A stretch of 64,000 nucleotides of DNA from Pseudofrankia inefficax (GTDB taxonomy: Bacteria; Actinomycetota; Actinomycetes; Frankiales; Frankiaceae), in assembly GCF_000166135.1 (NCBI RefSeq), contig NC_014666.1, positions 6,944,001 to 7,008,000 of the forward strand. The letters run 5' to 3'. The translations under genes and the position numbers were made by a program. The notes beneath the pieces were generated by a model. The model was not told the DNA's origin. It saw only the letters and a program-made list of their open reading frames with translations, and searched no databases. Below, in pieces: positions 1 through 64,000 of the stretch (positions are counted from its first letter, which is position 1; each line of letters begins with the position of its first letter).

Positions 1-607
1 CGAGATGCTCCAGGGCCAGCCGGGCGCCGCGCGGGTTGTCGGTCACGACGCACGGGGCGTCGACGACGGCCCGGTTCAGCACCACTACCGGCTTCTGCTT
101 GGAGATCATCCGAATCGCCGAGTCGGACATGCGCGAACCGGCGAGGACGATCCCGTCGACCGCTGTCACGGTGCGCTCCAACGCTGAGCGCTCGAGGCGG
201 TCGGACTCCTGGGCGTCGGCCAGCAGGACCGTGTACCCCGCCGCGGCAGCCGCGGCCTGCGCTCCGCGGACGATCTCGGCGAAGAACGGGTTCGCGATGT
301 CCAGGATGACCACAGCGATCATGTTGGTGCGGGCGGTGGACAGAGCCCTGGCGACCGGGTTCGCCCGGTAGCCGAGGTCGTCGGCGACCCGTCTGATGCG
401 CTCGGCGGTCGCCGCGTTCACCCGCCCCGGACGGGAGAAGGCCCGGGAGACGGTCGAGGGAGCGACACCAGCCTGCCGAGCCACGTCGTAGATGGTCACC
501 ATGCGGGGCGCCAGCGCCACTCCTCCCCCCGCGACCCGGTCCGTGCGCGCCATCGCCTCCGAGGCCAATGTCGTCTGCCGCACCGCCCTGACCACCGGCC
601 CAGCCAT
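1..607 (-). CDS. LacI-family transcriptional regulator (C-terminus beyond window)
   Basis: Reads leftward and runs off the window edge, so only the first ~200 residues are visible. A LacI-type helix-turn-helix begins near residue 36 (MVTIYDVARQAGVAPSTVSR), followed by the hinge-helix region (GYRANPVARALST) and the start of the periplasmic-binding-protein-like sensor domain (ANPFFAEIV). The start at 607 is preferred because GAAGGGAA lies about 7 nt upstream. The internal ATG at 502, where most LacI proteins would begin, lacks a well-placed ribosome site, so the extra ~35 N-terminal residues are uncertain. The gene diverges from uidA and is probably its sugar-responsive repressor (inference from position and from LacI-type palindromes in the shared gap). 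Confidence 0.9.
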   Translation of the reverse strand, partial: MAGPVVRAVRQTTLASEAMARTDRVAGGGVALAPRMVTIYDVARQAGVAPSTVSRAFSRPGRVNAATAERIRRVADDLGYRANPVARALSTARTNMIAVVILDIANPFFAEIVRGAQAAAAAAGYTVLLADAQESDRLERSALERTVTAVDGIVLAGSRMSDSAIRMISKQKPVVVLNRAVVDAPCVVTDNPRGARLALEHL

Positions 608-667
608 CGCGCGTTCCCTTCAGCAGCGGTCCGAGGCGGCAACGGTAGGCGCCCGCGAACCCAAACT

Positions 668-679
668 GCAACCGGTTCT
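668..679. promoter_or_regulatory. candidate LacI-type operator (GCAACCGGTTCT)
   Basis: Short palindrome centred on CG (AACCGGTT core at 670-677) between the divergent regulator and uidA. LacI-family operators typically have this central CG dyad. It shares its left half (GCAACCG) with the stronger site at 733-746. Assigned by pattern only. Confidence 0.4.
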
Positions 680-732
680 CGGCTGAAGCCTGGTCAGATG
701 CGCGCTCCCTCGAAACGAGGGCGGCAACTCAC

Positions 733-746
733 GGCAACCGATTGCC
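733..746. promoter_or_regulatory. candidate LacI-type operator (GGCAACCGATTGCC)
   Basis: Fourteen-base near-perfect palindrome with a central CG dyad; only one symmetric pair departs from perfect symmetry. It lies about 130 nt upstream of uidA, in the gap shared with the divergent LacI-type gene. This is the form expected for the binding site of that regulator (inference). Confidence 0.55.
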
Positions 747-873
747 ACATCTCACCGCCGTGTGACCTACTGCGCAGGCGTCACCGCGAACCGGTCGGAT
801 GCCTGCCCCGGCGGGATTCGACACGGACAGTGCGCTCACCACGGCTCCAGGCATCCATCGCAGGAGGACACCG

Positions 874-2655
874 ATGCTGCGTCCGCAGGACAGTGCCACC
901 CGTGAACGCCGTCGCGTCGAGGGACTCTGGCTGTTCCGCCTCGACCCGCAGGCACGTGGCCACGCGGACAGGTGGTGGCGCGGCCGGCTGGCCGAGGCGC
1001 GGGAGGTCCCGGTCCCGGCCAGCTACAACGACGTGTTCGCCGACGCCGCGACCCGTGACCACGTCGGCGACGCCTGGTACCAGACGACGGTGCGCGTGCC
1101 CCGCGGCTGGGCCGGGCAGCGTGTGGTGCTGCGGTTCGACGCGGTCACCCACCGTGCCGTGGTCTGGGTCGACGAGGTCGAGGTCGCCCGGCACGAGGGC
1201 GGCTACACCCCCTTCGAGGCCGACATCACCGAGGTGGCACGGCCGGGCGCCGAGATCCGGGTGACGGTGGTGGTCAACAACGAGCTGACCTGGCAGTCCG
1301 TCCCTCCGGGCATCGTCCAGGACACCGCCACCGGCAGACAGCAGATCTACTTCCACGACTTCTTCAACTACGCCGGTCTGCACCGCCCCGTCTGGCTCTA
1401 CAGCACCCCGCGGGCCCACCTCAGCGACGTCACCGTCGTGACCGCGCTGGCGGGAACCGAAGGCACCGTCGACTATCGGGTCGACGTCACGGGTGGTGAC
1501 GATCTGGCCGTCCGCGCGGTGCTGACCGACGCCGAGGGAACCGCGGTGGCCAGGGCCACCGGGACGGCGGGGGTCCTCACCGTGGCCGACGTCCACCCGT
1601 GGCGGCCCGGCGAGGGGTACCTGTACGACCTGCTCCTGGAGGTCGTCGACGGCGCCGAGGTGGTCGACGCCTACTCGCTGCCTGTCGGCGTGCGCACCGT
1701 GGAGGTCCGGGGAACGAAGTTCCTCATCAACGGGGAGCCGTTCTACTTCACCGGGTTCGGCCGGCACGAGGACCTGCCCGTCCGTGGCAAGGGCCACGAC
1801 GACGTCTTCATGGTGCACGACTTCGCGCTGATGGAGTGGACCGGCGCCAACTCGTTCCGCACGTCGCACTACCCCTATGCCGAGGAGGTTCTCGACTACG
1901 CCGACCGGCATGGCTTCGTCGTCATCGACGAGACCGCCGCCGTCGGCCAGAACACGGCCATCGCCGGCGGCATCGTCGGCGGCGGGCAGTCGTTCCCGAC
2001 CTTCTCGCCCGAGACCATCAACGACGCCAGCCGTGAGATCCACGCCCAGGCGATCCGCGAACTCGTGACCCGGGACAAGAACCACCCCAGCGTCGTGCTG
2101 TGGTGCGTCGCGAACGAGCCGGAGTCGACCACGCCCGCATCGGTGGAGTACTTCGAGCCGTTGTTCGCCCTGACCCGCAAGCTCGACCCCACCCGGCCGG
2201 TCGGCTACGTCAACATGCTGCTCGCGACGCCGGACAGGGACCTGCTCAGGCCGCTGGCCGATGTCATCATGCTCAACCGCTACTGGGGCTGGTACCTGAA
2301 CACCGGCGACCTGGCCGGCGCCGAGTCCAACTGGCAGGCCGAGCTTGAGGCGTGGGCGGCCCATGGCAGGCCCATCATCGTCACCGAGTACGGCGCCGAC
2401 ACCGTCGCCGGGCTGCACACCGTGCCGGCGGCACCGTGGAGCGAGGAATACCAGGTCGAGTACCTGGAGATGAACCACCGCGTCTTCGACCGCGTCGACG
2501 CCGTCGTCGGCGAACACGTGTGGAACTTCGCCGACTTCGCCACCAAGCCCGGCATCATGCGGGTCGACGGCAACAAGAAGGGCGTCTTCACCCGCGACCG
2601 CCGGCCCAAGTCCGCCGCCTTCGCCCTACGCCGCCGCTGGCACTCGGCTACCTGA
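874..2655 (+). CDS. uidA: beta-glucuronidase (glycoside hydrolase family 2)
   Basis: About 593 residues, matching the length of Escherichia coli GusA and strongly similar along its whole length. The opening MLRP, the sugar-binding-domain phrase GWAGQRVVLRFDAVTH and the ending NKKGVFTRDRRPKSAAF are all recognisable. The general acid/base Glu is at residue 415 (VANEPES) and the nucleophile Glu at 505 (VTEYGAD). It hydrolyses beta-D-glucuronides. No signal peptide is visible, so a cytoplasmic enzyme is expected. The start is fixed by AGGAGG at 862-867, six bases before ATG 874; the upstream in-frame codons have no such site. It is transcribed away from a LacI-type regulator that probably controls it. 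Confidence 0.95.
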   Translation: MLRPQDSATRERRRVEGLWLFRLDPQARGHADRWWRGRLAEAREVPVPASYNDVFADAATRDHVGDAWYQTTVRVPRGWAGQRVVLRFDAVTHRAVVWVDEVEVARHEGGYTPFEADITEVARPGAEIRVTVVVNNELTWQSVPPGIVQDTATGRQQIYFHDFFNYAGLHRPVWLYSTPRAHLSDVTVVTALAGTEGTVDYRVDVTGGDDLAVRAVLTDAEGTAVARATGTAGVLTVADVHPWRPGEGYLYDLLLEVVDGAEVVDAYSLPVGVRTVEVRGTKFLINGEPFYFTGFGRHEDLPVRGKGHDDVFMVHDFALMEWTGANSFRTSHYPYAEEVLDYADRHGFVVIDETAAVGQNTAIAGGIVGGGQSFPTFSPETINDASREIHAQAIRELVTRDKNHPSVVLWCVANEPESTTPASVEYFEPLFALTRKLDPTRPVGYVNMLLATPDRDLLRPLADVIMLNRYWGWYLNTGDLAGAESNWQAELEAWAAHGRPIIVTEYGADTVAGLHTVPAAPWSEEYQVEYLEMNHRVFDRVDAVVGEHVWNFADFATKPGIMRVDGNKKGVFTRDRRPKSAAFALRRRWHSAT

Positions 2656-2665
2656 CCCCGGTCTC

Positions 2666-2716
2666 GTCCCGGCCGGGGCACCGTCCCGGCCGGGGCACCG
2701 TCCCGGCCGGGCTGCC
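2666..2716. repeat. 17-bp tandem repeat just downstream of uidA
   Basis: The unit GTCCCGGCCGGGGCACC occurs twice exactly (2666-2682, 2683-2699) and a third time imperfectly (2700-2716). Each unit contains the self-complementary CCGGCCGG, so the RNA could fold into short hairpins and may end the uidA transcript. No U-tract follows. Confidence 0.7.
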
Positions 2717-3451
2717 GTCGGCTGTCTGAACACCCGGCAGCACATCGAGGACCGCGAAGTCGACACCCTCCTCAACCAGCACCAGACCGGACCGCCAACC
2801 ACCGACTAGTGCCGCGACCGCCAACGTCTGCCCGTGACCTTGATCGCTGTTTTCGCCCTCTGGTGGCTGCGAAACAGACCCGGCAACGACCACCGGAGGG
2901 CCGAAGCGGCGATCATGGAACGCCGAAACGGGCGAACCTTGCCGGAGGTGGCACTAGCTGGCGGCGCAGCATCACGAGCTGGTGGCATAGGACCGCGATT
3001 CTCACCATCCTTCTCGCCAGGCCGGCGACCCAGTCCGACGACGCCGAGAAGCGTGCACACGAGCAGGAACGCCGCTGTCGACAGCATGCCGCCGTGATCC
3101 CTACCTACTGTTCACCCCGGTCAACGCCCTTAATCGTCCCGTCGCACCCCACCCGCTTGTTCGACGCTTGGGCCGCTCGCAGTTGGTCACCAGCTGCGCA
3201 CCGACTGCCAGATCACGAGACCAGCGCGGCACCTTCCGGGACACACGCGTGTGAAGACCAGCGAAAGGCGGAGCGCCGCTCCTAGACGGATGGTATTTTG
3301 CGCCCGGCAGGTGATCTGGTTTCTCCGGGGCTGGTCGAGATTCACGTTCGTCTCGGCGGTCGGTGTCGCGACTGGGCACCGGTGGGCGAGGTCCGGCCGC
3401 TGGAAAGCAAGCATCTTGAGGGAGCCTGCGGGTTTCCTCCTGGGGGAGGAT
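2717..3451. other. gene-poor stretch, no supported gene
   Basis: About 735 bases between uidA and the lipoprotein gene. Open frames here are short and resemble no family I know. One feature stands out: an imperfect inverted repeat, 2841-2860 against 2896-2915, matching at 16 of 20 positions around a 35-base loop. Probably degraded DNA at the edge of the accessory region. Confidence 0.4.
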
Positions 3452-4309
3452 GTGCCGGTACCCCGTCGGATATCTCAGTTAGCCAGGTTGACCTGTGCCG
3501 CCGTCGCGCTGACGGTCGCCGCACCAGCCTGCTCAGCTCCAGACGTCCTCACATCGAGCTCGTCGGGGCACGCCCTCGCGCCCATCATCTTGGACGTGGT
3601 CGGCAATCAGCTGGTATCGATCGCATCCGACGCCGTCGATGCGGCCTTCCCGGGTGTAGGGGAGATCGTGAGGATCGGTGGTGGGTACGCGCTCGGCGCG
3701 TTGGAGAAGGCGATCACCGCTGCGCAGTCCCCTGCCGCCGCGACCTCCGCCTCTGGCGAAATGTCGATCCTGCTGATCGTCAAGCAGACCATCAACGGCC
3801 AGGTCGAGGCCAGTATATTCAGGATCACAACGAGCCATCATCTACAGATCGCGATGAATGGCAGTTTCGTCGAGGAAATCGCTCCCGGCGAGATAACCCT
3901 CACGGCCGCACCGGGCACAGACTCAAGGATCGCCATAGAAGATCCGAGCGCCGGCCAGGTCGGGTATCACAGTGGGCAGTTTGGGGCGGCCGACAACCTG
4001 AACATGGACATGGGCAGTACCAACGTACCGCACAGTCTGGCCGAGATCGGCCCAAGTTCCTGGGATATTCTCCAATGGTTCAACGGTACTGTCGCCGCGG
4101 TGTGGCACGGGTCCGGATCGCCGACGTTGGCTGAATGCGTGTCGTTACCACCCCAGATATGGACCGCCCATCTGACCTATGATAACCCTGGCAGCATCTG
4201 GTGCGTCCACACATCCGAGGGGCGCTACGGCGCCGTAGAATACGTGAGTTATGATTTCGGAAAATTGAAATTCAGCTACGTGCTATGGAAGAAGCCCGGC
4301 GACGAGTAA
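3452..4309 (+). CDS. putative secreted lipoprotein of unknown function
   Basis: About 285 residues from GTG 3452, which directly follows GGGGGAGGA (3442-3450). The N-terminus looks like an export signal: basic residues (VPRR), a hydrophobic stretch (LTCAAVALTVAAPA), then a Cys in AAPACSAP that could be lipidated, although the lipobox is not canonical. A Gly/Ile/Val-rich segment follows (DVVGNQLVSIASDAV through GGGYALGALEKAI), then a beta-rich C-terminal half ending KKPGDE. I recognise no family. Base composition is less GC-rich than its neighbours, consistent with transfer. The frame remains open upstream to 3251, so an earlier start is possible. Confidence 0.6.
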   Translation: MPVPRRISQLARLTCAAVALTVAAPACSAPDVLTSSSSGHALAPIILDVVGNQLVSIASDAVDAAFPGVGEIVRIGGGYALGALEKAITAAQSPAAATSASGEMSILLIVKQTINGQVEASIFRITTSHHLQIAMNGSFVEEIAPGEITLTAAPGTDSRIAIEDPSAGQVGYHSGQFGAADNLNMDMGSTNVPHSLAEIGPSSWDILQWFNGTVAAVWHGSGSPTLAECVSLPPQIWTAHLTYDNPGSIWCVHTSEGRYGAVEYVSYDFGKLKFSYVLWKKPGDE

Positions 4310-4479
4310 GCCCTGACCGACATCCTGCGGCCGTCTACCCTCGCCACCCGCGGCGCCCCTATGCCATCGCCGACGTCCAGTACCGATGCCGCCAAAAGGC
4401 GCGGATTACGACCTGAGATCAAAAGCGGCTGAATCCGGACGGATCCTGATCATCCGCGAGTTCGGGCAACAGCAGTTGG

Positions 4480-4932
4480 TCACGACAGCCAGCAAGCCGC
4501 GGCAGCGATCGGACCGGCCGCACACCAGCTGGATTTCAGATCTGCCTTGAAGATCTCAACCGACGCGAGCCGCCGCACATTGACGGCGGGCACGACGCCG
4601 CTTTCGTCAACCGCGCGGGCGGCTATCCATGAGTGAGCGTCGATCTCACTGTCCCTGAGATACCGGGCAGCTGCCGCAACGCGCGGACCGCGCAGCAGCT
4701 CGATTTCGGCAGTCGCGGCATGCAGATTGCCGTCCTCGGACCGCTCACGCTGCCCGACGATCGCCTGGGCGTAGCTCGCGCTGATCGCCCGAAGAAACCG
4801 TGCGTAGACAACGCGCTTCTCCGCTGTGAACGACTCATCCCGCTCCCAGCGCCGACCGCGTCGCGCCTGCGTCCCCTGCGCTACCACGCCGATCACGATG
4901 CCGAGCAAGCTTCCGACCACGACCTGCGTCAT
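4480..4932 (-). CDS. small single-pass membrane protein, unknown function
   Basis: About 150 residues. The N-terminus is one hydrophobic helix (VVVGSLLGIVIGVVAQ), followed by a basic segment (QARRGRRWERD) and a helical cytoplasmic domain containing EKRVVYARFLRAISASYAQA. I believe such small proteins are widespread and uncharacterised in actinomycetes, but cannot name a family. The start codon at 4932 sits inside the antisense of a broken integrase gene, and its ribosome site is weak (GAAGG, 1-2 nt away). The original 5' end may therefore have been replaced at a recombination junction. Confidence 0.55.
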   Translation of the reverse strand: MTQVVVGSLLGIVIGVVAQGTQARRGRRWERDESFTAEKRVVYARFLRAISASYAQAIVGQRERSEDGNLHAATAEIELLRGPRVAAAARYLRDSEIDAHSWIAARAVDESGVVPAVNVRRLASVEIFKADLKSSWCAAGPIAAAACWLS

Positions 4933-5200
4933 GCCTTCGCGTCGATGCTCTTCAAGGGCGTCCCGGCCCGGACCGTCATGGAGCTGCTCGACCACTGCAG
5001 GATCACGCCAGCCATGAGCACCCGCACCCACGTCATGCGCGCGAGACCCGCGCGACACCGTGGCCAAGCTCGGCCGCTGGTTCGATGGTGACCAGGACCA
5101 GGCCGAACGGGACGACACGGACGAGGATGACACGGACGGGGGACGACGCCGGCCCGGACCACGACGACGCGATGGACGGCGAGACGGCGAGACGGCGTGA
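4919..5200 (+). pseudogene. tyrosine recombinase (phage-type integrase), C-terminal remnant
   Basis: The + strand encodes HDLRHAFASMLFKG, then VPARTVMELLDHCRI and MSTRTHVM. This is the catalytic C-terminal half-motif (H-x-x-R) of tyrosine recombinases, where HDLRH(T/A)FAS and LGHS..T...Y.HV are diagnostic. After THVM the frame shifts and continues as DTVAKLGRWFDG to a stop at 5200. The catalytic Tyr has become Arg (TRTH instead of TYTH). Nothing recognisable of the rest of the protein precedes ~4919. This is a decayed integrase, evidence that an integrative element once ended near here. Confidence 0.75.
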
Positions 5201-5543
5201 CCGGCCTCGAGCCAGGTCCCACCCACAGATGCGACTGTGCCGTCAGCGGCGGTTCAGCCCCAGGTCCGCCCACTCACCGCGACCGCGCTCCGAGGGCGCA
5301 CCAAGGCGGGAGCGCCGCCAGATGAGCGGGCGCGGACGGTGCTTGAGCTGCTGTGTTCCGTGATTGTGGGTCCCGTGACGAATCGTGGCGAACCCGCACG
5401 GACTGGGTGGCCGTCGTTGCGGGTTCCGGGTGCCCCCGCCCCGACCAACCCCTCGGCGAGCTGGTAGAGTCTGCTACGTCGACGCGGGGGTAACCTGCTC
5501 GACACCAGTAGGACCCAAGTACGCGCAAGACCTCAGGAAGCAT
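5201..5543. other. spacer between integrase remnant and tRNA-Lys
   Basis: About 340 bases with no supported gene. The last part must carry the tRNA promoter. A TAGAGT near 5465 resembles an actinobacterial -10 box, but I see no convincing -35 partner. Confidence 0.3.
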
Positions 5544-5615
5544 GCGCCGCTAGCTCAATGGCAGAGCAGCGGACTCTTAATCCGCGGGTTCGGGGTTCGA
5601 GTCCCTGGCGGCGCA
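5544..5615 (+). tRNA. tRNA-Lys (anticodon CTT)
   Basis: The acceptor stem GCGCCGC (5544-5550) pairs with GCGGCGC (5608-5614) and is followed by discriminator A. The anticodon stem GCGGA/TCCGC (5569-5573, 5581-5585) encloses loop CTCTTAA with anticodon CTT at 5576-5578. The T arm contains GGTTCGAGTCC. CCA is not encoded. tRNA genes are common integration targets, and integrase and excisionase genes lie on either side. Confidence 0.96.
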
Positions 5616-5620
5616 CCCGT

Positions 5621-5645
5621 AAGCCCTGCTACGCAGGGCTTTTTC
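5621..5645 (+). terminator. intrinsic terminator of tRNA-Lys
   Basis: AAGCCCTGC (5621-5629) pairs perfectly with GCAGGGCTT (5633-5641) across loop TAC, followed by a T run. It starts 5 nt after the tRNA 3' end. Confidence 0.9.
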
Positions 5646-5650
5646 CATGT

Positions 5651-5680
5651 CGGGACGATCTTGCCTGCAAGATCGTCCCG
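5651..5680. terminator. second perfect hairpin after tRNA-Lys
   Basis: CGGGACGATCTTG (5651-5663) pairs perfectly with CAAGATCGTCCCG (5668-5680) around a 4-base loop. It is a backup terminator, or a protected recombination end next to the tRNA. There is no T-tract. Confidence 0.55.
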
Positions 5681-5782
5681 CGGAAACCCCGCTCTTTGGG
5701 AACCATGAGCGGTGACCGAGTCGGCCGCCGCTGGGCGTCTTCCCGGGCCCCGCACCCGCAGCCGATTTGGTCGTTTTGTGAG

Positions 5783-5980
5783 TTACATCACATCTTGGTG
5801 GGTGGCGAGCCACGCGGCGACATCTCGCTCTCGGTAACGGACGTAGCGGCCGACTCGGATGCCCCGCGGCCCGTCCCCGGTCGTCCGCCACTTGTAGACC
5901 GTGCTCATCGGAACCCGCAGGAACCGCGCCAGTTCCGGCACCGTCCACAGCCGCTCCGCGTCCTCATCAAGCTCAGCCAT
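5783..5980 (-). CDS. excisionase-type helix-turn-helix protein
   Basis: 65 residues, the usual size for Xis/MerR-like winged-helix proteins. LWTVPELARFLRVPMSTVYKW is the helix-turn-helix, followed by GPRGIRVGRYVRYRERDVAAWL, the typical wing and C-terminus (R-x-x-D-V-x-x-W-L). GGAGG lies about 8 nt before ATG 5980. Such proteins steer the integrase toward excision of integrative elements or act as small repressors. It lies 168 nt past tRNA-Lys, and an integrase remnant lies on the tRNA's other side, so it is probably a survivor of an element that used this tRNA (inference). Confidence 0.85.
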   Translation of the reverse strand: MAELDEDAERLWTVPELARFLRVPMSTVYKWRTTGDGPRGIRVGRYVRYRERDVAAWLATHQDVM

Positions 5981-6514
5981 CCCGGCCACCTCCTCGTCTG
6001 CCCGACCCGACCGGCGCCGCGTCGTGCCCGCCGGTCGCCAGGCCCTGCCACGCCAGCCGTCCTGGGACCTCCATCTGAGGGCCAGTCGAGCGCCGGTAAG
6101 CCGGAACCTGTCTGTCGACGAACGGCGCGCGGCGCCGCACAGGTATGGACGATGAGCACCAGAGTCACCGCCAAGGCCATCCGGACTATCACCGCCGAGG
6201 ACATCGCCCCAGACTCGGTCACCGCCAACGACACCCGCAAAGCCTCGCCGAGGCCATCCGCACGGCCCTCGCCTCAGGTCCCGGCCCTGGAAAGGCCATC
6301 GCCCTCGGACGGCGTCAAAAGACGCCAGAGTGCGGCCCCGCGGCGACCCCCCAACGGCCCGTATCACCACCACGGCGAGCGCGGCCATTGCCATCTGGCA
6401 CACCGGCCACGCCCCGACCACACCACCTGGCGTCCCGTGCGCGAGGATCGACCTCGTTTGAGACCCCGACTGTCCGGACCGGCGACTGCTGCGTCCGCGG
6501 AAAGGCCGTAACCC
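5981..6514. other. stretch without a supported gene
   Basis: About 530 bases between the excisionase-type gene and the nuclease-like gene. A + strand frame from 6152 opens with plausible coding sequence (AKAIRTITAEDIAPDSVTA) and then degrades into Arg/Pro-rich noise. This could be the remnant of a small gene of the same element. No family is recognisable. Confidence 0.3.
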
Positions 6515-7638
6515 GTGATCCCGGTGACCTCGCTCTGCGGCTACCTGCTCGAAGAGTGTCTCGCATCGATGCTGCGCTCCAGCGGATACGAGCTGCTCTC
6601 TGCCGACGATGACCGGGAGGTGCTCTCGCAGCCCAACCCATCTCGGACCTCTTCATCCGCGGCCGGGGCGCGTGGCACCAGGCCGACGTGCTCGGCCAGT
6701 TTCGGTACGTCCCTCCGTTCTCCCTGCCGATCAGACTATTCGTCGAGGCCAAGTTCCAGGCGCGCCCGATTCGCATGCCGGTCGTGCGCAACGGGCACGG
6801 AGTGGTCCACGACATCAACGAGAACGTCGTGGCCACCAGCCCCAAGGGCCCCAAGGACAAGTTGACTCCTGGAAACGGTGGTCGCCGGGTCAGGTCGCGC
6901 TACCACTATTCGTACGCGATCTTCTCCACCAGCGGGTTCGCCGCCACGGCCATCGACTACGCTCTCGCACACCAGATCTCGCTGGTGGATCTTTCGGTTC
7001 CCGCTTTTATGCCCCTTCGCACCGCGATCACTGGGGCCGCCCAGGCCGTCGACATCGTTAGCAAGCGGCTACCGAAAGAGAAGCAGCCCAAGGTCCGCGA
7101 CATCCGCAGGTACATGCGGGACCACCTGAACGTCAGTGGCCACAGGAGCGCGGGGCAAGAACTCGATTCCTCCATTCAGGACGCGCTGCGTTCTCTCGTC
7201 CGGCAACTGCAACACGGCGGGTCACTGGGGCTCGTCCTTGCTTTCCCGGAAGCGCCGTTCGTGCTGGGTCTCGTGACGGACAATCTGGACCGCTTCATCC
7301 AGTACACTCTGACACACCCCGCACACCGCATATGGCTTCGGCGCGACCGTGAGGAAACGGACGGCCGCCATCTCTGGCAGCTACGTCCCCAGGACGCGCC
7401 AAAGGCCTACGTGATGACGTTCACGCTACCCGAGCAGATCGAGAGCTGGATTCTTCACGATGACGAGGAGATCCGGCGTCGCGCCATCACGGTCAAGCGC
7501 AGCCTTCTGAACAGAATCACGATCTACTGGTCGCCCGCTGCGAGCGAGTACGGTCACATATTGCCATTCGTCGACGATGACGATCACATCCGCACATTCC
7601 AGCTCGAATACTCGCGGGAGAACATCACACGCATATAG
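6515..7638 (+). pseudogene. PD-(D/E)XK nuclease-like gene, broken by one frameshift
   Basis: Two frames together make one gene. GTG 6515, preceded by GGAAAGG at 6499-6505, opens IPVTSLCGYLLEECLASMLR. Near 6630 the coherent reading moves to another frame, giving SDLFIRGRGAWHQADVLGQ and RLFVEAKF. H-Q-x-D-x-L-G followed by E-A-K is the pattern of restriction-endonuclease-like (PD-(D/E)XK) proteins; the Lys-bearing motif is at ~6745. The second frame then runs unbroken to 7638, about 316 residues when counted from GTG 6688. Either a genuine frameshift mutation or a sequencing error separates the parts. It lies 265 nt upstream of pglW on the same strand and may have been an accessory defence nuclease (inference). 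Confidence 0.65.
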
Positions 7639-7858
7639 CCCGAATTGCTGCATTCAGTTCGTTCACCAGGATTGGCGCGGCACGCAGGTCCGACTCCGAC
7701 GCCGCAGCTTCACCGCTTGGACGCCCCCCGGGAACGAACTGGATCTACAGGATGGCGGAGCAGCGGAGCAAAAGTTCGGAGCAGGACGGCTACGATCAAG
7801 GGCGGCATCTACCTCGGCAAGCACGGTGGGCTAGTGTCGCGTGCTGGGCAAAAGGGGG

Positions 7859-7884
7859 CGCGACGTCTGAGGGCGGACGTCGCG
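7859..7884. promoter_or_regulatory. inverted repeat in the pglW leader, candidate operator
   Basis: CGCGACGTC (7859-7867) and GACGTCGCG (7876-7884) form a perfect 9-bp inverted repeat with an 8-base spacer, 20-45 nt before the pglW start. It could bind a regulator of the BREX operon or fold in the mRNA leader. A TAGTGT at 7832-7837 just upstream resembles an actinobacterial -10 box. Confidence 0.45.
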
Positions 7885-7903
7885 GGGACGACGGGGAGTC
7901 GGC

Positions 7904-10900
7904 GTGCGCGAAGGCGAGGGCCGGTGGGAGACGGTCACGCCGTCGCAGTTTCCGCATGAGCGGGAGGCGTTGGAGCAGGTTCGGAAGCTGCTGCCGGACG
8001 CCGAGCCGTACCGGGCCTGGTCGAACTTCACCTTCACAGCGACGACAGGCCACATCCGCGAGGTCGACCTGCTGGTCGTGGCCCGCGGCGGGGTCTACCT
8101 CATCGAGATCAAGAGCCTGGCCGGCCGGCTGACCGCGTCCGGGTCGAACTGGACCCAGCACCGCTCCTCCGGCGAGCCGCGGATCTTCGACAACCCGCTG
8201 CACCTGGCGAACCAGAAGTCCAAGGAGCTGCGTTCCCTGCTGGAGAACGCCGCCCGCACGCCGGGCCAGAGCCGGGTACGGATCCCGTTCATCCAGCCGG
8301 CGGTCTTCCTGTCGAACCCGACGCTGCGGGTCGAGTTCCCCGACCACCAGCTGCACTGGATCTTCGGCCCCGAGCAGGCCGCGGCCCAAGCCGGCCAGTC
8401 CTCCGGCGCGGCCGCGGCACCAAAGGCTCGCCCCGGCGGTGGCGTGACACTTCCGTCGATCTGGTCCGGCCTGCTGGACGCGCCGCTGCGCGACGAGCGA
8501 TACCGGGTCACCCCTGAGGTGTCGAAGGCGCTGGCGAAGCTACTTCCCGCCGCCGGGATCGCACGGAGCCGCCGCCATCAGCGGGTCGGCTCCTGGCAGC
8601 TGGAGTTCCCGGCGTTCGACTCGGGCCCGACCTGGCAGGACTACCACGCCGCCCACACCCAGGTGGCCTCCGAGCGCCGCCGGGTGCGGATCTACCTCGT
8701 CGAGCGGGCCGCGGGCGAGGCCGAGCGGGCGAGCCGGGAGGCGGTGGCCCGGCGCGAGTTCCTGGTGCTGCACGGGATCAACCATCCGGGGATCGTCCAG
8801 GTCGACGGTTTGGAGAGCCACGAGGCCGGCCCGGCGCTGATCTTCCGGCACCGGCCGGACGAGCTGCGCCTCGACCAGTACCTCGACCGCTACGGCGACC
8901 GCCTGGACGCCGGAACCCGACTTGACATGATCCGCCAGCTGGCGGAGGCAGTCGCCTACGCGCACGGCCGCCACCTTTACCACCGGGCGTTGGCGGCCCG
9001 CAGCGTGCTGGTCGTGCCCTCGGGCCGGCGGAGCGCCGGCGAGCAGGGCTGGCTTGCTCCCAGGCTCGTGATCAGTGACTGGCAGGCCGCGGCCCGCGAC
9101 GCCGGCTCGAGCACGGGCGTTCTGACCGGCGCGATGACGAAGACGTCGATGGCGCTGGCCGTCGAGCCGGCGGCCCGGTTCCTGCCGCATCTGGAGGTGG
9201 CCACCGCCGGCTACCTGGCGCCCGAGATCGGCGCTCCCTTCCCGGACCCGGTCGGTATCGACGTCTTCGGCCTGGGCGCGCTGGCCTACCTGATCCTCAC
9301 TGGCCAGCCGCCCGCGGACAGCCCCAACGCGCTGAAGGCCCGCTTAGAACAGTCCGGCGGTCTGAATCCGGCCGAGGTTGTCGACTCGCTCTCCGAGATG
9401 GCGAACGAGCTGGTCGCGGAGGCCACCCGTCCGCTGCCCGATGACAGGCCCGCGACCGTTGGCGAGTTCCTCGACTTGTTGGGGCTCGTCGAGGAGGAGT
9501 TCACCAGGCCCGAACCTGCCGTGGCGGCCGGTGACAGCACGCCGGCGGAACAGCCCGTCGCGGGACAGGACGAGCCGGAGCCCGACCCGCTGGAGGCCCA
9601 GCACGGCGACCTGGTCGGCGGCGAGTGGCGGATCAGGGAACGGCTCGGCACCGGCTCGACGAGCCGGGCGTTCCTCGCGCACAACGAGAAGACCAACCGC
9701 TACGAGGTCCTCAAGGTCGCGCTCTCCGACGAGCGGGCGGCGCGGCTGGAACACGAGGCGTCGGTGCTGGGCCGCCTCGGCGACTCCCGGGTGATCCGGC
9801 TGGCCCGTCCCGACACGCTCGTCATCGGTGGGCGCGCGGTGCTCGTCCTCGACCACGCCGGTGAGCAGACCGTCGCCCGCAAGCTGCGCGAGGGCCGGCT
9901 CTCGGTCGACGAGCTGGAGACCTACAGCGACTACCTGTTCGGCGCGGTCGACTACCTGGACGGCGAGGGCGTCGCCCACCGGGACCTGAAGCCGGACAAC
10001 ATCGTCATCCGCCGCCGGCCGAACCGTACCTACCAGCTGGTCCTCATCGACTTCTCGCTGGCCAACCACTCGGTGCGCGACATCGCCGCCGGCACGCCCC
10101 GCTATCTGGACCCGTTCCTCGGCGCTGGCACTCGCACCGCGTACGACGACCATGCCGAGCGCTACGCGCTGGCGGTCACCCTGCATGAGATGGCCTCCGG
10201 CGAGCTGCCGCTGTGGGGCGATGGATCGGCCGAAGCGCGGTTCACGCAGGGCCCGCCGACGGTGGCGACGGAAGCGTTCGACCCGGCAATCCGCGCCGGT
10301 CTCACATCCTTCTTCCTGCGCACGCTCGACCGGGACGCCACCAGGCGCTTCGCGTCGCTGAAGGACATGCGCGACGCCTGGCAGGCCGTCTTCCGCGCCG
10401 CCGACTCGACCCCGCCGGCGGTCACCGCGCATCCAGCGGCAAGCGACGGCGCGAGACTGACGGAGAGCGAGTCGGTCGTCGTCACCCCCGGGTCGTCGGC
10501 AGGTGTGGCCATGGCCGACGAGGAGACCGCACGCAGGGCCCGCGACGCGGCTGCGGCGGCGGCGACGAGCGACACCCCGCTGGATGCGGCAGGGCTGTCG
10601 CCGCGGGCCGTCTCGGCGGCGCACCGGCTGAACGCGACGACCGTCGGCGACCTGCTCACGCTGGGCTCCAAGGAGATCATCAGCCTGCCCGGTACCGGCG
10701 CGAAGACCCGCCAGGAGCTGCAGTCCAGGATCCGCCAGTGGCGCCGCTCCCTCGCCGCGGCCCCGGCTGGGACCCCGTCCGCCGCGACGGCCGCCCAGCC
10801 AGACCCGGCCCAGCAGGAGACGCCGGCTGCGCAGACGCCTGCGGCAAAGCCGGACTACGCCCGTATGCCCGTCGAGGACGTCGCCGGCCGGCTGCTCCCT

Positions 10901-12655
10901 CGCGCCCTGGCCGGCGGCCGCAACGCCACCGAGCGGGAGGCGACCCGCCTGCTGCTCGGCCTGCCCGACGACGCCGGACGGCTGCCAGACGTGCCACTGT
11001 GGGCGCCACAGCAGCAGATCGCCGAGCGGGTCGGGGTGACATCAGGCCGGATCGCCCAGGTGCTGACCGCGCGCCGCAAGACTTGGCATGCCGACGAGGC
11101 GGTCCGCTCGGTCCGCGACGAGCTGGTCGAGATCCTCGGCGACGCCGGCCGGGTGATGGGCTTTGACGAGCTGACGACCGCCGTCCTTGCCCGCCATGGC
11201 AGTCGTCGCCCGCCGGCCGAACGCCGGGCGCTGGCGGGCGCCGCGGTTCGCGCCGCGTTGGAGACCGTCGACCTGGACAGCGAGCCCACCCTCGCCCGCC
11301 GGAAGTTCTACGAGCGGACACTGGTCGCGCTGGAAGCTGCGGAGGATGACGGCCCGCTCACCCCCGCCGCGCCGGCACTGTTCGACTACGCGATCGCCCT
11401 CGGTAAGGCCGCCGACCGGCTAGCGAAGGCCGAGGAGCTCCCAGCTCCGGCGACCGTGCTGCGGGAGCTCGCCGCCGTCGGCGCCGCGCCGGCAGCGGGC
11501 GACACCGACGACGCCGGCCTGGCCGACACCGACCCGGCAGCGGCCGAGGGGCGGGCCGGACTGCCGGCGCTCGACGAGCAGCGCCTCGTCCGGCTCGCCG
11601 CCGCCGCGTCCCGCAACGCCGCTGCCAACGCTCGCCTGGAGATCTACCCGCGGGACCTGGGCCTGGTCCGGGCGCTGCGCCTGGCGCAGGCCGGCGTGCC
11701 GCCGCCCCGACAGGCTGTGATGCCGGCGCCGCCCGCCGGACTGGATGAGCGCCCCGACCGGCCACTGCTGGAGGTGGCTGTCATCCACGAACGGGTGACG
11801 GCCCGTTTCCCCGGGCTGACGACCGAGCTGCCGGCGCACCCGGCGCTCGACCGCCCGCTGGCGGATGCCGGGTTCGTCCTTGAGTGGAACGCGGCCCGCG
11901 ACGGCTACGTCCCGCCCAACAGCCTGTTGACCTCGACCGGGCTCGGAGGCTCCCGGGCAACGCCGGTCCGCGAGCCCACCGACCTGGGCAGCCGCCCGGC
12001 GCGGCGGGTGTTCGACAGCCCCGACCTGGCGGACGCGGCGCGTACCGAGCAGCGACTCGTCGCCGCCGCTGAATCCGGCGGTTTCCGGGCGCTCACCGTC
12101 CGGCGCAACCACTATCTGCTCGCCCGCGCGGAGCTGGCCCAGCCTCACCGGTTCGCCGCCGAACCGATCGACGTCGCCGCCGTGTTCCTCGACGCGCTGC
12201 ACGCCGAGGTCGACCCGCGGCCCAAGCCGACCTGGGCGACGGTCCTGCGCGCCGACGTCGCCGAGCCGGGCAGCCGCGCAGCCGGCAACCTCACCGAGTT
12301 GGTGCGAACGGCCTGGGATCGGGCCGCGCCGCTGCTCGCCGAGCTGGTCGATGCCGCCGCCGGCCGGACCGGGCCGCACGGGCCGGCACCGCTGCTGCTG
12401 CACGACGCCGGCGTCTTCGGCCGCTACGACGGCCGTGGGATGGACCTGCTGTTCACGCTCGCCGAGCGGGCCCGCGCGGGCGGCCGGGCCGTCTGGGTGC
12501 TGTGCCCGACGACTGAGCCGACCCAGCCTCCGCGCCTCGACGGCACCCTCGTCCAGCTCGTGACCGGAAGCGAGTGGGTAGCACTGCCGGACGCGTGGGT
12601 GATCAACCGGCACCGGTCCGACGACGAGCCGGACCTCGCTGGGAAAGCATCCTGA
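7904..12655 (+). CDS. pglW: PglW: NERD nuclease-related domain plus two kinase domains (BREX type 2)
   Basis: 1583 residues. An N-terminal NERD domain (about 1-130) carries a nuclease-fold signature: EVD at 53-55 and EIK at 68-70. Next comes a kinase fold (about 270-530) whose catalytic loop reads YHRALAARSVLV and whose DFG position reads SDW, so it looks like a pseudokinase. A second kinase (about 570-830) is intact, with Gly-rich loop LGTGSTSRAF, HRDLKPDN at 692-699 and DFS. Around 895-945 is a helix-hairpin-helix similar to the RNA polymerase alpha C-terminal domain (SLPGTGAKTRQELQ), followed near 1040 by a sigma-like helix-turn-helix. GTG 7904 follows GGGGAG by 6 nt. In Streptomyces the Pgl kinase PglW is required for phage growth limitation. 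First gene of the six-gene cassette. Confidence 0.93.
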   Translation: MREGEGRWETVTPSQFPHEREALEQVRKLLPDAEPYRAWSNFTFTATTGHIREVDLLVVARGGVYLIEIKSLAGRLTASGSNWTQHRSSGEPRIFDNPLHLANQKSKELRSLLENAARTPGQSRVRIPFIQPAVFLSNPTLRVEFPDHQLHWIFGPEQAAAQAGQSSGAAAAPKARPGGGVTLPSIWSGLLDAPLRDERYRVTPEVSKALAKLLPAAGIARSRRHQRVGSWQLEFPAFDSGPTWQDYHAAHTQVASERRRVRIYLVERAAGEAERASREAVARREFLVLHGINHPGIVQVDGLESHEAGPALIFRHRPDELRLDQYLDRYGDRLDAGTRLDMIRQLAEAVAYAHGRHLYHRALAARSVLVVPSGRRSAGEQGWLAPRLVISDWQAAARDAGSSTGVLTGAMTKTSMALAVEPAARFLPHLEVATAGYLAPEIGAPFPDPVGIDVFGLGALAYLILTGQPPADSPNALKARLEQSGGLNPAEVVDSLSEMANELVAEATRPLPDDRPATVGEFLDLLGLVEEEFTRPEPAVAAGDSTPAEQPVAGQDEPEPDPLEAQHGDLVGGEWRIRERLGTGSTSRAFLAHNEKTNRYEVLKVALSDERAARLEHEASVLGRLGDSRVIRLARPDTLVIGGRAVLVLDHAGEQTVARKLREGRLSVDELETYSDYLFGAVDYLDGEGVAHRDLKPDNIVIRRRPNRTYQLVLIDFSLANHSVRDIAAGTPRYLDPFLGAGTRTAYDDHAERYALAVTLHEMASGELPLWGDGSAEARFTQGPPTVATEAFDPAIRAGLTSFFLRTLDRDATRRFASLKDMRDAWQAVFRAADSTPPAVTAHPAASDGARLTESESVVVTPGSSAGVAMADEETARRARDAAAAAATSDTPLDAAGLSPRAVSAAHRLNATTVGDLLTLGSKEIISLPGTGAKTRQELQSRIRQWRRSLAAAPAGTPSAATAAQPDPAQQETPAAQTPAAKPDYARMPVEDVAGRLLPRALAGGRNATEREATRLLLGLPDDAGRLPDVPLWAPQQQIAERVGVTSGRIAQVLTARRKTWHADEAVRSVRDELVEILGDAGRVMGFDELTTAVLARHGSRRPPAERRALAGAAVRAALETVDLDSEPTLARRKFYERTLVALEAAEDDGPLTPAAPALFDYAIALGKAADRLAKAEELPAPATVLRELAAVGAAPAAGDTDDAGLADTDPAAAEGRAGLPALDEQRLVRLAAAASRNAAANARLEIYPRDLGLVRALRLAQAGVPPPRQAVMPAPPAGLDERPDRPLLEVAVIHERVTARFPGLTTELPAHPALDRPLADAGFVLEWNAARDGYVPPNSLLTSTGLGGSRATPVREPTDLGSRPARRVFDSPDLADAARTEQRLVAAAESGGFRALTVRRNHYLLARAELAQPHRFAAEPIDVAAVFLDALHAEVDPRPKPTWATVLRADVAEPGSRAAGNLTELVRTAWDRAAPLLAELVDAAAGRTGPHGPAPLLLHDAGVFGRYDGRGMDLLFTLAERARAGGRAVWVLCPTTEPTQPPRLDGTLVQLVTGSEWVALPDAWVINRHRSDDEPDLAGKAS

Positions 12656-12701
12656 TCGCTGGGAAGCTGCTGATGTTCGCTGCGTGGGTGGGGAGACGTT
12701 C

Positions 12702-15700
12702 ATGATCGACCGGGTGGCGCTGCTGAAGGACGCCCAGCGGCAGGTGAAGGACCTTGAGAAGGATCTACGCGCTCAGGTCGACGAGGTGGCCGAGGTCGGG
12801 ACGCGGCTTCGGGCTGAGTACGACCGTGCGTTCAAGGTCGGCCGGACGGCAGCGACGTGGTCGGCGTGGCTCGGCGAGAGGGTCACCCAGGCGGCGGTCG
12901 CTTGGGTTCTGGGAACGGTCTTCGTCCGGTTTTGCGAGGACAACGGCCTGATCGGCGACCCGTTCCTCGCCGGCCCAACGACAGCACGCCTGACACTGGC
13001 CGAGGAGCGGACCGAGGACTTCTACCGGCGCCAACCCGAGAAGACGGCGCGCGACTGGCTGCGGAAGTCCTTCGATGAGATAGCGAAGGTCCCGGTCGGC
13101 GCGGGCCTGTTCGACCAGCGGCACAACGCGCTGTTCCAGATCCCACCCACCCACGACGCGGCCAAGAACCTCCTCGCCTTCTGGCGGCGGCGCACCGAGG
13201 CCGGCACCCTGGTCCACGACTTCACCGACGACGCCTGGGACACCCGCTTCCTCGGCGACCTCTACCAGGACCTCTCCGAGGACGTCCGCAAGAAGTACGC
13301 CCTGCTCCAGACCCCGGAGTTCGTCGAGGAGTTCATCCTCGACCTGACCCTGACACCAGCCATCGACGAGTTCGGATACGACGTCGTCAAACTAATTGAC
13401 CCGACGTGCGGCTCGGGCCACTTCCTGCTGGGCGCGTTCCGCCGGCTGCTCGCCGAGTGGGAGAAGAACTCTCCCGACCGGGACGTCTTCGAACGGGTCC
13501 AGCTGGCGCTGGACGCGGTCCACGGCGTGGACATCAACCCGTACGCGGCGGCCATCGCCAAGTTCCGACTGACTATCGAGGCGCTGCGTGTCGCCGGCTT
13601 GACAACACTTGACGCGGCGGCCGGCTACACGTTCCCGCTACACGTGGCTGTGGGTGACTCGTTGCTGAAGAACCGCCAGCTCGACCTCTTCGGCGAGGAG
13701 CGAGACGAACTCGCCGAGTTCGCCTACGCCACCGAGGATCTCGCCGATCACCTCGGTATCCTTGAGGAAGGCCGCTACCACGCGGTCGTTGGAAATCCTC
13801 CATATTTCACCGTCAGAGACAAGAAGCTAAACGCACTGTACCGCGATCTCTATAGCTCCTGCGCTGGACGTTACACCCTCTCAGTACCCTTTGCGCAACG
13901 CTTTTTCGAGCTGGCACGGCAATCGGACGGAGATGGAGTCGGCGCTGGACGCGTCGGCCAGATTACAGCAAATTCTTTCATGAGGCGCGAATTCGGCAAG
14001 AAGTTGATCGAGAACTTCTTCGCTCGCGTCGTTGAGCTAACGCACCTTATTGATACGTCCGGAGCATATATTCCAGGTCCGGGCGTAACAACAGTTATTC
14101 TTGCGGGTCGCCGCAATCAGCGGAAGCGCATAAAAACCGTTCGGATGATTCTCAGCGTACGCGGAGAGCCATCAATTCCCGACGATCCAAGTCAGGGAGC
14201 CGTCTGGCGGGCGATTGTCAATAGCGTGGACGGCAGCAGCAATGACTGGGTTGCCACCGCCGACGTTGACCGCGACGTACTATCGAGCCACCCTTGGACG
14301 CTTTCCGTCGGCGACGTCGGTGCGATCATGGACAGACTTGGCGCCGAGGGGCACCGGAAACTCAAGGATGAAATCCTTGGCGACATTGGATTTGCCGGCT
14401 TTTCTGGCGTTGACGAGGCATATTACCTGCCCGCTAGCTGGCACGCGAGGTTCCGCACCCCTCAAGCACTTGTTCGGCCTGTCGTGACGGGTGAAGACGT
14501 CCGCGACTGGCGCACATCGCCCACCCTGTATGCGATTACACCATACACTTCTGACGGCAGCCTCATTCCAATCGCCTCGTCGTCCGACTGGGTGCGCCAT
14601 CTATGGAAGTATAAACAAATTGTTGGACGACTGACTGACTTCTCTGGAAGGACCAGGCTCGACCTCGGTACGCCGTGGTGGGCATGGTATCGCTGGGTGG
14701 CGGCACGCAATAGCGCGCCAGATATAATTGCCTGTCCAAAGATTGCGAGTCTGAACCACGCCTCCTACGGGCACGACGGCTACACCTATAACCAGCATGT
14801 TCCAGTAATAGTACTTCCAGGCAGCTCGGGAGCTGACGCACGACTTTCTCTTGTCGGTATACTCAATAGCTCGACGGCCTGCTTCTGGCTGAAGCAGGTA
14901 TCTCACAATTTGGGAAGTACCGCTGACGCGACCGGTGCCAGACGAACGGCCACCCCGTGGGAAAATTTCTACGAGGTGACAGGTGCTAACCTTGAGAATC
15001 TTCCGCTATCAGCTCAATGCCCTCTCCCGTTGGCTCGCGAGCTAGATCGCCTCGCGCGAAACCTGACGATGGTGTTCCCGCAGGCAGTTGCCGCAGCAGG
15101 TCCACCTGCCCGCCCATTGTTGCGTACGGCCCGTAATGAATGGGAGTCGACGCGGGCACGGATGATCGCGTTGCAGGAGGAGCTGGACTGGCAGGTCTAC
15201 CGGCAGTACGGGCTGCTCGCTGACGAACTGACGCTGCCGATGGCCGATGTCCCCGAGATCAAGCTGGGGGAGCGGGCGTTCGAGATCGTGCTGGCGCGGA
15301 AGATCGCGGCCGGCGAGGAGACGCCCGAGTGGTTCACCCGGCACGGTTCCACCCAGATTTTCGAACCGCCCGCGCACTGGCCCGCTGAATACCGGACTCT
15401 GGTGGAGAAACGGATCGCTGTCATCGAGGCGGACAAGAACATCGGGCTGATCGAGCGGCCTGAGTACAAGCGCCGTTGGGCGACCGAGGGCTGGGACAAG
15501 CTGCAGGACGCTGCGCTCAGGGAGTGGCTCCTCGACCGGCTGGAGGCCCGCGAGCTGTGGTTCGCCGACGTCGACGGCATGGTTCAGCCGCGCCTCTGGA
15601 CCACCGGCCGCCTGGCCGACGAGTTGGCCGCCGAGGCTGACTTCGTCGCTGTCGCCGAGATCTACAAGCCCGGCGAGAACCTGTCCAAGGTCGTCGACGA

Positions 15701-16295
15701 CCTGGTCGAGAACGAGCACGTCCCGTTCCTGGCATCCCTGCGGTACAAGGACTCGGGCCTGGAGAAACGCGCCGACTGGGAGTCGGTCTGGGAGCAGCAA
15801 CGCGCCGAAGACACCACACCCACCCCCGAAGCCGCGAAGAAGATCCGCGACAGCATTCCGCTCCCGCCGAAGTACGCCCAGGCCGACTTCCGCAAGGCAA
15901 GCTACTGGAAGGCCCGCGGCAAGTTGGACGTCCCCAAAGAACGGTTTATCTCCTACCAGCCGGCCAGCCCTGACAACGACCCGACGCTGCTGGTCGGCTG
16001 GGCCGGCTGGGACCACCGCGAGCAGGCCCAGGCGCTGGCGACGCTGATCGTCGAGCGTCAGGACAACGACGGCTGGGGCGCCGCACGGCTCACCCCGCTG
16101 CTCGCCGGCCTGCGTGAGGTGATGCCCTGGGTCCGTCAGTGGCACAACGAGGTCGACCCGCTCTACGACGGCTCCCCGGCCGAGGTCTATGACGCCTTCC
16201 TCGCCGACGCGATGGGCCGCCACAACCTCACCGCCGACGCCCTGGCCGACTGGCGTCCGCAGGCGGCCGCCCGGGGCCGGAGGGCCACGAAGTGA
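12702..16295 (+). CDS. pglX: PglX: adenine-specific DNA methyltransferase (BREX type 2)
   Basis: About 1197 residues. The AdoMet-binding motif DPTCGSGHF lies at 233-241 and the catalytic N6-adenine motif NPPY at 365-368. In BREX systems PglX methylates host DNA at an asymmetric site and so marks self. ATG 12702 follows GGGGAG by 6 nt; an in-frame GTG at 12684 is possible but has no better site. The gene starts 46 nt after pglW. The segment ~13,790-15,080, just after NPPY, is visibly richer in A/T than the flanking sequence, with codons such as ATA, TTA and AAT. It covers the region expected to hold target recognition, which points to replacement of the specificity part by recombination. Confidence 0.95.
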
Positions 16296-16452
16296 CGGAC
16301 CCCGCCCGTACTATCCGAACGCGGGCGACACCCCGGTCCGCGCCGGCCGCGAGGTGCCCGTTCGCACAGGCCCGCCCGATGTCGCGCATCGCGGCACCGC
16401 CCCGCCAGCACCCGCACGACCAGACCGTTCGCATGACCAGCAGAGGTGCCGC

Positions 16453-19400
16453 ATGACCAGCCCGTCGCCCCTGCCGCTGCTGCGCGAGGTCATCGACATC
16501 CCGGAGCGGACGTCCGACAGCGACTTCGTCCTCAAGCTCACCGAGGGCGTCACCGACGCCGCCGCGACGATGCGGGACTACGTGCTGACCGACCGGCTGG
16601 TCGGCAACTTCGACGAGGCGCTTGGCCTGATCGCGCAGGCGGCGAGCACCGGGGCGTCGAAGGGCGTCTACCTGCACGGCTCGTTCGGCTCCGGCAAGTC
16701 GCACTTCATGGCGGTGCTGCACGCGCTGTTGCGCGGCGAGCCGGCCGCCCGGAGCTTCGACGACCGGCTGACCGACGTCCTCGGCAAGCACGACGCTGAC
16801 CTGGCCGGCAAGAAGTTCCTGCTCGTCCCGTTCCACATGCTCGGCGCGAAGTCGATCGAGCAGCGGGTCCTCGGCGGCTACGCCGACCAGCTGCGCGCCA
16901 TGCACCCGGACGCGCCGATCCCGGCGGTGCACCGCGCCGAGGCGTTGCTAGACGAGGCCCGCAACGTGCGGGCCAGAGTCGGCGACGCCACCTTCCTCGT
17001 CGAGCTGAACCACGCGGGCTCCGGAAGCGGTGACGAGGACGACTGGGGCGACGACGCCTCCTGGACCGCGGCCGAGCTGGACGCGGCCCTCGCGCCGGGC
17101 GCCCAGGACACGGCCATCCGCCGCCAACTGGTCTCCGACTTGCTGTCGACCTGGTTCGCGAACACCTTCCGCGACCTGCGCGAGGACGCCGAGGGCTTCG
17201 TCTCGCTGGACGCCGGCCTCACCGAGATCGCCCGGCACGCGAAGGACCTCGGCTACGACGCGGTCATTCTCTTCCTCGACGAGCTGATCCTCTGGCTCGC
17301 GAACAACATGGGCGACCAGGCGTTCGTCTCCCGCGAGGTCCAGAAGGTCACGAACTTCGTCGAGGGCGGGTTGGGCGCCCGGCCGGTCCCGATCGTCAGC
17401 TTCATCGCCCGCCAGCGTGACCTGCGGGAGCTAGTCGGCGAACAGGTCGCCGGCGACGTCCGCCTGAGCTTCCTCGACGTCCTGACCCTCGCAGACGGCC
17501 GCTTCGATAAGATCATCCTGGAGGACCGCAACCTTCCGCTGATCGCCAACCGGCGTCTCTTGAAACCGTTGAACGCCGACGCCGGGAAGGCGATCGAGAA
17601 GGCGTTCGAGACGACGGCGAAGGTCCGTGCCGAGGTGTGGGAGACGATGCTCGGCGGCAGCGCCCAGATCGGCGCCGACCGGGACGCGTTCCGGCTCTCC
17701 TACCCGTTCAGCCCGGCGTTCATGGAGACCCTCGTCCACGTCTCCTCGGCGCTGCAGCGCAACCGGACCGCGCTGAAGCTGATGCGCCAGCTGCTCGTCG
17801 ACCACCGCGACGACCTGCGCCTGGGCCAGGTCGTCCCGCTCGGCGACCTGTGGGACGTGATCACCAGGGGCGCCGACACGCCGTTCACCGACGTGCTGAA
17901 GGCCGAGTTCGACGCCGCCCAGAAGCTCTACGCCCGCCGGCTGCGGCCCTACCTGCTCGACGCCGAGGGCCTCGACGAGGACGCGCTGGCCCAGGTCCGC
18001 CGCGCCAGGGCCACCGGCGCCGCCGTCGACCCGACGCTGGCCACCAAGGTCCGCCGGTTCACCGCCGATGACCGGCTGGTCAAGACGCTGCTGCTCTCGG
18101 CGCTCGCTCCGAGCGTCCCGGCGCTGCACAACCTGACGCCGCGGCGGCTCTCGGCGCTCAACCACGGCAGCATCACCAGCCCGATCCCGGGTGGCGAGGC
18201 CGGGCAGGTCGGCAAGAAGGTCGAGCGCTGGGCGGGCCAGTTCGGCGAGATCAAGTACCTGCCCGTCGAGGGCGGCGACCCGGGCGTCGGCCTGGAGCTC
18301 GTCGGCGTCGAGGTCGAAGGCATCCTGAACTCCGCCGTCGGCTACGACAGCGCCGGCAACCGCCGCGCTCTGATCCGGCGGCTGCTGGTCGAGGAGCTGG
18401 GCGTCACCGTCACCGGCGACGCCTACGGTGACAAGCTCGACCTCGTCTGGCGGGGCAGCAAGCGGACCGCCGAGGTGATCTTTGGCTCGGTGCGCGGCGC
18501 GGAGCTGCGTGACGACCAGCTCGCCCCCGTCGACCCCGAGTCCTGGCGACTCGTCGTCGACTACCCGTTCGACGACGCCGGCGAGCCGCCCGTCAACGCC
18601 CGCGCCCGCGTCGAGCGGCTGCGCGGTGCCGGCGTCCAGCACCGGACCGTCTGTTGGATCCCGGCCGATTTCACCGCCGCGCGGCTGGCCGACCTGGGGA
18701 TGCTCGTCCGGCTCGACCATCTGCTCGCCGGCGGCGGGCACCGGTTCGACAGCCACGCCCAGCATCTGAGCGCCGACGACCGGCAGCGCGCGCGCAGCGT
18801 CCTGAAGAGCCGTTACGACGCGCTGCTCACCAAGACCAGGACGACGCTGCGCTCGGCCTACGGGCTCACGTCCAAGGACGAGCACGACGTCACCGCGGAT
18901 TTCAACGACCATCTGCGGTCGCTGTGGCCCGGCCTGAACCCGACGCTGCCGCTCGGGGCGTCGTTTCGGGAGGCGGCCCGTCGGCTGGCCGGCGACCTGC
19001 TCGCCGACCAGTTCCCCGGCCACCCCGACCTGGACCCCGATCAGACCGGGGTGCCGGTCAAGCTCGCGGATCTCAAGCTGGTCCTCGGCTACGTCACGAA
19101 GGCCGCCGAGTCCGACGGCGGCTCCGTCGAGGTCGCCCGCGGCGACCGGGGGCCGGTGCGGCGGATCGCTCCGGCGCTCGGGCTCGGCGTGATGCACGAG
19201 GTCCGCTTCGAGCTGGGCCGCGAGTGGGTCGACCACTTCACCCGCCGGGCCGGCCAGGCCGCCGCTGACGGCGGGCCCGGCTCGGCTGGCTCGGGCGCGG
19301 ACGAGCTGCGGGTCGTCGACCTGCTGCGCTGGATCGACGAGCCGAAGCCTCGTGGCCTGGACGACAACGTCGCCCACCTGGTCGTTGCCGCGTTCGCCGA

Positions 19401-20394
19401 GCAGACCGACCGGGCCTGGTACCGGTACGGCGGCCTGGTCAACCCGCCACCCGAGCTGACCGCGATCACCAAGGACATGACGCTGCGCGAGCAGCCGCTG
19501 CCCGACCAGGCCGAGTGGGAGACCGCGGGCGAACGGGCCCAGGCTCTCTTCGGGGTGCGGCCACCGGCCCTGCGCCGGGGCCGGCTGCTGCGCGCCTTCA
19601 CCGAGGAGCTGGTCGCCAAGGCCGAGCCCCGCCGGGCGCCTAGCCAGGAGCTGGTCGGCGCCCTGGAGGCACGCGCGTTCGAGCTCGGTCTCGACCTGCG
19701 CACCGGGACAGCCGCGGCCGGGCGCAGCGCCGGCGGCACGACCGAAGGCCGGCTGCGGACCGCGCGGGCCGCTCGCGACCTGCTCTCGGCGCTGGACGAC
19801 CCGAAGGCCGGACCGCAGATCGTCGAGCGCCTCGCGCGGGCCGACCTCGCCGGCTCGCCGAAGCGGCTGCTGGTCAGTATGAGCCACGCCAGCGAGGTCG
19901 CTGCGGCGATCAGGGCCGCGCCTTGGGACGAGACGTTTGGCGTCATCGCCGGCCTACCCGAGCCGTACAAGGCCGAGGCGCAGGAGATCCTCGGCCGGAT
20001 CCAGGCCGCCGGCGCCGCCGACGAGGTGATCAACCCGCTCGCCGCGGTGCTCGGCAACGCCCGCGCCGAGGCGACCGCCCTGCTCCGCCGCGCCACCCAG
20101 GCGGCCGTCGCCCCCGTCGCGCCGAAGCCGCCCATCACCGGGCCGCCGCCGGTCGGCGTTCCGGTCGTCCCTGGTCCCCGGCCAACCGCCGGGAGTGTTC
20201 CGATCACGATCCCCGGACCTGGCCCGGGCCTCGCCGCGGGGGGAAACGCCGGCTCAGGTGGCGTCACGGGAGCCGGGGCTCCGCGGCACTGGCAGGTCCG
20301 CGCTAGTGACCTGGACGAGGCACTCGCCGAGCTGCGTGCCCACATCGGCGACCGGCCGGGCCAGATCGAGATCGTCTGGCGGCCGGAGCGGTGA
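16453..20394 (+). CDS. pglY: PglY: large P-loop ATPase (BREX type 2)
   Basis: About 1313 residues. The Walker A motif GSFGSGKS is at 76-83, and a Walker B-like AVILFLDELILWL follows near residue 275. PglY is the type 2 counterpart of BrxC, a multidomain ATPase needed for both defence and methylation. The C-terminus is a Gly/Pro-rich linker (about 1220-1280) followed by a short folded end (LRAHIGDRPGQIEIVW). ATG 16453 follows AGAGGTG. The frame is open further upstream, into the pglX end, but has no credible start there. The sequence GCATGACCAG occurs twice, at 16431 and 16451; only the second copy is in frame. The stop overlaps pglZ by four bases. Confidence 0.93.
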   Translation: MTSPSPLPLLREVIDIPERTSDSDFVLKLTEGVTDAAATMRDYVLTDRLVGNFDEALGLIAQAASTGASKGVYLHGSFGSGKSHFMAVLHALLRGEPAARSFDDRLTDVLGKHDADLAGKKFLLVPFHMLGAKSIEQRVLGGYADQLRAMHPDAPIPAVHRAEALLDEARNVRARVGDATFLVELNHAGSGSGDEDDWGDDASWTAAELDAALAPGAQDTAIRRQLVSDLLSTWFANTFRDLREDAEGFVSLDAGLTEIARHAKDLGYDAVILFLDELILWLANNMGDQAFVSREVQKVTNFVEGGLGARPVPIVSFIARQRDLRELVGEQVAGDVRLSFLDVLTLADGRFDKIILEDRNLPLIANRRLLKPLNADAGKAIEKAFETTAKVRAEVWETMLGGSAQIGADRDAFRLSYPFSPAFMETLVHVSSALQRNRTALKLMRQLLVDHRDDLRLGQVVPLGDLWDVITRGADTPFTDVLKAEFDAAQKLYARRLRPYLLDAEGLDEDALAQVRRARATGAAVDPTLATKVRRFTADDRLVKTLLLSALAPSVPALHNLTPRRLSALNHGSITSPIPGGEAGQVGKKVERWAGQFGEIKYLPVEGGDPGVGLELVGVEVEGILNSAVGYDSAGNRRALIRRLLVEELGVTVTGDAYGDKLDLVWRGSKRTAEVIFGSVRGAELRDDQLAPVDPESWRLVVDYPFDDAGEPPVNARARVERLRGAGVQHRTVCWIPADFTAARLADLGMLVRLDHLLAGGGHRFDSHAQHLSADDRQRARSVLKSRYDALLTKTRTTLRSAYGLTSKDEHDVTADFNDHLRSLWPGLNPTLPLGASFREAARRLAGDLLADQFPGHPDLDPDQTGVPVKLADLKLVLGYVTKAAESDGGSVEVARGDRGPVRRIAPALGLGVMHEVRFELGREWVDHFTRRAGQAAADGGPGSAGSGADELRVVDLLRWIDEPKPRGLDDNVAHLVVAAFAEQTDRAWYRYGGLVNPPPELTAITKDMTLREQPLPDQAEWETAGERAQALFGVRPPALRRGRLLRAFTEELVAKAEPRRAPSQELVGALEARAFELGLDLRTGTAAAGRSAGGTTEGRLRTARAARDLLSALDDPKAGPQIVERLARADLAGSPKRLLVSMSHASEVAAAIRAAPWDETFGVIAGLPEPYKAEAQEILGRIQAAGAADEVINPLAAVLGNARAEATALLRRATQAAVAPVAPKPPITGPPPVGVPVVPGPRPTAGSVPITIPGPGPGLAAGGNAGSGGVTGAGAPRHWQVRASDLDEALAELRAHIGDRPGQIEIVWRPER

Positions 20395-23300
20395 CCGTCC
20401 TGTCGCCCACGACGAGCCCCGCTAGCGCGGGCGTGCCCCGGGTGACCCCGGCTGTGGTGCTCGGCCGGGTCGCCCGGCTGCGGCGCTCCGCCGCCAGCAA
20501 CCACAGCTCGCAGCCGCAGGTCCTGCTGGTGCGCGCCCAGCCGGACTGGCCCGCGCCTGTCGATCTGGCCGTCGCCGGCCGGCCGGTGCGAGTGGTGCCC
20601 TGCGTCTCGCCGCTCGCCGTGCTCGAGGAGGTCACCCGCTGGGCCCGCGAGCCCGTCGAGGACGGCTGGCTCGTGCTGCTCACGGACGCCGACGAGGAGC
20701 GGCTGGGTGACACCGTGCTCGCGCAGGTCTACCGGCAGCGGGTCGACGTGATCGAGCCGTGGGCTGCCGTTCTGGAGGACTTCGGCGCCACGCAGGCCGA
20801 TCCGCGGCTGCACGCGCCCGAGTACCGCTGGGTTGCCCAGGCGCTGCTGGAGGCACGGCCACCGGCCGGCTGGCCGCGCCGGCCCAGCGGCCTAATCAGC
20901 CGCGAGGACGCGCTCGCGGAGCTCGCCGTCGTCCGGCTTGGCCTAACCGAGTTTGGCCTCGGCGCCGCCGATCTCGACATCGCCACCCTGTTGCGCTGGA
21001 CGGCCGTTCCCGGCGCGATCGAGGCGTTCCGGCGGCTCGGCGACGACGAGCGCGCCGGCATCACCGGCTACCTCGGCGACCGCACTGGCCGCGCGGGCCG
21101 GGCCTTGTTCACCCTCGTCGCCGCTGGCAACGGCGAGCAGGCGCTCGCCCTCGGCCTCGTCTGTGACTGCCTCTGGCCACGGCGCGACCCGGACGGCTCC
21201 CCACTGCCGGGCACCGGCGACGCCGCCGCCGTCGAGCGGGCCAAGGTCCGCGTGGAGCGTTACTTCGGCGACGCCCGACTCGACGAGGCAGCCATGCGCG
21301 CGTTCGCCGACGCCACTCGAGAGGTCGTCGCGACCGCGCTGACACAGTCCCGCTCGGGCGCGGGCCGGCTCGGGCTCGACAGCGGGGCGACATCGTTCAC
21401 CCTGCACCCGGACGACGAACTCCCAGCCCTGCTCGACACCGCCGAGCGGCTGCTCGACGAGCTCGACGGACGAGCCGCCGGCGCCGTGAGTGACATCCTG
21501 CGGGCTGGGTTCCAGCATCGGCTATCGCTCCTCGCGACGACAGTTCGCGACTTCCTCGCGGCCGCGGAGTCCGGAGTCGACCGCGCACTTCTCGCGACTG
21601 CCGCACGCGACGTCGTGACCGCCGTCGTCTCGCTGCGCGCACACTCGCTGGCGAACGTCCAACGCGCCGAGGTCGAACGGGCCCTGATGGCGGCGCGGGT
21701 CGTCGGCTGGCTCGCCGTTCAGCCGACCGGTTCGCTCGGCGACAGCCAGGTCGGCGCGGCACGCGCAGGCGGGGACCGACCGGGCAAGCCGACGACGCTG
21801 CCTGCAGCCCTCGACGCTCACCTGGACGACTCGGCCTGGGTCGACGTCGCGCTCAGCCACCTGGCGGGCGGCGAGCTGGCACCCGCCATCGGCACGGCGT
21901 ACGGCGACCTGTACCGGGTCGCGGCCCGGCGGCGGCGCGCCCTCGACGCGTCCTTCGCACGGCTGCTCGCCGACTGGGCGGCCGGGCCGTCCCGGCCAGA
22001 CGGGCCGCTGCTCGTCGAGGAGGTCCTCGACCGGGTCGTCGCGCCAGTCATAACCGCCCGCGGCGGCGGCCGGGCGCTGCTGGTCGTGCTCGACGGGATG
22101 AGTGCTGCCGTCGCTGCCCAGTTGGCCGCCGAGCTGCGCCGCGACCGCTGGGAAGAGTGCGACCCGCTCGGCGTCGATTGGGGCGACACCGCAGGTGAGC
22201 CAGCCGGCGCCGCCCGGCGGCGAGCCGCGGTCGCCGTGCTGCCGACCGTCACCGCCACGTCGCGGACGTCGCTGCTCGTAGGTCAGCTGGTCACCGGCGA
22301 CAAGACAAAGGAGAAGGCCGCCTTCGACGGCCACCCACGCTGGGGACGGCGGCCCGCCCGCCTGTTTCACCATTCCGACCTCGACGGCGCGCCCGGCGCC
22401 CCGCTCGACCAGGACCTCACCGAAGCGCTGACCTCCGAGACCCCGCTGGTCGCCGTCGTGATCAATACGGTCGACGACACCCTCGACAAGGGCCGGCAGC
22501 GCGACGACGGCGGCTGGAGCCTGGCCGACGTCGGCAAGCTGCGCGCGGTGCTGGCCTACGCGCGCACGGCCGGCCGAGTCGTCATCCTGACCAGCGACCA
22601 CGGGCACGTCGTCGACCACCGGGCCACGGGGCTGGCCGCCGACGACGCCGTCTCGGCACGGCATCGAGTCCCGGCGGCCGGCATCGTCGCGGCCGGCGAC
22701 GGCGAGGTGGTGCTCGCCGGGCCGCGGGTGCTAGCGCCCGGCGGCCAGATCGTCGCTCTCTGGGATCCCGCGCTGCACTATCTGGGCCGCAAGGGCGGCT
22801 ACCACGGCGGCGCGTCGCCGGCCGAGGTGACCGTCCCGGTGCTGGCCTTCCTGCCGTTCCGGCTGTCGACAACGTCCGCGAGCCGCGACCTGCCAGTCGG
22901 CTGGCGACCGCTGGCTGACCAGCGCCCGCGCTGGTGGTCCCTGGAGACGCCCGATCTGCTCGCCGGCCTCGGTGGTGGCGACACCGCCGTGGTCAGTCCC
23001 CGCAGCAGCGGCAGCGCCGCCGACCTGGCCGAGGGGACGGCGCTTCTCCCGCGTAAGCGCCGACGGGCCGCAGACGAGCAGACCGGACCGGCGCTGTTCG
23101 ACCTGCCCCAGCAGACCGACGGTGCGGGCGGGCCGGTCGCCGCCCCCGGGGCGCCGGACAGCGGCACGGTGGCCGCACATGCTGCGCCGACCGAGGGTCA
23201 GGAGGGCACAGTAGACGTCATCGTCGCCGGGTTGTTGCGCTCGGAGCTGTTCCGGTCCCAGCTCGAAGGGCTGGCCCGGAAGGTGCCGGCGGAGAAAGTC

Positions 23301-23522
23301 GAGGCCGCGGTACGAGCGCTACTGAACGCGAACGGCACCCTGGCGACGAGTGTCGTCGCCGAGCGAGCCGGTGAGCTACCGCGGCGGGCCGGCGGCTTCG
23401 CCGTCAACCTGCGGCGCCTTTTCAACATCGACAACTACCCTGTGCTGGAGGAACTCGACGACGGTTACACCCTGCGGCTCAATCTCGACCTGCTGCGTGC
23501 CCAGTTCGAGCTGAGCGCGTGA
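20391..23522 (+). CDS. pglZ: PglZ: alkaline-phosphatase-superfamily protein (BREX type 2)
   Basis: 1043 residues, starting at GTG 20391 in a GTGA overlap with the pglY stop, so the two are translationally coupled. The PglZ domain spans about 560-850. LLVVLDGMS near 566-574 supplies a metal-binding Asp, and TSDHGHVVDH (Asp736, His737, His739) supplies the other ligands of the alkaline-phosphatase fold. SRTSLL, between them, occupies the place of the nucleophile region. PglZ is a hallmark of all BREX types, and its structural fold suggests metal-dependent phosphoester chemistry. A low-complexity linker (about 855-930) precedes a C-terminal helical domain (VDVIVAGLLRSELF...). A 52-nt gap separates it from brxD. 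Confidence 0.94.
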   Translation: MTVLSPTTSPASAGVPRVTPAVVLGRVARLRRSAASNHSSQPQVLLVRAQPDWPAPVDLAVAGRPVRVVPCVSPLAVLEEVTRWAREPVEDGWLVLLTDADEERLGDTVLAQVYRQRVDVIEPWAAVLEDFGATQADPRLHAPEYRWVAQALLEARPPAGWPRRPSGLISREDALAELAVVRLGLTEFGLGAADLDIATLLRWTAVPGAIEAFRRLGDDERAGITGYLGDRTGRAGRALFTLVAAGNGEQALALGLVCDCLWPRRDPDGSPLPGTGDAAAVERAKVRVERYFGDARLDEAAMRAFADATREVVATALTQSRSGAGRLGLDSGATSFTLHPDDELPALLDTAERLLDELDGRAAGAVSDILRAGFQHRLSLLATTVRDFLAAAESGVDRALLATAARDVVTAVVSLRAHSLANVQRAEVERALMAARVVGWLAVQPTGSLGDSQVGAARAGGDRPGKPTTLPAALDAHLDDSAWVDVALSHLAGGELAPAIGTAYGDLYRVAARRRRALDASFARLLADWAAGPSRPDGPLLVEEVLDRVVAPVITARGGGRALLVVLDGMSAAVAAQLAAELRRDRWEECDPLGVDWGDTAGEPAGAARRRAAVAVLPTVTATSRTSLLVGQLVTGDKTKEKAAFDGHPRWGRRPARLFHHSDLDGAPGAPLDQDLTEALTSETPLVAVVINTVDDTLDKGRQRDDGGWSLADVGKLRAVLAYARTAGRVVILTSDHGHVVDHRATGLAADDAVSARHRVPAAGIVAAGDGEVVLAGPRVLAPGGQIVALWDPALHYLGRKGGYHGGASPAEVTVPVLAFLPFRLSTTSASRDLPVGWRPLADQRPRWWSLETPDLLAGLGGGDTAVVSPRSSGSAADLAEGTALLPRKRRRAADEQTGPALFDLPQQTDGAGGPVAAPGAPDSGTVAAHAAPTEGQEGTVDVIVAGLLRSELFRSQLEGLARKVPAEKVEAAVRALLNANGTLATSVVAERAGELPRRAGGFAVNLRRLFNIDNYPVLEELDDGYTLRLNLDLLRAQFELSA

Positions 23523-23574
23523 CCGACGCGGCTAACGCGGCGCGGGCGGGATACGCGACGACGGGGAGGCGGGC

Positions 23575-24912
23575 GTGAGTGGCGAGATTGACGTCAGCGC
23601 CGCCCGGCGGCGGGACGTGCTCGACGCGCTGCGACGCGGGGCCGTGCCCGCGGCCGGGCTGGACCTGCTTGCGGTTGGGCTGGACCGGTTCGAGCGGGCG
23701 GCCGCCGAGGACATCGCGGCGGTTGCTGCCGGCGGCTCAGTGTTCAAGGCGGTCCGTGGCGAGTACGGCTCCGGGAAGACGTTCTTCACCCGCTGGCTCG
23801 CCGAGCGTGCCAAGAAGGCCGGCCTTGCCACCGCCGAGGTGCAGATCTCGGAGAACGAGACCCCGCTACACAAGCTGGAGACCGTCTACCGTCGGCTCAC
23901 CGAACGGCTGACTACAGCGACCTTCCCGCCAAGCGCGCTGCGCCAGGTTGTCGACGGCTGGTTCTACGCGCTGGAAGAGGACGTTCTCGCCGCCGACGAC
24001 AAGGCCGGTGATGACGCTGAGGCGCTCGACCGGGCCGTCGACGAGCTGGTCGACCGGCGACTCGCCGAGGTCGGCCGCACGGCGCCGGCATTCGCCGCGG
24101 CGCTACGTGGCTACCGGGCTGCGCTCGCGGCCGGTGACGAGGCGACCGCGGCGGCCGTGCTCGCCTGGCTCGGCGGGCAGCCGCACGTCTCGGCGAGCGC
24201 TCGCAGGTCCGCCGGGGTGCGCGGGGACCTGGACCATTTCGGCGCGCTCGGCTTCCTGCAGGGACTGCTGGTCGTCCTGCGTGACAGCGGCTTCCGCGGC
24301 CTGCTCGTCGTCCTCGACGAGGTCGAGACCTTGCAACGAGTCCGATCCGACGCGCGAGACAAGGCGCTGAACGCGCTGCGGCAGCTCATCGACGAGGTTC
24401 ACAGCGGCCGGTTCCCCGGGCTGTTCCTCGTCATCACCGGGACGCCGGCCTTCTACGACGGCCCGCAGGGTGTGCAGCGGCTGACGCCGCTCGCGCAGCG
24501 GCTGGCGACCGACTTCACCGCCAACCCAAAGTTCGACAACCCGCGGGCGGTGCAGCTGCGGCTCGCTGGGTTCACCGAGGCGTCGCTCGTGGAGCTCGGC
24601 GGGCGGGTCCGCGGCCTGTACGTGGCCGGAACGTCGAGCGGTGCGGCCGGACGGATAGGGGACTTGGTCGACGATGCCTATCTCGGAGAGCTCGCCGGGG
24701 CCGTGGCCGGACGGCTCGGCGGGAAGGTCGGCGTCGCGCCGCGGCTCTTTTTGAAGAAGCTCGTCGGCGACGTCCTCGACAGGGTCGACCAGTTCGACGA
24801 CTTCGACCCGCGTCGCGACTACCCGCTGACCATCAACTCGGCCGAGATGAGCGATCTAGAGCGCAACGCCGCCGCCAATCGGGCCGACGACATCGACCTG
24901 GACCTCGGGTGA
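23575..24912 (+). CDS. brxD: BrxD: BREX ATP-binding protein
   Basis: 445 residues. The Walker A motif GEYGSGKT is at 62-69 and the Walker B-like LLVVLDEVETL near 243-253. The opening segment (ARRRDVLDALRRGAVPAAGLD) matches the BREX ATP-binding family typical of type 2 and related systems. GTG 23575 follows GGGGAGG at 23562-23568. The TGA stop overlaps the GTG of brxHI. Its exact role in defence is not established; an AAA-type ATPase acting with the helicase is the common view. Confidence 0.92.
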   Translation: MSGEIDVSAARRRDVLDALRRGAVPAAGLDLLAVGLDRFERAAAEDIAAVAAGGSVFKAVRGEYGSGKTFFTRWLAERAKKAGLATAEVQISENETPLHKLETVYRRLTERLTTATFPPSALRQVVDGWFYALEEDVLAADDKAGDDAEALDRAVDELVDRRLAEVGRTAPAFAAALRGYRAALAAGDEATAAAVLAWLGGQPHVSASARRSAGVRGDLDHFGALGFLQGLLVVLRDSGFRGLLVVLDEVETLQRVRSDARDKALNALRQLIDEVHSGRFPGLFLVITGTPAFYDGPQGVQRLTPLAQRLATDFTANPKFDNPRAVQLRLAGFTEASLVELGGRVRGLYVAGTSSGAAGRIGDLVDDAYLGELAGAVAGRLGGKVGVAPRLFLKKLVGDVLDRVDQFDDFDPRRDYPLTINSAEMSDLERNAAANRADDIDLDLG

Positions 24913-27263
24913 CCGAACCTGTCCCGCTAGCATCTGCCGGCGGTACGGAGTCCGCCGACCTGCTGCATCCGGTGGTGCTACACCACATCGTGAACACGCT
25001 GCAGTGGCCGGGACTGCGGCCGTTGCAGGAGGCGGCAGTGGAGCCGCTGCTCGCCGGGGCGGACGCGTTGCTGCTCGCCCCGACAGCCGGCGGGAAGACC
25101 GAAGCCGCGGCGTTCCCGGTGCTGTCTCGGATGGCGTCGGAGAACTGGCAGGGAACGTCCGTTCTGTACCTGTGTCCGCTGAAGGCGCTGCTCAACAACC
25201 TTGCGCCGCGTCTAGAGTCCTACACCGGTTGGCTCGGCCGACGCGCCGCCGTCTGGCACGGGGACGTTACCGAAAGCCGCCGCAACCGGATCCGCCGCGA
25301 ACGCCCCGATGTCCTGCTGACCACGCCTGAGTCGCTGGAGGCGATGCTGGTCAGTGTCCGCACGGACCATCGTGGCTTCTTCGTCGGCGTGCGCACGATC
25401 GTCGTCGATGAGGTGCACGCGTTCGCTGGCGACGACCGTGGCTGGCACCTGCTCGCCGTCCTCGAACGCCTGCGCCGCATCGTCGCCGCCGAGCGGACCG
25501 CCATCAACGATCTTTGCGTTCCGCGGAACGGCGTGGTCGCCTGCGAGCAGCCCGCCCAGCCAGCCGGCTCAGGTCACGGCGCGGGCCTGGCCGAGGAGCG
25601 GCCAGCCGGCGCCGCTCCCCCTGAGCTGCAGGTCATTGGCCTGTCCGCGACGGTCGGGAACCCGGAGGAGCTGCTGCGCTGGCTGCAAGGCTCCCGCGTC
25701 GGACGCCGGCCAGCGAGGGTCATCGCCCCCGACCTGCCGACCGCCCAGGCCGTGCCGCTGCCCACCGCACCGCCAGTCGCCTCGCCGCCGGACCTCGCGA
25801 CTTCCGGCGCTGCCACACGAGCCGCGCCGCCGGCCGGCGACATCGAGCTGGACTACGTCGGCTCGGTCTCGAACGCGGCCAAGGTACTCGCGGCGCTGCA
25901 CCAGGGCGAGAAACGACTCGTCTTCTGCGACTCCAAGAAGATTGTCGAGGAGCTGGGCCAGGCGTTGCGCTCGCTCGGCGTGACGACATTTCTCTCGCAT
26001 GCATCGCTGTCGGTCGACGAACGGCGCCGCTCGGAGGAAGCGTTCGCGCAGGCCCGCAACTGTGTGATCGTCTCGACGAGCACGCTGGAGCTAGGCATCG
26101 ACGTAGGCGACCTCGACCGCGTCATCCAGATCAACGCCCCAGGCACGGTCGCCTCGTTCCTACAACGCCTCGGACGCACCGGACGGCGTCCAGGGACCCT
26201 GCGCAACTGTCTGTTCCTCGCCCTGTCCGAGAGCGCCCTCGTCCACGCCGCCGGACTACTGCTTCTCTGGGGTCGCGGCTGGGTCGAGCCGGTCGTCCCC
26301 CCTCCGGAACCACGCCACATCGTCGCCCAGCAGCTCCTCGCCTACTGCCTGCAGGAAGGCCGGATCGGTGACCAGACGTGGGTCGACGAGTGGAATGGCC
26401 TCGCTCCATTCGACCGATCTGCCGAGCCGATCGTTCGTCATCTCGTGCGTATGGGCCACCTGGACTCCGACGGCGGCATGCTGTTCGTCGGCCCCGAGGC
26501 CGAACGAAGGTTCGGCCACCGCCACTTTTCCGAGCTGACCGCGGTCTTCACCGCTGCACCGGAGTTCACCGTCCTGTCCGGCCGCGACGAGATCGGCCGG
26601 ACCGACCCCGTCCTGCTCACTGACGAGGTCGAGGGCCCGCGCATGCTTTTGCTCGCCGGCCGAAGTTGGCGCGTCACCTACATCGACTGGAAACGCCGCC
26701 GCTGCTTCGTCGAGCCCGCCGAACGCGGCGGCCGGGCACGATGGTTGACCTCCGGCGATGTAGCCATGTCCTTCGACATGACCAGGGCGATGCGCGAGGT
26801 CCTCCTCGGTGCCGACCCACCAGTTCCGCTCACGCGCCGGGCCCAGGAACGGCTCGCGACCATCCGCGATAGCCATCTCGACGTCGTTCACCCTGGCGGA
26901 ACGGTGATCGTCCGTACCGACGACCTGACGGACATCCGCTGGTGGACCTGGGCTGGAGAACGCGCGAACCGCACCCTGACCGCGAGCCTCGGGGATTTGG
27001 CCGACTCCCTCCAAACCCCGACCGCTGCCTACCTTCGCTTGCGCACCGATCTGACCCCGGAGATGTGGAAGACCGCGACGGCGGACCTCGAGTCCCGCCT
27101 CTGCCTTCCGCACGTCACCGATGAGGCCCTGGCCGGCCTGAAGTTCAACACCGCGCTCCCACCGCGCCTGGCCGAAGCCACCCTCGCCACCCGCCTCGCG
27201 GACCTTCCCTCCGCGTCCACAGTCCTCCGACAACCCGTCCGCTTTACCTTCTTGCAAGCCTGA
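24909..27263 (+). CDS. brxHI: BrxHI: DEAD/DEAH-type helicase of BREX type 2
   Basis: 784 residues from GTG 24909, overlapping the brxD stop (GTGA). Superfamily 2 motifs appear in order: APTAGGKT (57-64), DEVH (167-170), LSATVG (SAT at 246-248) and RLGRTGRR (~420). The C-terminal ~350 residues resemble the accessory part of Lhr-like helicases. Motif spacing is stretched between DEVH and SAT by a Pro/Ala-rich insert (EQPAQPAGSGHG). It is the last gene of the cassette and completes the type 2 set pglW, X, Y, Z, brxD, brxHI. Confidence 0.92.
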   Translation: MTEPVPLASAGGTESADLLHPVVLHHIVNTLQWPGLRPLQEAAVEPLLAGADALLLAPTAGGKTEAAAFPVLSRMASENWQGTSVLYLCPLKALLNNLAPRLESYTGWLGRRAAVWHGDVTESRRNRIRRERPDVLLTTPESLEAMLVSVRTDHRGFFVGVRTIVVDEVHAFAGDDRGWHLLAVLERLRRIVAAERTAINDLCVPRNGVVACEQPAQPAGSGHGAGLAEERPAGAAPPELQVIGLSATVGNPEELLRWLQGSRVGRRPARVIAPDLPTAQAVPLPTAPPVASPPDLATSGAATRAAPPAGDIELDYVGSVSNAAKVLAALHQGEKRLVFCDSKKIVEELGQALRSLGVTTFLSHASLSVDERRRSEEAFAQARNCVIVSTSTLELGIDVGDLDRVIQINAPGTVASFLQRLGRTGRRPGTLRNCLFLALSESALVHAAGLLLLWGRGWVEPVVPPPEPRHIVAQQLLAYCLQEGRIGDQTWVDEWNGLAPFDRSAEPIVRHLVRMGHLDSDGGMLFVGPEAERRFGHRHFSELTAVFTAAPEFTVLSGRDEIGRTDPVLLTDEVEGPRMLLLAGRSWRVTYIDWKRRRCFVEPAERGGRARWLTSGDVAMSFDMTRAMREVLLGADPPVPLTRRAQERLATIRDSHLDVVHPGGTVIVRTDDLTDIRWWTWAGERANRTLTASLGDLADSLQTPTAAYLRLRTDLTPEMWKTATADLESRLCLPHVTDEALAGLKFNTALPPRLAEATLATRLADLPSASTVLRQPVRFTFLQA

Positions 27264-27285
27264 CCGCCAGGGGCCTATCGGCGGT
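27263..27285 (+). terminator. weak hairpin at the end of the BREX operon
   Basis: ACCGCC (27263-27268) pairs with GGCGGT (27280-27285) directly after the brxHI stop. There is no T run, as is common for actinomycete terminators. A convergent gene ends ~95 nt further on. Confidence 0.35.
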
Positions 27286-27378
27286 GGTCATGGATTCCCC
27301 GGCTGCGTGCTCCGCCTGGGCGGCACTCCCGGTGATCGCGTTCACATCCACCCGCCGGTGCAGGCTCCGCTGCTCGTG

Positions 27379-27798
27379 CTAACTCGAAGTTGTGAGCGCG
27401 TCCAGCAGTTGGCGAAGAGTCTTGCCGCTAGCGTCGTGCGTCCAGTTCTTGTTTCCGTCGATCTGCGAGCCGACATTCTCTCTGAGCGCGGGTGACGGCC
27501 CGAGGAACGTGCGGCCGTCGGGTAGCTGAGTCCAGCCGTCCGCGGTCACTACTGCGTGGTAGATCGTGCCGCTTCGCTTGCGGACATGCGTCAATCGGTC
27601 CCCGGGCTTCACGAGTCCGGCGTCCACGAGCTTCGCAAGATTGCCAGGCCGACGAGCCGTCGTCGACTCGTCGGCCGCCGCCGGACCGGAGAACCCCAGG
27701 ATGCGGCGCAGGACATCATTCGGGGTGTCGACGAAGGGTACGGCCTGATCTTGAAGGCGCTTGAAGACCTGCTCGTCGACCTCGATCTGCGGGACCAT
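27379..27798 (-). CDS. RAMA/DUF4357-like modified-DNA reader protein
   Basis: About 139 residues. The N-terminus (IEVDEQVFKRLQDQAVPFVD, then TPNDVLRRILG) is the short segment often found before RAMA domains. The C-terminal half reads LVDAGLVKPGDRL, then a beta hairpin with VVTADGWTQLPDGRTFLGPS and SQIDGNKNW, the pattern of the RAMA domain. That domain is predicted in restriction systems to recognise modified bases in DNA. ATG 27798 has GGAG 6 nt upstream; ATG 27810 is an alternative. The gene converges on brxHI. A reader of methylated DNA next to the PglX methylase suggests it senses BREX methylation or binds modified phage DNA (inference). Confidence 0.7.
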   Translation of the reverse strand: MVPQIEVDEQVFKRLQDQAVPFVDTPNDVLRRILGFSGPAAADESTTARRPGNLAKLVDAGLVKPGDRLTHVRKRSGTIYHAVVTADGWTQLPDGRTFLGPSPALRENVGSQIDGNKNWTHDASGKTLRQLLDALTTSS

Positions 27799-27810
27799 GC
27801 TTGACTCCAT

Positions 27811-28375
27811 CCTCCCATGTCGTTGCACTTTAAGTCTGCGAGACATGAAGTTGAAAGTCAAGGGCGGGGCGATCACACCGCAGACGGCAGGGTGTGCGTC
27901 GGATGGCCACTAGAACCAGTGGTAAGCCGGTCGACCAACCGCACGGCGGGGTCACGCCCGACGGTGTCGTGCATGGTCCGGAGGTCGCCGTCGGCGTCGC
28001 CGGTCTGGGTGAGTGAGCTTGATCGGACAACCCGCATGATCCGGACCCGGAGTCCTCGTGTCAGGGTGCCACCACACCGCGCGTCGAGACGTCGGTACGA
28101 CGTCCGCCAGACGGCGGAAACGCGCAGGTCAGGCGTCCGCAAGACCGCTGAAGGACGGCGCTCTGGCTCCGGGATATCGGGCCGGCGCCGGCCGCCGGCC
28201 GCACCGTCCGCGGTTGTGGGGCTTCCCGAAGACTGGCCCAGCGCTGGGGCTCTGGCGGCGCACCTCATCCCACTCGATGCCTTACTGCGCTCCGTCGAAA
28301 ATTTCGGCGCGTTGCTCATCGCTCAGCAGTCGCGCCGATCCGGGCCGCGTTGGCACTCCCGCAGGCGCCCCGGCC
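27811..28375. other. intergenic stretch with a short direct repeat
   Basis: No supported gene. An imperfect 33-bp direct repeat occupies 28101-28133 and 28134-28166, each unit beginning CGTCCGC. If translated on the + strand it gives VRQTAETRRSG and VRKTAEGRRSG, but no start or family supports a protein. Confidence 0.35.
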
Positions 28376-29320
28376 TCAGCCTTGGAGCAGAGAGTCCAGC
28401 GCACGGACGCTGAAACGCAGGAGACCCGCCTCGAACCGGATCGGATCGTCGCTCGCCGGACGGTACGCGGCCATACGCTCGTGGATCTCTCCGAACCAGC
28501 CACGCACGGAACTCGTCTGTTCGGCGCGAAGCCGTCCGGTGCCCGCGGCGTGAGCGAGAAAGACCTCCAATTCGGCGCGGAGGAGGTCGGGTTTCGGGCG
28601 CTGAGGGTTGGTCCAGTCGTCGGCGAGGACGGGGCGGACGCGGGCGGGGGTGTCGTTCCAGGCCAGGTTGATCACTGTCTCGACGGTGAAGTCGTCGGGC
28701 AGGTCAATCTGCCAGAGCTCGCTGCTCGCGGCTCGTTGGCCGGACCAGGGAGTGGTCCCGACCTTGGCGAGCATTTCGGGGTAGAGCCGGCCAGCGAGCG
28801 GTGCGAAGAAGCCGTAGTAGTTGAGCTGTGGGTAGAGGGGCCGCCAGTAGAGGTCGGCGATCGTGGCGTCGGCGGTGCCGGCAAGTATGGGCCGCAGCAG
28901 GGTAGCGGCGATGGGTTCGGGGCCGTGGTAGCGGAAGTCGCCGTCGACCATGGCGATGATGCCGTCTTTCGCGGCGGCCAAGCCGGCTTTGAGCGCGACC
29001 CCCTTCCCGAGGCCGCACTCGATGACGCGCCCGCCAGCTTGATCGGCGAGGGCGGCGGTGTCGTCAGCGCAGGCGCTGGCCAGAACGATGACCTCACCCT
29101 CGGCGCCGAGCAGGTTGAGAGCGCGTCGGCTCTCGGTGACGACCTCGGTGATGGTCTCGGCTTCGTTGTGTGCCGGGATGCAGATGGTGACGGGCTGGCG
29201 GCGTGCCTGTAGTTCGCGGGTGGGCACGAGATTGAGCCCCAGGGCGGGGTCGATCTTCGGTGCCGCCGCGTCGGTGGCGTTCTCGCCGGTGGCGGCGGTG
29301 TCAGGGAGGGTGTCAGTCAA
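28376..29320 (-). CDS. GT-A fold glycosyltransferase, glucosyl-3-phosphoglycerate-synthase-like
   Basis: 314 residues. ICIPAHNEAETI is the nucleotide-sugar-binding start of GT2/GT81 enzymes. The metal-binding D-x-D is in MVDGDFRYHGPEP, and RVIECGLGKGVALKAGL matches the conserved K-G region. The C-terminal half (ELWQIDLPDDFTVETVIN) resembles GpgS, which makes glucosylglycerate precursors, but the acceptor here is unknown. The start is a TTG at 29320 with GGGAG about 7 nt upstream. It overlaps the end of the upstream gene by 8 nt, so it is the third gene of a coupled minus-strand operon. Confidence 0.8.
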   Translation of the reverse strand: MTDTLPDTAATGENATDAAAPKIDPALGLNLVPTRELQARRQPVTICIPAHNEAETITEVVTESRRALNLLGAEGEVIVLASACADDTAALADQAGGRVIECGLGKGVALKAGLAAAKDGIIAMVDGDFRYHGPEPIAATLLRPILAGTADATIADLYWRPLYPQLNYYGFFAPLAGRLYPEMLAKVGTTPWSGQRAASSELWQIDLPDDFTVETVINLAWNDTPARVRPVLADDWTNPQRPKPDLLRAELEVFLAHAAGTGRLRAEQTSSVRGWFGEIHERMAAYRPASDDPIRFEAGLLRFSVRALDSLLQG

Positions 29321-29879
29321 GGAAGGCTCCCTGCCAGAGCGGGTTGCGGTCGCGGTGCGGTCCGATGATCTGGTCCTCGTGGGGGTCGAGCGGGATCAGT
29401 CCTGGTGTCGCCCAGGCCGCCGTGGCTGTGCCGGGGGCGTTGCCGAACCAGATGCCGTCGGGGATCGGTGGGGGTTGGGCGGCGCCGACGCGGTCGAGGA
29501 TGAGCTGGCGGACCTCGTAGTCCTGGCCGGCGGGCATGGCTTTGCCTGCGCTCCCGGCCGCGCCGCAGGCCGCGAGCTGGCGGCGGACGCGGCGAGTCCA
29601 CTCACCATGCTCGGCGACGGCGCGCTGGTATCGGGTGGCGTCGCCGCCGGTGTCGCTCGGCGGGTCATAGAGCATCATCCGGCGCAGGCTGAACGGGCCG
29701 GAGGCGCCGAACGTGCGGCGGAAAAGCAGCAGGTCGAGCCCGTCTCGCACGTCGGCCCAGGTCGGGTCGGTGAACCAGGCCGGGTCGACCTGGATGACCA
29801 GAACGTCTGGCGCCGAGGTCACGCGCTCCAAAGCCTGCTCCCAGGCCGCCAGGGTCATGGGCCCAGGCGCGGTCGTCAC
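29313..29879 (-). CDS. conserved-looking protein of unknown function
   Basis: 188 residues with no signal peptide or membrane segment. Trp/Pro-rich, with phrases such as VIQVDPAWFTDPTWADVRDG and PLDPHEDQIIGPH. I recognise no family. Both ends overlap neighbours: GTG 29879 overlaps the stop of the membrane-protein gene by four bases, and its own end overlaps the glycosyltransferase start by eight. It must be expressed with them and probably acts in the same process. Confidence 0.75.
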   Translation of the reverse strand: MTTAPGPMTLAAWEQALERVTSAPDVLVIQVDPAWFTDPTWADVRDGLDLLLFRRTFGASGPFSLRRMMLYDPPSDTGGDATRYQRAVAEHGEWTRRVRRQLAACGAAGSAGKAMPAGQDYEVRQLILDRVGAAQPPPIPDGIWFGNAPGTATAAWATPGLIPLDPHEDQIIGPHRDRNPLWQGAFLD

Positions 29880-31696
29880 TGCATCACCGCTTCCAGGATG
29901 CCCATGAGCTCGCCGATCTGGGCCTCCCGAGGGCCGAGTCGGGCGTGTCCAGCCTCAGACCAGGTCAGCATCACCGGTTCGGCGGCCGGCTCGCTGGTCA
30001 GGCTGAACCGGGCAAGTTGCAGCCCACCGCTGAGCAGCGGCAACGGCAGCAGGTCGGCGAGGCGGCGTGCCTCGGTCGGCCGGTGGGTGAGCAGCCGGAC
30101 GAGCGCCGTCAGGACGGCCGCGGCCGGCCGATCCGCCGGGCCGTACATTTCCAGGCTCTCGGTCAGACCCCAGCGCGCCGAGTCGGCGTGCACAAGCCGC
30201 CACAGCGACGGCTCGGAAGGCAGGTCAGACAGCGTGCGTGCGAGCCAGTCGAACGCGGCCTCGGCGTCGGGCAGGCAGTCGTGGGTGGAGAACATCGACA
30301 GCTGGGACTTCAGGTAGCGGCGGTCGGTGGAGAACGCCGGGTCCTGCTCGTAGCCGGGCGGCGGGGTGAACCGCCAGTTCCGCAGCCCGGCGATCACCGT
30401 CGCCGCGAGTTCGAGCGACACCGCATTCAACCCGCCGCAGGCTCGCAGCGTCTCCTCGGTCATCGGGCCGGTCCGGCGGTGGCGGCGTTCGCCGTACTGG
30501 CCGATGCGGCGTTCAATTTCGGTGAGCACACAGTCACCGTGCCAGTAGTTGCCGTAGAACTTCTCCCCCGTCAGCACCTCGGCGAGGATGTACAGCCCAC
30601 TGCCGACCCAGGAGCCGCCGAACTCACACAGCGCCGACAGCCACACCAGCAATGCCCGCGGGTCGCTGAGTCCCGCCGGCCACGGGTCGCCGTGGTCACG
30701 GAAGAACCCGGGCGGGTCTGGGTCGACGAACTGCACGATCCGTTTACGGCCGGACTGCACCGACGCGACGATCTGCCGGGCGCCGACATTGTGTGCGTCC
30801 TGCTGGAGAAGCTCATGCGCGGCCTGCTGCAGCCAGCCAATCACCCGGCACACCTGGCCCAGGCTGACTGCGGCCTCCAACTCGGTGACCCGACCTTCAG
30901 GGTCGGCCGCAGCGGCGGGCAGGGTGAGCTCGGCGAGCCGGTAGCTCGACTGCAACGTCCCATCGATCAACTGTGGCAACGCGACCCGCGCCGCGTCGCC
31001 GGTCAGGTTGTCATACAGCACCGCCCGGCCGATCCGCTCGACCAGGTACGTCAGCAGCACCAGCCGCCAGCGCACCACCCGCGGGTCCTTGTCCGCACGG
31101 CAGTACATGCCGATCTCAGTAGCCCGCTGCGAAAGGCTCGCGACGTCACCCCGGTCGATCGCCGTCTCGACCCCGGAAAGGAAATCCTGAATCAGGTGCC
31201 GGTTCTTCAGCCGGACCGGAGTGCCACGCCGGGCCGCGCGCCGCAGGTCCCTGGTCGCCAAGGTCGCGAGGAAACGCCGCCGCCCCTCGCCGCCGAGCGC
31301 CTGTAACGACTTCAGCAACGTGTAGATCCCGAGCACCGACTGGATCACGACCAGCGCCAGCCCCGCGTTGATGACCCCGGGATTCCCCCCGATGTCACCC
31401 GCCGAGGAAACCAGGATCGACGCGAACCCGACGACCAGCCATTCCGGCAACGCGATCGCGACGACGACATCGAGGAACGACGGCCACACCGACTCCGCGT
31501 CGGCACTCACCGCGAACACGATCGTGTGCGCCGTCAGCACCGTCGAGAAGATGCCGAAACCCAGCTGCCACAGGACGGCGGCCTTGTCCTTCGGAACGTC
31601 CGTCCCGCGCTCCGCGAGGATGATCGCGGTGGCGGTGAACAGCGTGACCAGCGCGGCCTGCACAGCCACCCGACGTCCAGCGCGCAGCCCGCGCAC
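29876..31696 (-). CDS. membrane protein of unknown function (first gene of operon)
   Basis: About 606 residues. The N-terminal ~150 residues hold several membrane helices (AVQAALVTLFTATAIILA, TVLTAHTIVFAVSA, VVVAIALPEWLVVGFASILV and LALVVIQSVLGIYTLL). The long remainder is soluble and helical, possibly a repeat fold, with Trp- and Leu-rich segments. I recognise no family. GTG 31696 is chosen because GGGAGG lies 3-4 nt before it; an in-frame GTG at 31768 lacks a site. The stop overlaps the next gene. With the downstream unknown protein and glycosyltransferase it forms a three-gene unit, which would fit a membrane-anchored sensor or assembly factor (speculative). Confidence 0.75.
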   Translation of the reverse strand: MRGLRAGRRVAVQAALVTLFTATAIILAERGTDVPKDKAAVLWQLGFGIFSTVLTAHTIVFAVSADAESVWPSFLDVVVAIALPEWLVVGFASILVSSAGDIGGNPGVINAGLALVVIQSVLGIYTLLKSLQALGGEGRRRFLATLATRDLRRAARRGTPVRLKNRHLIQDFLSGVETAIDRGDVASLSQRATEIGMYCRADKDPRVVRWRLVLLTYLVERIGRAVLYDNLTGDAARVALPQLIDGTLQSSYRLAELTLPAAAADPEGRVTELEAAVSLGQVCRVIGWLQQAAHELLQQDAHNVGARQIVASVQSGRKRIVQFVDPDPPGFFRDHGDPWPAGLSDPRALLVWLSALCEFGGSWVGSGLYILAEVLTGEKFYGNYWHGDCVLTEIERRIGQYGERRHRRTGPMTEETLRACGGLNAVSLELAATVIAGLRNWRFTPPPGYEQDPAFSTDRRYLKSQLSMFSTHDCLPDAEAAFDWLARTLSDLPSEPSLWRLVHADSARWGLTESLEMYGPADRPAAAVLTALVRLLTHRPTEARRLADLLPLPLLSGGLQLARFSLTSEPAAEPVMLTWSEAGHARLGPREAQIGELMGILEAVMQ

Positions 31697-31871
31697 GGGC
31701 CTCCCGGGTCCAGGGGACACGAGCAGCCATCTTGACACGCTCCGACACAGACCGCTCGCCGTTCGCACCTATGCCGACGGCAACAGCCGACCGAATCAAC
31801 AACCCCGCGCCCGGGCGTCGCCACTCCAGACCTGCTGCCGGGCCCAGGACCTTCAGACGTCGCGCCTACGG

Positions 31872-32232
31872 TCAGGAGGCGGCGGTCGGGAAGCTGCGCG
31901 GCCAGGTCGCGAACGGCGGGCAGGCGGGCCCAGTCTGGGTTGGCGGTGATCTGTCGAGCGACGCCGGCGGCTCGTCCGAGGGTGTTGCCCTCATTCCCGT
32001 CGGCTGTGCGGAGGGCGTCCTGGAGAGCGGCGGCGGCCTGCTCCGGGTCCGGGGTTGCTCGGCGGATGAAGGCACGGGCGAGCGCGCGGTACGTCCCGGT
32101 GGCGCGGCGGAAGTGGCCGGAGCCTGTGAGCAGGGCGAGCGAGGCGCGGGCGTGGCGTTCGGCCACTCGCCGACTACCGCGCGGCAGGCATCGCGCCGGA
32201 CCGGGTTATCGCCGGTCAGCCACGCGGGCGTT
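31872..32232 (-). pseudogene. remnant of a regulator-like gene
   Basis: Coding-like sequence in two frames. LTGDNPVRRDACRAVVGEW in one is followed, after a shift near 32165, by ERHARASLALLTGSGHFRR, then RALARAFIRRATPDPEQAAA and ANPDWARLPAVRDLA. The helical, Ala/Arg-rich C-terminal part is reminiscent of TPR-bearing actinomycete regulators. There is no intact start. Confidence 0.4.
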
Positions 32233-32286
32233 GGCCGCGCGGTGCGATCAGGATGTCGGTGCCGATGGTGGCTCGCCGGCCGTACC

Positions 32287-32580
32287 CTAACGTGTCCGCC
32301 GGGTGATCGTGGCGAGTTGGGTCAGGGCATCGTCCCGGGTGTGCTCGTCGGGTTCGCGGGCGGCGTCGGCGGCGCGGTTGATCGCGTCGCGGGCTTCGGC
32401 ACGGGCAGCGTCCAGGTGGGTGACGGCTTGGTCCGCGCGGACTTGCTGGGCGGCGGCGGTCTCGCGGGCCGCAGCCAGGAGCTGTTCGGTCGAGGTGGCG
32501 CGTAGCTGGGCGAGTTCGGCGGTCTGGCGGGCGGGCACCTCCTCTCCTTGAGCGACGACGAGCTTCCGGTCGGCGTCCAT
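32287..32580 (-). CDS. small coiled-coil protein
   Basis: 97 residues, almost entirely predicted helix and very rich in Ala, Glu, Arg and Gln (ETAAAQQVRADQAVTHLDAA), with heptad-like spacing of Ala/Leu. GAGAGG lies about 9 nt before ATG 32580. No family is recognisable. Low complexity makes the coding call moderate. It lies between two degraded genes on the same strand. Confidence 0.5.
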   Translation of the reverse strand: MDADRKLVVAQGEEVPARQTAELAQLRATSTEQLLAAARETAAAQQVRADQAVTHLDAARAEARDAINRAADAAREPDEHTRDDALTQLATITRRTR

Positions 32581-32651
32581 CCGCGCCCGACCTCTCGGTG
32601 GCCCGCTGGGTGGTGACAGTTGATCGGCGGAGCTGGCCTGCCCGCCCTGTT

Positions 32652-33797
32652 TCACCGGTCATCACGTCCGGACAGCTCGGCAAAGGCGCGCAGATGGAGT
32701 CGCACCGCGATAACGCTGGCGAACCAGGTGAAGAAGTCGCTGTTCCGGTCAAGGCCGGCCCGAACCGTGTCGCACCAGTCCTGCCGATCGAGCACCGCGA
32801 GATACTGCCGCACCACTTGGTCTCGCTGTTCGGCGGTACAACCGAATCGTTCCGCGCTCCGCTTCGCCAGCTGGTGCGCGATGAGCGCCGCGTCGACGTA
32901 CCGGTTCACGGCCGGCATCTGCCGGCCGAGGTGAGCGGCGTGCGCGGCCAAGACGATGGGCGCCGGCGGATACCGCTCCAGGGTCATGCCCATGCCACCA
33001 CAGTCAGCCATGATCTTGAGTAGTCGACCGGTGTGATCGACCAGCTCATCGTCGACATCGGTCCCGACAATCGCTTCGTGCAGGTGGGCCGCAGTGGCGA
33101 CCTCGCCGGCGAAGTAGCCGTTGAGGAAGTCGCCGTCGCAGGCATGGCGCAGCAGCCACGGCCGTGAGGTGTGGGCACCCTGCCGGCAGAGTGCCTCGAT
33201 GACGTAGACCCGCCCCCAGCCCGCGACGCGCTGGGCCAGCCACATCAATGCCTGTTCGCCTCCGCGGCGACGCTGCAGCGCCTCGGCAGCCAACGACCCG
33301 AATCGGTCCGAGAGCAGGCCGATGGTCTGGATCAGCGGGATGTCCTCCTGCGCCCAGTCCGTGGCCAGCAGCGCCAACCCGACGGTGGCGGAGCATCGAT
33401 CGCCGCTGTGCCGTACCAGCCACCGGCCGGTTCGTCGCACTCGCTGCCGGTCCGCACGCAGCGCCGCCGCGGCGATGTGCTCGTTGCGGTGAATCGGGAC
33501 GTGGACGTCGTGGAACGCGTCGGCAAGTTCGCTCGGTGGCGCGTCGACCTTGCTGAAGTGCAGGTCGAGGATGGCAGCGACATCGGTACCGACGAGTCGC
33601 CGATCCTTTTGGGGCAGCGGTCGCTGCCGCCGACAGTGGAGTTCGTCGTCCGGATACGGCTCACCATCACGCGGCAGAGGACCGTCCGGATTTTGCCGGT
33701 GCAGACGTAGAGCATGGTCGTACAGGGTGGTGTGGGACCCGAGCGATCCAGGCTCGGCCGTCTGCTCACCGGCGGACGGAGGACTCGATTCTTCCGA
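32652..33797 (-). pseudogene. gene of unknown family lacking its 5' end
   Basis: One frame stays open for about 381 codons down to the stop at 32652 and reads as genuine protein throughout (SLGSHTTLYDHALRLHRQ, TDVAAILDLHFSKVDAPPSE, WLVRHSGDRCSATVGLALLA, MWLAQRVAGWGRVYVIEAL). There is no ATG or GTG before GTG 33440, which lies deep inside the coherent sequence, and a stop closes the frame at 33798-33800. The true start is therefore lost. The protein looks all-helical, possibly an ARM/HEAT-like scaffold. If GTG 33440 is used, a 262-residue product would still be made. Confidence 0.55.
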
Positions 33798-33884
33798 TCA
33801 TGATCCAGATCATGTCAGGGCTCGACCCGCTAAGGCAAGTGACCACACTGCGCCTCGGAAGTTGGACGAAGTCCCGAACGCGGC

Positions 33885-34092
33885 CGTACAGCTCACTGCC
33901 ATCGCCGATGTCACCGTGGATGTCATGCGTGGCCGAGCTGCGGAGTCTCCCGCCAATGGGCGGACCTCCTGTCCCGCGGCAAGGACTTCCTCGACCCCCT
34001 GCCCATGAGCGCCCGAAAGCGAGCGCACCCGAGTCTGGCTCGCCGCCGACATCACCGCCTACAAGGCCGGGCGCGACCAGCAGCCGAAATAG
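33885..34092 (+). pseudogene. small helix-turn-helix protein, two frameshifts
   Basis: Pieces in three frames assemble into one small DNA-binding protein: VQLTAIADVT, then GVSRQWADLLSRGKDFLDPL, then RVWLAADITAYKAGRDQQPK and a TAG stop at 34090-34092. The G-V-S-R-Q-W-x-D-L helix and the W-L-A-A-D-I-x-A-Y end are typical of small actinomycete AlpA/excisionase-like regulators. Broken near ~33,935 and ~34,010. Confidence 0.5.
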
Positions 34093-34164
34093 CCGCCCCC
34101 GCAGTCACCCAGCCCGTGTCCGATGCCGCACCCTCCACGACGTTGCCGATCTAGGCTGCCACCT

Positions 34165-34719
34165 GTGTCGACACGCGGGGACTCGGACCGGCCGCCGTCG
34201 CTCGTCGTGTTGCGCGGTCCGTCCTGCAGCGGCAAGACGACGACGGCGCTCGCGATCCGCCAGGCGGTCGGCCGTGGGGTGGCGGTGGTGCAGCAGGACG
34301 TGATCCGCCGCGAGCTGCTCCGCGAGCCGGACCTGCCACATGCCCTGAACATCGACCTGATCGCCACGATCGTGACACGGTGCCTCGCAGGCGGCTACGA
34401 CGTCATCCTCGAAGGCATCCTGGACGCCTCCCGCTACGGCGCCATGCTGCGATCGCTCATCGCCGCGCACCCAGGCCGCGCCCATGCCTACTACTTCCAC
34501 CTCCCGTTCGAGGAGACGGTGCGCCGACACGCGACAAAGCCGAACACCCACGGCTACGGCGAACCTGAACTGGCCAGGTGGTATGTCCCGAACGACTTGC
34601 TGGGCGTTTCCGGGGAACGGATCATCGCGCCCACCGAAGCCCAACAAGATATCGTGACCCGCATCGTCAGCGAGGCCCTGCCACAAGGATTGGAAGCGGC
34701 GATTGACCGGCCGGGATGA
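34165..34719 (+). CDS. P-loop kinase (AAA/uridine-kinase-like fold)
   Basis: About 184 residues. The Walker A motif is [18 protein letters not shown] near the N-terminus. [12 protein letters not shown] and [15 protein letters not shown] follow, the substrate and Walker B regions of small-molecule or nucleoside kinases, then a lid-like [18 protein letters not shown]. The substrate is unknown; in this family it can be a nucleoside, an antibiotic or a toxin target. GTG 34165 is chosen because the P-loop strand starts 12 residues later; its ribosome site is weak. The 3' end overlaps the RNase H gene by 17 nt. Confidence 0.75.
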
Positions 34720-35281
34720 GCAGACCGAGGGCGCGGCCGGGCAGAGACCAGCTGCGGTCGCCCGGCACCGCACCTCGGCCGATCGCACGGTCGGAGTCGC
34801 CAGCGGCGGCGGAGGACCGCAAGGGGGCCGCGAGGGTGTCGTCGAGATCTACACCGACGGCGCCTGTAAAGGCAATCCCGGCCCGGGTGGGTGGGGCGCC
34901 GTCCTGCGTTATGGCACGCATGAGAGGGCCATCTGCGGCGGTGAAGCTGGCGACACCACGAACAACCGCATGGAGCTGATGGCGGCGATCATGGCGCTTG
35001 AGGCTCTCACTCGACCATCGGTCGTACGTATCCATACCGACTCCCAGTACCTGCGTAGCGGCATCAACGAATGGCTCGCCCGCTGGAAGAGGAACGGTTG
35101 GAAGACCGGCGAGAAGAAACCGGTCAAGAACGTCGACCTGTGGCAGCGCCTGGACGCGGCCACGAGGGTGCACGACGTCGAGTGGCTGTGGGTACGTGGG
35201 CACGCCGGCGATCCCGGCAACGAGCTCGCCGATCAGCTCGCGAACCGCGGGCTGGTCGGCGCCCGCCGCCAGCGAAGCTGA
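34703..35281 (+). CDS. rnhA: ribonuclease HI
   Basis: 192 residues from TTG 34703. The catalytic carboxylates are all present: Asp52 in [16 protein letters not shown], Glu in [10 protein letters not shown], Asp in IHTDSQYL and Asp in [10 protein letters not shown]. The enzyme cleaves RNA in RNA-DNA hybrids. The conserved core only begins near residue 47. No ATG or GTG lies in frame before it, so the start is uncertain, and the ~45-residue Gly/Arg-rich N-terminus may be partly untranslated. It overlaps the kinase gene, an unusual partner for rnhA. Confidence 0.88.
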
Positions 35282-35817
35282 TCTCCGTGCGCCGAGATGA
35301 CCCTTAGGCGCGATCCGCCGTGCCGCCATGCGGCCGACCACGGCGGCTGCCCGCGCGGTCATCGACGACGAGGTCCGCGGCATCCGAAACCAGGTCGCCC
35401 AGGCCACTTCGGGCCCGGTCCGGTTGTCCGACGCCGAGGACCAGGTCGTCGGAATTCGCTGCCTGAGGCTATGGAGCGAGCACGGCTGGACTCCTTGGCC
35501 GGAGCACGGAGAAATGCCTCCGGTGGAGGGTTGCGATGGCCTCTGCGCCAAGCCGCTCGGTGGATGGCCGGACTGCGACCAACAGCATCGTGAAAATGGC
35601 TATTCGGAACAGGTCCGGCTGAAGACAGTTCTGACGGCGCTGGGGCCGGTTCAGATCGATATTCCGGGGATTGGAACGGCAGTTCCATCCAGAGGATCGC
35701 GAGGATGATTGCGAGCCATCCGGTCAGCGGGCGTCGCTGGTCCCGGCCCGGCCAAGTGATGGCCGGAGGCTTCGGGGGGCGACTGGTGGTCCCACAGCGG
35801 TTTGAAACGGGTTGCTT
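35282..35817. other. debris between rnhA and the TIR gene
   Basis: No intact gene. A + strand frame from 35328 reads partly like protein (AVIDDEVRGIRNQVAQATSG) without a known family. A transposase fragment is reported separately at 35580-35760. Confidence 0.35.
35580..35760 (+). mobile_element. fragment of an IS256/Mutator-type transposase
   Basis: ENGYSEQVRLKTVLTALGPV followed by QIDIP resembles the N-terminal part of IS256-family transposases, where N-G-Y-x-x-K-T-V-L-T-x-x-G-P-V-x-I-D-V-P precedes R-D-R-x-G-S-F-E-P. Here the reading breaks after IDIP, and the next recognisable piece (DWNGSS) is in another frame. No terminal inverted repeats were found. Confidence 0.4.
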
Positions 35818-37113
35818 CTAGGCTGATGGAAGAGAACCGAAGGTTGTATCCAATAGTATAATGTAAAACAAGTCTGGATGTGGGATATGCGGAATTTGGG
35901 TAAGTACTGTACCGTCGGTCGACTTCCATTCGAGGACGAACGTGCCGAAATCGAAAATATGACCAAGAAGTGACCGGGTATAGGTCATATCTGTGATTTG
36001 TTCCAGCGTTGCGCCGATCACGCTTTGGTCGGTAATCCCTGACACGCAGACGATCCGTAAGTTAGTGATCACTATCTGTTCGCAAAAGCGGGCAACCGCG
36101 CGACGTACGACCGCCCTTGCGAGGACCGTCATTGCGGTGACCGTGAGGAACGCGAGACCCCACTCGACCCATCCGAGCCAGCCGCCGGTCCGCACAGCGA
36201 GGAGGGCGATCGCGACAGAGAGGAGGAATGGCAGCAGGCAGAGTGTTGGCAGCTCGCTGGCCCAGTGGGGGCGCACCCTGACAAGAGCGTGCTCGCCCAT
36301 TGAAAGGAACGGTAGCCGTCCCTCTTGATGCGCGGCGTTGGCGTCCGACACCAGCCCGTCAGGATCGGCGAGGTCGGGGCGGCGGTCCGCGAGCATCGCA
36401 CCCAGCGCGACGACCACCGCCCAGTCGCCCGTTGCGTGTCGAGCCCGGAGGTGAGCCACGAGAACGTCGACAGGGTCCCGCTTCCGGTCGTCGGTTTCGA
36501 TGTGGCGCGGAACAGGACGCAATCCCGAGAATTTTCCCGGAAATACCGAGGCGGCGATCTCCCTGCTCGACGGGATCGGCGAGGATACATCGGCCTCGCC
36601 GAGAAGGCCTGGGTATGTGGGTTCAGCCGTTGGCTTAGCGCGTCCGGCCGTGGCATTTCGGATGCCTTCGAGCAGTGTCTTCCGTGCGTCCATAACGGTT
36701 GGTTTGGCGGACAGGTCGACGGGGATTATGCTGCCGAGCAGACCCGGCCTGGAGCAGTCTTCGACGCACACCGGTATGAGCCGGCGAGCGAGCCCCTCCG
36801 GATCGCGTCGAAATACGGCCTGCCACGCCTCTTGCTCAAAGACAGATTCGATATAGGCGCGCGAGACGACGGCGATCGTGTGGTCGCTCTGGTGGATTGC
36901 CGTGTTCATCTGGTTCATCCAATGCGAGCCGGGCACGCCATCCCAGGCTTGCAGGAGAACTCTGTGCTGGTCTCTTTCTAATTGCCAGGCGATCCATTCG
37001 GCCCACGCCTCGTCAACCGGCGCATACGACACGAAGAAGTGCCACGCTCCCGGCGCGACTGTTGGCGCAGTGTCCGCTGGCAAGCGCGTGGGCTCGTCGT
37101 CCCCGTTCGCCAC
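35818..37113 (-). CDS. TIR domain - membrane - bacterial PH domain protein
   Basis: About 431 residues from GTG 37113. The TIR domain spans 24-160: it opens WHFFVSYAPVDEAWAEWI, and SRAYIESVFEQEAW carries the region where NADase-type TIRs keep their catalytic Glu. Next is a linker, then two membrane helices (~288-307 and ~315-337). The C-terminus (~345-428) is a bPH_2-like domain: VITNLRIVCVSGI, ITDMTYTRSLLG, FGTFVLEW and IPHPDLFY. TIR domains in bacteria often make or degrade NAD-derived signals during abortive infection. The start is uncertain because the frame is open much further upstream, but that part is Arg/Ser/Pro-rich noise. A/T-richer than its neighbours, so probably acquired. Confidence 0.8.
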   Translation of the reverse strand: MANGDDEPTRLPADTAPTVAPGAWHFFVSYAPVDEAWAEWIAWQLERDQHRVLLQAWDGVPGSHWMNQMNTAIHQSDHTIAVVSRAYIESVFEQEAWQAVFRRDPEGLARRLIPVCVEDCSRPGLLGSIIPVDLSAKPTVMDARKTLLEGIRNATAGRAKPTAEPTYPGLLGEADVSSPIPSSREIAASVFPGKFSGLRPVPRHIETDDRKRDPVDVLVAHLRARHATGDWAVVVALGAMLADRRPDLADPDGLVSDANAAHQEGRLPFLSMGEHALVRVRPHWASELPTLCLLPFLLSVAIALLAVRTGGWLGWVEWGLAFLTVTAMTVLARAVVRRAVARFCEQIVITNLRIVCVSGITDQSVIGATLEQITDMTYTRSLLGHIFDFGTFVLEWKSTDGTVLTQIPHIPHPDLFYIILLDTTFGSLPSA

Positions 37114-37389
37114 ACCGGTAGCGTAGCCGCTTTCGGAGGAGCTTCTCGCGCTCGGCCTGCGGCTACCCGCCATCGCAACGGCCAGCGTCCGCGCGGACGT
37201 CCCGTGAGCCTGCGCCGGGTGCTGCGTAGCTGGTGTGTGCCTACCTCCCCGAGACCTGCCGAGTCGGCGAAACAAGCTCCGCCCTCGGGCGTGCACCGAT
37301 CTCCTCCCAGCGGGGAGGCGTTCCCTACCGGTCATCTGTCGATGCCGGGCGGGGCGCCTGGCGCCGCCGTCGGCCCAGACAGGTTCGAC

Positions 37390-37571
37390 GTTGTCTTGTC
37401 TGCGGGTGACCCGGTCCAGGACGGTGCGGGTGTCGGGGGGTGAGGTCGACGCCGAGGGGTTCGAGGGCGTCGGTGAGCCGCCGATAGGCCAGCCGCGCGG
37501 CGTCCGGGCGGCCGGTGGCGGCGCGGATGCGGATCCTCTGGACGTAGAGCGCCTCGACGTGCGGCGCTCGC
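37390..37571 (-). pseudogene. fragment of a BTAD-type regulator
   Basis: On the minus strand, VEALYVQRIRIRAATGRP then DAARLAYRRLTDALEPLGVD resembles the bacterial transcriptional activation domain of SARP-like regulators (A-Y-R-R-L..A-L...L-G-V-D-P). A run of six C at about 37,440 shifts the frame before the expected continuation DTRTVLDRVTRR. No start or DNA-binding part remains. Confidence 0.4.
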
Positions 37572-37745
37572 CAGAAGCACCGAGCTGGTCAAACACCTGG
37601 TGTTGCGCCCCTATCCTGGTGCTCCCGAGGGTGACGCCGACGCGTACATCGACCCGGATCACTTCCACGAGTTGTTCTTCGCCGACGTGGACGCGGAACA
37701 GGCGGCATTCATGGCGTCGAGCCGGCGTGGCTTCGCCGCGTCGGG
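37572..37745 (+). pseudogene. fragment of an alpha/beta hydrolase
   Basis: The + strand reads GAPEGDADAYIDPDHFHELF and then ADVDAEQAAFMASSRRGFAA, like the lid segment of a common actinomycete alpha/beta-hydrolase family (YIDP..F...F..DV.A..A..M...QRP). Neither the catalytic Ser region nor the His end is present. Confidence 0.4.
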
Positions 37746-38133
37746 CTCCCGACCGGTCGCGCCTGCCCCCTCTCCGCTCGACGGCGGGGAAGACGTCGCT
37801 CTCGTCGATCCGGCCGGAGGCAATCCGCGAGTGCGCTTCGGTGACGTCATCTCTGAGATTCCGTGCCGCTACCGTGACGCGCGGCTCGCAAAGAAGGCCG
37901 ATTTCGGCGGTCGCGGCGTGAAGGTTACCGCCCCCATCCAGCCCGTGGGGATAAACCTCGAACCTACCGTAGAGCCGTTTGCTCGTTGGGCGGTTCAGCT
38001 GTTAACCCCACCGAGGGCTGAATTTCGGCGGACGGCTTGACGGGAGACCGCGCTGTGCGCTGAAGTCGATGCCGTGTCCGTCGGGGGGCGCACCTGGAAC
38101 TCTCCCTCGCCGGCGTCGCGCCTTGGGGGATCC
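37746..38133. other. leader region before the HxD/radical SAM cluster, no gene
   Basis: About 390 bases without a supported gene. It should contain the promoter of the three-gene cluster that starts at 38134, but I cannot pick convincing -35/-10 boxes. Confidence 0.3.
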
Positions 38134-41100
38134 ATGGATATCAACGAGCTCGACAGCCGGTTACGAATATCGAACGGAGTGTTCGCCCTCACGGGCGACA
38201 CCATTCCGAACACGACGGTGGTCGACCTGCTCGCGCGGTACACCGCGGGCTCGCCGCTTACGCTGACCGGATCCGTCAAGCAGCGGACGGGACCGGGCCA
38301 CCGGACGATCTCCATTACGGGCACCAGCAGCTTTCTGAACGTCACGGGCCTGCGGACCACTGCCTCCTTCACTGTGGACGGGGCGGGGCGGCCGCAGATA
38401 GCCGTGCGGTTCGACCTGGACACCCGCCCGGGGCACTGGCGCTTCTCCACCAGTTTCCCCGACCTGCCGCCGTTCAAGGCGACCCTCGGGGAGCCGGTCG
38501 ACGACCAGCCCCAGCCGCCGGGACCGAGCCGCCGAGGCCCGAACCGGCCCCGCAACCAACCACCGTCACCGTCGGTCCCGGGCTCCCCGTCGCCGCCGGG
38601 CACGATCGATTCGGCCGAGCCAGGGCTGCTCGACACCCTGGTCCTCACCGACGCGGCGTTCATTCTGACCAGCCAGGACGGCGACGCGGACGGCATCGCG
38701 ATCCAGCGTGGCCTCACCTTCGTCGGCAAGGTCGACCCGACGCCGTTCGTAGGTCCGCTCGAGCTGCTTGTCGGAAGCCTCGGTTCGCTGCCGATTCACG
38801 GCCCGATCCTTTTGCCGCTTCCCACCGACGTCACCCCCGAGCTCGCGCCGGACAGCTGGCCCTGGGAGAAGGGCGGGAGCACGGTCGCGGGGATCACCCT
38901 GAGTGTCGACCTCGGCAACGCGCCGCCGCTGCCGGGCACCGACCTCAGCCTGCGCGACCCGCGTCTCGTCATCTACACCCCGACCGGCACGACCTGGGCC
39001 AAGGCGAACGACAGCTACCAGCCGACGGTCGGCCTGACGGGTGACGTCACCGTACCGTCCCTGAGCCGGACGCCGATTCACCTGACGGCCGACATCCCGC
39101 CCGGATGGACGGACGCGTCCCTCACCGCCACGTTCGCCGACCTGCCGTTGACCAGCCTGGCGCCGCTGCGGGGACTCGTCGGCCGGGCGGACCTGTTCGG
39201 CGCGCTGCCGGCATCGCTGCGCTCGGCCGGGCCGGCACTGGGCGGGATCGCCCTGCGCGCGGTGCGGATCGACGTGTCCGCGTCGGGCCGTGCCATCGCC
39301 GTCGAGGAGATAGCCGTCACCGTCGGCCTTCCGCGGCTGTCGTTGGCGGTCGCCGGCGTGGCCACGCTGACCGGGCTCGAGGTCACCTTCGCCGTGGCGT
39401 CGCCGTCGCGCGCACCGACGATCGACCTCGGGATCGTGGGCACCGGAACCATCCCGGCCCTGGGCGCCGCCTTCGAGCTGGAGCTGGACGTGACCCCCGG
39501 CGGGGCGATGGACAGCAGCGTCGCCTTCGGCAGCCTCCTGGACGCGACGATCCCGCTGGCGCGGGTGTTCGGTGATCTGGGGCTCCCGGCGCCCGCCGAT
39601 CTGACGATCGCTGCCGCGAACGTCGTCATCAGCCCAAGCGGCGGCTACGAGCTCGACGCGCGGCTGGCCACGGATCCGGGCTGGACGCTCGACCTCGGCC
39701 CGGTGCCCGTCACGGTCCGCGACCTCGTGCTGGTGGCCACGAAGCCGCGGGGCCAGCCGACCTCGGCGTCTCTCACGGGCCAGCTCGCGTTCGGCTCGGC
39801 GCTGCGGCTCAGCGTGAACTACAGCCTGCCCGGCGAGTTCGTCCTGCTCGGCTGGTTCGGGTCGACGTCGCTGCGGGCGCTGGTCGCCGCCCTGTCCGAC
39901 GCCCCCGTCGACCTGCCGGCCGGGTTCGACCTCCAGATCGAGCAGAGCTGGGTCCGGATCGACCGGACGGGTGGCGGGCTGCGTCTCACCGCCGACACGG
40001 TCATCGACGGGTTCGGCGAGCTGGTGTTCACGGTCAGCCGCGCCCAGGGGCGGTGGGGCTTCGCGGCCGGAGTCGACCTGCGCGCCGGCCTGGCCGCGCT
40101 GTCCGCGATTCCCGGGCTGACGGCGCTGCGCGAGTTCGAGTCGGTCACCGGCCTGAGCGACCTGATGATCGTCGCGTCCTCGCTGGACGATCCCGGTTTC
40201 ACGTTCCCCGATCTGGCGCCGTCGCTGCCGGAGTTCGGCGCGGGCCGGATGCGGCTGCCGGGGTGGGCGCTCGGCGCCACGCCTGGCCTGACCGTCTACG
40301 CCCGCGCCGATCTGGGCCGCAGTCAGGGCATCCAGACGATCGCGCGCTGGCTCGGGGCGAGCATCGACGGTTCGGTCGGGGTGACGCTCACGGTCAGCGC
40401 CCCCGACCCGGGGACCGCGTCTGCGCTGTTCATCAGCGTCGCCACGACGGTCGACGGGGTGGTCGTCGCCGGCCGCCTGGGCCTCGCGTTGGTCGACGGC
40501 CGGCCGGCGGTGTTCCTCGACGGCACCGCGACCGCCACCATCCAGGGGCAGCCCGTGACGTTCGCGCTCGGCGCGTTCGTCGCCGTGAACGGTGTGCTGA
40601 TCACCGGCGGGTATCGCGGCACGATCCGGTTCTCCTTCGTGGACGGCGGGTCCGGGCTGGCCCTGAGCGATCTCGGCCTCGTGGTCGGGCTGAGCTGGGA
40701 AGGCATACCCGCGTTCGGTATCGCGGCGACGATCGACGTCGGCACGTTCGAGAGCTCGCTGGCGGTCTTCTTCGACTCGGTGGACCCCTCGCGCAGCCTG
40801 CTCGCCGGCTCGGTCACCGAGCTGAGCCTCCTCGACGTCGCCACGACGATCGCGGGCACCAGCGTCGCCGAGCCGCTCGCCTCCGTGCTGCGCCAGATGG
40901 CGCTGCGCGCGCTCGACGCGTTCACGATCGACGGATCGGTCGCGGCCGCCCTGGACGGCCGCGACCTCGCCGCCGTCTCCGCCGCGTTCGCGCCGCACAC
41001 GCCACTGCCGTCAGCGGGAGACCAGGTACTGCTCGTCACGGCCACCCCGGGCCAGCGCTGGCACGTCACCGATCTGAGCACCATGACCCACTACAGCCTC

Positions 41101-42261
41101 ACCGGGTCCGGCGGGGTCATCCAGGTCGCCTACGACCCCCAGCTGTACTGCGCGCCGAGCCCGACCCAGATCGGGCCGAACACCTTCCCACGCGGCTTCC
41201 ACATCGAGACCGCGATCGAGTGGTTCCTGCCCGACATCGACCGGCTTCGCGTCGAGATCGACCCCGATCGCGGCATCGCGGCCGACCTCGACATCGCCCC
41301 GTTCGTCATCTGGCGCAGCGACTTCTTCGCCCTGACCGACGCGTCAGGGACGGGCGGGCCGACGCTGTCGCTGGCGACGTTCACCCAGTCGGACGCCACC
41401 CAGCCCGATCCGGCGCTTCGCCCACCGCACCTGCTCGTCAGTGCGGCCGTGCGGCTGCTCGGCACACCGCTCGGCTCGGCCTATCTCGACGTGAACGAGT
41501 CCGGCCTCACCGTGCGGCTGGTCGAGACCACCGCGAGCGGCGTCCGGCTGGACCTCAGCGGCACCGTCGGCCGGGACGCGCTGGCTCTCACGGCCGGGCT
41601 CGGCGTCGGCATCGGCGGGCGCATCGACCTCGGCCCGCTCGGCTGGATCGACGTCACCACCCAGGCTCACGGCAGTCTGGACGTCGGCTACGCGAAGAAC
41701 GTCGCTCATGCCACCGTCCAGGCCGGGGTGACGCTGCCGGTGCTCGGCTCGTTGGACCTCCCGCCGCTGAGCCTCACCGTCAGCGGGACGGCGATCGGCG
41801 ACATCGGCGGCGCCCTCTGGGCGGAGCTCGTCGAATCGGTCAAGGCCGCCGTCCAGGACGCCGCCCGCTGGCTCGACCTGGTCAAGCAGGGTGTCATCGC
41901 CGGGATCGCGGGTGCCGAGCAGATCGGCCAGGTGCTCCAGCACCAGTGGGGGCTCGCCGCCGACGGCGTCGGCGGTCTCATGCACGACGCCGGATACGCG
42001 GCCGACGAGATCGCCACTGGCATGTCGGCGGCCGGCGCCTCCGCCGAGCAGATCGGGCGCACCCTCATCGGCTTCGGCTATGCCACCGACGCCGTCGCCG
42101 ACGTGGTCGGCGCCTTCAGCGGTCACACCGACTTCTCGCTCGGCCACGTCGACACCCCGCAGGTGCACACCGATGGCCACGCCGACGTACTCGGCATCGG
42201 TGGCCACAGCGACACGACGTTCGTTCCGCACGGCGACACGAGCACCCACGTCGACACCTGA
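38134..42261 (+). CDS. giant beta-rich protein with a C-terminal His-x-Asp repeat tail (candidate radical SAM substrate)
   Basis: About 1375 residues with no signal peptide or membrane helix. Most of the chain is repetitive beta structure with alternating hydrophobics (LTGSVKQ, SASLTGQLAFGSALRLSVNY, VNGVLITGGYRGTIRFSF), interrupted by a Pro/Arg linker near 130-165. Residues ~1250-1328 are helical repeats (GLAADGVGGLMHDAGYAADE, SAEQIGRTLIGFGYATDAVA). The last 46 residues (1330-1375) contain seven H-x-D motifs. ATG 38134 follows GGGGGA; an in-frame GTG at 38074 is possible. A radical SAM/SPASM gene follows 87 nt downstream. I infer that the tail is the site modified by that enzyme. A metal-binding tail is the alternative. 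Confidence 0.8.
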   Translation: MDINELDSRLRISNGVFALTGDTIPNTTVVDLLARYTAGSPLTLTGSVKQRTGPGHRTISITGTSSFLNVTGLRTTASFTVDGAGRPQIAVRFDLDTRPGHWRFSTSFPDLPPFKATLGEPVDDQPQPPGPSRRGPNRPRNQPPSPSVPGSPSPPGTIDSAEPGLLDTLVLTDAAFILTSQDGDADGIAIQRGLTFVGKVDPTPFVGPLELLVGSLGSLPIHGPILLPLPTDVTPELAPDSWPWEKGGSTVAGITLSVDLGNAPPLPGTDLSLRDPRLVIYTPTGTTWAKANDSYQPTVGLTGDVTVPSLSRTPIHLTADIPPGWTDASLTATFADLPLTSLAPLRGLVGRADLFGALPASLRSAGPALGGIALRAVRIDVSASGRAIAVEEIAVTVGLPRLSLAVAGVATLTGLEVTFAVASPSRAPTIDLGIVGTGTIPALGAAFELELDVTPGGAMDSSVAFGSLLDATIPLARVFGDLGLPAPADLTIAAANVVISPSGGYELDARLATDPGWTLDLGPVPVTVRDLVLVATKPRGQPTSASLTGQLAFGSALRLSVNYSLPGEFVLLGWFGSTSLRALVAALSDAPVDLPAGFDLQIEQSWVRIDRTGGGLRLTADTVIDGFGELVFTVSRAQGRWGFAAGVDLRAGLAALSAIPGLTALREFESVTGLSDLMIVASSLDDPGFTFPDLAPSLPEFGAGRMRLPGWALGATPGLTVYARADLGRSQGIQTIARWLGASIDGSVGVTLTVSAPDPGTASALFISVATTVDGVVVAGRLGLALVDGRPAVFLDGTATATIQGQPVTFALGAFVAVNGVLITGGYRGTIRFSFVDGGSGLALSDLGLVVGLSWEGIPAFGIAATIDVGTFESSLAVFFDSVDPSRSLLAGSVTELSLLDVATTIAGTSVAEPLASVLRQMALRALDAFTIDGSVAAALDGRDLAAVSAAFAPHTPLPSAGDQVLLVTATPGQRWHVTDLSTMTHYSLTGSGGVIQVAYDPQLYCAPSPTQIGPNTFPRGFHIETAIEWFLPDIDRLRVEIDPDRGIAADLDIAPFVIWRSDFFALTDASGTGGPTLSLATFTQSDATQPDPALRPPHLLVSAAVRLLGTPLGSAYLDVNESGLTVRLVETTASGVRLDLSGTVGRDALALTAGLGVGIGGRIDLGPLGWIDVTTQAHGSLDVGYAKNVAHATVQAGVTLPVLGSLDLPPLSLTVSGTAIGDIGGALWAELVESVKAAVQDAARWLDLVKQGVIAGIAGAEQIGQVLQHQWGLAADGVGGLMHDAGYAADEIATGMSAAGASAEQIGRTLIGFGYATDAVADVVGAFSGHTDFSLGHVDTPQVHTDGHADVLGIGGHSDTTFVPHGDTSTHVDT
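42121..42258 (+). repeat. seven HxD motifs at the C-terminus of the giant protein
   Basis: In order: HTD, HVD, HTD, HAD, HSD, HGD, HVD, separated by 4-9 residues, with Thr or Gly often adjacent (GHVDT, GHSDT, PHGDT, THVDT). The motif is confined to the last 46 residues of the 1375-residue protein. An aromatic-x-Asp spacing is what three-residue cyclophane-forming radical SAM enzymes act on. Confidence 0.9.
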
Positions 42262-42348
42262 GCCCGTCGCCCGCGGCCCACTCGCAGCCCAGAGCAGCTC
42301 GGCCCGTCCCCCGTCAGCCCGCCCGCTCGGAAGGCGGTCGAAGATCTC

Positions 42349-44403
42349 ATGACCGTGGAACTGCGCCCGTTCGGGGTGCGGTGCAACCTCGCCTGTACCT
42401 ACTGCTATCAGGACCCGCAGCGGGCCGGAGGACCACCAGGGCGGGCGGCCGCCTACTCGCTGGACGCGATGAAGGACGCGGCGGCGCGGCGGACCGGGCA
42501 GGTGACGCTGTTCGGCGGCGAGCCGCTGCTGCTCGGGCTCGACGACCTGGAGGACCTGCTGCGCTGGGGCGCGGCGCGGCCCGGTGGCGTCGGCATCCAG
42601 ACCAACGGAACGCTGATCACGGACGCCCACGTCGCCCTGTTCCGGGCCTACGACGTGTCGGTCGGCATCTCCGTCGACGGGCCCGACGAGCTCAACGACC
42701 TGCGCTGGCACGGGTCGCTCGCGCGCACCCGGGCCGCCACCGCCGCGACGCATCGCGCGATCGCCAAGCTGGCCCACGCCTATCGGCCCCCCGGCCTGAT
42801 CGTCACGCTGCACCGGCGCAACGCGGCCCCGGACGTGCTGGGCCGGCTGCTCGCCTGGGCGGGGGAGATCGACGCCCTGGGGGTGCGCTCGATGCGGCTG
42901 CACCTGCTCGAGGTGGACGGGCCGGCCGCCGCCGCGGCGGCGTTGACCGAGGCGGAGAACATCGCCGCGCTGACGGCGTTCGACGAGCTCCAGGCGCGGC
43001 TCACGACGCTGCGCTTCGACGTGCCGGACGAGACGCGGGCGGCCCTGCGCGGCCAGGACGGCGCCGGATCGTGCGTGTGGGGCGGCTGCGACCCCTACAC
43101 GACGCCCGCGGTGCAGGGCATCGAAGGCGACGGCCGGGCCAGCAACTGCGGGCGGACGAACAAGGACGGCGTCGACTTCGGCAAGGCCGACCGCGGCGGC
43201 TTCGACCGTTCCCTCGCCCTCTACGTGACGCCACGGGAGGACGGGGGCTGCGCCGGCTGCAGGTTCTTCCTGGCCTGCCGTGGTCAGTGCCCCGGGACCG
43301 GTATCGACGGTGACTGGCGCAACCGGTCCGAGCACTGTGGTGTGTGGCTCGCGATGTTCGCCCGGGCGGAACGGTCGGTCGCGGCTGAGGGCCGGGTGCC
43401 GGTGTCCCTCGACCCGCGCCGGCCCAGCCTCGAACGCCGGCTGACCGAACACTGGCGACTGGGCCGCGACGCGACGATCGCCGGCCTTCTGCGCGAGGAG
43501 GAGGCGGCCGCCCGCGCGACGGTCTCGGTCGCGCCTACTCGTCCCGAAGGCGCGGTGGACGCGCCAGTGCGTGCCGTCGTGCCGGAGCCCCGGATCTCCT
43601 TCGCCGGGACCGGGGCCGCCGGGCGAGGGCGCGCGCTGCTCGCCGCCGCGCGCCGGGCCGCCTGGATGTCGGCGCTCGCGGTGGTCGCCGCCGGGCACGA
43701 GGACGCCGCGCTGGTGTCGCCGGGTGCCGCGCACGCGCTGGACGTCCGATCCGCCGCGGCGACCCTCGGCCTGCACGCCCGGGTGGTGGATCGTCCGGCC
43801 GGCGGTGCGCCGCCGGACCAGGCCGGGCCACTCCTGATCGTCGGTGGCCAGGCCGAGATGACCCGCGTTCCCGAGTCCCCGGCGCCGGCCTGTTGCCAGG
43901 CGCCGCGTTCCGCTGGCGTGGGCGCGGCTGGTACGCCGCCGCTGCCGCCGCCCTGGCTGACTTACGGCGCCGCGGTCGACGGGCCGACCCAGGTCGACGT
44001 GCCGGCGGACGCGATCAACCTGCTGTGGTGGCGCCTGGGGATCGTGCCCGTCGGCCATCCGCCGTGCTCGCCAGCCTGCGCCGAGAGTCTGGCCCTGGCG
44101 GCGAACCGGCGCGCCGCGGCCGTCCAGGCCGGGATCGACGGCCTCGCCGCGCTCGACGAGGTGCTCGCCTGGCCGGCCGAATGGTCGGCCCTGCACGGCG
44201 TCGCCGAGTTGCGGGCGCCGCTGCTGCGGCTCACCTACCCGGTCGCCTATACGCCCCGGCGGCTGACCGTTCGGTTCGACGGCCCGGCCCGGCCGGCGGA
44301 CCGCGCGGTCGGCCTGAACTTTCCGTATCGCCTGTCGCCCACCGCCGCTCCGCGTCGGGCGGCACCGTCTCCTGACTCGATCGCCGCCGGAGGGACACCG
44401 TGA
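42349..44403 (+). CDS. radical SAM/SPASM peptide maturase with C-terminal extension
   Basis: 684 residues. The radical SAM cluster motif C-x3-C-x2-C is at Cys12, Cys16 and Cys19 (RCNLACTYCYQDP), followed by FGGEPLL and QTNGTL. A full SPASM domain follows: Cys242/247, Cys267 after G-x4, C-x2-C-x5-C-x3-C at 301, 304, 310 and 314 (GQCPG), and Cys330. It should therefore hold two auxiliary 4Fe-4S clusters, as in peptide-modifying enzymes of the cyclophane and sactipeptide kind. A ~300-residue extension ends with a His/Cys site, HPPCSPAC at 570-577, that could bind metal. It starts 87 nt after the giant HxD protein, and its stop overlaps the EEP gene (GTGA). Its substrate is probably the HxD tail (inference). 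Confidence 0.9.
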   Translation: MTVELRPFGVRCNLACTYCYQDPQRAGGPPGRAAAYSLDAMKDAAARRTGQVTLFGGEPLLLGLDDLEDLLRWGAARPGGVGIQTNGTLITDAHVALFRAYDVSVGISVDGPDELNDLRWHGSLARTRAATAATHRAIAKLAHAYRPPGLIVTLHRRNAAPDVLGRLLAWAGEIDALGVRSMRLHLLEVDGPAAAAAALTEAENIAALTAFDELQARLTTLRFDVPDETRAALRGQDGAGSCVWGGCDPYTTPAVQGIEGDGRASNCGRTNKDGVDFGKADRGGFDRSLALYVTPREDGGCAGCRFFLACRGQCPGTGIDGDWRNRSEHCGVWLAMFARAERSVAAEGRVPVSLDPRRPSLERRLTEHWRLGRDATIAGLLREEEAAARATVSVAPTRPEGAVDAPVRAVVPEPRISFAGTGAAGRGRALLAAARRAAWMSALAVVAAGHEDAALVSPGAAHALDVRSAAATLGLHARVVDRPAGGAPPDQAGPLLIVGGQAEMTRVPESPAPACCQAPRSAGVGAAGTPPLPPPWLTYGAAVDGPTQVDVPADAINLLWWRLGIVPVGHPPCSPACAESLALAANRRAAAVQAGIDGLAALDEVLAWPAEWSALHGVAELRAPLLRLTYPVAYTPRRLTVRFDGPARPADRAVGLNFPYRLSPTAAPRRAAPSPDSIAAGGTP

Positions 44404-45287
44404 GATTCTCGATCTTCCACCAGAACATGAAATCGTACGGCGGCCTGAAGGTGAACCTGAACGCCAACATGAAGAAAGCGTTCTGGAAGATCAATCTGGG
44501 ATACATGACTCATCCCGTGCTCGCCGTCGGCTTCACCGAGGTGCGTAACAACAGCTCGGCGCCGAAGAGCCTGGCGAAGATCGCGAAGAAGCTCGACCAC
44601 CGCCTCGTCAACGTCAAGACGGTGGCGGTGGGGCAGACCGCTCTCCTGTGCAAGGAGTACATCACCATGGTGGCGCTGGGCTCTCCCACCGCGGCGACCC
44701 GATTCGAGGTCCAGCATTACGGGAAGGTGACCCTGCTCAACACCTTGGCGCCGATCTGCGTGCCCGTCGGCACGGGCGTCGGCGAGCTGGGCGAGGACGA
44801 CCTGCCCCCCAACTACCTGGTCGACTTTCGTGGTCTCGGCTACCTGCATGGGCATATCAGGACCACGGCCGCCGACTGGGCGGACAAGGAAATGGTCATC
44901 GGGTTCGCGCACAACATGTACAACACGGGCCTGCCGAGCACCATGATGGGGAAGCTTCCGGCCATGGTGCAGTCGATCTACACGAAGCACGGTATTCCTG
45001 GGACGGCGGCGGCGGTCGTCGGCGGTGACTTCAACGTCCCTCCCTACAACCGCGGCTGGCTGACCTCCGCCGCGGAGGTGGACGAGGACACCGGCTACTA
45101 CATCGACACGACGGCGTCCCATGTCTATGACTACTGGTTCAACCATGCGGGCGTCGGCAGCTTCACGGCCGACCTCGACCACGATCTCGACGACGACGAC
45201 GCCGTTGTCTGGCCACAGACCTTCGGCGCGAAGCGCTCCGACCACAAAGGCGTCTCCCTGGAACTGGACACCAAGCTCTGGCTGTGA
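44400..45287 (+). CDS. endonuclease/exonuclease/phosphatase (EEP) fold protein
   Basis: 295 residues from GTG 44400, overlapping the radical SAM stop; GGAGGG sits 5 nt upstream. The EEP catalytic set is recognisable: Asn in FHQNM, Glu47 in GFTEVRN, Asp210 and Asn212 in VGGDFNVPP, and S-D-H at 280-282 (RSDHKG). Enzymes of this fold cleave DNA, RNA or phosphoesters with Mg2+. The rest of the sequence is divergent, so the substrate is unknown. Its C-terminal region also contains an acidic run (DLDHDLDDDDA). Translational coupling to the maturase implies a shared pathway; it could be the effector of the system or act on the modified product (speculative). Confidence 0.8.
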   Translation: MRFSIFHQNMKSYGGLKVNLNANMKKAFWKINLGYMTHPVLAVGFTEVRNNSSAPKSLAKIAKKLDHRLVNVKTVAVGQTALLCKEYITMVALGSPTAATRFEVQHYGKVTLLNTLAPICVPVGTGVGELGEDDLPPNYLVDFRGLGYLHGHIRTTAADWADKEMVIGFAHNMYNTGLPSTMMGKLPAMVQSIYTKHGIPGTAAAVVGGDFNVPPYNRGWLTSAAEVDEDTGYYIDTTASHVYDYWFNHAGVGSFTADLDHDLDDDDAVVWPQTFGAKRSDHKGVSLELDTKLWL

Positions 45288-45406
45288 CAGGCCTGAGCAC
45301 CAGTGAGCTCGACGGCCGCTTGCTCCGCGACGTTTTGTCGTCGTCGGCTACCACCTCCAGCCGGAGTCCCGGCCCGCCATGGTTCGCCCCGTCGCGACCA
45401 GGCCGG

Positions 45407-46054
45407 TCAGCGGCGTTCGAGGTAGGTCAGGACGGCCAGGACGCGGCGGTTGTCGGTGGCGCCCGAGGGCAGGTCGAGCTTGCGGAAGACGCTGCCGACG
45501 TGGGTGCCGACGGTGTTGACCGACACGAACAGCCGCTCGGCGATCCCCCGGTCGGACAGCCCCTGCGCCATCAGCCCCAGGACGGCGCGCTCACTGGCGC
45601 TCAGCCGCGCGAGCGGGTCGTCCCGCCGGCGGGCGGCGAGCAGTTCGGCGACGACGTCCGAGTCGACGACGGTGCCACCGGCGGCGAGGATCCCCAACGT
45701 CTCACTGAGCTGGCGCGGCGCCAGGATCCGGTCCTTCAGGAGGTAGCCGGTCGCGCGGGCGCCGCCGGCCAGCAGCCGGGTCGCGTACTCCGGCACCGCG
45801 TGCTGGGAAAGCAGCAGCACACCGAGGTCCGGCGCCGCGGCCCGCAGCGACAACGCGGCCCGCAGCCCCTCGTCGGTGAACGTCGGCGGCATCCGGATGT
45901 CGAGGACCACCGCGTCGGGCTGACCGTGCGCGACAGCCGCCGGGATCGCCCGTGCGTCCTCGACCAGCTCGACGACCTCATGACCCTCGACGTCGAGCAG
46001 GCGGCGCAGCCCCTCGCGCACGATGACCGAGTCGTCGGCGATGATCACGCGCAC
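45407..46054 (-). CDS. NarL/LuxR-family response regulator
   Basis: 215 residues. The N-terminal receiver domain has the acidic pair in IIADDSV, the phosphoacceptor Asp in VVLDIRMPPT, and the Lys in YLLKDRI. A Gly-rich linker leads to the LuxR-type helix-turn-helix (LSASERAVLGLMAQGLSDRG, then SVNTVGTHVGSVFRKLDL). It binds DNA when phosphorylated by its partner kinase. GTG 46054 overlaps the end of the kinase gene by 10 nt, so the two are coupled. It lies tail-to-tail with the EEP gene, 119 nt apart. Confidence 0.95.
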   Translation of the reverse strand: MRVIIADDSVIVREGLRRLLDVEGHEVVELVEDARAIPAAVAHGQPDAVVLDIRMPPTFTDEGLRAALSLRAAAPDLGVLLLSQHAVPEYATRLLAGGARATGYLLKDRILAPRQLSETLGILAAGGTVVDSDVVAELLAARRRDDPLARLSASERAVLGLMAQGLSDRGIAERLFVSVNTVGTHVGSVFRKLDLPSGATDNRRVLAVLTYLERR

Positions 46055-47808
46055 GGCAGCTCCGCCCGCAGCTGGGTACCGCTGCCCCGCGGGGACGTGA
46101 TCGTCAGACCGCCCCCAGCGGCGGCGACCCGGTCGGCGAGGCCGCGCAGGCCGGTCCCGGCCGAGGCCGAGGCGCCGCCGGGACCGTCGTCGGCGACCTC
46201 GACGACCAGCCGGCCGTCGGCGCGGACCGCGGCGACGGCCACCTGCGCGCCAGCCGCGTGCCGCGAGACGTTCTGCAGGGCCTCGGCCACCACGTAGTAG
46301 GCGGTCGCCTCGAGAACCGGGTCGAGGCGGCCGTCGACGCGCACGTCGAGGGTCACCGGCGCCGCGCAGCGGCGGGCGAGGGCCGCGAGTGCCGGCGCGA
46401 GGCCCTGCTCGTCGAGCACGGCCGGCCGGATGCCGTGCGCGACGTCGCGCAGTTCGTGGATCGCGCCGCGCACCTGCTCGTCGAGCTCCTCGACGAGGGC
46501 CCGCGCCGGGCCGTCGCCGAGCTGGCCGCGCAGGACGGCCACGGTCAGGCCGAGGCCGAGGAGGCGTTGCTGCGCACCGTCATGCAGGTCGCGTTCGAGG
46601 CGGCGCCGCTCGTCGTCGGCAGCGGCGGCGAGCCGTTGCCGGGAGGCGCGGACCTCGGCGAGCTGGTGGCGGACCTCGGCGTGCAGGCGCGCGTTGTCGA
46701 GGGCGAGCCGGGCGGCGCCCGCGGCGGCGTCGAGCAGTTCCTGGCGGTCGGTGAGGGTCGGGTCGTGGACGAGCAGCGCGAACGGCGGCTCGCCGAGCGC
46801 GGTGACGGCCTGTGCGCCGTCCGCGGGCAGCTCGTAGAACGCTCCCGCGGTGTCGACGACGGCTCCGTCCGCGGGGAAGACGACCCGCAGGGATGGGTCA
46901 CGCAGCGCGTCGCGGAGCTCGGCTTCGACGGTCGCCGCGGAGACGTGGGCGAGCCGGCCGACCAGGCTGCCGACGGAGGCGAAGGCGAGCCGATCGGTGA
47001 CCAGGCCGACGAAGAACGGGATCACCAGCGCGGCCGCCGCGACCCAGCTGTAGGCGTAGTACAGGACGTTGTCGACGGCGGACCCCCGCGCGACATCCTC
47101 GGCGATCTCGAAGCCGACGAAGCAGGCGATGGTGGCGGCGAACCCGGCGAAGGTGCCGACCAGGGTCCGGCGCAGCCGCGGCGCAGCCCGTGCCGCCCGG
47201 CGGACGAGCAGCGCCACCACGACGACCGCGATGACCAGCCAGGCGGCCAGGTTCGCGTTCTCCAGGTCGAGATAGAGCCTGCGGCTGGAAAACAGCTGTA
47301 TCGGGCTGTCGTAACACCAGAAGGTGCAGGTCGCGTGGTCGACGGTACGGGTGACCAGCAGGACGGGCCCGGCGACGGCGGCGAGGCAGAAAGCCGCGAC
47401 GACAGCCGCGCGGTCGGCGCCCGGGGAAAGCCGGCCAGACGGGTAGGAGAGCAGCAACTGCGCGGCGATCGCGATCGGCACCAGATACAGGCCCGCGCCG
47501 ACGACCGTGAAGACGCTGTAGCCGGGAAAGGTAACCGGTGGCCGGACGTCATGAGGCGTCTTGATGAGGGCGAAGTAGCTGAGCGCCACCAGCCAGACAC
47601 CTGTCCGGCTGCCCGGTCGGATCCGCCACAGCACGAGACCGGCGACCGCGAACCAGAGGCCGGTGCCGATCCCGGACGCGGCTACGCCGGGACCCATCGT
47701 TCCGTAGCCGAACCCCAGCCACACGTCTCCGGCCACCACCGCCGCGAGGACGACGCTGTGGGCGGCGAGAACCGCGGCCGACGGCGCCTGCCGCGCGCGC
47801 CCCACCAC
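46045..47808 (-). CDS. NarX-type sensor histidine kinase (HisKA_3)
   Basis: 587 residues. The N-terminal ~280 residues are membrane helices (VVLAAVVAGDVWLGFGYG, GAGLYLVPIAIAAQLLL, LAAWLVIAVVVVALLV and others). A degenerate GAF-like segment follows. The phosphoacceptor His is in ERRRLERDLHDGAQQRLLGL, the HisKA_3 signature. The ATPase domain has EALQNVSRHA (N box) and VADDGPGG (G1 box). It should phosphorylate the regulator encoded directly downstream, overlapping by 10 nt. The signal is unknown; an odd luminal pair of cysteines (CTFWCYD) could be a redox or ligand site. Confidence 0.93.
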   Translation of the reverse strand: MVGRARQAPSAAVLAAHSVVLAAVVAGDVWLGFGYGTMGPGVAASGIGTGLWFAVAGLVLWRIRPGSRTGVWLVALSYFALIKTPHDVRPPVTFPGYSVFTVVGAGLYLVPIAIAAQLLLSYPSGRLSPGADRAAVVAAFCLAAVAGPVLLVTRTVDHATCTFWCYDSPIQLFSSRRLYLDLENANLAAWLVIAVVVVALLVRRAARAAPRLRRTLVGTFAGFAATIACFVGFEIAEDVARGSAVDNVLYYAYSWVAAAALVIPFFVGLVTDRLAFASVGSLVGRLAHVSAATVEAELRDALRDPSLRVVFPADGAVVDTAGAFYELPADGAQAVTALGEPPFALLVHDPTLTDRQELLDAAAGAARLALDNARLHAEVRHQLAEVRASRQRLAAAADDERRRLERDLHDGAQQRLLGLGLTVAVLRGQLGDGPARALVEELDEQVRGAIHELRDVAHGIRPAVLDEQGLAPALAALARRCAAPVTLDVRVDGRLDPVLEATAYYVVAEALQNVSRHAAGAQVAVAAVRADGRLVVEVADDGPGGASASAGTGLRGLADRVAAAGGGLTITSPRGSGTQLRAELPCA

Positions 47809-48028
47809 GACACTGACGATAGCAGGATGATCACAATGGCGGACTTCTCGGGCGCATCCGCCCTCCTGGCCCGAGGGGCCGCCAGCCGCCGCATCTCATG
47901 GTTTTCCGCGAGGCGAACCACGGGAACTCCCGACGCGCCCGATGCCCGGTTCCGCCGACACTTTCCGCGCCGCCCGAAAAAGGGGGTGGCCGGCGCCGCC
48001 CGTCGCGGCGGTGACGGCGGAGGAACAG

Positions 48029-49330
48029 ATGGCGATGGCGCGACGTGTGGCACCCCGGGCCCGGGCGCGGGGGGCCCGGGCCCGGGGAGTCCGGGTCAGG
48101 TGGGCGGGCCTCGCTGCCGGCCTGGCGCTCGCCGCCGCGGCGTGCGGTGGCGTTGGGCAGGCGGCCGGCGCCGGGACCCCGCCGCCGTCGAGCCCCGCGG
48201 CCGTGGCGTACCGCGGGCCGGCCGCGGCTCCGGCCGGGGACGCGTTCTACGTCCCGCCGCGGCCGCTGCCCGCCGGCCGGCCCGGCGACATCCTGTGGTC
48301 ACGCCAGGTCCCGGCCACCGGGATGCTGGCCGGCCTGGGCGTCGAGGTCGACCAGGTGCTGTACCTGTCGACCGACGCGCAGGGCCGGCCGGACGCCGTG
48401 TCGGGCACCGTCATCCTGCCACCGGCGAAGGCGCGGGCGGCCGCCCCGCTGGTCGGGTTCGCCACCGGGACCGAAGGACTGGGCGACAGCTGCGCGCCAT
48501 CCAAGACGATCGCGGCAGGCACCTACGACTGGAGCGACCACCTCGTCGCGTCGGTCAACCACGGCTGGGCGGTGGCCGTCAGCGACTACGAGGGCCTCGG
48601 CACGCCAGGGGACCACACGTACAGCGTCGGCCGGTCCGAGGGCCACGCCGTGCTCGACGTCGTCCGCGCCGCGCAGCGCCTCCCCGGCTCGGGCCTACGG
48701 ACCGACGCGAAGGTCGCCTTCTGGGGGTACTCCCAGGGCGGGGGCGCGGCCACGTGGGCGGGTCAGCTGGCGCCGGCCTACGCGCCCGAGCTGCACACCG
48801 TCGGCGTCGCGGCCGGCGGGGTGCCGGCGGACCTGACCAAGGTGAGCGAGGCGGTCGACGGCATGCCCTGGTCCGGAGTGCAGCTCATGTCGGCGATCGG
48901 ATTCGCCGCCGCCTACCCGGAGTTGCACGTCGACGACGCCGTCCAGCCCGCGTTCCGCGCCGCTGTCCAGGGTCTGCGCACCGAGTGCATCAAGGAGGCC
49001 CTGCCCGCGTTCGCCGGCAAGCACGTGCGCGACATCCTGACCGCGGACCTGCTCCACCAACCGGCCTGGCAGGCCCGCCTGACGCAGAACTCCCTCGGCG
49101 CGACGCCGCCCGCCGTTCCGATCCTGCTCTACCACGGCACGACCGACACCGTCGTCGCGTTCGGCCAGGCCGAGGACCTGGCCCGCCGGTACTGCGCCGC
49201 GGGCGCGAACGTGACGTGGCGGCCCTACCCCGGCGAGGATCACGGCCAGGCCTGGAACCACATCGACGCGGTGACCGCCTACCTCGCCGACCGCTTCGCC
49301 GGCAAGCCCGTCGCTCCCTCGTGCCCTTGA
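48029..49330 (+). CDS. secreted lipase/esterase lipoprotein (secretory lipase family)
   Basis: About 433 residues. The N-terminus is very basic (ARRVAPRARARG), then a hydrophobic stretch ends in a lipobox-like AAAAC, so the protein is probably exported and lipid-anchored. It has an alpha/beta-hydrolase fold with nucleophile Ser235 in WGYSQGGG, an acid in HGTTDTVV and His in GEDHGQAW. The overall plan resembles fungal and actinomycete secretory (LIP-type) lipases, including the early segment LWSRQVPAT. ATG 48029 follows GGAGG by 5 nt; an in-frame ATG at 47942 has no ribosome site. It is divergent from the two-component pair, which may control it (inference). Confidence 0.88.
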   Translation: MAMARRVAPRARARGARARGVRVRWAGLAAGLALAAAACGGVGQAAGAGTPPPSSPAAVAYRGPAAAPAGDAFYVPPRPLPAGRPGDILWSRQVPATGMLAGLGVEVDQVLYLSTDAQGRPDAVSGTVILPPAKARAAAPLVGFATGTEGLGDSCAPSKTIAAGTYDWSDHLVASVNHGWAVAVSDYEGLGTPGDHTYSVGRSEGHAVLDVVRAAQRLPGSGLRTDAKVAFWGYSQGGGAATWAGQLAPAYAPELHTVGVAAGGVPADLTKVSEAVDGMPWSGVQLMSAIGFAAAYPELHVDDAVQPAFRAAVQGLRTECIKEALPAFAGKHVRDILTADLLHQPAWQARLTQNSLGATPPAVPILLYHGTTDTVVAFGQAEDLARRYCAAGANVTWRPYPGEDHGQAWNHIDAVTAYLADRFAGKPVAPSCP

Positions 49331-49577
49331 CACACGGGCAGGCGATCAGCGACCGCTCCCAGACAGGCCCCTGGTAGGCGGTTGACCGGTCGACCGTCAT
49401 TTGTTCGGTCGGGGGGACTGCTTCAAGATTCCGACACAGGAAAACAGGCGCCCCGTCTCGCCCGCCGCTGACCCGCAAGCCCTGTCGGCTGTGGGGACGT
49501 CACACCCGGTGAGACGATATTGACCGGCGTACCGGTACTCGGGAGTCGGTGGCGGTTCGGTGCGGGGGTGGCGGCCG

Positions 49578-52500
49578 GTGACGGAGGGCCTTTCGGACGA
49601 CGAGGTCCGGGAGCTCGGACGACGGTTTCCGGATGTCGTCACGGCGCGCCGAGTGCTGACACTCGCGGGGTGGTCGCTGGATCAGGTGCCGTCATGGCAG
49701 GTGGACACGTCGGGGCAGTTCTGGCATGAGGTGTCCATCCGGCTGGCCCACGGCGTCGTGGCCGATGGGCGGCGCCGTCTGTTTGAGGCCGCGTCGTGGC
49801 TGCCGTCGGAGGACCCCGGGTTCCGGGCCGGCGGGGCGGTGGTCGGCGGGCAGGCCCGGTTGGTGCCGTCGCCGGATCTGCTGCCGGTCCTGCCGGCGCG
49901 GTTCGTGGCCCGGGACGCCGACGCGGCAGCGGTGCGGACTCTGCTGAGCGCCGGCGGTGCCGGCCAGGTGGTGGGTGTGGTCGGAATGGGCGGCGCGGGC
50001 AAGTCGACGCTGACCGCCGCACTTGTGCGGGACCCGGCGGTGGCCGCGGCGTTCCCCGACGGGGTGGTGTGGGTCGGAGTCGGCCAGCGGCCGGAGGTTG
50101 CTGACACCCTCGCGGCTGCGCTGGCCGCCTTCGGCGACCGGGCGCCGGTGGTGGACGTGACGGACGGAACGCGACGGCTGCGTCGTCTGCTGGCCGGCGC
50201 GCGGGCGCTGGTCGTGCTGGACGACGTGTGGGACATCGAGGTGCTCCAGGCGTTCGCGGTGCCGGCGGGCGTGCGGCTGCTCGTGACGACCCGGTCGCGG
50301 GACGTCCTGTTCGGGGACGCGGCCGTACACGAGCTGACGATGGCCGACGAGAAGACGTCACGACAGGTGCTGGCGGCCTATGCCGGCGCCACGGTGGCTG
50401 ACCTGCCAGCCGTGGCGGACGAGGTCGTCCAGCGGTGTGGTGGCCTGGTTCTGGCGTTGGCTCTGATCGGGGCGATGGTCGGCGCGAGTCGGCTCGGCGC
50501 GGGCCGCGCCTGGGAGAACACGGCCGAACGGCTGCGCCGCGCGGACCTGACCGAGATCAGGAGCCGGTTCCCGGGTTATCCGCATCCGAACCTGCTCGCC
50601 GCACTGGACGTCTCCGTGACCGCGCTGGCCGACGCGCACGCGGCGCGGTTCCGCGAGCTGGCCGTGTTCGAAGGCCGCGGCGCCGTCCCAGCCGCCGTGG
50701 TGGTCGGTCTGTGGCAGGCCACAGCTGGCCTCGACGACCTGGAAGCCGAGGACCACCTCGACCTGCTCGCCCGCCACTCGCTGGTCCGTATCGACCCGGC
50801 CTCCGGCACGGTCGGTCTGCACGACCTGCTGTTCGACTACACCCGCGGCGGGCTCACCGCCGGCCAGCTCCGCGACCTGCACGGCGCGACGGCGGGCTGG
50901 CTGCTCGACCGCTGGGGCGGGCTGGACGAAAGCCTGCCCGGCCTGCGCGACGTCGCCACGTTCGACGACGCGGACCGGTACGGCCTCTCAGCGCTCGTCG
51001 CGCACCTGCTCGCCGCCGACAGCGTCGACAACGTCGACCGCCTCCTCGCCGCCGAACGCCCGGCGCCGAGCGGGCGGGCAGAGAGCGTCTGGTACACCGC
51101 CCACGAGGACCAGGGCAGTACCACGACCTATCTGGCCTCGGTCCGCGCGGCCTGGCGCGATGCGCAGACGCGATCTCCCTCCGACGACCCACGGGCGTTC
51201 ACTCGCCAAGCCTGTTGCGCGCTGTTGGTCGGCTCGATCACCAGCCTGGCCGCGAACGTCCCGCCAGCGCTGCTCCTGCGCCTGACCGAAGCCAGACTCT
51301 GGCCGCCCGCCCGCGCGCTCGCCTATGCCCAGGCCATCCCGAGCCCCCAGGCACGGGCGGAGGCGTTGACCGGGCTCGCGCCGCATCTGCCCGCCGACGA
51401 GCGAGGCCCGGTTCTCGCCCAAGCGCTCCAGGCCGCCCTGACCATCGACCTCCGGTATGCCCGGGCACAGGCGCTGACCGCGCTGGGGCCACATCTGACC
51501 GTCGACCTGCTCGCCCAGGCGCTCGCGGCCGCCATCGCCCTTGACGATCCGGCGGACCGGGCCTGGGCGCTGATCGCGTTGGCGCCACACCTGACCGCCG
51601 ACGAGCGAGGCCCGATCCTCGACCGGGCACTCGCCGCCGCCTGCTCCATTGACCTGCCCTACGTCGCGTCATGGGTGTTGGCCGCGCTGGCCCCGCAGCT
51701 GCCCGCGGGTCTGCTCGCTGAGGCCCTGGCCGCGGCCAACGCCCTCGAGAATCCGGCCGCCCGGGCCGAAGCACTGAGCGGGGTCGCCCCGTATCTGCCT
51801 GCCGACCTGCTCGACAAGGCGCTCGCCGCGGCCAACGCCCTCGACGATCCGGCCGCCCGGGCCGAAGCGCTGAGCGGGGTCGCCCCGTATCTGCCCGAAG
51901 GCCAGCGCGGTCCGGTCCTCGATCGGGCCCTGGCCACTGCCACCGCCCTCGAGCAGCTGCACGACCGGGCGCGCATCCTGACGGGTTTGGCACCGCAGCT
52001 GCCCGCGGAGCGGCGTGTGCCGGTCCTCGCCCAAGCCCTCGACGCCGCCGCCGCCAGTGCGATCGGCCTGCCGGCCGTGTTGACCGGGCTCGCGCCGCAT
52101 CTTCCAGCCGAACTGCTGGCCCAGGCAGTGGCCACCGCCATCACGGTCAAGTCTCCGGTCGAGCGGGTGGAAGCAGTGACGGCGTTGGCATCCGGCCTGC
52201 CGGCCGACCAGCGCGGAACGGTCCTCAGCCAGGCCCAGGCCAGCGCCAGCGCTCTCGACCGCCCGGGCGACCGGGCGCGGGAGTTGGCCTTGCTGGCGCC
52301 GTGGCTGCCGGTCGAGCAACGTAGGTCGGTCCTCGCCGAAGCGCTCGCCGCCGTCACCACTCTCGACCGTCCGGATACCCGGCTGTGGGTTCTGACCGCC
52401 CTGACGCCGCAGTTGCCCGTCGACCTGCTCAGCCGCGCGCTCACCGCCGCCACCACCATCGACAGCCGCGAGGCACGGGTGTCGGCGTTGACCGCGCTGG

Positions 52501-53705
52501 CGCCCTTCCTGTCCGCCGAGCACCATGGGCACCTTGCCGAGGCGCTGGTCGCCATCACCGCCTTCGACACGCCGGGCGGCCAGGAACAGGCGCTGACCGC
52601 GCTGGTGCCCCACCTTCCCGTCAACCTGCTCCCCCAGGCATTGGCAGCCGCCACCGCCATCGGCACCGCGCATTCCCAGGCACGAGCGCTGACGGCACTG
52701 GCACCGCGGCTGCCCGCCGACCTGCTCGGCCAGGCACTCGACAACGTCAGAGCCAATAGATCGCCGAACATCCGAGCGGACGCACTGACCGGTCTCGCGC
52801 CGTGGCTACGCGCCTCCCAACGCGGCCCGGTCCTCGCCGAGGCGCTCGCCGACGCCGCCGCCATCCACAACCCTGGCTTTCGAACGCAGGCGTTGACCGC
52901 CCTGGCGCCGCACCTGCCCGCCGATCTTCTCGCCCGGGCGGTGAAGGACGCGCGCGCCCTCGATGCTCCGGACGATCGGGCGCGCGCGCTGACTGCGTTG
53001 GCTCCGCATCTGCCGCCCCGGCGGCGAGGTCGGGTCCTCGCCCAGGCTCTCGCCGCCGCCACCTCCCTCGACCGGCCCTACGGCCGCGCCTGGGCGCTGA
53101 CCGCGCTGGCGCCACAACTGACGGCCGACCAGCGGGGCCCGGTCCTCGCCCAGGCGCTCGCCGCGACCACCGCCATCGACGAACCAGCCGACCTGGCCTG
53201 GGTCCTGATCGCGCTCGCACCGTCGCTGCCGGCCGAGCAACGCGGCCCAGCTCTCGCCCGGGCGCTGGCCGCCGCCACGCCCCTCGACCCGCCCTACAGT
53301 CGGGCACAGATGCTGACTGGGCTGGCGCCGCAGCTGCCCGTCGACCTGCTCCCCCAGGCGCTGGCCGCCGCCACCACCATCGATGATCCGCATGACCGGC
53401 TCAGCGCGTTGGCCGGGCTGGCGCCGCACCTGCCCCCCAACCTGCTGACCCAGGCATTGACCATCACGACCGCCAGCGGTGATCCGGACTACCGGGCGCA
53501 CGCGCTGGCCGCGCTGGCCCCGCACCTGCCGACCGACCAACGTGGACCCGTCCTCGCCCTGGCTCTCGAGTCGGCGGCGATGTCCGGCAGAGCCACGGTC
53601 GTCGCGGTCAGCGCCGCGGCGCTGACCAACGCCGTAGCCCCGGCGAGCACGGCCGCCGGATCTGTGGTGTCCGCGTTTCTACGGGTCCAGCGCTGGTGGC
53701 CCTGA
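49578..53705 (+). CDS. EAD1 - NB-ARC STAND ATPase with 22 helical repeats
   Basis: About 1375 residues. Residues 1-78 (GLSDDEVRELGRRFPDVVTA, DGRRRLFEAA) match effector-associated domain 1, an adaptor that pairs sensor ATPases with effectors. The NB-ARC ATPase follows, with Walker A GMGGAGKST at 136-144, Walker B LVVLDDVWD near 211-219 and LLVTTRSRD. A winged-helix segment comes next, and from ~595 to the end there are 22 repeats built on L-x-x-L-A-P-x-L-P. STAND proteins of this design act as invader sensors in bacterial conflict systems, the repeats binding the trigger. GTG 49578 is preferred over GTG 49560. No separate EAD1-bearing effector gene is visible nearby. Confidence 0.88.
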   Translation: MTEGLSDDEVRELGRRFPDVVTARRVLTLAGWSLDQVPSWQVDTSGQFWHEVSIRLAHGVVADGRRRLFEAASWLPSEDPGFRAGGAVVGGQARLVPSPDLLPVLPARFVARDADAAAVRTLLSAGGAGQVVGVVGMGGAGKSTLTAALVRDPAVAAAFPDGVVWVGVGQRPEVADTLAAALAAFGDRAPVVDVTDGTRRLRRLLAGARALVVLDDVWDIEVLQAFAVPAGVRLLVTTRSRDVLFGDAAVHELTMADEKTSRQVLAAYAGATVADLPAVADEVVQRCGGLVLALALIGAMVGASRLGAGRAWENTAERLRRADLTEIRSRFPGYPHPNLLAALDVSVTALADAHAARFRELAVFEGRGAVPAAVVVGLWQATAGLDDLEAEDHLDLLARHSLVRIDPASGTVGLHDLLFDYTRGGLTAGQLRDLHGATAGWLLDRWGGLDESLPGLRDVATFDDADRYGLSALVAHLLAADSVDNVDRLLAAERPAPSGRAESVWYTAHEDQGSTTTYLASVRAAWRDAQTRSPSDDPRAFTRQACCALLVGSITSLAANVPPALLLRLTEARLWPPARALAYAQAIPSPQARAEALTGLAPHLPADERGPVLAQALQAALTIDLRYARAQALTALGPHLTVDLLAQALAAAIALDDPADRAWALIALAPHLTADERGPILDRALAAACSIDLPYVASWVLAALAPQLPAGLLAEALAAANALENPAARAEALSGVAPYLPADLLDKALAAANALDDPAARAEALSGVAPYLPEGQRGPVLDRALATATALEQLHDRARILTGLAPQLPAERRVPVLAQALDAAAASAIGLPAVLTGLAPHLPAELLAQAVATAITVKSPVERVEAVTALASGLPADQRGTVLSQAQASASALDRPGDRARELALLAPWLPVEQRRSVLAEALAAVTTLDRPDTRLWVLTALTPQLPVDLLSRALTAATTIDSREARVSALTALAPFLSAEHHGHLAEALVAITAFDTPGGQEQALTALVPHLPVNLLPQALAAATAIGTAHSQARALTALAPRLPADLLGQALDNVRANRSPNIRADALTGLAPWLRASQRGPVLAEALADAAAIHNPGFRTQALTALAPHLPADLLARAVKDARALDAPDDRARALTALAPHLPPRRRGRVLAQALAAATSLDRPYGRAWALTALAPQLTADQRGPVLAQALAATTAIDEPADLAWVLIALAPSLPAEQRGPALARALAAATPLDPPYSRAQMLTGLAPQLPVDLLPQALAAATTIDDPHDRLSALAGLAPHLPPNLLTQALTITTASGDPDYRAHALAALAPHLPTDQRGPVLALALESAAMSGRATVVAVSAAALTNAVAPASTAAGSVVSAFLRVQRWWP
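51363..53577 (+). repeat. 22 tandem 32- or 36-residue repeats in the STAND protein
   Basis: Each unit starts (A/V)L(T/S/I)(A/G)LAP-x-LP. Two classes occur: 32-residue units continuing with A/V-x-LL, and 36-residue units continuing with x-x-QRGPVL. Both end in a helix with A-D-D-P-x-x-R-A-x. Units at 51,732 and 51,828 are almost identical in DNA over ~70 bases and are offset by exactly 96 bases, showing recent duplication. Confidence 0.9.
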
Positions 53706-53723
53706 TCGGCACGCACCGGGCCG

Positions 53724-54071
53724 TCAGGACGCCCAGCGGCCCGGTAGGAACATCGGCGCGGCCCGCCGTCCCCCATCCCGGCGAGGCGGACGGCGTGCTG
53801 GTCCAGTCGCATGGCGGGACTCCTGTAAGACGCAGGGACGGTGGCGGTGGCCAGGCGGGTAGGGGAATGCGCCGAGGAAGGTGCGCGGGGGGTCGTAGTC
53901 CCCCACGGCGGCGCAGTCGTCGTGGTAGTTCACCGTCAGGCGCAGGTCGCGGCGGCCGGTGCCGCAGACGATGCGGCTGACCCTTTCGCGGCCGTCCCAG
54001 AGCTGGGTGGCGGCCGCGGCGTCGGGGATGCGGCGCACCATCCAGCAGCGCCCCGTCGTGGCCGGGAACAT
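53724..54071 (-). CDS. small hypothetical protein, doubtful
   Basis: 115 residues if started at ATG 54071. The central part looks coding (TGRCWMVRRIPDAAAATQLW, SRIVCGTGRRDLRLTVNYHD, YDPPRTFLGAFP), but the last 45 residues are Arg/Pro/Gly-rich and unconvincing. It may be the remnant of a longer gene. No family is recognisable. It lies in the 446-base gap between the STAND gene and the CoA-transferase operon, which otherwise shows nothing. Confidence 0.35.
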   Translation of the reverse strand: MFPATTGRCWMVRRIPDAAAATQLWDGRERVSRIVCGTGRRDLRLTVNYHDDCAAVGDYDPPRTFLGAFPYPPGHRHRPCVLQESRHATGPARRPPRRDGGRRAAPMFLPGRWAS

Positions 54072-54151
54072 CCGCTCTGTGCGGGCCGCGCCCCTGGTAG
54101 CGGGCGCTCCACCCGCTCCAGTGCGTGTTGGGTGCCAGCTCGTTGGCGCCG

Positions 54152-54826
54152 TCAGGACGGGTGGAGGTCGGGCGCGACCGCCAGCGAGGTCCCGGTCGCC
54201 CGGTGAACGGTGTCGAGTGTGACGCCGGGGGCGAGCTCCTGGAGGACGAGGCCGGCGTTGGCCGGCAGAACGTCGATCACGGCGAGGTCGGTAATGATGC
54301 GATCGACGACACCGCGGCCGGTGTAGGGCAGGGTGCACTCGTCCAGGATCTTCGGCGCGCCGGCCCGGGTGACGTGTTCCATCATCACGATCACCCGCCG
54401 GGCTCCGCTGACCAGGTCCATCGCGCCGCCCATGCCCTTGACCATTTTCCCGGGGATCATCCAGTTGGCCAGGTCGCCGGTCCGTGAGACCTCCATGGCC
54501 CCGAGTACCGCGACGTCGACCTTCCCGCCTCGGATCATCGCGAAGCTGGCCGCGGAGTCGAAGAACGAGGCGCCGGGCAGCACGGTCACGGTTTCCTTGC
54601 CCGCGTTGATCAGGTCCGGGTCGACCTCGTCACCGTACGGGGACGGGCCGACGCCGAGGATGCCGTTCTCCGAGTGGATCACGACCTGGACGCCGGCCGG
54701 CAGGTGGTTGGGCACCAGCGTCGGTAGCCCGATGCCGAGGTTGACGTACGTGCCGTCGGTAAGTTCGGCCGCGACCCGGGCGGCGAGCTCGTCGCGGGTG
54801 CGCCGGTGGCTCAGGTCGAGTGCCAT
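54152..54826 (-). CDS. 3-oxoacid CoA-transferase, subunit B
   Basis: 224 residues, the usual size. [15 protein letters not shown] and [11 protein letters not shown] are the conserved phrases; the Glu in SENG is the catalytic residue that forms the CoA thioester. The enzyme moves CoA between succinyl-CoA (or another donor) and a 3-oxoacid such as 3-oxoadipate or acetoacetate. ATG 54826 overlaps the stop of subunit A (TGATG). It is the last gene of the minus-strand catabolic operon. Which oxoacid is used cannot be told from sequence; the aromatic context favours a 3-oxoadipate-like substrate. Confidence 0.94.
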
Positions 54827-55626
54827 CAGCGGGCCGCCAAAGGGACCGCGACGCCAGCCGGTCTCGCGGGCCGGGGCCGCACGGTCCGCTTCTCGACGTC
54901 CTTGCGGCCGACCTCCGCCGGTGTCAGTGCGACCACCCGGTGGACGTAGATCCCCGGCAGGTGGACCGCGTCCGGCGGGATCTCCCCCGGGGAAACCACC
55001 CGCTCGGCCTCCACGATGGTGATCAGCCCGGCCATCGCCGCGTTCGGGTTGAAGTTACGGGCCGAGGCATGGAAGACGACGTTGCCGAACGGGTCGGCGA
55101 CCGCCGCCCGAACCAGCGCGAAGTCCGTCACGATGGCCTCCTCCAGGACCTGCTCGCGGCCGCCGACGACGCGGACCTCCTTGGCCGGTGAGGCGACCGC
55201 GACGCTGCCGTCGGGGTGGTAGCGCCACGGCAGGCCACCGTCGGCCACCTGCGTCCCGACCCCGGTCGGCGTGAAGAACGCGCCGATCCCGGCGCCGCCG
55301 GCCCGCAGCCGCTCGGCCAGTGTGCCCTGCGGGGTCAGCTCGACCTCCAGCTCGCCGCCCAGGTACTGCCGGGCGAACTCCTTGTTCTCACCCACATAGG
55401 AGGCGATCACCCGGCGGATCCGACGCTCGCCCAGCAGCAGCCCCAGCCCGGCTCCGTCCACCCCGCAGTTGTTCGAGACGACCCGCAGCCCCGTCGCGCC
55501 CTGAGCCAGCAACGCCTCGATCAGGACCGCCGGGATGCCGCTCAACCCGAACCCGCCGACGGCCAGGCTCGCGCCGTCCGATATGTCGGCCACCGCCTGG
55601 GCCGCGCTGGCCACGATCTTGTTCAC
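54826..55626 (-). CDS. 3-oxoacid CoA-transferase, subunit A
   Basis: 266 residues. The N-terminus has [20 protein letters not shown], the Gly-rich CoA-binding segment of family I CoA-transferases. [15 protein letters not shown] and [13 protein letters not shown] follow, and FNPNAAMAG lies in the C-terminal half; all are characteristic of the A subunit. It forms a heteromer with the coupled subunit B. It starts 28 nt after the monooxygenase stop, so it is co-transcribed with the upstream genes. Confidence 0.94.
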
Positions 55627-55654
55627 TCACTCCTCCTCGTCGGAAACCGTCGAT

Positions 55655-57286
55655 CTAGCGCGGCACGCTGGATGGGCCGAATCCGGCGAGCGCGTTCGTC
55701 CACACCTCGGTGGCCTGGCTGGGGGTGACGCGGTCCCCGAGCCACGCGACATGCTGATCAGGGCGGACGAGGACGAGTGAGGCGCCGAGGAACCGTTCGA
55801 CGGGCACGCCGATCTCGGCCACCGAGGCCACGGGGACGCCGAGGGATTCGGCCATCGTGAGGAGGGGCTCGCCCAGTGCGGGGTCGCCGAGGAGTGTGAA
55901 GCCCGAGGCGAGCAGGTCAAACAGCGAGAGCCCTGGGTGGACCCACCGGTGTGGCAGCCGGTTGCCGGGCATCGCGCGCGGCACGAAATCCGTCCCGTCG
56001 GTCGTCTGCGATCCCAGCCCCGGCCCGTACCCATACCCGAGGACGAGACCCGAGCAGTAGAACTCGAGGCGCTTGGCGGCTCGGACCCGTTCGGCGAGGG
56101 CCCGAACGGCGGCTGGGTCGTCCTGCGCCGCCGCGGTCGCGAGGTCGGTGGGCAGCGCGGCCGTGTTCGCGGCGGCGATGGCGATCGTCTGCTCGGCGAT
56201 CGGTCGGCGTTCCGCCTCATAACTGTCGAGCAACGCGACCGGTGCCCAGCCCCGCAGCACCGCGGCCAGCTTCCAGCCGAGGTTGACCGCGTCGCCGATT
56301 CCGGTGTTGTAACCATGGCCGCCCCACGGCGGGTTCTGGTGGGCGGCGTCACCGACCAGGAAGAGCCGTTCCGATCGGTAGCGGTCGACCAGCAGCGCGC
56401 GGGCCTGCCACGGGTCGGTTCCCAGCACCTCGACCGGGACGTCACGACCGATCAGATCGCGCACGAGGGCCGCCGGGTCGGCGCGGTCGTCGTCGGGGCG
56501 ACCAGTGGCGATGGCCCACCAGGTGTCGGCCAGATCGAGTGGACCGACGACTCCCGGCGCGGCGGGGTTGAGCACCCAGTAGTGCAGCGCCGGGCCGCCG
56601 ACCAGGTGGTCGGCAAGGCCCGGACTGCGAAAGACGACGCTGAGATTCGGGCGCCCGGAGTTCCCGCCCTGGTACGACGCGCCGATCACGGTGCGGACGA
56701 GGCTGCGCGCCCCGTCGGCGCCGACGACGTAGTCGGCTTCGAACGTGGTCGACGCCAAGCCGTCGGGGCCGCCGTCGGTGTCGCGGCCGTCGGTGTCGCG
56801 GGCGCCGTCCGGGCCGACGACTCCGGTGACCGAGTCGCGGTGTTCCGCGAGGGACAGCAGTCGTTGGCCGAGCACCAGGCGGCAGCCCGGCGTCTCGGCC
56901 AGGGCGTCGCGCAACGCCTGTTCGACCACCGGCTGACCGACCTGCTGCCCCGGCTCGGCGACAAGATGATGATCAGCCGGATCCAGGCCGAGTACGCCGC
57001 GCAGGCGCGCGATCTCCTGGCCCGTCGCGGTCGTACAGAAGGCGATGTCGCTGGACCACCCGACCGGGATGGGAGCGCGCTTGCGGATCTCGTCAGCGAA
57101 CGACCACCGCCGGAACAGTTCCATCGTCCGGGCGGAGGTGGTCTTCGCCCGCGGCCGCGTCGCCGACACCGTCGTGCGTGGTTCGACGACCACGCAGTCG
57201 ATGCCCTGGAACGTCAGCTCCATCGCGGTTGCCAGGCCCACCGGGCCGCCGCCCACGATGAGCACCTGGGTGCGGATCGGGGTCAT
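55655..57286 (-). CDS. FAD-dependent aromatic monooxygenase (phenol-hydroxylase/MhpA-like)
   Basis: About 543 residues. The FAD-binding GxGxxG motif is at the N-terminus (VLIVGGGPVGLATAMEL), the D-G motif in VVGADGARSLVRTVIG, and the second FAD motif in LFLVGDAAHQNPPWGGHG. It hydroxylates an aromatic ring using NAD(P)H and O2, normally to prepare it for ring cleavage. ATG 57286 is taken because it lies eight residues before the FAD motif; the frame is open further upstream but reads as noise there. It sits 17 nt downstream of the alpha/beta-hydrolase gene, in an operon with a dioxygenase-like and an FAA-hydrolase-family gene. Confidence 0.92.
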   Translation of the reverse strand: MTPIRTQVLIVGGGPVGLATAMELTFQGIDCVVVEPRTTVSATRPRAKTTSARTMELFRRWSFADEIRKRAPIPVGWSSDIAFCTTATGQEIARLRGVLGLDPADHHLVAEPGQQVGQPVVEQALRDALAETPGCRLVLGQRLLSLAEHRDSVTGVVGPDGARDTDGRDTDGGPDGLASTTFEADYVVGADGARSLVRTVIGASYQGGNSGRPNLSVVFRSPGLADHLVGGPALHYWVLNPAAPGVVGPLDLADTWWAIATGRPDDDRADPAALVRDLIGRDVPVEVLGTDPWQARALLVDRYRSERLFLVGDAAHQNPPWGGHGYNTGIGDAVNLGWKLAAVLRGWAPVALLDSYEAERRPIAEQTIAIAAANTAALPTDLATAAAQDDPAAVRALAERVRAAKRLEFYCSGLVLGYGYGPGLGSQTTDGTDFVPRAMPGNRLPHRWVHPGLSLFDLLASGFTLLGDPALGEPLLTMAESLGVPVASVAEIGVPVERFLGASLVLVRPDQHVAWLGDRVTPSQATEVWTNALAGFGPSSVPR

Positions 57287-57303
57287 CGAGATCGCCGAAC
57301 CGC

Positions 57304-58206
57304 TCACTCGGCTTTGATGCAGCAGGCGAGTGCGAACGCCAGCTGTTCGAGCTGGAAGGAGGCCGAGGACCGGTGGAAGTCGATGCAGTGACCGGAGGAC
57401 GGCACCAGTCTCGCGTTCACGGTGGGCGCCGCCCCGAAGGCGGCCGCGAAGCCGGCGACCTGCTGTTCGTCGGTGATCCACAGCTTGTCGAACTCGCCTT
57501 GGCGCGCGTGGACGGGGACGTTGACCTGCCCGGCGACCGAGCTGACCCGCTCGATCCAGCCGCCCGTGATGTCGAGCAGCTCGGCTCGGGGTACCGGCGC
57601 GTCCGCGATGTGGCTGGCCGCAGGCATGAGCTCCGGGTACGTCCAGTCCGGACCGAACATGACGACATCCTTCATCGGGCTGGGCAGCTCGACGAGGGGG
57701 ATGTCGGGCAGCGCGTCCCAGGCGGCACGCGACTCCCCCGGCACCTGTAGCAGGCAGCCGGAGACCGCGATGCCCAGCAGCGGCCACGACGGTCGCCGGG
57801 CGGCCAGGGCCGTGACGACGGCACCTCCGATCGAGTGGCCGATCAGCACCACGCCGCAGGTGCCGTTCCCATACCTGTCCCACAGCTCGCCAACCAGGTG
57901 GTCGAGCACGTCGGCGTTCGCCAGGATGATCGACTCGCCCGGCTCGATCGCCGAGCTCCCTCGGTAGCCGGGCCGGTCGATCGCGATCACCGGCACGCCG
58001 ACCGCGGCCGCGCGGTCGAGCAGCGAATAGCCGGGCACGTCGAAGTAGGTCGAGGTGTAGGTGCCTCCGTGCAGGGCGATGACCAGCGGGGTGTCCGGAC
58101 GTAACGGCGTTTCCGTAAATCGTTGGCGGCCGGAGAAGGTCAGGCCCCTGGCCGGCCCGCTGCCGGTCACGGTGTGCCCGAATTCCTCGGTGCTGGAGCT
58201 GCTCAT
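57304..58206 (-). CDS. alpha/beta hydrolase (possible ring-cleavage-product hydrolase)
   Basis: 300 residues. VIALHGGTYTSTYFD supplies the oxyanion-hole strand, VVLIGHSIGGAVV the nucleophile Ser, GEFDKLW the acid and SSGHCIDFH the catalytic His. In aromatic pathways such hydrolases split the C-C bond of meta-cleavage products, but esterase or lactonase activity is equally possible from sequence. It starts 52 nt after the SDR stop and is followed closely by the monooxygenase gene. Confidence 0.88.
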   Translation of the reverse strand: MSSSSTEEFGHTVTGSGPARGLTFSGRQRFTETPLRPDTPLVIALHGGTYTSTYFDVPGYSLLDRAAAVGVPVIAIDRPGYRGSSAIEPGESIILANADVLDHLVGELWDRYGNGTCGVVLIGHSIGGAVVTALAARRPSWPLLGIAVSGCLLQVPGESRAAWDALPDIPLVELPSPMKDVVMFGPDWTYPELMPAASHIADAPVPRAELLDITGGWIERVSSVAGQVNVPVHARQGEFDKLWITDEQQVAGFAAAFGAAPTVNARLVPSSGHCIDFHRSSASFQLEQLAFALACCIKAE

Positions 58207-58258
58207 TGCGGTTTCCTTTTCGTGGTCGGGCGAATTCGTGGTCGGGCGAAGGAGATGG

Positions 58259-59002
58259 TCACACCCGCATCAGGCCGCCGTCGGCGACCAGGGTCTGGCC
58301 GGTGAGGAACGCGCAGTCCCCGCTGGTGAGAAAGCAGACCGTGCCGACGATGTCCTCGGCGACACCGACTCGTTTGATCGCCTGAATCGAGGAGACCAGC
58401 GCGAACTTCGCGTCGCTGATGTTGAGCTCGCCCCCAGGAGTGCGCGACGCCGTCGGGCAGACCGCGTTGACGGTGATCCCGTAGGGCGCGAGGTCGGTCG
58501 CCAACGCGCGGGTGAACCCGATCACCGCACCCTTGCTGGCCATGTAATGCACGAGGCCGGGGACCGCGAGGCCCAGCGAGTTCGAGGCGAGGTTGACGAT
58601 GCGGCCCCACCCGTTGTCGCGCATCGAGCCCATGACCGCCTTGGCCATCAGGAACTGTGAGTCGACGTTGGCCTTCTGGATCCGCTTCCAGTCGTCAAAG
58701 CTGATCTCGAAGACGTCCTTGGACGCGATGACACCGGCGTTGTTCACCAGGATGTCGACCCGGCCGCCGAAGGCCATGATGTCGCCGTTGATCGCCGCGA
58801 CGGCGGCGGAGTCGGACACGTCGGCGCGCAGGGCCAGCGCCTTGCCGCCCATTCTCTCGATCTCGGCGACCACCTCGTCGGCCGGGTGGAGGTCGACCGC
58901 GACGACGGCGGCCCCGCGCCGCGCGAGCTCGATCGCTACCGCCCGGCCGAAGCCACGGGCCGCACCGGTGACGACCGCCACGCGGTCGGCGTGCGTGCTC
59001 AT
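58259..59002 (-). CDS. short-chain dehydrogenase/reductase
   Basis: 247 residues, classical SDR size. The cofactor motif TGAARGFGRA is at the N-terminus, with Asp in VVAVDLH favouring NAD(H). NNAG is at ~90, catalytic Ser in NLASNS, and Tyr/Lys in HYMASKG. It probably oxidises or reduces an alcohol/ketone intermediate, or a dihydrodiol, of the pathway encoded around it. The substrate cannot be named. Confidence 0.93.
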   Translation of the reverse strand: MSTHADRVAVVTGAARGFGRAVAIELARRGAAVVAVDLHPADEVVAEIERMGGKALALRADVSDSAAVAAINGDIMAFGGRVDILVNNAGVIASKDVFEISFDDWKRIQKANVDSQFLMAKAVMGSMRDNGWGRIVNLASNSLGLAVPGLVHYMASKGAVIGFTRALATDLAPYGITVNAVCPTASRTPGGELNISDAKFALVSSIQAIKRVGVAEDIVGTVCFLTSGDCAFLTGQTLVADGGLMRV

Positions 59003-59041
59003 CGGAGCCGGGCCTTCCTCGCAAAGTCGATCACCGCGGTC

Positions 59042-59509
59042 CTACCCGGCCTCGGCCGCGGCGTCCTGGGGCAACGCGCGGGCGAGGGCCGACCGCAGGG
59101 CCGGAACCAGCGCGTGCGCGGCGTGCGGATCGGCCGACTCCAGCCGGAGCTTCAGGATGTCGCCGGCGCGCCGGTCGGCCGGCACGTGCTCACCGCGCGG
59201 CGCGACGAGCACATGGAAGTGCGGGTAGTTCTCGCCGAAGACCAGCAGGTAGGTCGACGGCGCGTCCATGACCTCGGAGACCGCTGCGACGAGGTCACGG
59301 GCGCGGCGGCCGAAACTGTCGAGCTCTTCGTCGGAAAGACCGGTGATCCGTTCGGCGTGCCGGCGGGCCCGCAGGATGATCCATCCAGGTACCTCGTAGC
59401 CGGGCAGGACCTCGGCTGCCCAGAGCTCGTCGCGGAACACGACACTGGAGTCCTCGGCGTCCTCGGTCGCGCACAGCAGGCAGACGTCGTGCCGATGTCG
59501 CTGGGTCAT
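59042..59509 (-). CDS. HIT-like domain protein
   Basis: 155 residues. HFHVLVAP is the histidine-triad region with two of the three histidines (the third position is Ala/Pro), so hydrolase activity is doubtful. An N-terminal C-x2-C (VCLLCATED) could bind zinc, and VLPGYEVPGWIILRARRH is the substrate-side strand of the fold. Members near catabolic genes are poorly understood. It lies 3 nt after the VOC gene and 39 nt before the SDR gene, so it is clearly part of the operon. Confidence 0.8.
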   Translation of the reverse strand: MTQRHRHDVCLLCATEDAEDSSVVFRDELWAAEVLPGYEVPGWIILRARRHAERITGLSDEELDSFGRRARDLVAAVSEVMDAPSTYLLVFGENYPHFHVLVAPRGEHVPADRRAGDILKLRLESADPHAAHALVPALRSALARALPQDAAAEAG

Positions 59510-59512
59510 CGG

Positions 59513-60085
59513 TCAGCTCACGCCGATCAGCGCGGGCATCGGATCCGGCAGACCGGCCGCGACCGCCCAGGCGCGATCGCACAGCTCCTCGGCGCTGGCG
59601 CCGGCGCGGCGTGCCTGGAGCAGTTGCTCGGGATCGAACGCCGGCCCGACCGAGTCCGCCGCGTACTCGGGCCCGTTCATGTAGGCCGTCGCCTCGTCCG
59701 GTTCGGCGAACCGGTCGACCTGGATCTCGATCATGTTCCGATCCGGGTCCCGGTAGTACATCGACAACGTGACGCCGTGTGCGATGCACACAGCCGGGAC
59801 GATGCCCTCGGAGCGAAGCTGCACGTAGCGTTCCAAAAGGTCGTCGATATTGGCGAAGGTGTAGGCGGCGTGGTGCATGGACGCGGTCGTCGGCGTCTTC
59901 CGGTCGAGCGGTACCGGCGCTTTGATGAAGGCGACCCGGTGGTGCTCGTCGTCGAAGGTGATGAACCCGAGGCCGTCATCCTCATAGACGACGCGCGCGG
60001 CGAGAACGGTGCAGTACCAGTCGATCATCTCCTTGGGCTGGCTCGTCTGGAAGACGATGTGCGCGAACTTCGGCGCGACGGTCAT
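59513..60085 (-). CDS. VOC-fold protein, extradiol-dioxygenase-like
   Basis: 190 residues. The metal ligands expected for a vicinal-oxygen-chelate enzyme are present: His in KFAHIVFQT, His in MHHAAYTF and Glu in NMIEIQVD. The fold core is followed by a ~60-residue C-terminal helical extension. Extradiol dioxygenases of this class open catechol rings; the operon also encodes a ring hydroxylase, which fits. ATG 60085 follows AAAGGGG by about 9 nt; the frame runs further upstream without a good site. Confidence 0.88.
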   Translation of the reverse strand: MTVAPKFAHIVFQTSQPKEMIDWYCTVLAARVVYEDDGLGFITFDDEHHRVAFIKAPVPLDRKTPTTASMHHAAYTFANIDDLLERYVQLRSEGIVPAVCIAHGVTLSMYYRDPDRNMIEIQVDRFAEPDEATAYMNGPEYAADSVGPAFDPEQLLQARRAGASAEELCDRAWAVAAGLPDPMPALIGVS

Positions 60086-60134
60086 CTGTCGATCCCCTTT
60101 CCAGCAAGGGTTTGCGGCGGTTGCCGGTGAGGGC

Positions 60135-60989
60135 TCAGGCCGCCGCCTGCGGTACGAAACGGTTACGCATCGAGCCGATGTTCTCGATCGTTGTGACCAG
60201 TTCGTCACCCGGCTTCAGCAGCACCTTCGGGTCACGGGCCCAGCCGATGCCGGACGGGGTGCCGGTGAAGATGACATCACCCGGAAGCAGCGGGAGGACC
60301 GCCGACAGACGGGAGATGATCTGGGCGACCGGGAAAATCATGATCTTGGTACGTGCCCGCTGCATCTCGACACCGTTCAGGCTGCAGCTGATCTCGACGT
60401 CGTCAGGGTTCTCGAAGGCGTCCGGGGTGACCAGCTGCGGACCGATCGGGGCGAAGCCGGGGAAGGACTTGCCGAGGTTGAACTGCGGCGTCGGCGGGCG
60501 CAGCTGCAGCTCACGCTCGGAGACGTCCTGGCCGACGGTCAGCCCGGCAACGTAATCCCACGCGTTCTCGGCGGCGACCTGATAGGCGCGAGCACCGATG
60601 ACCACGACGAGCTCGGCCTCGAAGTCGACCGATCCCGGCGGCACCTCGATCTCGCTGACCGGCCCGGCGACCGAAGACGGGAACTTGGTGAACACGACCA
60701 TGCCGTCGCTCGGCGTCTCCATGGCCGATTCCTCGGCGTGGTCCAGATAGTTCAGGCCGATGGCGAAGACCTGTCGCGGCTGGGGCGCAGGCGCACCGAG
60801 GGTCGTCTCGTCCAGTGGCCGCGACGCCACGCGGGGATCCACCTCGGCCGCCCAGGCGCGGAACCGCGCCCATTGCTCGTAGACGGCCTGAACTCCCGGG
60901 CCGAACCGGCCGCCGCTGGCCGTGGCCACGTCGACCACTCCATCGTCGAGCACCAGGCCCAGGCGCCCACCCGTGTTGACGATCCGCAT
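60135..60989 (-). CDS. fumarylacetoacetate hydrolase family protein
   Basis: About 284 residues. The family core is clear: FAIGLNYLDHAEES, VDFEAELVVVIG (metal-binding Glu), VGQDVSERELQL, GKSFPGFAPIGP and GDVIFTGTPSGIG. These Mg2+ enzymes hydrolyse or decarboxylate acylpyruvates and ring-cleavage products. AAGGAG lies 5 nt before ATG 60989. It starts 8 nt after the ABC permease stop, so import and catabolism genes are one transcription unit. Confidence 0.94.
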   Translation of the reverse strand: MRIVNTGGRLGLVLDDGVVDVATASGGRFGPGVQAVYEQWARFRAWAAEVDPRVASRPLDETTLGAPAPQPRQVFAIGLNYLDHAEESAMETPSDGMVVFTKFPSSVAGPVSEIEVPPGSVDFEAELVVVIGARAYQVAAENAWDYVAGLTVGQDVSERELQLRPPTPQFNLGKSFPGFAPIGPQLVTPDAFENPDDVEISCSLNGVEMQRARTKIMIFPVAQIISRLSAVLPLLPGDVIFTGTPSGIGWARDPKVLLKPGDELVTTIENIGSMRNRFVPQAAA

Positions 60990-60997
60990 GCCACTCC

Positions 60998-62110
60998 TTA
61001 GTTCGGTGCCGTCTCGTTCGTCGCCGTTTCGAGGTCCGGGCGCCGCTCGCGACCGCGAAGTCGCAGCGTGCGCCTGATCGCGGCCGTCCGGGCGGTGGGA
61101 GCCTTCTGGTACTGGGCGAAGCCGATCGCCGCGATCAGCGCCACCCCGTCGAAGAGATCCGGCAGCCAGATGGGGGCGCCGCCGAGCTGCAGCCCCTTGA
61201 CGCCGACGGCGAGGACGGCCACGGCCATCAGCGTCCCGGCCACGTTGAAGCGGCCACCCCGGAACTGCGTCGAGCCCAGGAAGGCCGCGGCGAAGGCGGG
61301 CAGCAGGTAGGACTGGGTGATCGTCGGGTCGCCGGTCGCCAGCTGCGAGCTGGCCAGCACACCGGCCATCGCGACGATGACGCCGCACGTCACCGTCGCC
61401 AGCAGGATCATCCGAGAGGTGCGGACCCCGGCGAGCCGGGCGGCCTCCACGTTCCCGCCGGTGGCGTAGATCCGTCGGCCGACCGCGGTGCGGTCGAGGA
61501 AGTACCAGACGATCAGCGAGACGGCGGCGAGCACGTAGACCGGGTAGGTGACCCCGAACAGCTCATCGGTCCCGATCTTCTGGAACGACGGGCCGAGGTC
61601 GAGGATCTGCTGGCTGCCGGAGATCCAGTCGATCATGGCGATGAGGATCGAGCTGATCGCCAGCGTCCCGATCATCGAGGGCACCCGGGCCCGGACGATG
61701 AGGAGGGTGAGCACGACTCCGACCGCCGCCCCCGCGAGCAGGCTGAGCAGGATGGCCAGCGGGATCGGCAGGCCCTGCCGGGCCAGGAACCAGGCCACCA
61801 GGATGCCGCCGATCCCCGCCTCGGACCCGATGGCCAGGTCGATGACGCCGGCCGACAGGGAGACGATGAGGCCGACCGCGACCAGGCCGGTGACCGCCTG
61901 GCTGTCGAGCAGCAGCCGCCAGGTCTGCAGGGTGAGGAAGGTATCCGGCTCCCACACCGCGAAGACGACGAACAGCAGCGCGAACAGGTACACGGCGCTC
62001 GCGTTGCGCGGCGACAGCCACCGTCGCAGCCGGGCGCCGGCGGGTGGCCGCGCGTCCGGTCGGCTGGCCGCGGGCGGTGCGATGGGTCGGGTCGCGGGCT
62101 CCACCGTCAT
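60998..62110 (-). CDS. sugar-type ABC transporter permease
   Basis: About 370 residues with ~10 hydrophobic helices. The family signature GLIVSLSAGVIDLAIGSEAG and the loop AVGRRIYATGGNVEAARLAG are those of RbsC/XylH-type permeases (the carbohydrate uptake 2 family). It begins at ATG 62110, overlapping the ATPase stop (ATGA). It forms the membrane channel with the ATPase and binding protein encoded upstream. Uptake of an aromatic or aromatic glycoside would fit the operon, but the substrate is not readable. Confidence 0.95.
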   Translation of the reverse strand: MTVEPATRPIAPPAASRPDARPPAGARLRRWLSPRNASAVYLFALLFVVFAVWEPDTFLTLQTWRLLLDSQAVTGLVAVGLIVSLSAGVIDLAIGSEAGIGGILVAWFLARQGLPIPLAILLSLLAGAAVGVVLTLLIVRARVPSMIGTLAISSILIAMIDWISGSQQILDLGPSFQKIGTDELFGVTYPVYVLAAVSLIVWYFLDRTAVGRRIYATGGNVEAARLAGVRTSRMILLATVTCGVIVAMAGVLASSQLATGDPTITQSYLLPAFAAAFLGSTQFRGGRFNVAGTLMAVAVLAVGVKGLQLGGAPIWLPDLFDGVALIAAIGFAQYQKAPTARTAAIRRTLRLRGRERRPDLETATNETAPN

Positions 62111-63705
62111 GTGGCCACCTCCGGCCTGGGTCTGTCGGAAGACTGGTGCACGGAGTCGGCCCGCACCACGGCGTGGACGAGCGCGGTCTCGGTGAGGGCC
62201 GGGCCTTCCAGTTCGGCCACGACGCGCCCTCGTTCGACGAGCAGCACCCGGTCGCAGATCGACACGAGCTCCTTGGCGTCGGCGGAGCTCACCAGCACCG
62301 CGGTGCCCCGGGCCGCCGCGCGCTGGATGAGCCGGTAGATGGCGGCCTTGGCCCCGATGTCGACGCCCTGGGTGGGCTCGTCGAGCAACAGCAGCCGCGG
62401 GTTGGTCCGCAGCCACCTGGCCAGGACGACCTTCTGCTGGTTTCCGCCGCTGAAGGTGGACAGCGGGCGGTCCGCCAGCGGCGGGCGCAGCTCGACCTCG
62501 TCGACCCAGCGCCGGGCCTCCGCGCGCTCGGCCGTCAGGCGAAGCCCGCCGAGCCGGCCACGCAGGCGCCGCAGCGCCGGCAGGGTGAGGTTCTCGCGCA
62601 TGCTCATCGTCATGACCGCGCCGAGCCGGTGCCGGTCAGCCGGAACGAAGGCCGCGCCGCCCTCGATCGCGCTGGTCACGTCACCCGGCGCCAGCTCGGT
62701 CCCGCCGAGACGGACCCGGCCGCCGCGGCGTCGCACAGACCCGAAGAGCAGGGCGTTGACGTTCTCGCGGCCCGAACCGAGCACTCCCGACACGCCGACG
62801 ACCTCGCCGGCACGCAGCCGCAGGCTCAGGCCGTCCACCCGCGCGCCGCGCAGGTCGTCGACCTCCAGCACGACCGCCTCGGAGCCGCTGGCCGCGGGGC
62901 GGGCGTCGGTGACGGCCGTACCGACGATGGCCCTGACGAGCGAGTCGTCGTCCAGCTGCCCGGCGACCGCCTCGGCGACCAGCCTGCCGTCGCGCAGGAC
63001 GACGACGCGGTCCGCGAGGGCCCGCACCTCGTCGAGGCGGTGCGAGATGAAGATGATGCCGGCGCCGGCCGCGGCGACCCGGCGCACCGCCTCGAACAGC
63101 CGGGCGACCTCGTCGCGGTGGAAGGCGGTGGTCGGCTCGTCGAGGACGAGCACGTTCTCCGGGTGCTCCCAGCCGTCCATGGCCCGGGCGATCGCGACGA
63201 TCGCGCGCTCCGCTGGCGAAAGCAGGGCCACCGGCGCCCGCACGTCGATCGCGGCCCCGAACCGGGCGGTCAGCCGCTGGGCGCGAACGTGCTCGCCGCG
63301 CCGGGCCGGCGTGATCCACCGCGAGCCGAGTGGTCGGCCGAGGTCGAGGTTCTCGGTCGTGCTAAGCGTCGGCAGCAGCCCGAGGTCCTGATGGATGAAA
63401 TGCAGCCCCCGCCCGTCCCGCGCCGGGACGAGCCGGCCCGAGCCGTCACCCACCTCGATGGTCCCACCCGGGTCGGGCTGGTGGATTCCGGCGAGCAGCT
63501 TGACCAGCGTCGACTTGCCCGACCCGTTCTGGCCGACGACGGCCAGGATCTCGCCAGCGCCCACCTGCAAGGAGAGGTCATCGAGCGCCCTGGTGCCGAC
63601 GAACGTCTTCGACAGGTGCGCCACCCGCAGCAGCACCCGGGGCTGGGGCGCCGGCTGTGTGGCCACGCCGGCTCCCGGCGCGTGGCCGACCATCTCCGGC
63701 GTCAT
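62107..63705 (-). CDS. sugar-type ABC transporter ATPase with two nucleotide-binding domains
   Basis: About 532 residues, RbsA/XylG layout. The first domain has Walker A GQNGSGKST, a diverged signature (LLSPAERAIVAIARAMD) and Walker B VLVLDEPTT. The second has a degenerate P-loop (GVLGSGREN), as is normal for this family, with intact FSGGNQQKVVLARWL and LLLLDEPTQGVD. ATG 63705 overlaps the stop of the binding-protein gene (ATGA), so a GTG two codons upstream (63711) is less likely. Confidence 0.95.
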   Translation of the reverse strand: MTPEMVGHAPGAGVATQPAPQPRVLLRVAHLSKTFVGTRALDDLSLQVGAGEILAVVGQNGSGKSTLVKLLAGIHQPDPGGTIEVGDGSGRLVPARDGRGLHFIHQDLGLLPTLSTTENLDLGRPLGSRWITPARRGEHVRAQRLTARFGAAIDVRAPVALLSPAERAIVAIARAMDGWEHPENVLVLDEPTTAFHRDEVARLFEAVRRVAAAGAGIIFISHRLDEVRALADRVVVLRDGRLVAEAVAGQLDDDSLVRAIVGTAVTDARPAASGSEAVVLEVDDLRGARVDGLSLRLRAGEVVGVSGVLGSGRENVNALLFGSVRRRGGRVRLGGTELAPGDVTSAIEGGAAFVPADRHRLGAVMTMSMRENLTLPALRRLRGRLGGLRLTAERAEARRWVDEVELRPPLADRPLSTFSGGNQQKVVLARWLRTNPRLLLLDEPTQGVDIGAKAAIYRLIQRAAARGTAVLVSSADAKELVSICDRVLLVERGRVVAELEGPALTETALVHAVVRADSVHQSSDRPRPEVAT

Positions 63706-64000
63706 CCCCACAGCGCGGCGAACCGCTGCGCGACATCGGGGTAGCCGGTCCAGCCTCGCTGGACGTCGGTCGCGGTGACGTCGTTCCTGGTCAGGAACTG
63801 CATGTCCACCTCGAGGTTGGACTGCGGCGTCGTCTGGTGAGCGATGAGGCGGGCGGCGGCGTTGACCTGCATCCAGATCTGGACCGGGAAGTCGAGGGCC
63901 AGCCCGGCGGTCAGCCCACCGTCACGGATGTCCTGGAGGTTGCTGGGAGTCGGCGCGAAACCGAGCGTCGTGGGCGAGAGGTGCGCGTTCTTGAGCGCCG
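63702..64000 (-). CDS. substrate-binding protein of the ABC transporter (C-terminal part only)
   Basis: The frame enters from beyond the window and gives the last ~99 residues (FAPTPSNLQDIRDGGLTAGL, LDFPVQIWMQVNAAARL, ending FAALWG). This has the form of the C-terminal lobe of a type I sugar-binding protein (Peripla_BP_4). Coupled by ATGA overlap to the ATPase gene. The ligand-binding N-terminal lobe and signal peptide lie outside the window. Confidence 0.85.
   Translation of the reverse strand, partial: ALKNAHLSPTTLGFAPTPSNLQDIRDGGLTAGLALDFPVQIWMQVNAAARLIAHQTTPQSNLEVDMQFLTRNDVTATDVQRGWTGYPDVAQRFAALWG

Follow-up and report, generated by a model that had tools for sequence, protein, structure and literature searches.

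What does a radical SAM/SPASM enzyme act on when its gene stands directly behind that of a giant protein ending in a run of H-x-D motifs? The cassette that raises this question lies in a window of 64,000 nucleotides from Pseudofrankia inefficax, the whole stretch of DNA analysed here, and its third gene codes for an EEP-like protein (Table 1). Re-reading of the open reading frames confirmed the architecture first described for it, namely the seven-motif tail, the gap of 87 nt between the giant gene and the radical SAM gene (42262-42348), and the overlap of 4 nt between the radical SAM and EEP-like genes (44400-44403). The complete SPASM cysteine pattern reported for the enzyme was also borne out, its cysteines being invariant across an alignment of 25 rows that has the window sequence among them, as were the GDFN motif (present as GGDFN) and the SDH motif of the third protein. 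Fer4_12 scored just below the Pfam cut-off in the enzyme, no match to the giant protein in Pfam, NCBIfam or PHROGs rose above chance, and Pfam and PDB comparisons of the EEP-like protein gave no match. Two points absent from the original prediction are that the C-terminal ~280 residues of the enzyme are a DUF483-like domain and that most occurrences of the module are in phages. The neighbourhood of the cassette is rich in defence genes: a TIR gene and a BREX type 2 (Pgl) operon lie upstream of it and an NB-ARC gene lies downstream, a setting that may be a mere neighbourhood.

Table 1 Features of the three-gene cassette, in window coordinates
Feature	Position	Strand	Remarks
Giant carrier protein, 1375 aa	38134..42261	+	ORF 38074-42261 opens at 38074; start inferred at the ATG at 38134
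Helical-looking segment before the tail, residues 1228-1330	41815..42123	+	Inferred from the sequence only
H-x-D tail, seven motifs	42124..42258	+	His at residues 1331, 1338, 1345, 1349, 1358, 1366, 1372
Radical SAM/SPASM enzyme fused to DUF483-like domain, 684 aa	42349..44403	+	Pfam Radical_SAM 1.4e-14
CX3CX2C motif (C12, C16, C19), radical SAM cluster	42382..42405	+	Invariant in 25/25 aligned rows
SPASM-region cysteines C242, C247, C267, C301, C304, C310, C314, C330	43072..43338	+	All eight invariant
DUF483-like domain, residues 402-682	43552..44394	+	Found with the partner profile; a separate gene in phage relatives
EEP-like protein, 295 aa	44400..45287	+	QN, E, H-N, GGDFN, D and SDH motifs

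The last 45 residues of the giant protein contain seven histidines and seven aspartates, every one of which sits within an H-x-D motif, and these seven motifs are the only ones in the entire protein. When the last 46 residues were shuffled, none of 100,000 trials produced seven motifs; in 5000 shuffles of the whole protein, the mean was 1.5 motifs and the highest count 7. The motif count alone is therefore rare, but the decisive feature is the clustering.

Among 57 other genomes searched, a full-length orthologue of the enzyme was detected only in a member of the same genus (G003), on whose contig the giant, enzyme and EEP-like genes follow one another in identical order, with identities to the window proteins of 59%, 67% and 45%, respectively. 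The giant protein of this relative likewise ends in seven H-x-D motifs. All 14 motif histidines and aspartates are kept between the two tails, the remainder of which is 47% identical; at the codon level, 12 of the 14 motif codons are identical and two carry synonymous changes, and the amino acid has changed at 16 of the 30 non-motif aligned codons. Conservation of the motifs is thus evident from the comparison. The cassette is also the sole clear synteny between the window ORFs and 52.9 kb of the 72.9-kb G003 contig, the remaining matches being a two-component kinase and regulator (33-43%), one ORF pair (32-33%) and shadow reading frames.

By homology, the window enzyme is a member of a large, mainly phage-borne family, with viral relatives up to 55% identical to it. 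A plasmid search with the enzyme returned two haloarchaeal relatives, in Halomicrococcus and Halorussus. In Halomicrococcus, the operon is tail-like and includes a baseplate J gene; the enzyme gene is immediately preceded by that of a 206-aa protein with H/Y-x-D repeats at its end and is followed by that of a separate DUF483-like partner. The Halorussus plasmid carries both enzyme and partner, with no repeat protein within 18.9 kb. A phage search with the Halomicrococcus enzyme led to the Thermus phages Cumys, phiMa and phiLo, which share with the Halomicrococcus plasmid the enzyme, the partner and H/Y-x-D tails. The window enzyme is 48% identical to the Cumys radical SAM protein, and its DUF483-like domain matches the Cumys partner at 31% identity (E 1e-14); the profile matching residues 402-682 of the window enzyme had that row among its own sequences. 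In Cumys and phiMa, which are 96% alike (PMC11437467), the repeat protein measures 343 and 342 aa and consists largely of H-x-D repeats, and its gene stands two genes after one annotated in Cumys as a tail collar fibre. In phiLo, two repeat-tailed proteins are encoded ~4 kb downstream on the opposite strand. A few H-x-D motifs are also present at the C-terminal ends of the enzymes of all three phages themselves.

At E<=1e-30 the enzyme was found in two of 393 genomes of the class, which are the two that bear the giant protein, and in one of 346 genomes of a phylum sample, which is the window's own. A search of genome contigs with the enzyme gave 47 loci, every one a distant radical SAM protein, and searches with single viral proteins gave zero or one locus each. 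Because the window enzyme falls inside the viral set in a tree, together with those of viral loci L095, L097 and L101 (support 85/87 only), a viral origin is suggested for it.

As a means of checking the cross-linking idea, the original prediction had proposed asking whether the neighbours of maturase homologues always include a protein ending in repeated H-x-D. This check was run on viral contigs, which were searched with an alignment of seven enzymes, the enzyme being the only query; of the 191 relatives found, the 80 best were kept. A carrier was defined as an ORF other than the enzyme or partner with at least five H-x-D/N motifs in 100 residues. Such an ORF was present in 72 of these best 80 of 191 loci (71 when H-x-D alone was counted) and in 37 of the 39 clusters that the same loci form at 70% identity; none of 73 control loci, which hold other, distant radical SAM genes (649,678 bases, 2365 ORFs), contained one. 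At 71 loci the repeat ORF precedes the enzyme gene, which it overlaps by 4 or 1 nt in 31. Two further loci, L124 and L126, have F-x-N tails in place of H-x-D/N, the latter also with F-x-S and F-x-Q, and aromatic-x-D/N motifs at a density of at least 12 per 100 residues occur in 74 of the best 80 of 191 loci, compared with a control maximum of 8. No carrier was found in the six loci L098, L099, L114, L116, L121 and L125; in all of these except L098, the position expected from relatives is near or beyond a contig end, so that a carrier may have been cut off, and L098 lacks one despite 4.2 kb of upstream sequence. The neighbour relation therefore stands for the great majority of loci and clusters, and the word "always" does not, given the Halorussus plasmid and these six viral loci, even if most of the six are probably truncated. 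That enzyme, partner and repeat tail are associated is nonetheless apparent from the comparison as a whole.

The viral carriers range from ~180 to 1471 aa and hold up to 97 motifs. In the dense stretches of 83 distinct carriers, 2586 of 2624 histidines have D or N at the +2 position (2117 D and 469 N), a figure that is in part inflated because the carriers were chosen for motif density. In addition, 55 of the enzymes from the best 80 of 191 loci have at least three H-x-D/N motifs in their own last 80 residues. As histidine and aspartate are both metal ligands and phage spikes may carry metal ions, the H-x-D tails might alternatively be unmodified metal-binding spikes, with the enzyme acting on some other target in the operon; some of the tails are built of H-x-N or F-x-N, which are poor metal ligands, and we consider this reading very unlikely.

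The same loci bear on a role that has been suggested for the module in print. A module of a radical SAM protein, a DUF483 protein and an unknown protein was noted in Cumys, phiMa and prophages by Kolesnik et al. 2024, who also recorded radical SAM-DUF483 and methyltransferase-DUF483 fusions in InterPro and, with cyanobacterial homologues standing beside deazapurine genes, suggested DNA modification as its function (PMC11437467), in which case the repeat protein would be something else. The main text of that paper has no occurrence of "histidine", and the H-x-D repeats of the third gene go unmentioned there (PMC11437467). Against DNA as the target, a repeat-tailed protein is common to the Thermus phages, the Halomicrococcus plasmid, the window genus and the 72 viral loci, and the nearest families of the enzyme act on peptides or proteins. 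Because the repeat protein accompanies the radical SAM-DUF483 module, a protein substrate rather than DNA is indicated, and DNA modification appears extremely unlikely to us. Among the matches listed, no open-licence title or abstract links the module to a protein substrate, a cyclophane or a phage tail.

A gene for the DUF483-like partner, which is homologous to the C-terminal domain of the window enzyme, is present at 76 of the best 80 of 191 viral loci, and the four that are without it (L099, L114, L125 and L140) have little or no sequence on its usual side. The Cumys record labels its partner a DUF483-domain protein; Pfam PF04467 scored above the cut-off in two of three viral partners in one scan and in none of five in another, and had no match in the window enzyme. 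A methyltransferase-like domain follows in all three partners of the former scan and in many others of the partner alignment. Because a Cys-Cys pair, a His and a Cys are invariant in that alignment, a metal site is suggested for the partner. Its predicted fold is confident (pLDDT 88.9), with no PDB or viral structure match to the model at E<=0.001, and the model of the fused C-terminal domain of the window enzyme is of low confidence.

With regard to the chemistry, NCBIfam models of the cyclophane maturases YhhB and AmcB rank first for the window enzyme, followed by the sulfatase maturase, and all are far below their cut-offs, the best score being 69 bits against a YhhB cut-off of 445 bits. 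For five viral enzymes, no cyclophane-maturase model passed among the 25 families shown for each; the leading families were the sulfatase maturase, which ranks first or second for four of the five, AmcB and the dynobactin enzyme. When the window enzyme was modelled with AlphaFold, the model matched the structure of ChlB with its precursor best, with anSME close behind, such that the enzyme is about equally close to ChlB and to sulfatase-maturating enzymes. Known cyclophane enzymes join His C2 to Ala/Arg, Tyr to Asp/Arg, Phe/Trp to Asn and Phe to Ser at i+2, and HaaB and YhhB take His as the aromatic residue (PMC11002830). By analogy, H-x-D/N with occasional F-x-N/S would fit this pattern. SPASM chemistry is varied, and the structural neighbours of the window enzyme include sulfatase-maturating, sactipeptide and epimerase enzymes, so the tail could be the substrate and the product something other than a cyclophane, such as beta-hydroxylation, epimerisation, desaturation or another His-Asp bond. 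The fixed i/i+2 spacing of an aromatic residue and D/N, together with the shift to F-x-N/S in some loci, is the grammar of cyclophane formation, and we judge a different product to be unlikely. Of the multiply cross-linked tail originally proposed, the part that makes the tail a radical SAM substrate gains support from the repeat-protein neighbours, and the cyclophane itself is consistent with the motif grammar and the nearest structures. From these observations we infer that the tail is the substrate and that the product is a cross-link.

The giant protein has a history of its own. It is present in two of 393 genomes of the class; in Bacteroidota, the phylum of G394, one weak match in a different context was found in 395 genomes, and a further genome set gave none in five. 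Distant homologues occur on four plasmid records, from Hymenobacter, Herpetosiphon, Calothrix and, weakly, Azospirillum (24% identity over 24% of the query), with no H-x-D-dense ORF in any of the four stretches around them. In the Hymenobacter and Herpetosiphon homologues, the C-terminal ends are long helical-looking repeats of ~22 residues, and residues 1228-1330 of the window giant, which occupy the same place, are a possible recognition region. EEP-type genes lie near the giant homologues in three of the four stretches, as judged by Pfam Exo_endo_phos in Herpetosiphon, by similarity in Calothrix and by annotation in Azospirillum; the gene table of the Hymenobacter stretch has none. No radical SAM gene is listed beside these homologues in a gene table that is incomplete. 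The N, E, H, GDFN, D and SDH motifs, which we take to be the catalytic set of the EEP superfamily, are conserved in three aligned sequences including that of the window, and hhalign of the EEP-like protein against EEP relatives gave a probability of 6.7, with the GDFN stretch as the only part aligned.

The original prediction had cast the EEP-like protein as a coupled partner in the modification. This role is not supported and was rejected, as EEP-type genes track giant homologues that have no H-x-D tail; because these genes occur near giant homologues with no radical SAM gene listed, the EEP-like protein goes with the giant and not with the maturase. From the EEP genes beside giant homologues lacking H-x-D-dense ORFs, it therefore looks as if the giant and EEP-like genes had been paired first and had gained the enzyme and the H-x-D tail later. 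The giant family was not found in viruses, and no viral ORF of loci L094-L173 showed similarity to the giant or the EEP-like protein at E 1e-3.

Taken together, it is probable that the enzyme modifies the tail of the giant protein, likely by forming cyclophanes, and that the cassette is a cellular offshoot of a mainly phage-borne three-part module. That module comprises the radical SAM/SPASM enzyme, the DUF483-like partner and a protein, often tail-fibre-like, with a long aromatic-x-D/N tail; in the window version, enzyme and partner are fused and the carrier is a giant of a separate family, near whose distant homologues EEP genes are often found. The enzyme with its fused domain would most likely link the imidazole of each His with the beta-carbon of the Asp at i+2, so that as many as seven three-residue cyclophanes would form and the tail would presumably be a stiff, protease-resistant rod. 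We give somewhat better than even chances to a broader proposal, in which a common radical SAM and DUF483 maturase of phages, a haloarchaeal element and an actinobacterium makes poly-cyclophane rods out of long repeat tails on structural proteins. Repeats of H-x-D/N or F-x-N/S would then receive tens of cross-links per chain, and virions and giant proteins would be built with cyclophane chemistry, which would not here serve to produce small peptides. As relatives of the enzyme stand beside proteins with up to dozens of H-x-D motifs in many phages, the repeat tails of phages and of this soil bacterium look like an overlooked way to stiffen or chemically arm long protein tails. If true, virion tail fibres and giant proteins would join short peptides as targets of radical SAM cross-linking, the DUF483-like family would gain a function, as would a phage gene module whose suggested target is DNA, and densely cross-linked proteins of this kind would form a new class of material.

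Several known systems resemble parts of this arrangement. In the His-Xaa-Ser system (HxsABCD), His-x-residue repeats likewise accompany radical SAM maturases; that system has Ser at the +2 position and two radical SAM enzymes, whereas all seven window motifs have Asp at +2 and the cassette has one radical SAM gene, and HxsB is no more than a weak match (e.g., 1.7e-05 for the enzyme of viral locus L094). Triceptide precursors known so far are short peptides, in contrast to the carriers here, a 1375-aa giant and viral ORFs of up to 1471 aa with no short leader-core peptide; the DUF483-like partner is also an addition to the triceptide systems, and the window enzyme falls under the NCBIfam cyclophane cut-offs. 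Shared with the triceptide enzymes XncB, OscB, MscB, YxdB, HaaB and YhhB is the radical SAM/SPASM enzyme, and shared with the substrates of these systems are the aromatic-x-D/N/S motifs of the window and viral loci (PMC11002830). The ChlA/ChlB system provides the top structure match, ChlB, at ~20% identity, and "multiple cyclophane synthase" is the wording of a JACS 2025 title on it; unlike the window system, ChlA/ChlB includes a RiPP precursor peptide, and its radical SAM domain is fused to an alpha-KG HExxH hydroxylase (PMC12636437). The earlier statement that no described system has this composition has to be qualified, as the radical SAM-DUF483 module itself was noted in 2024 with another role proposed for it. 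This Thermus phage module shares with the window a homologous enzyme, a DUF483-like partner and a third gene with H-x-D motifs, and differs in that the window version would serve a giant cellular protein.

Short H-x-D/N tails are frequent on the radical SAM enzymes themselves, with at least three such motifs in the last 80 residues of the enzyme at 55 of the 80 viral loci (the best 80 of 191 relatives), as if these enzymes might modify themselves. A collagen-like domain was found near the N-terminus of one repeat-tailed carrier, the presumed substrate at a viral locus. A gene downstream of the Hymenobacter homologue of the giant protein encodes a DUF4231 product whose N-terminus we read as SLOG-like.

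The cassette is flanked by an EAD1 and NB-ARC STAND protein on one side and a TIR and bacterial PH protein on the other; Frankia inefficax is described as the record holder for the number of EAD1 proteins in a 2020 eLife paper (PMC7159879). Elsewhere in the window, an apparently complete BREX type 2/Pgl operon encodes PglW, a PglX-like protein, BrxC/PglY, PglZ, BrxD and a DEAD helicase.

Coordinates of features in the window and at related loci
Feature	Locus	Coordinates	Strand
BREX type 2/Pgl operon	window	7904-27263	+
TIR + bacterial PH protein	window	35818-37668	-
EAD1 + NB-ARC STAND protein	window	49560-53705	+
Radical SAM enzyme, own short H-x-D/N tail	L091	9977-11227	
Radical SAM enzyme, own short H-x-D/N tail	L093	7977-9425	
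Repeat-tailed carrier, collagen-like domain	L108	2427-4070	
DUF4231 gene	L078	11148-13157	
DUF483-like partner, methyltransferase-like fusion	L104	9710-11182	
DUF483-like partner, methyltransferase-like fusion	L127	2994-4448	
DUF483-like partner, methyltransferase-like fusion	L134	9194-10528	

Among the matches listed for the methyltransferase-like domain of the fused partners, one solved relative is the plantazolicin methyltransferase BamL.
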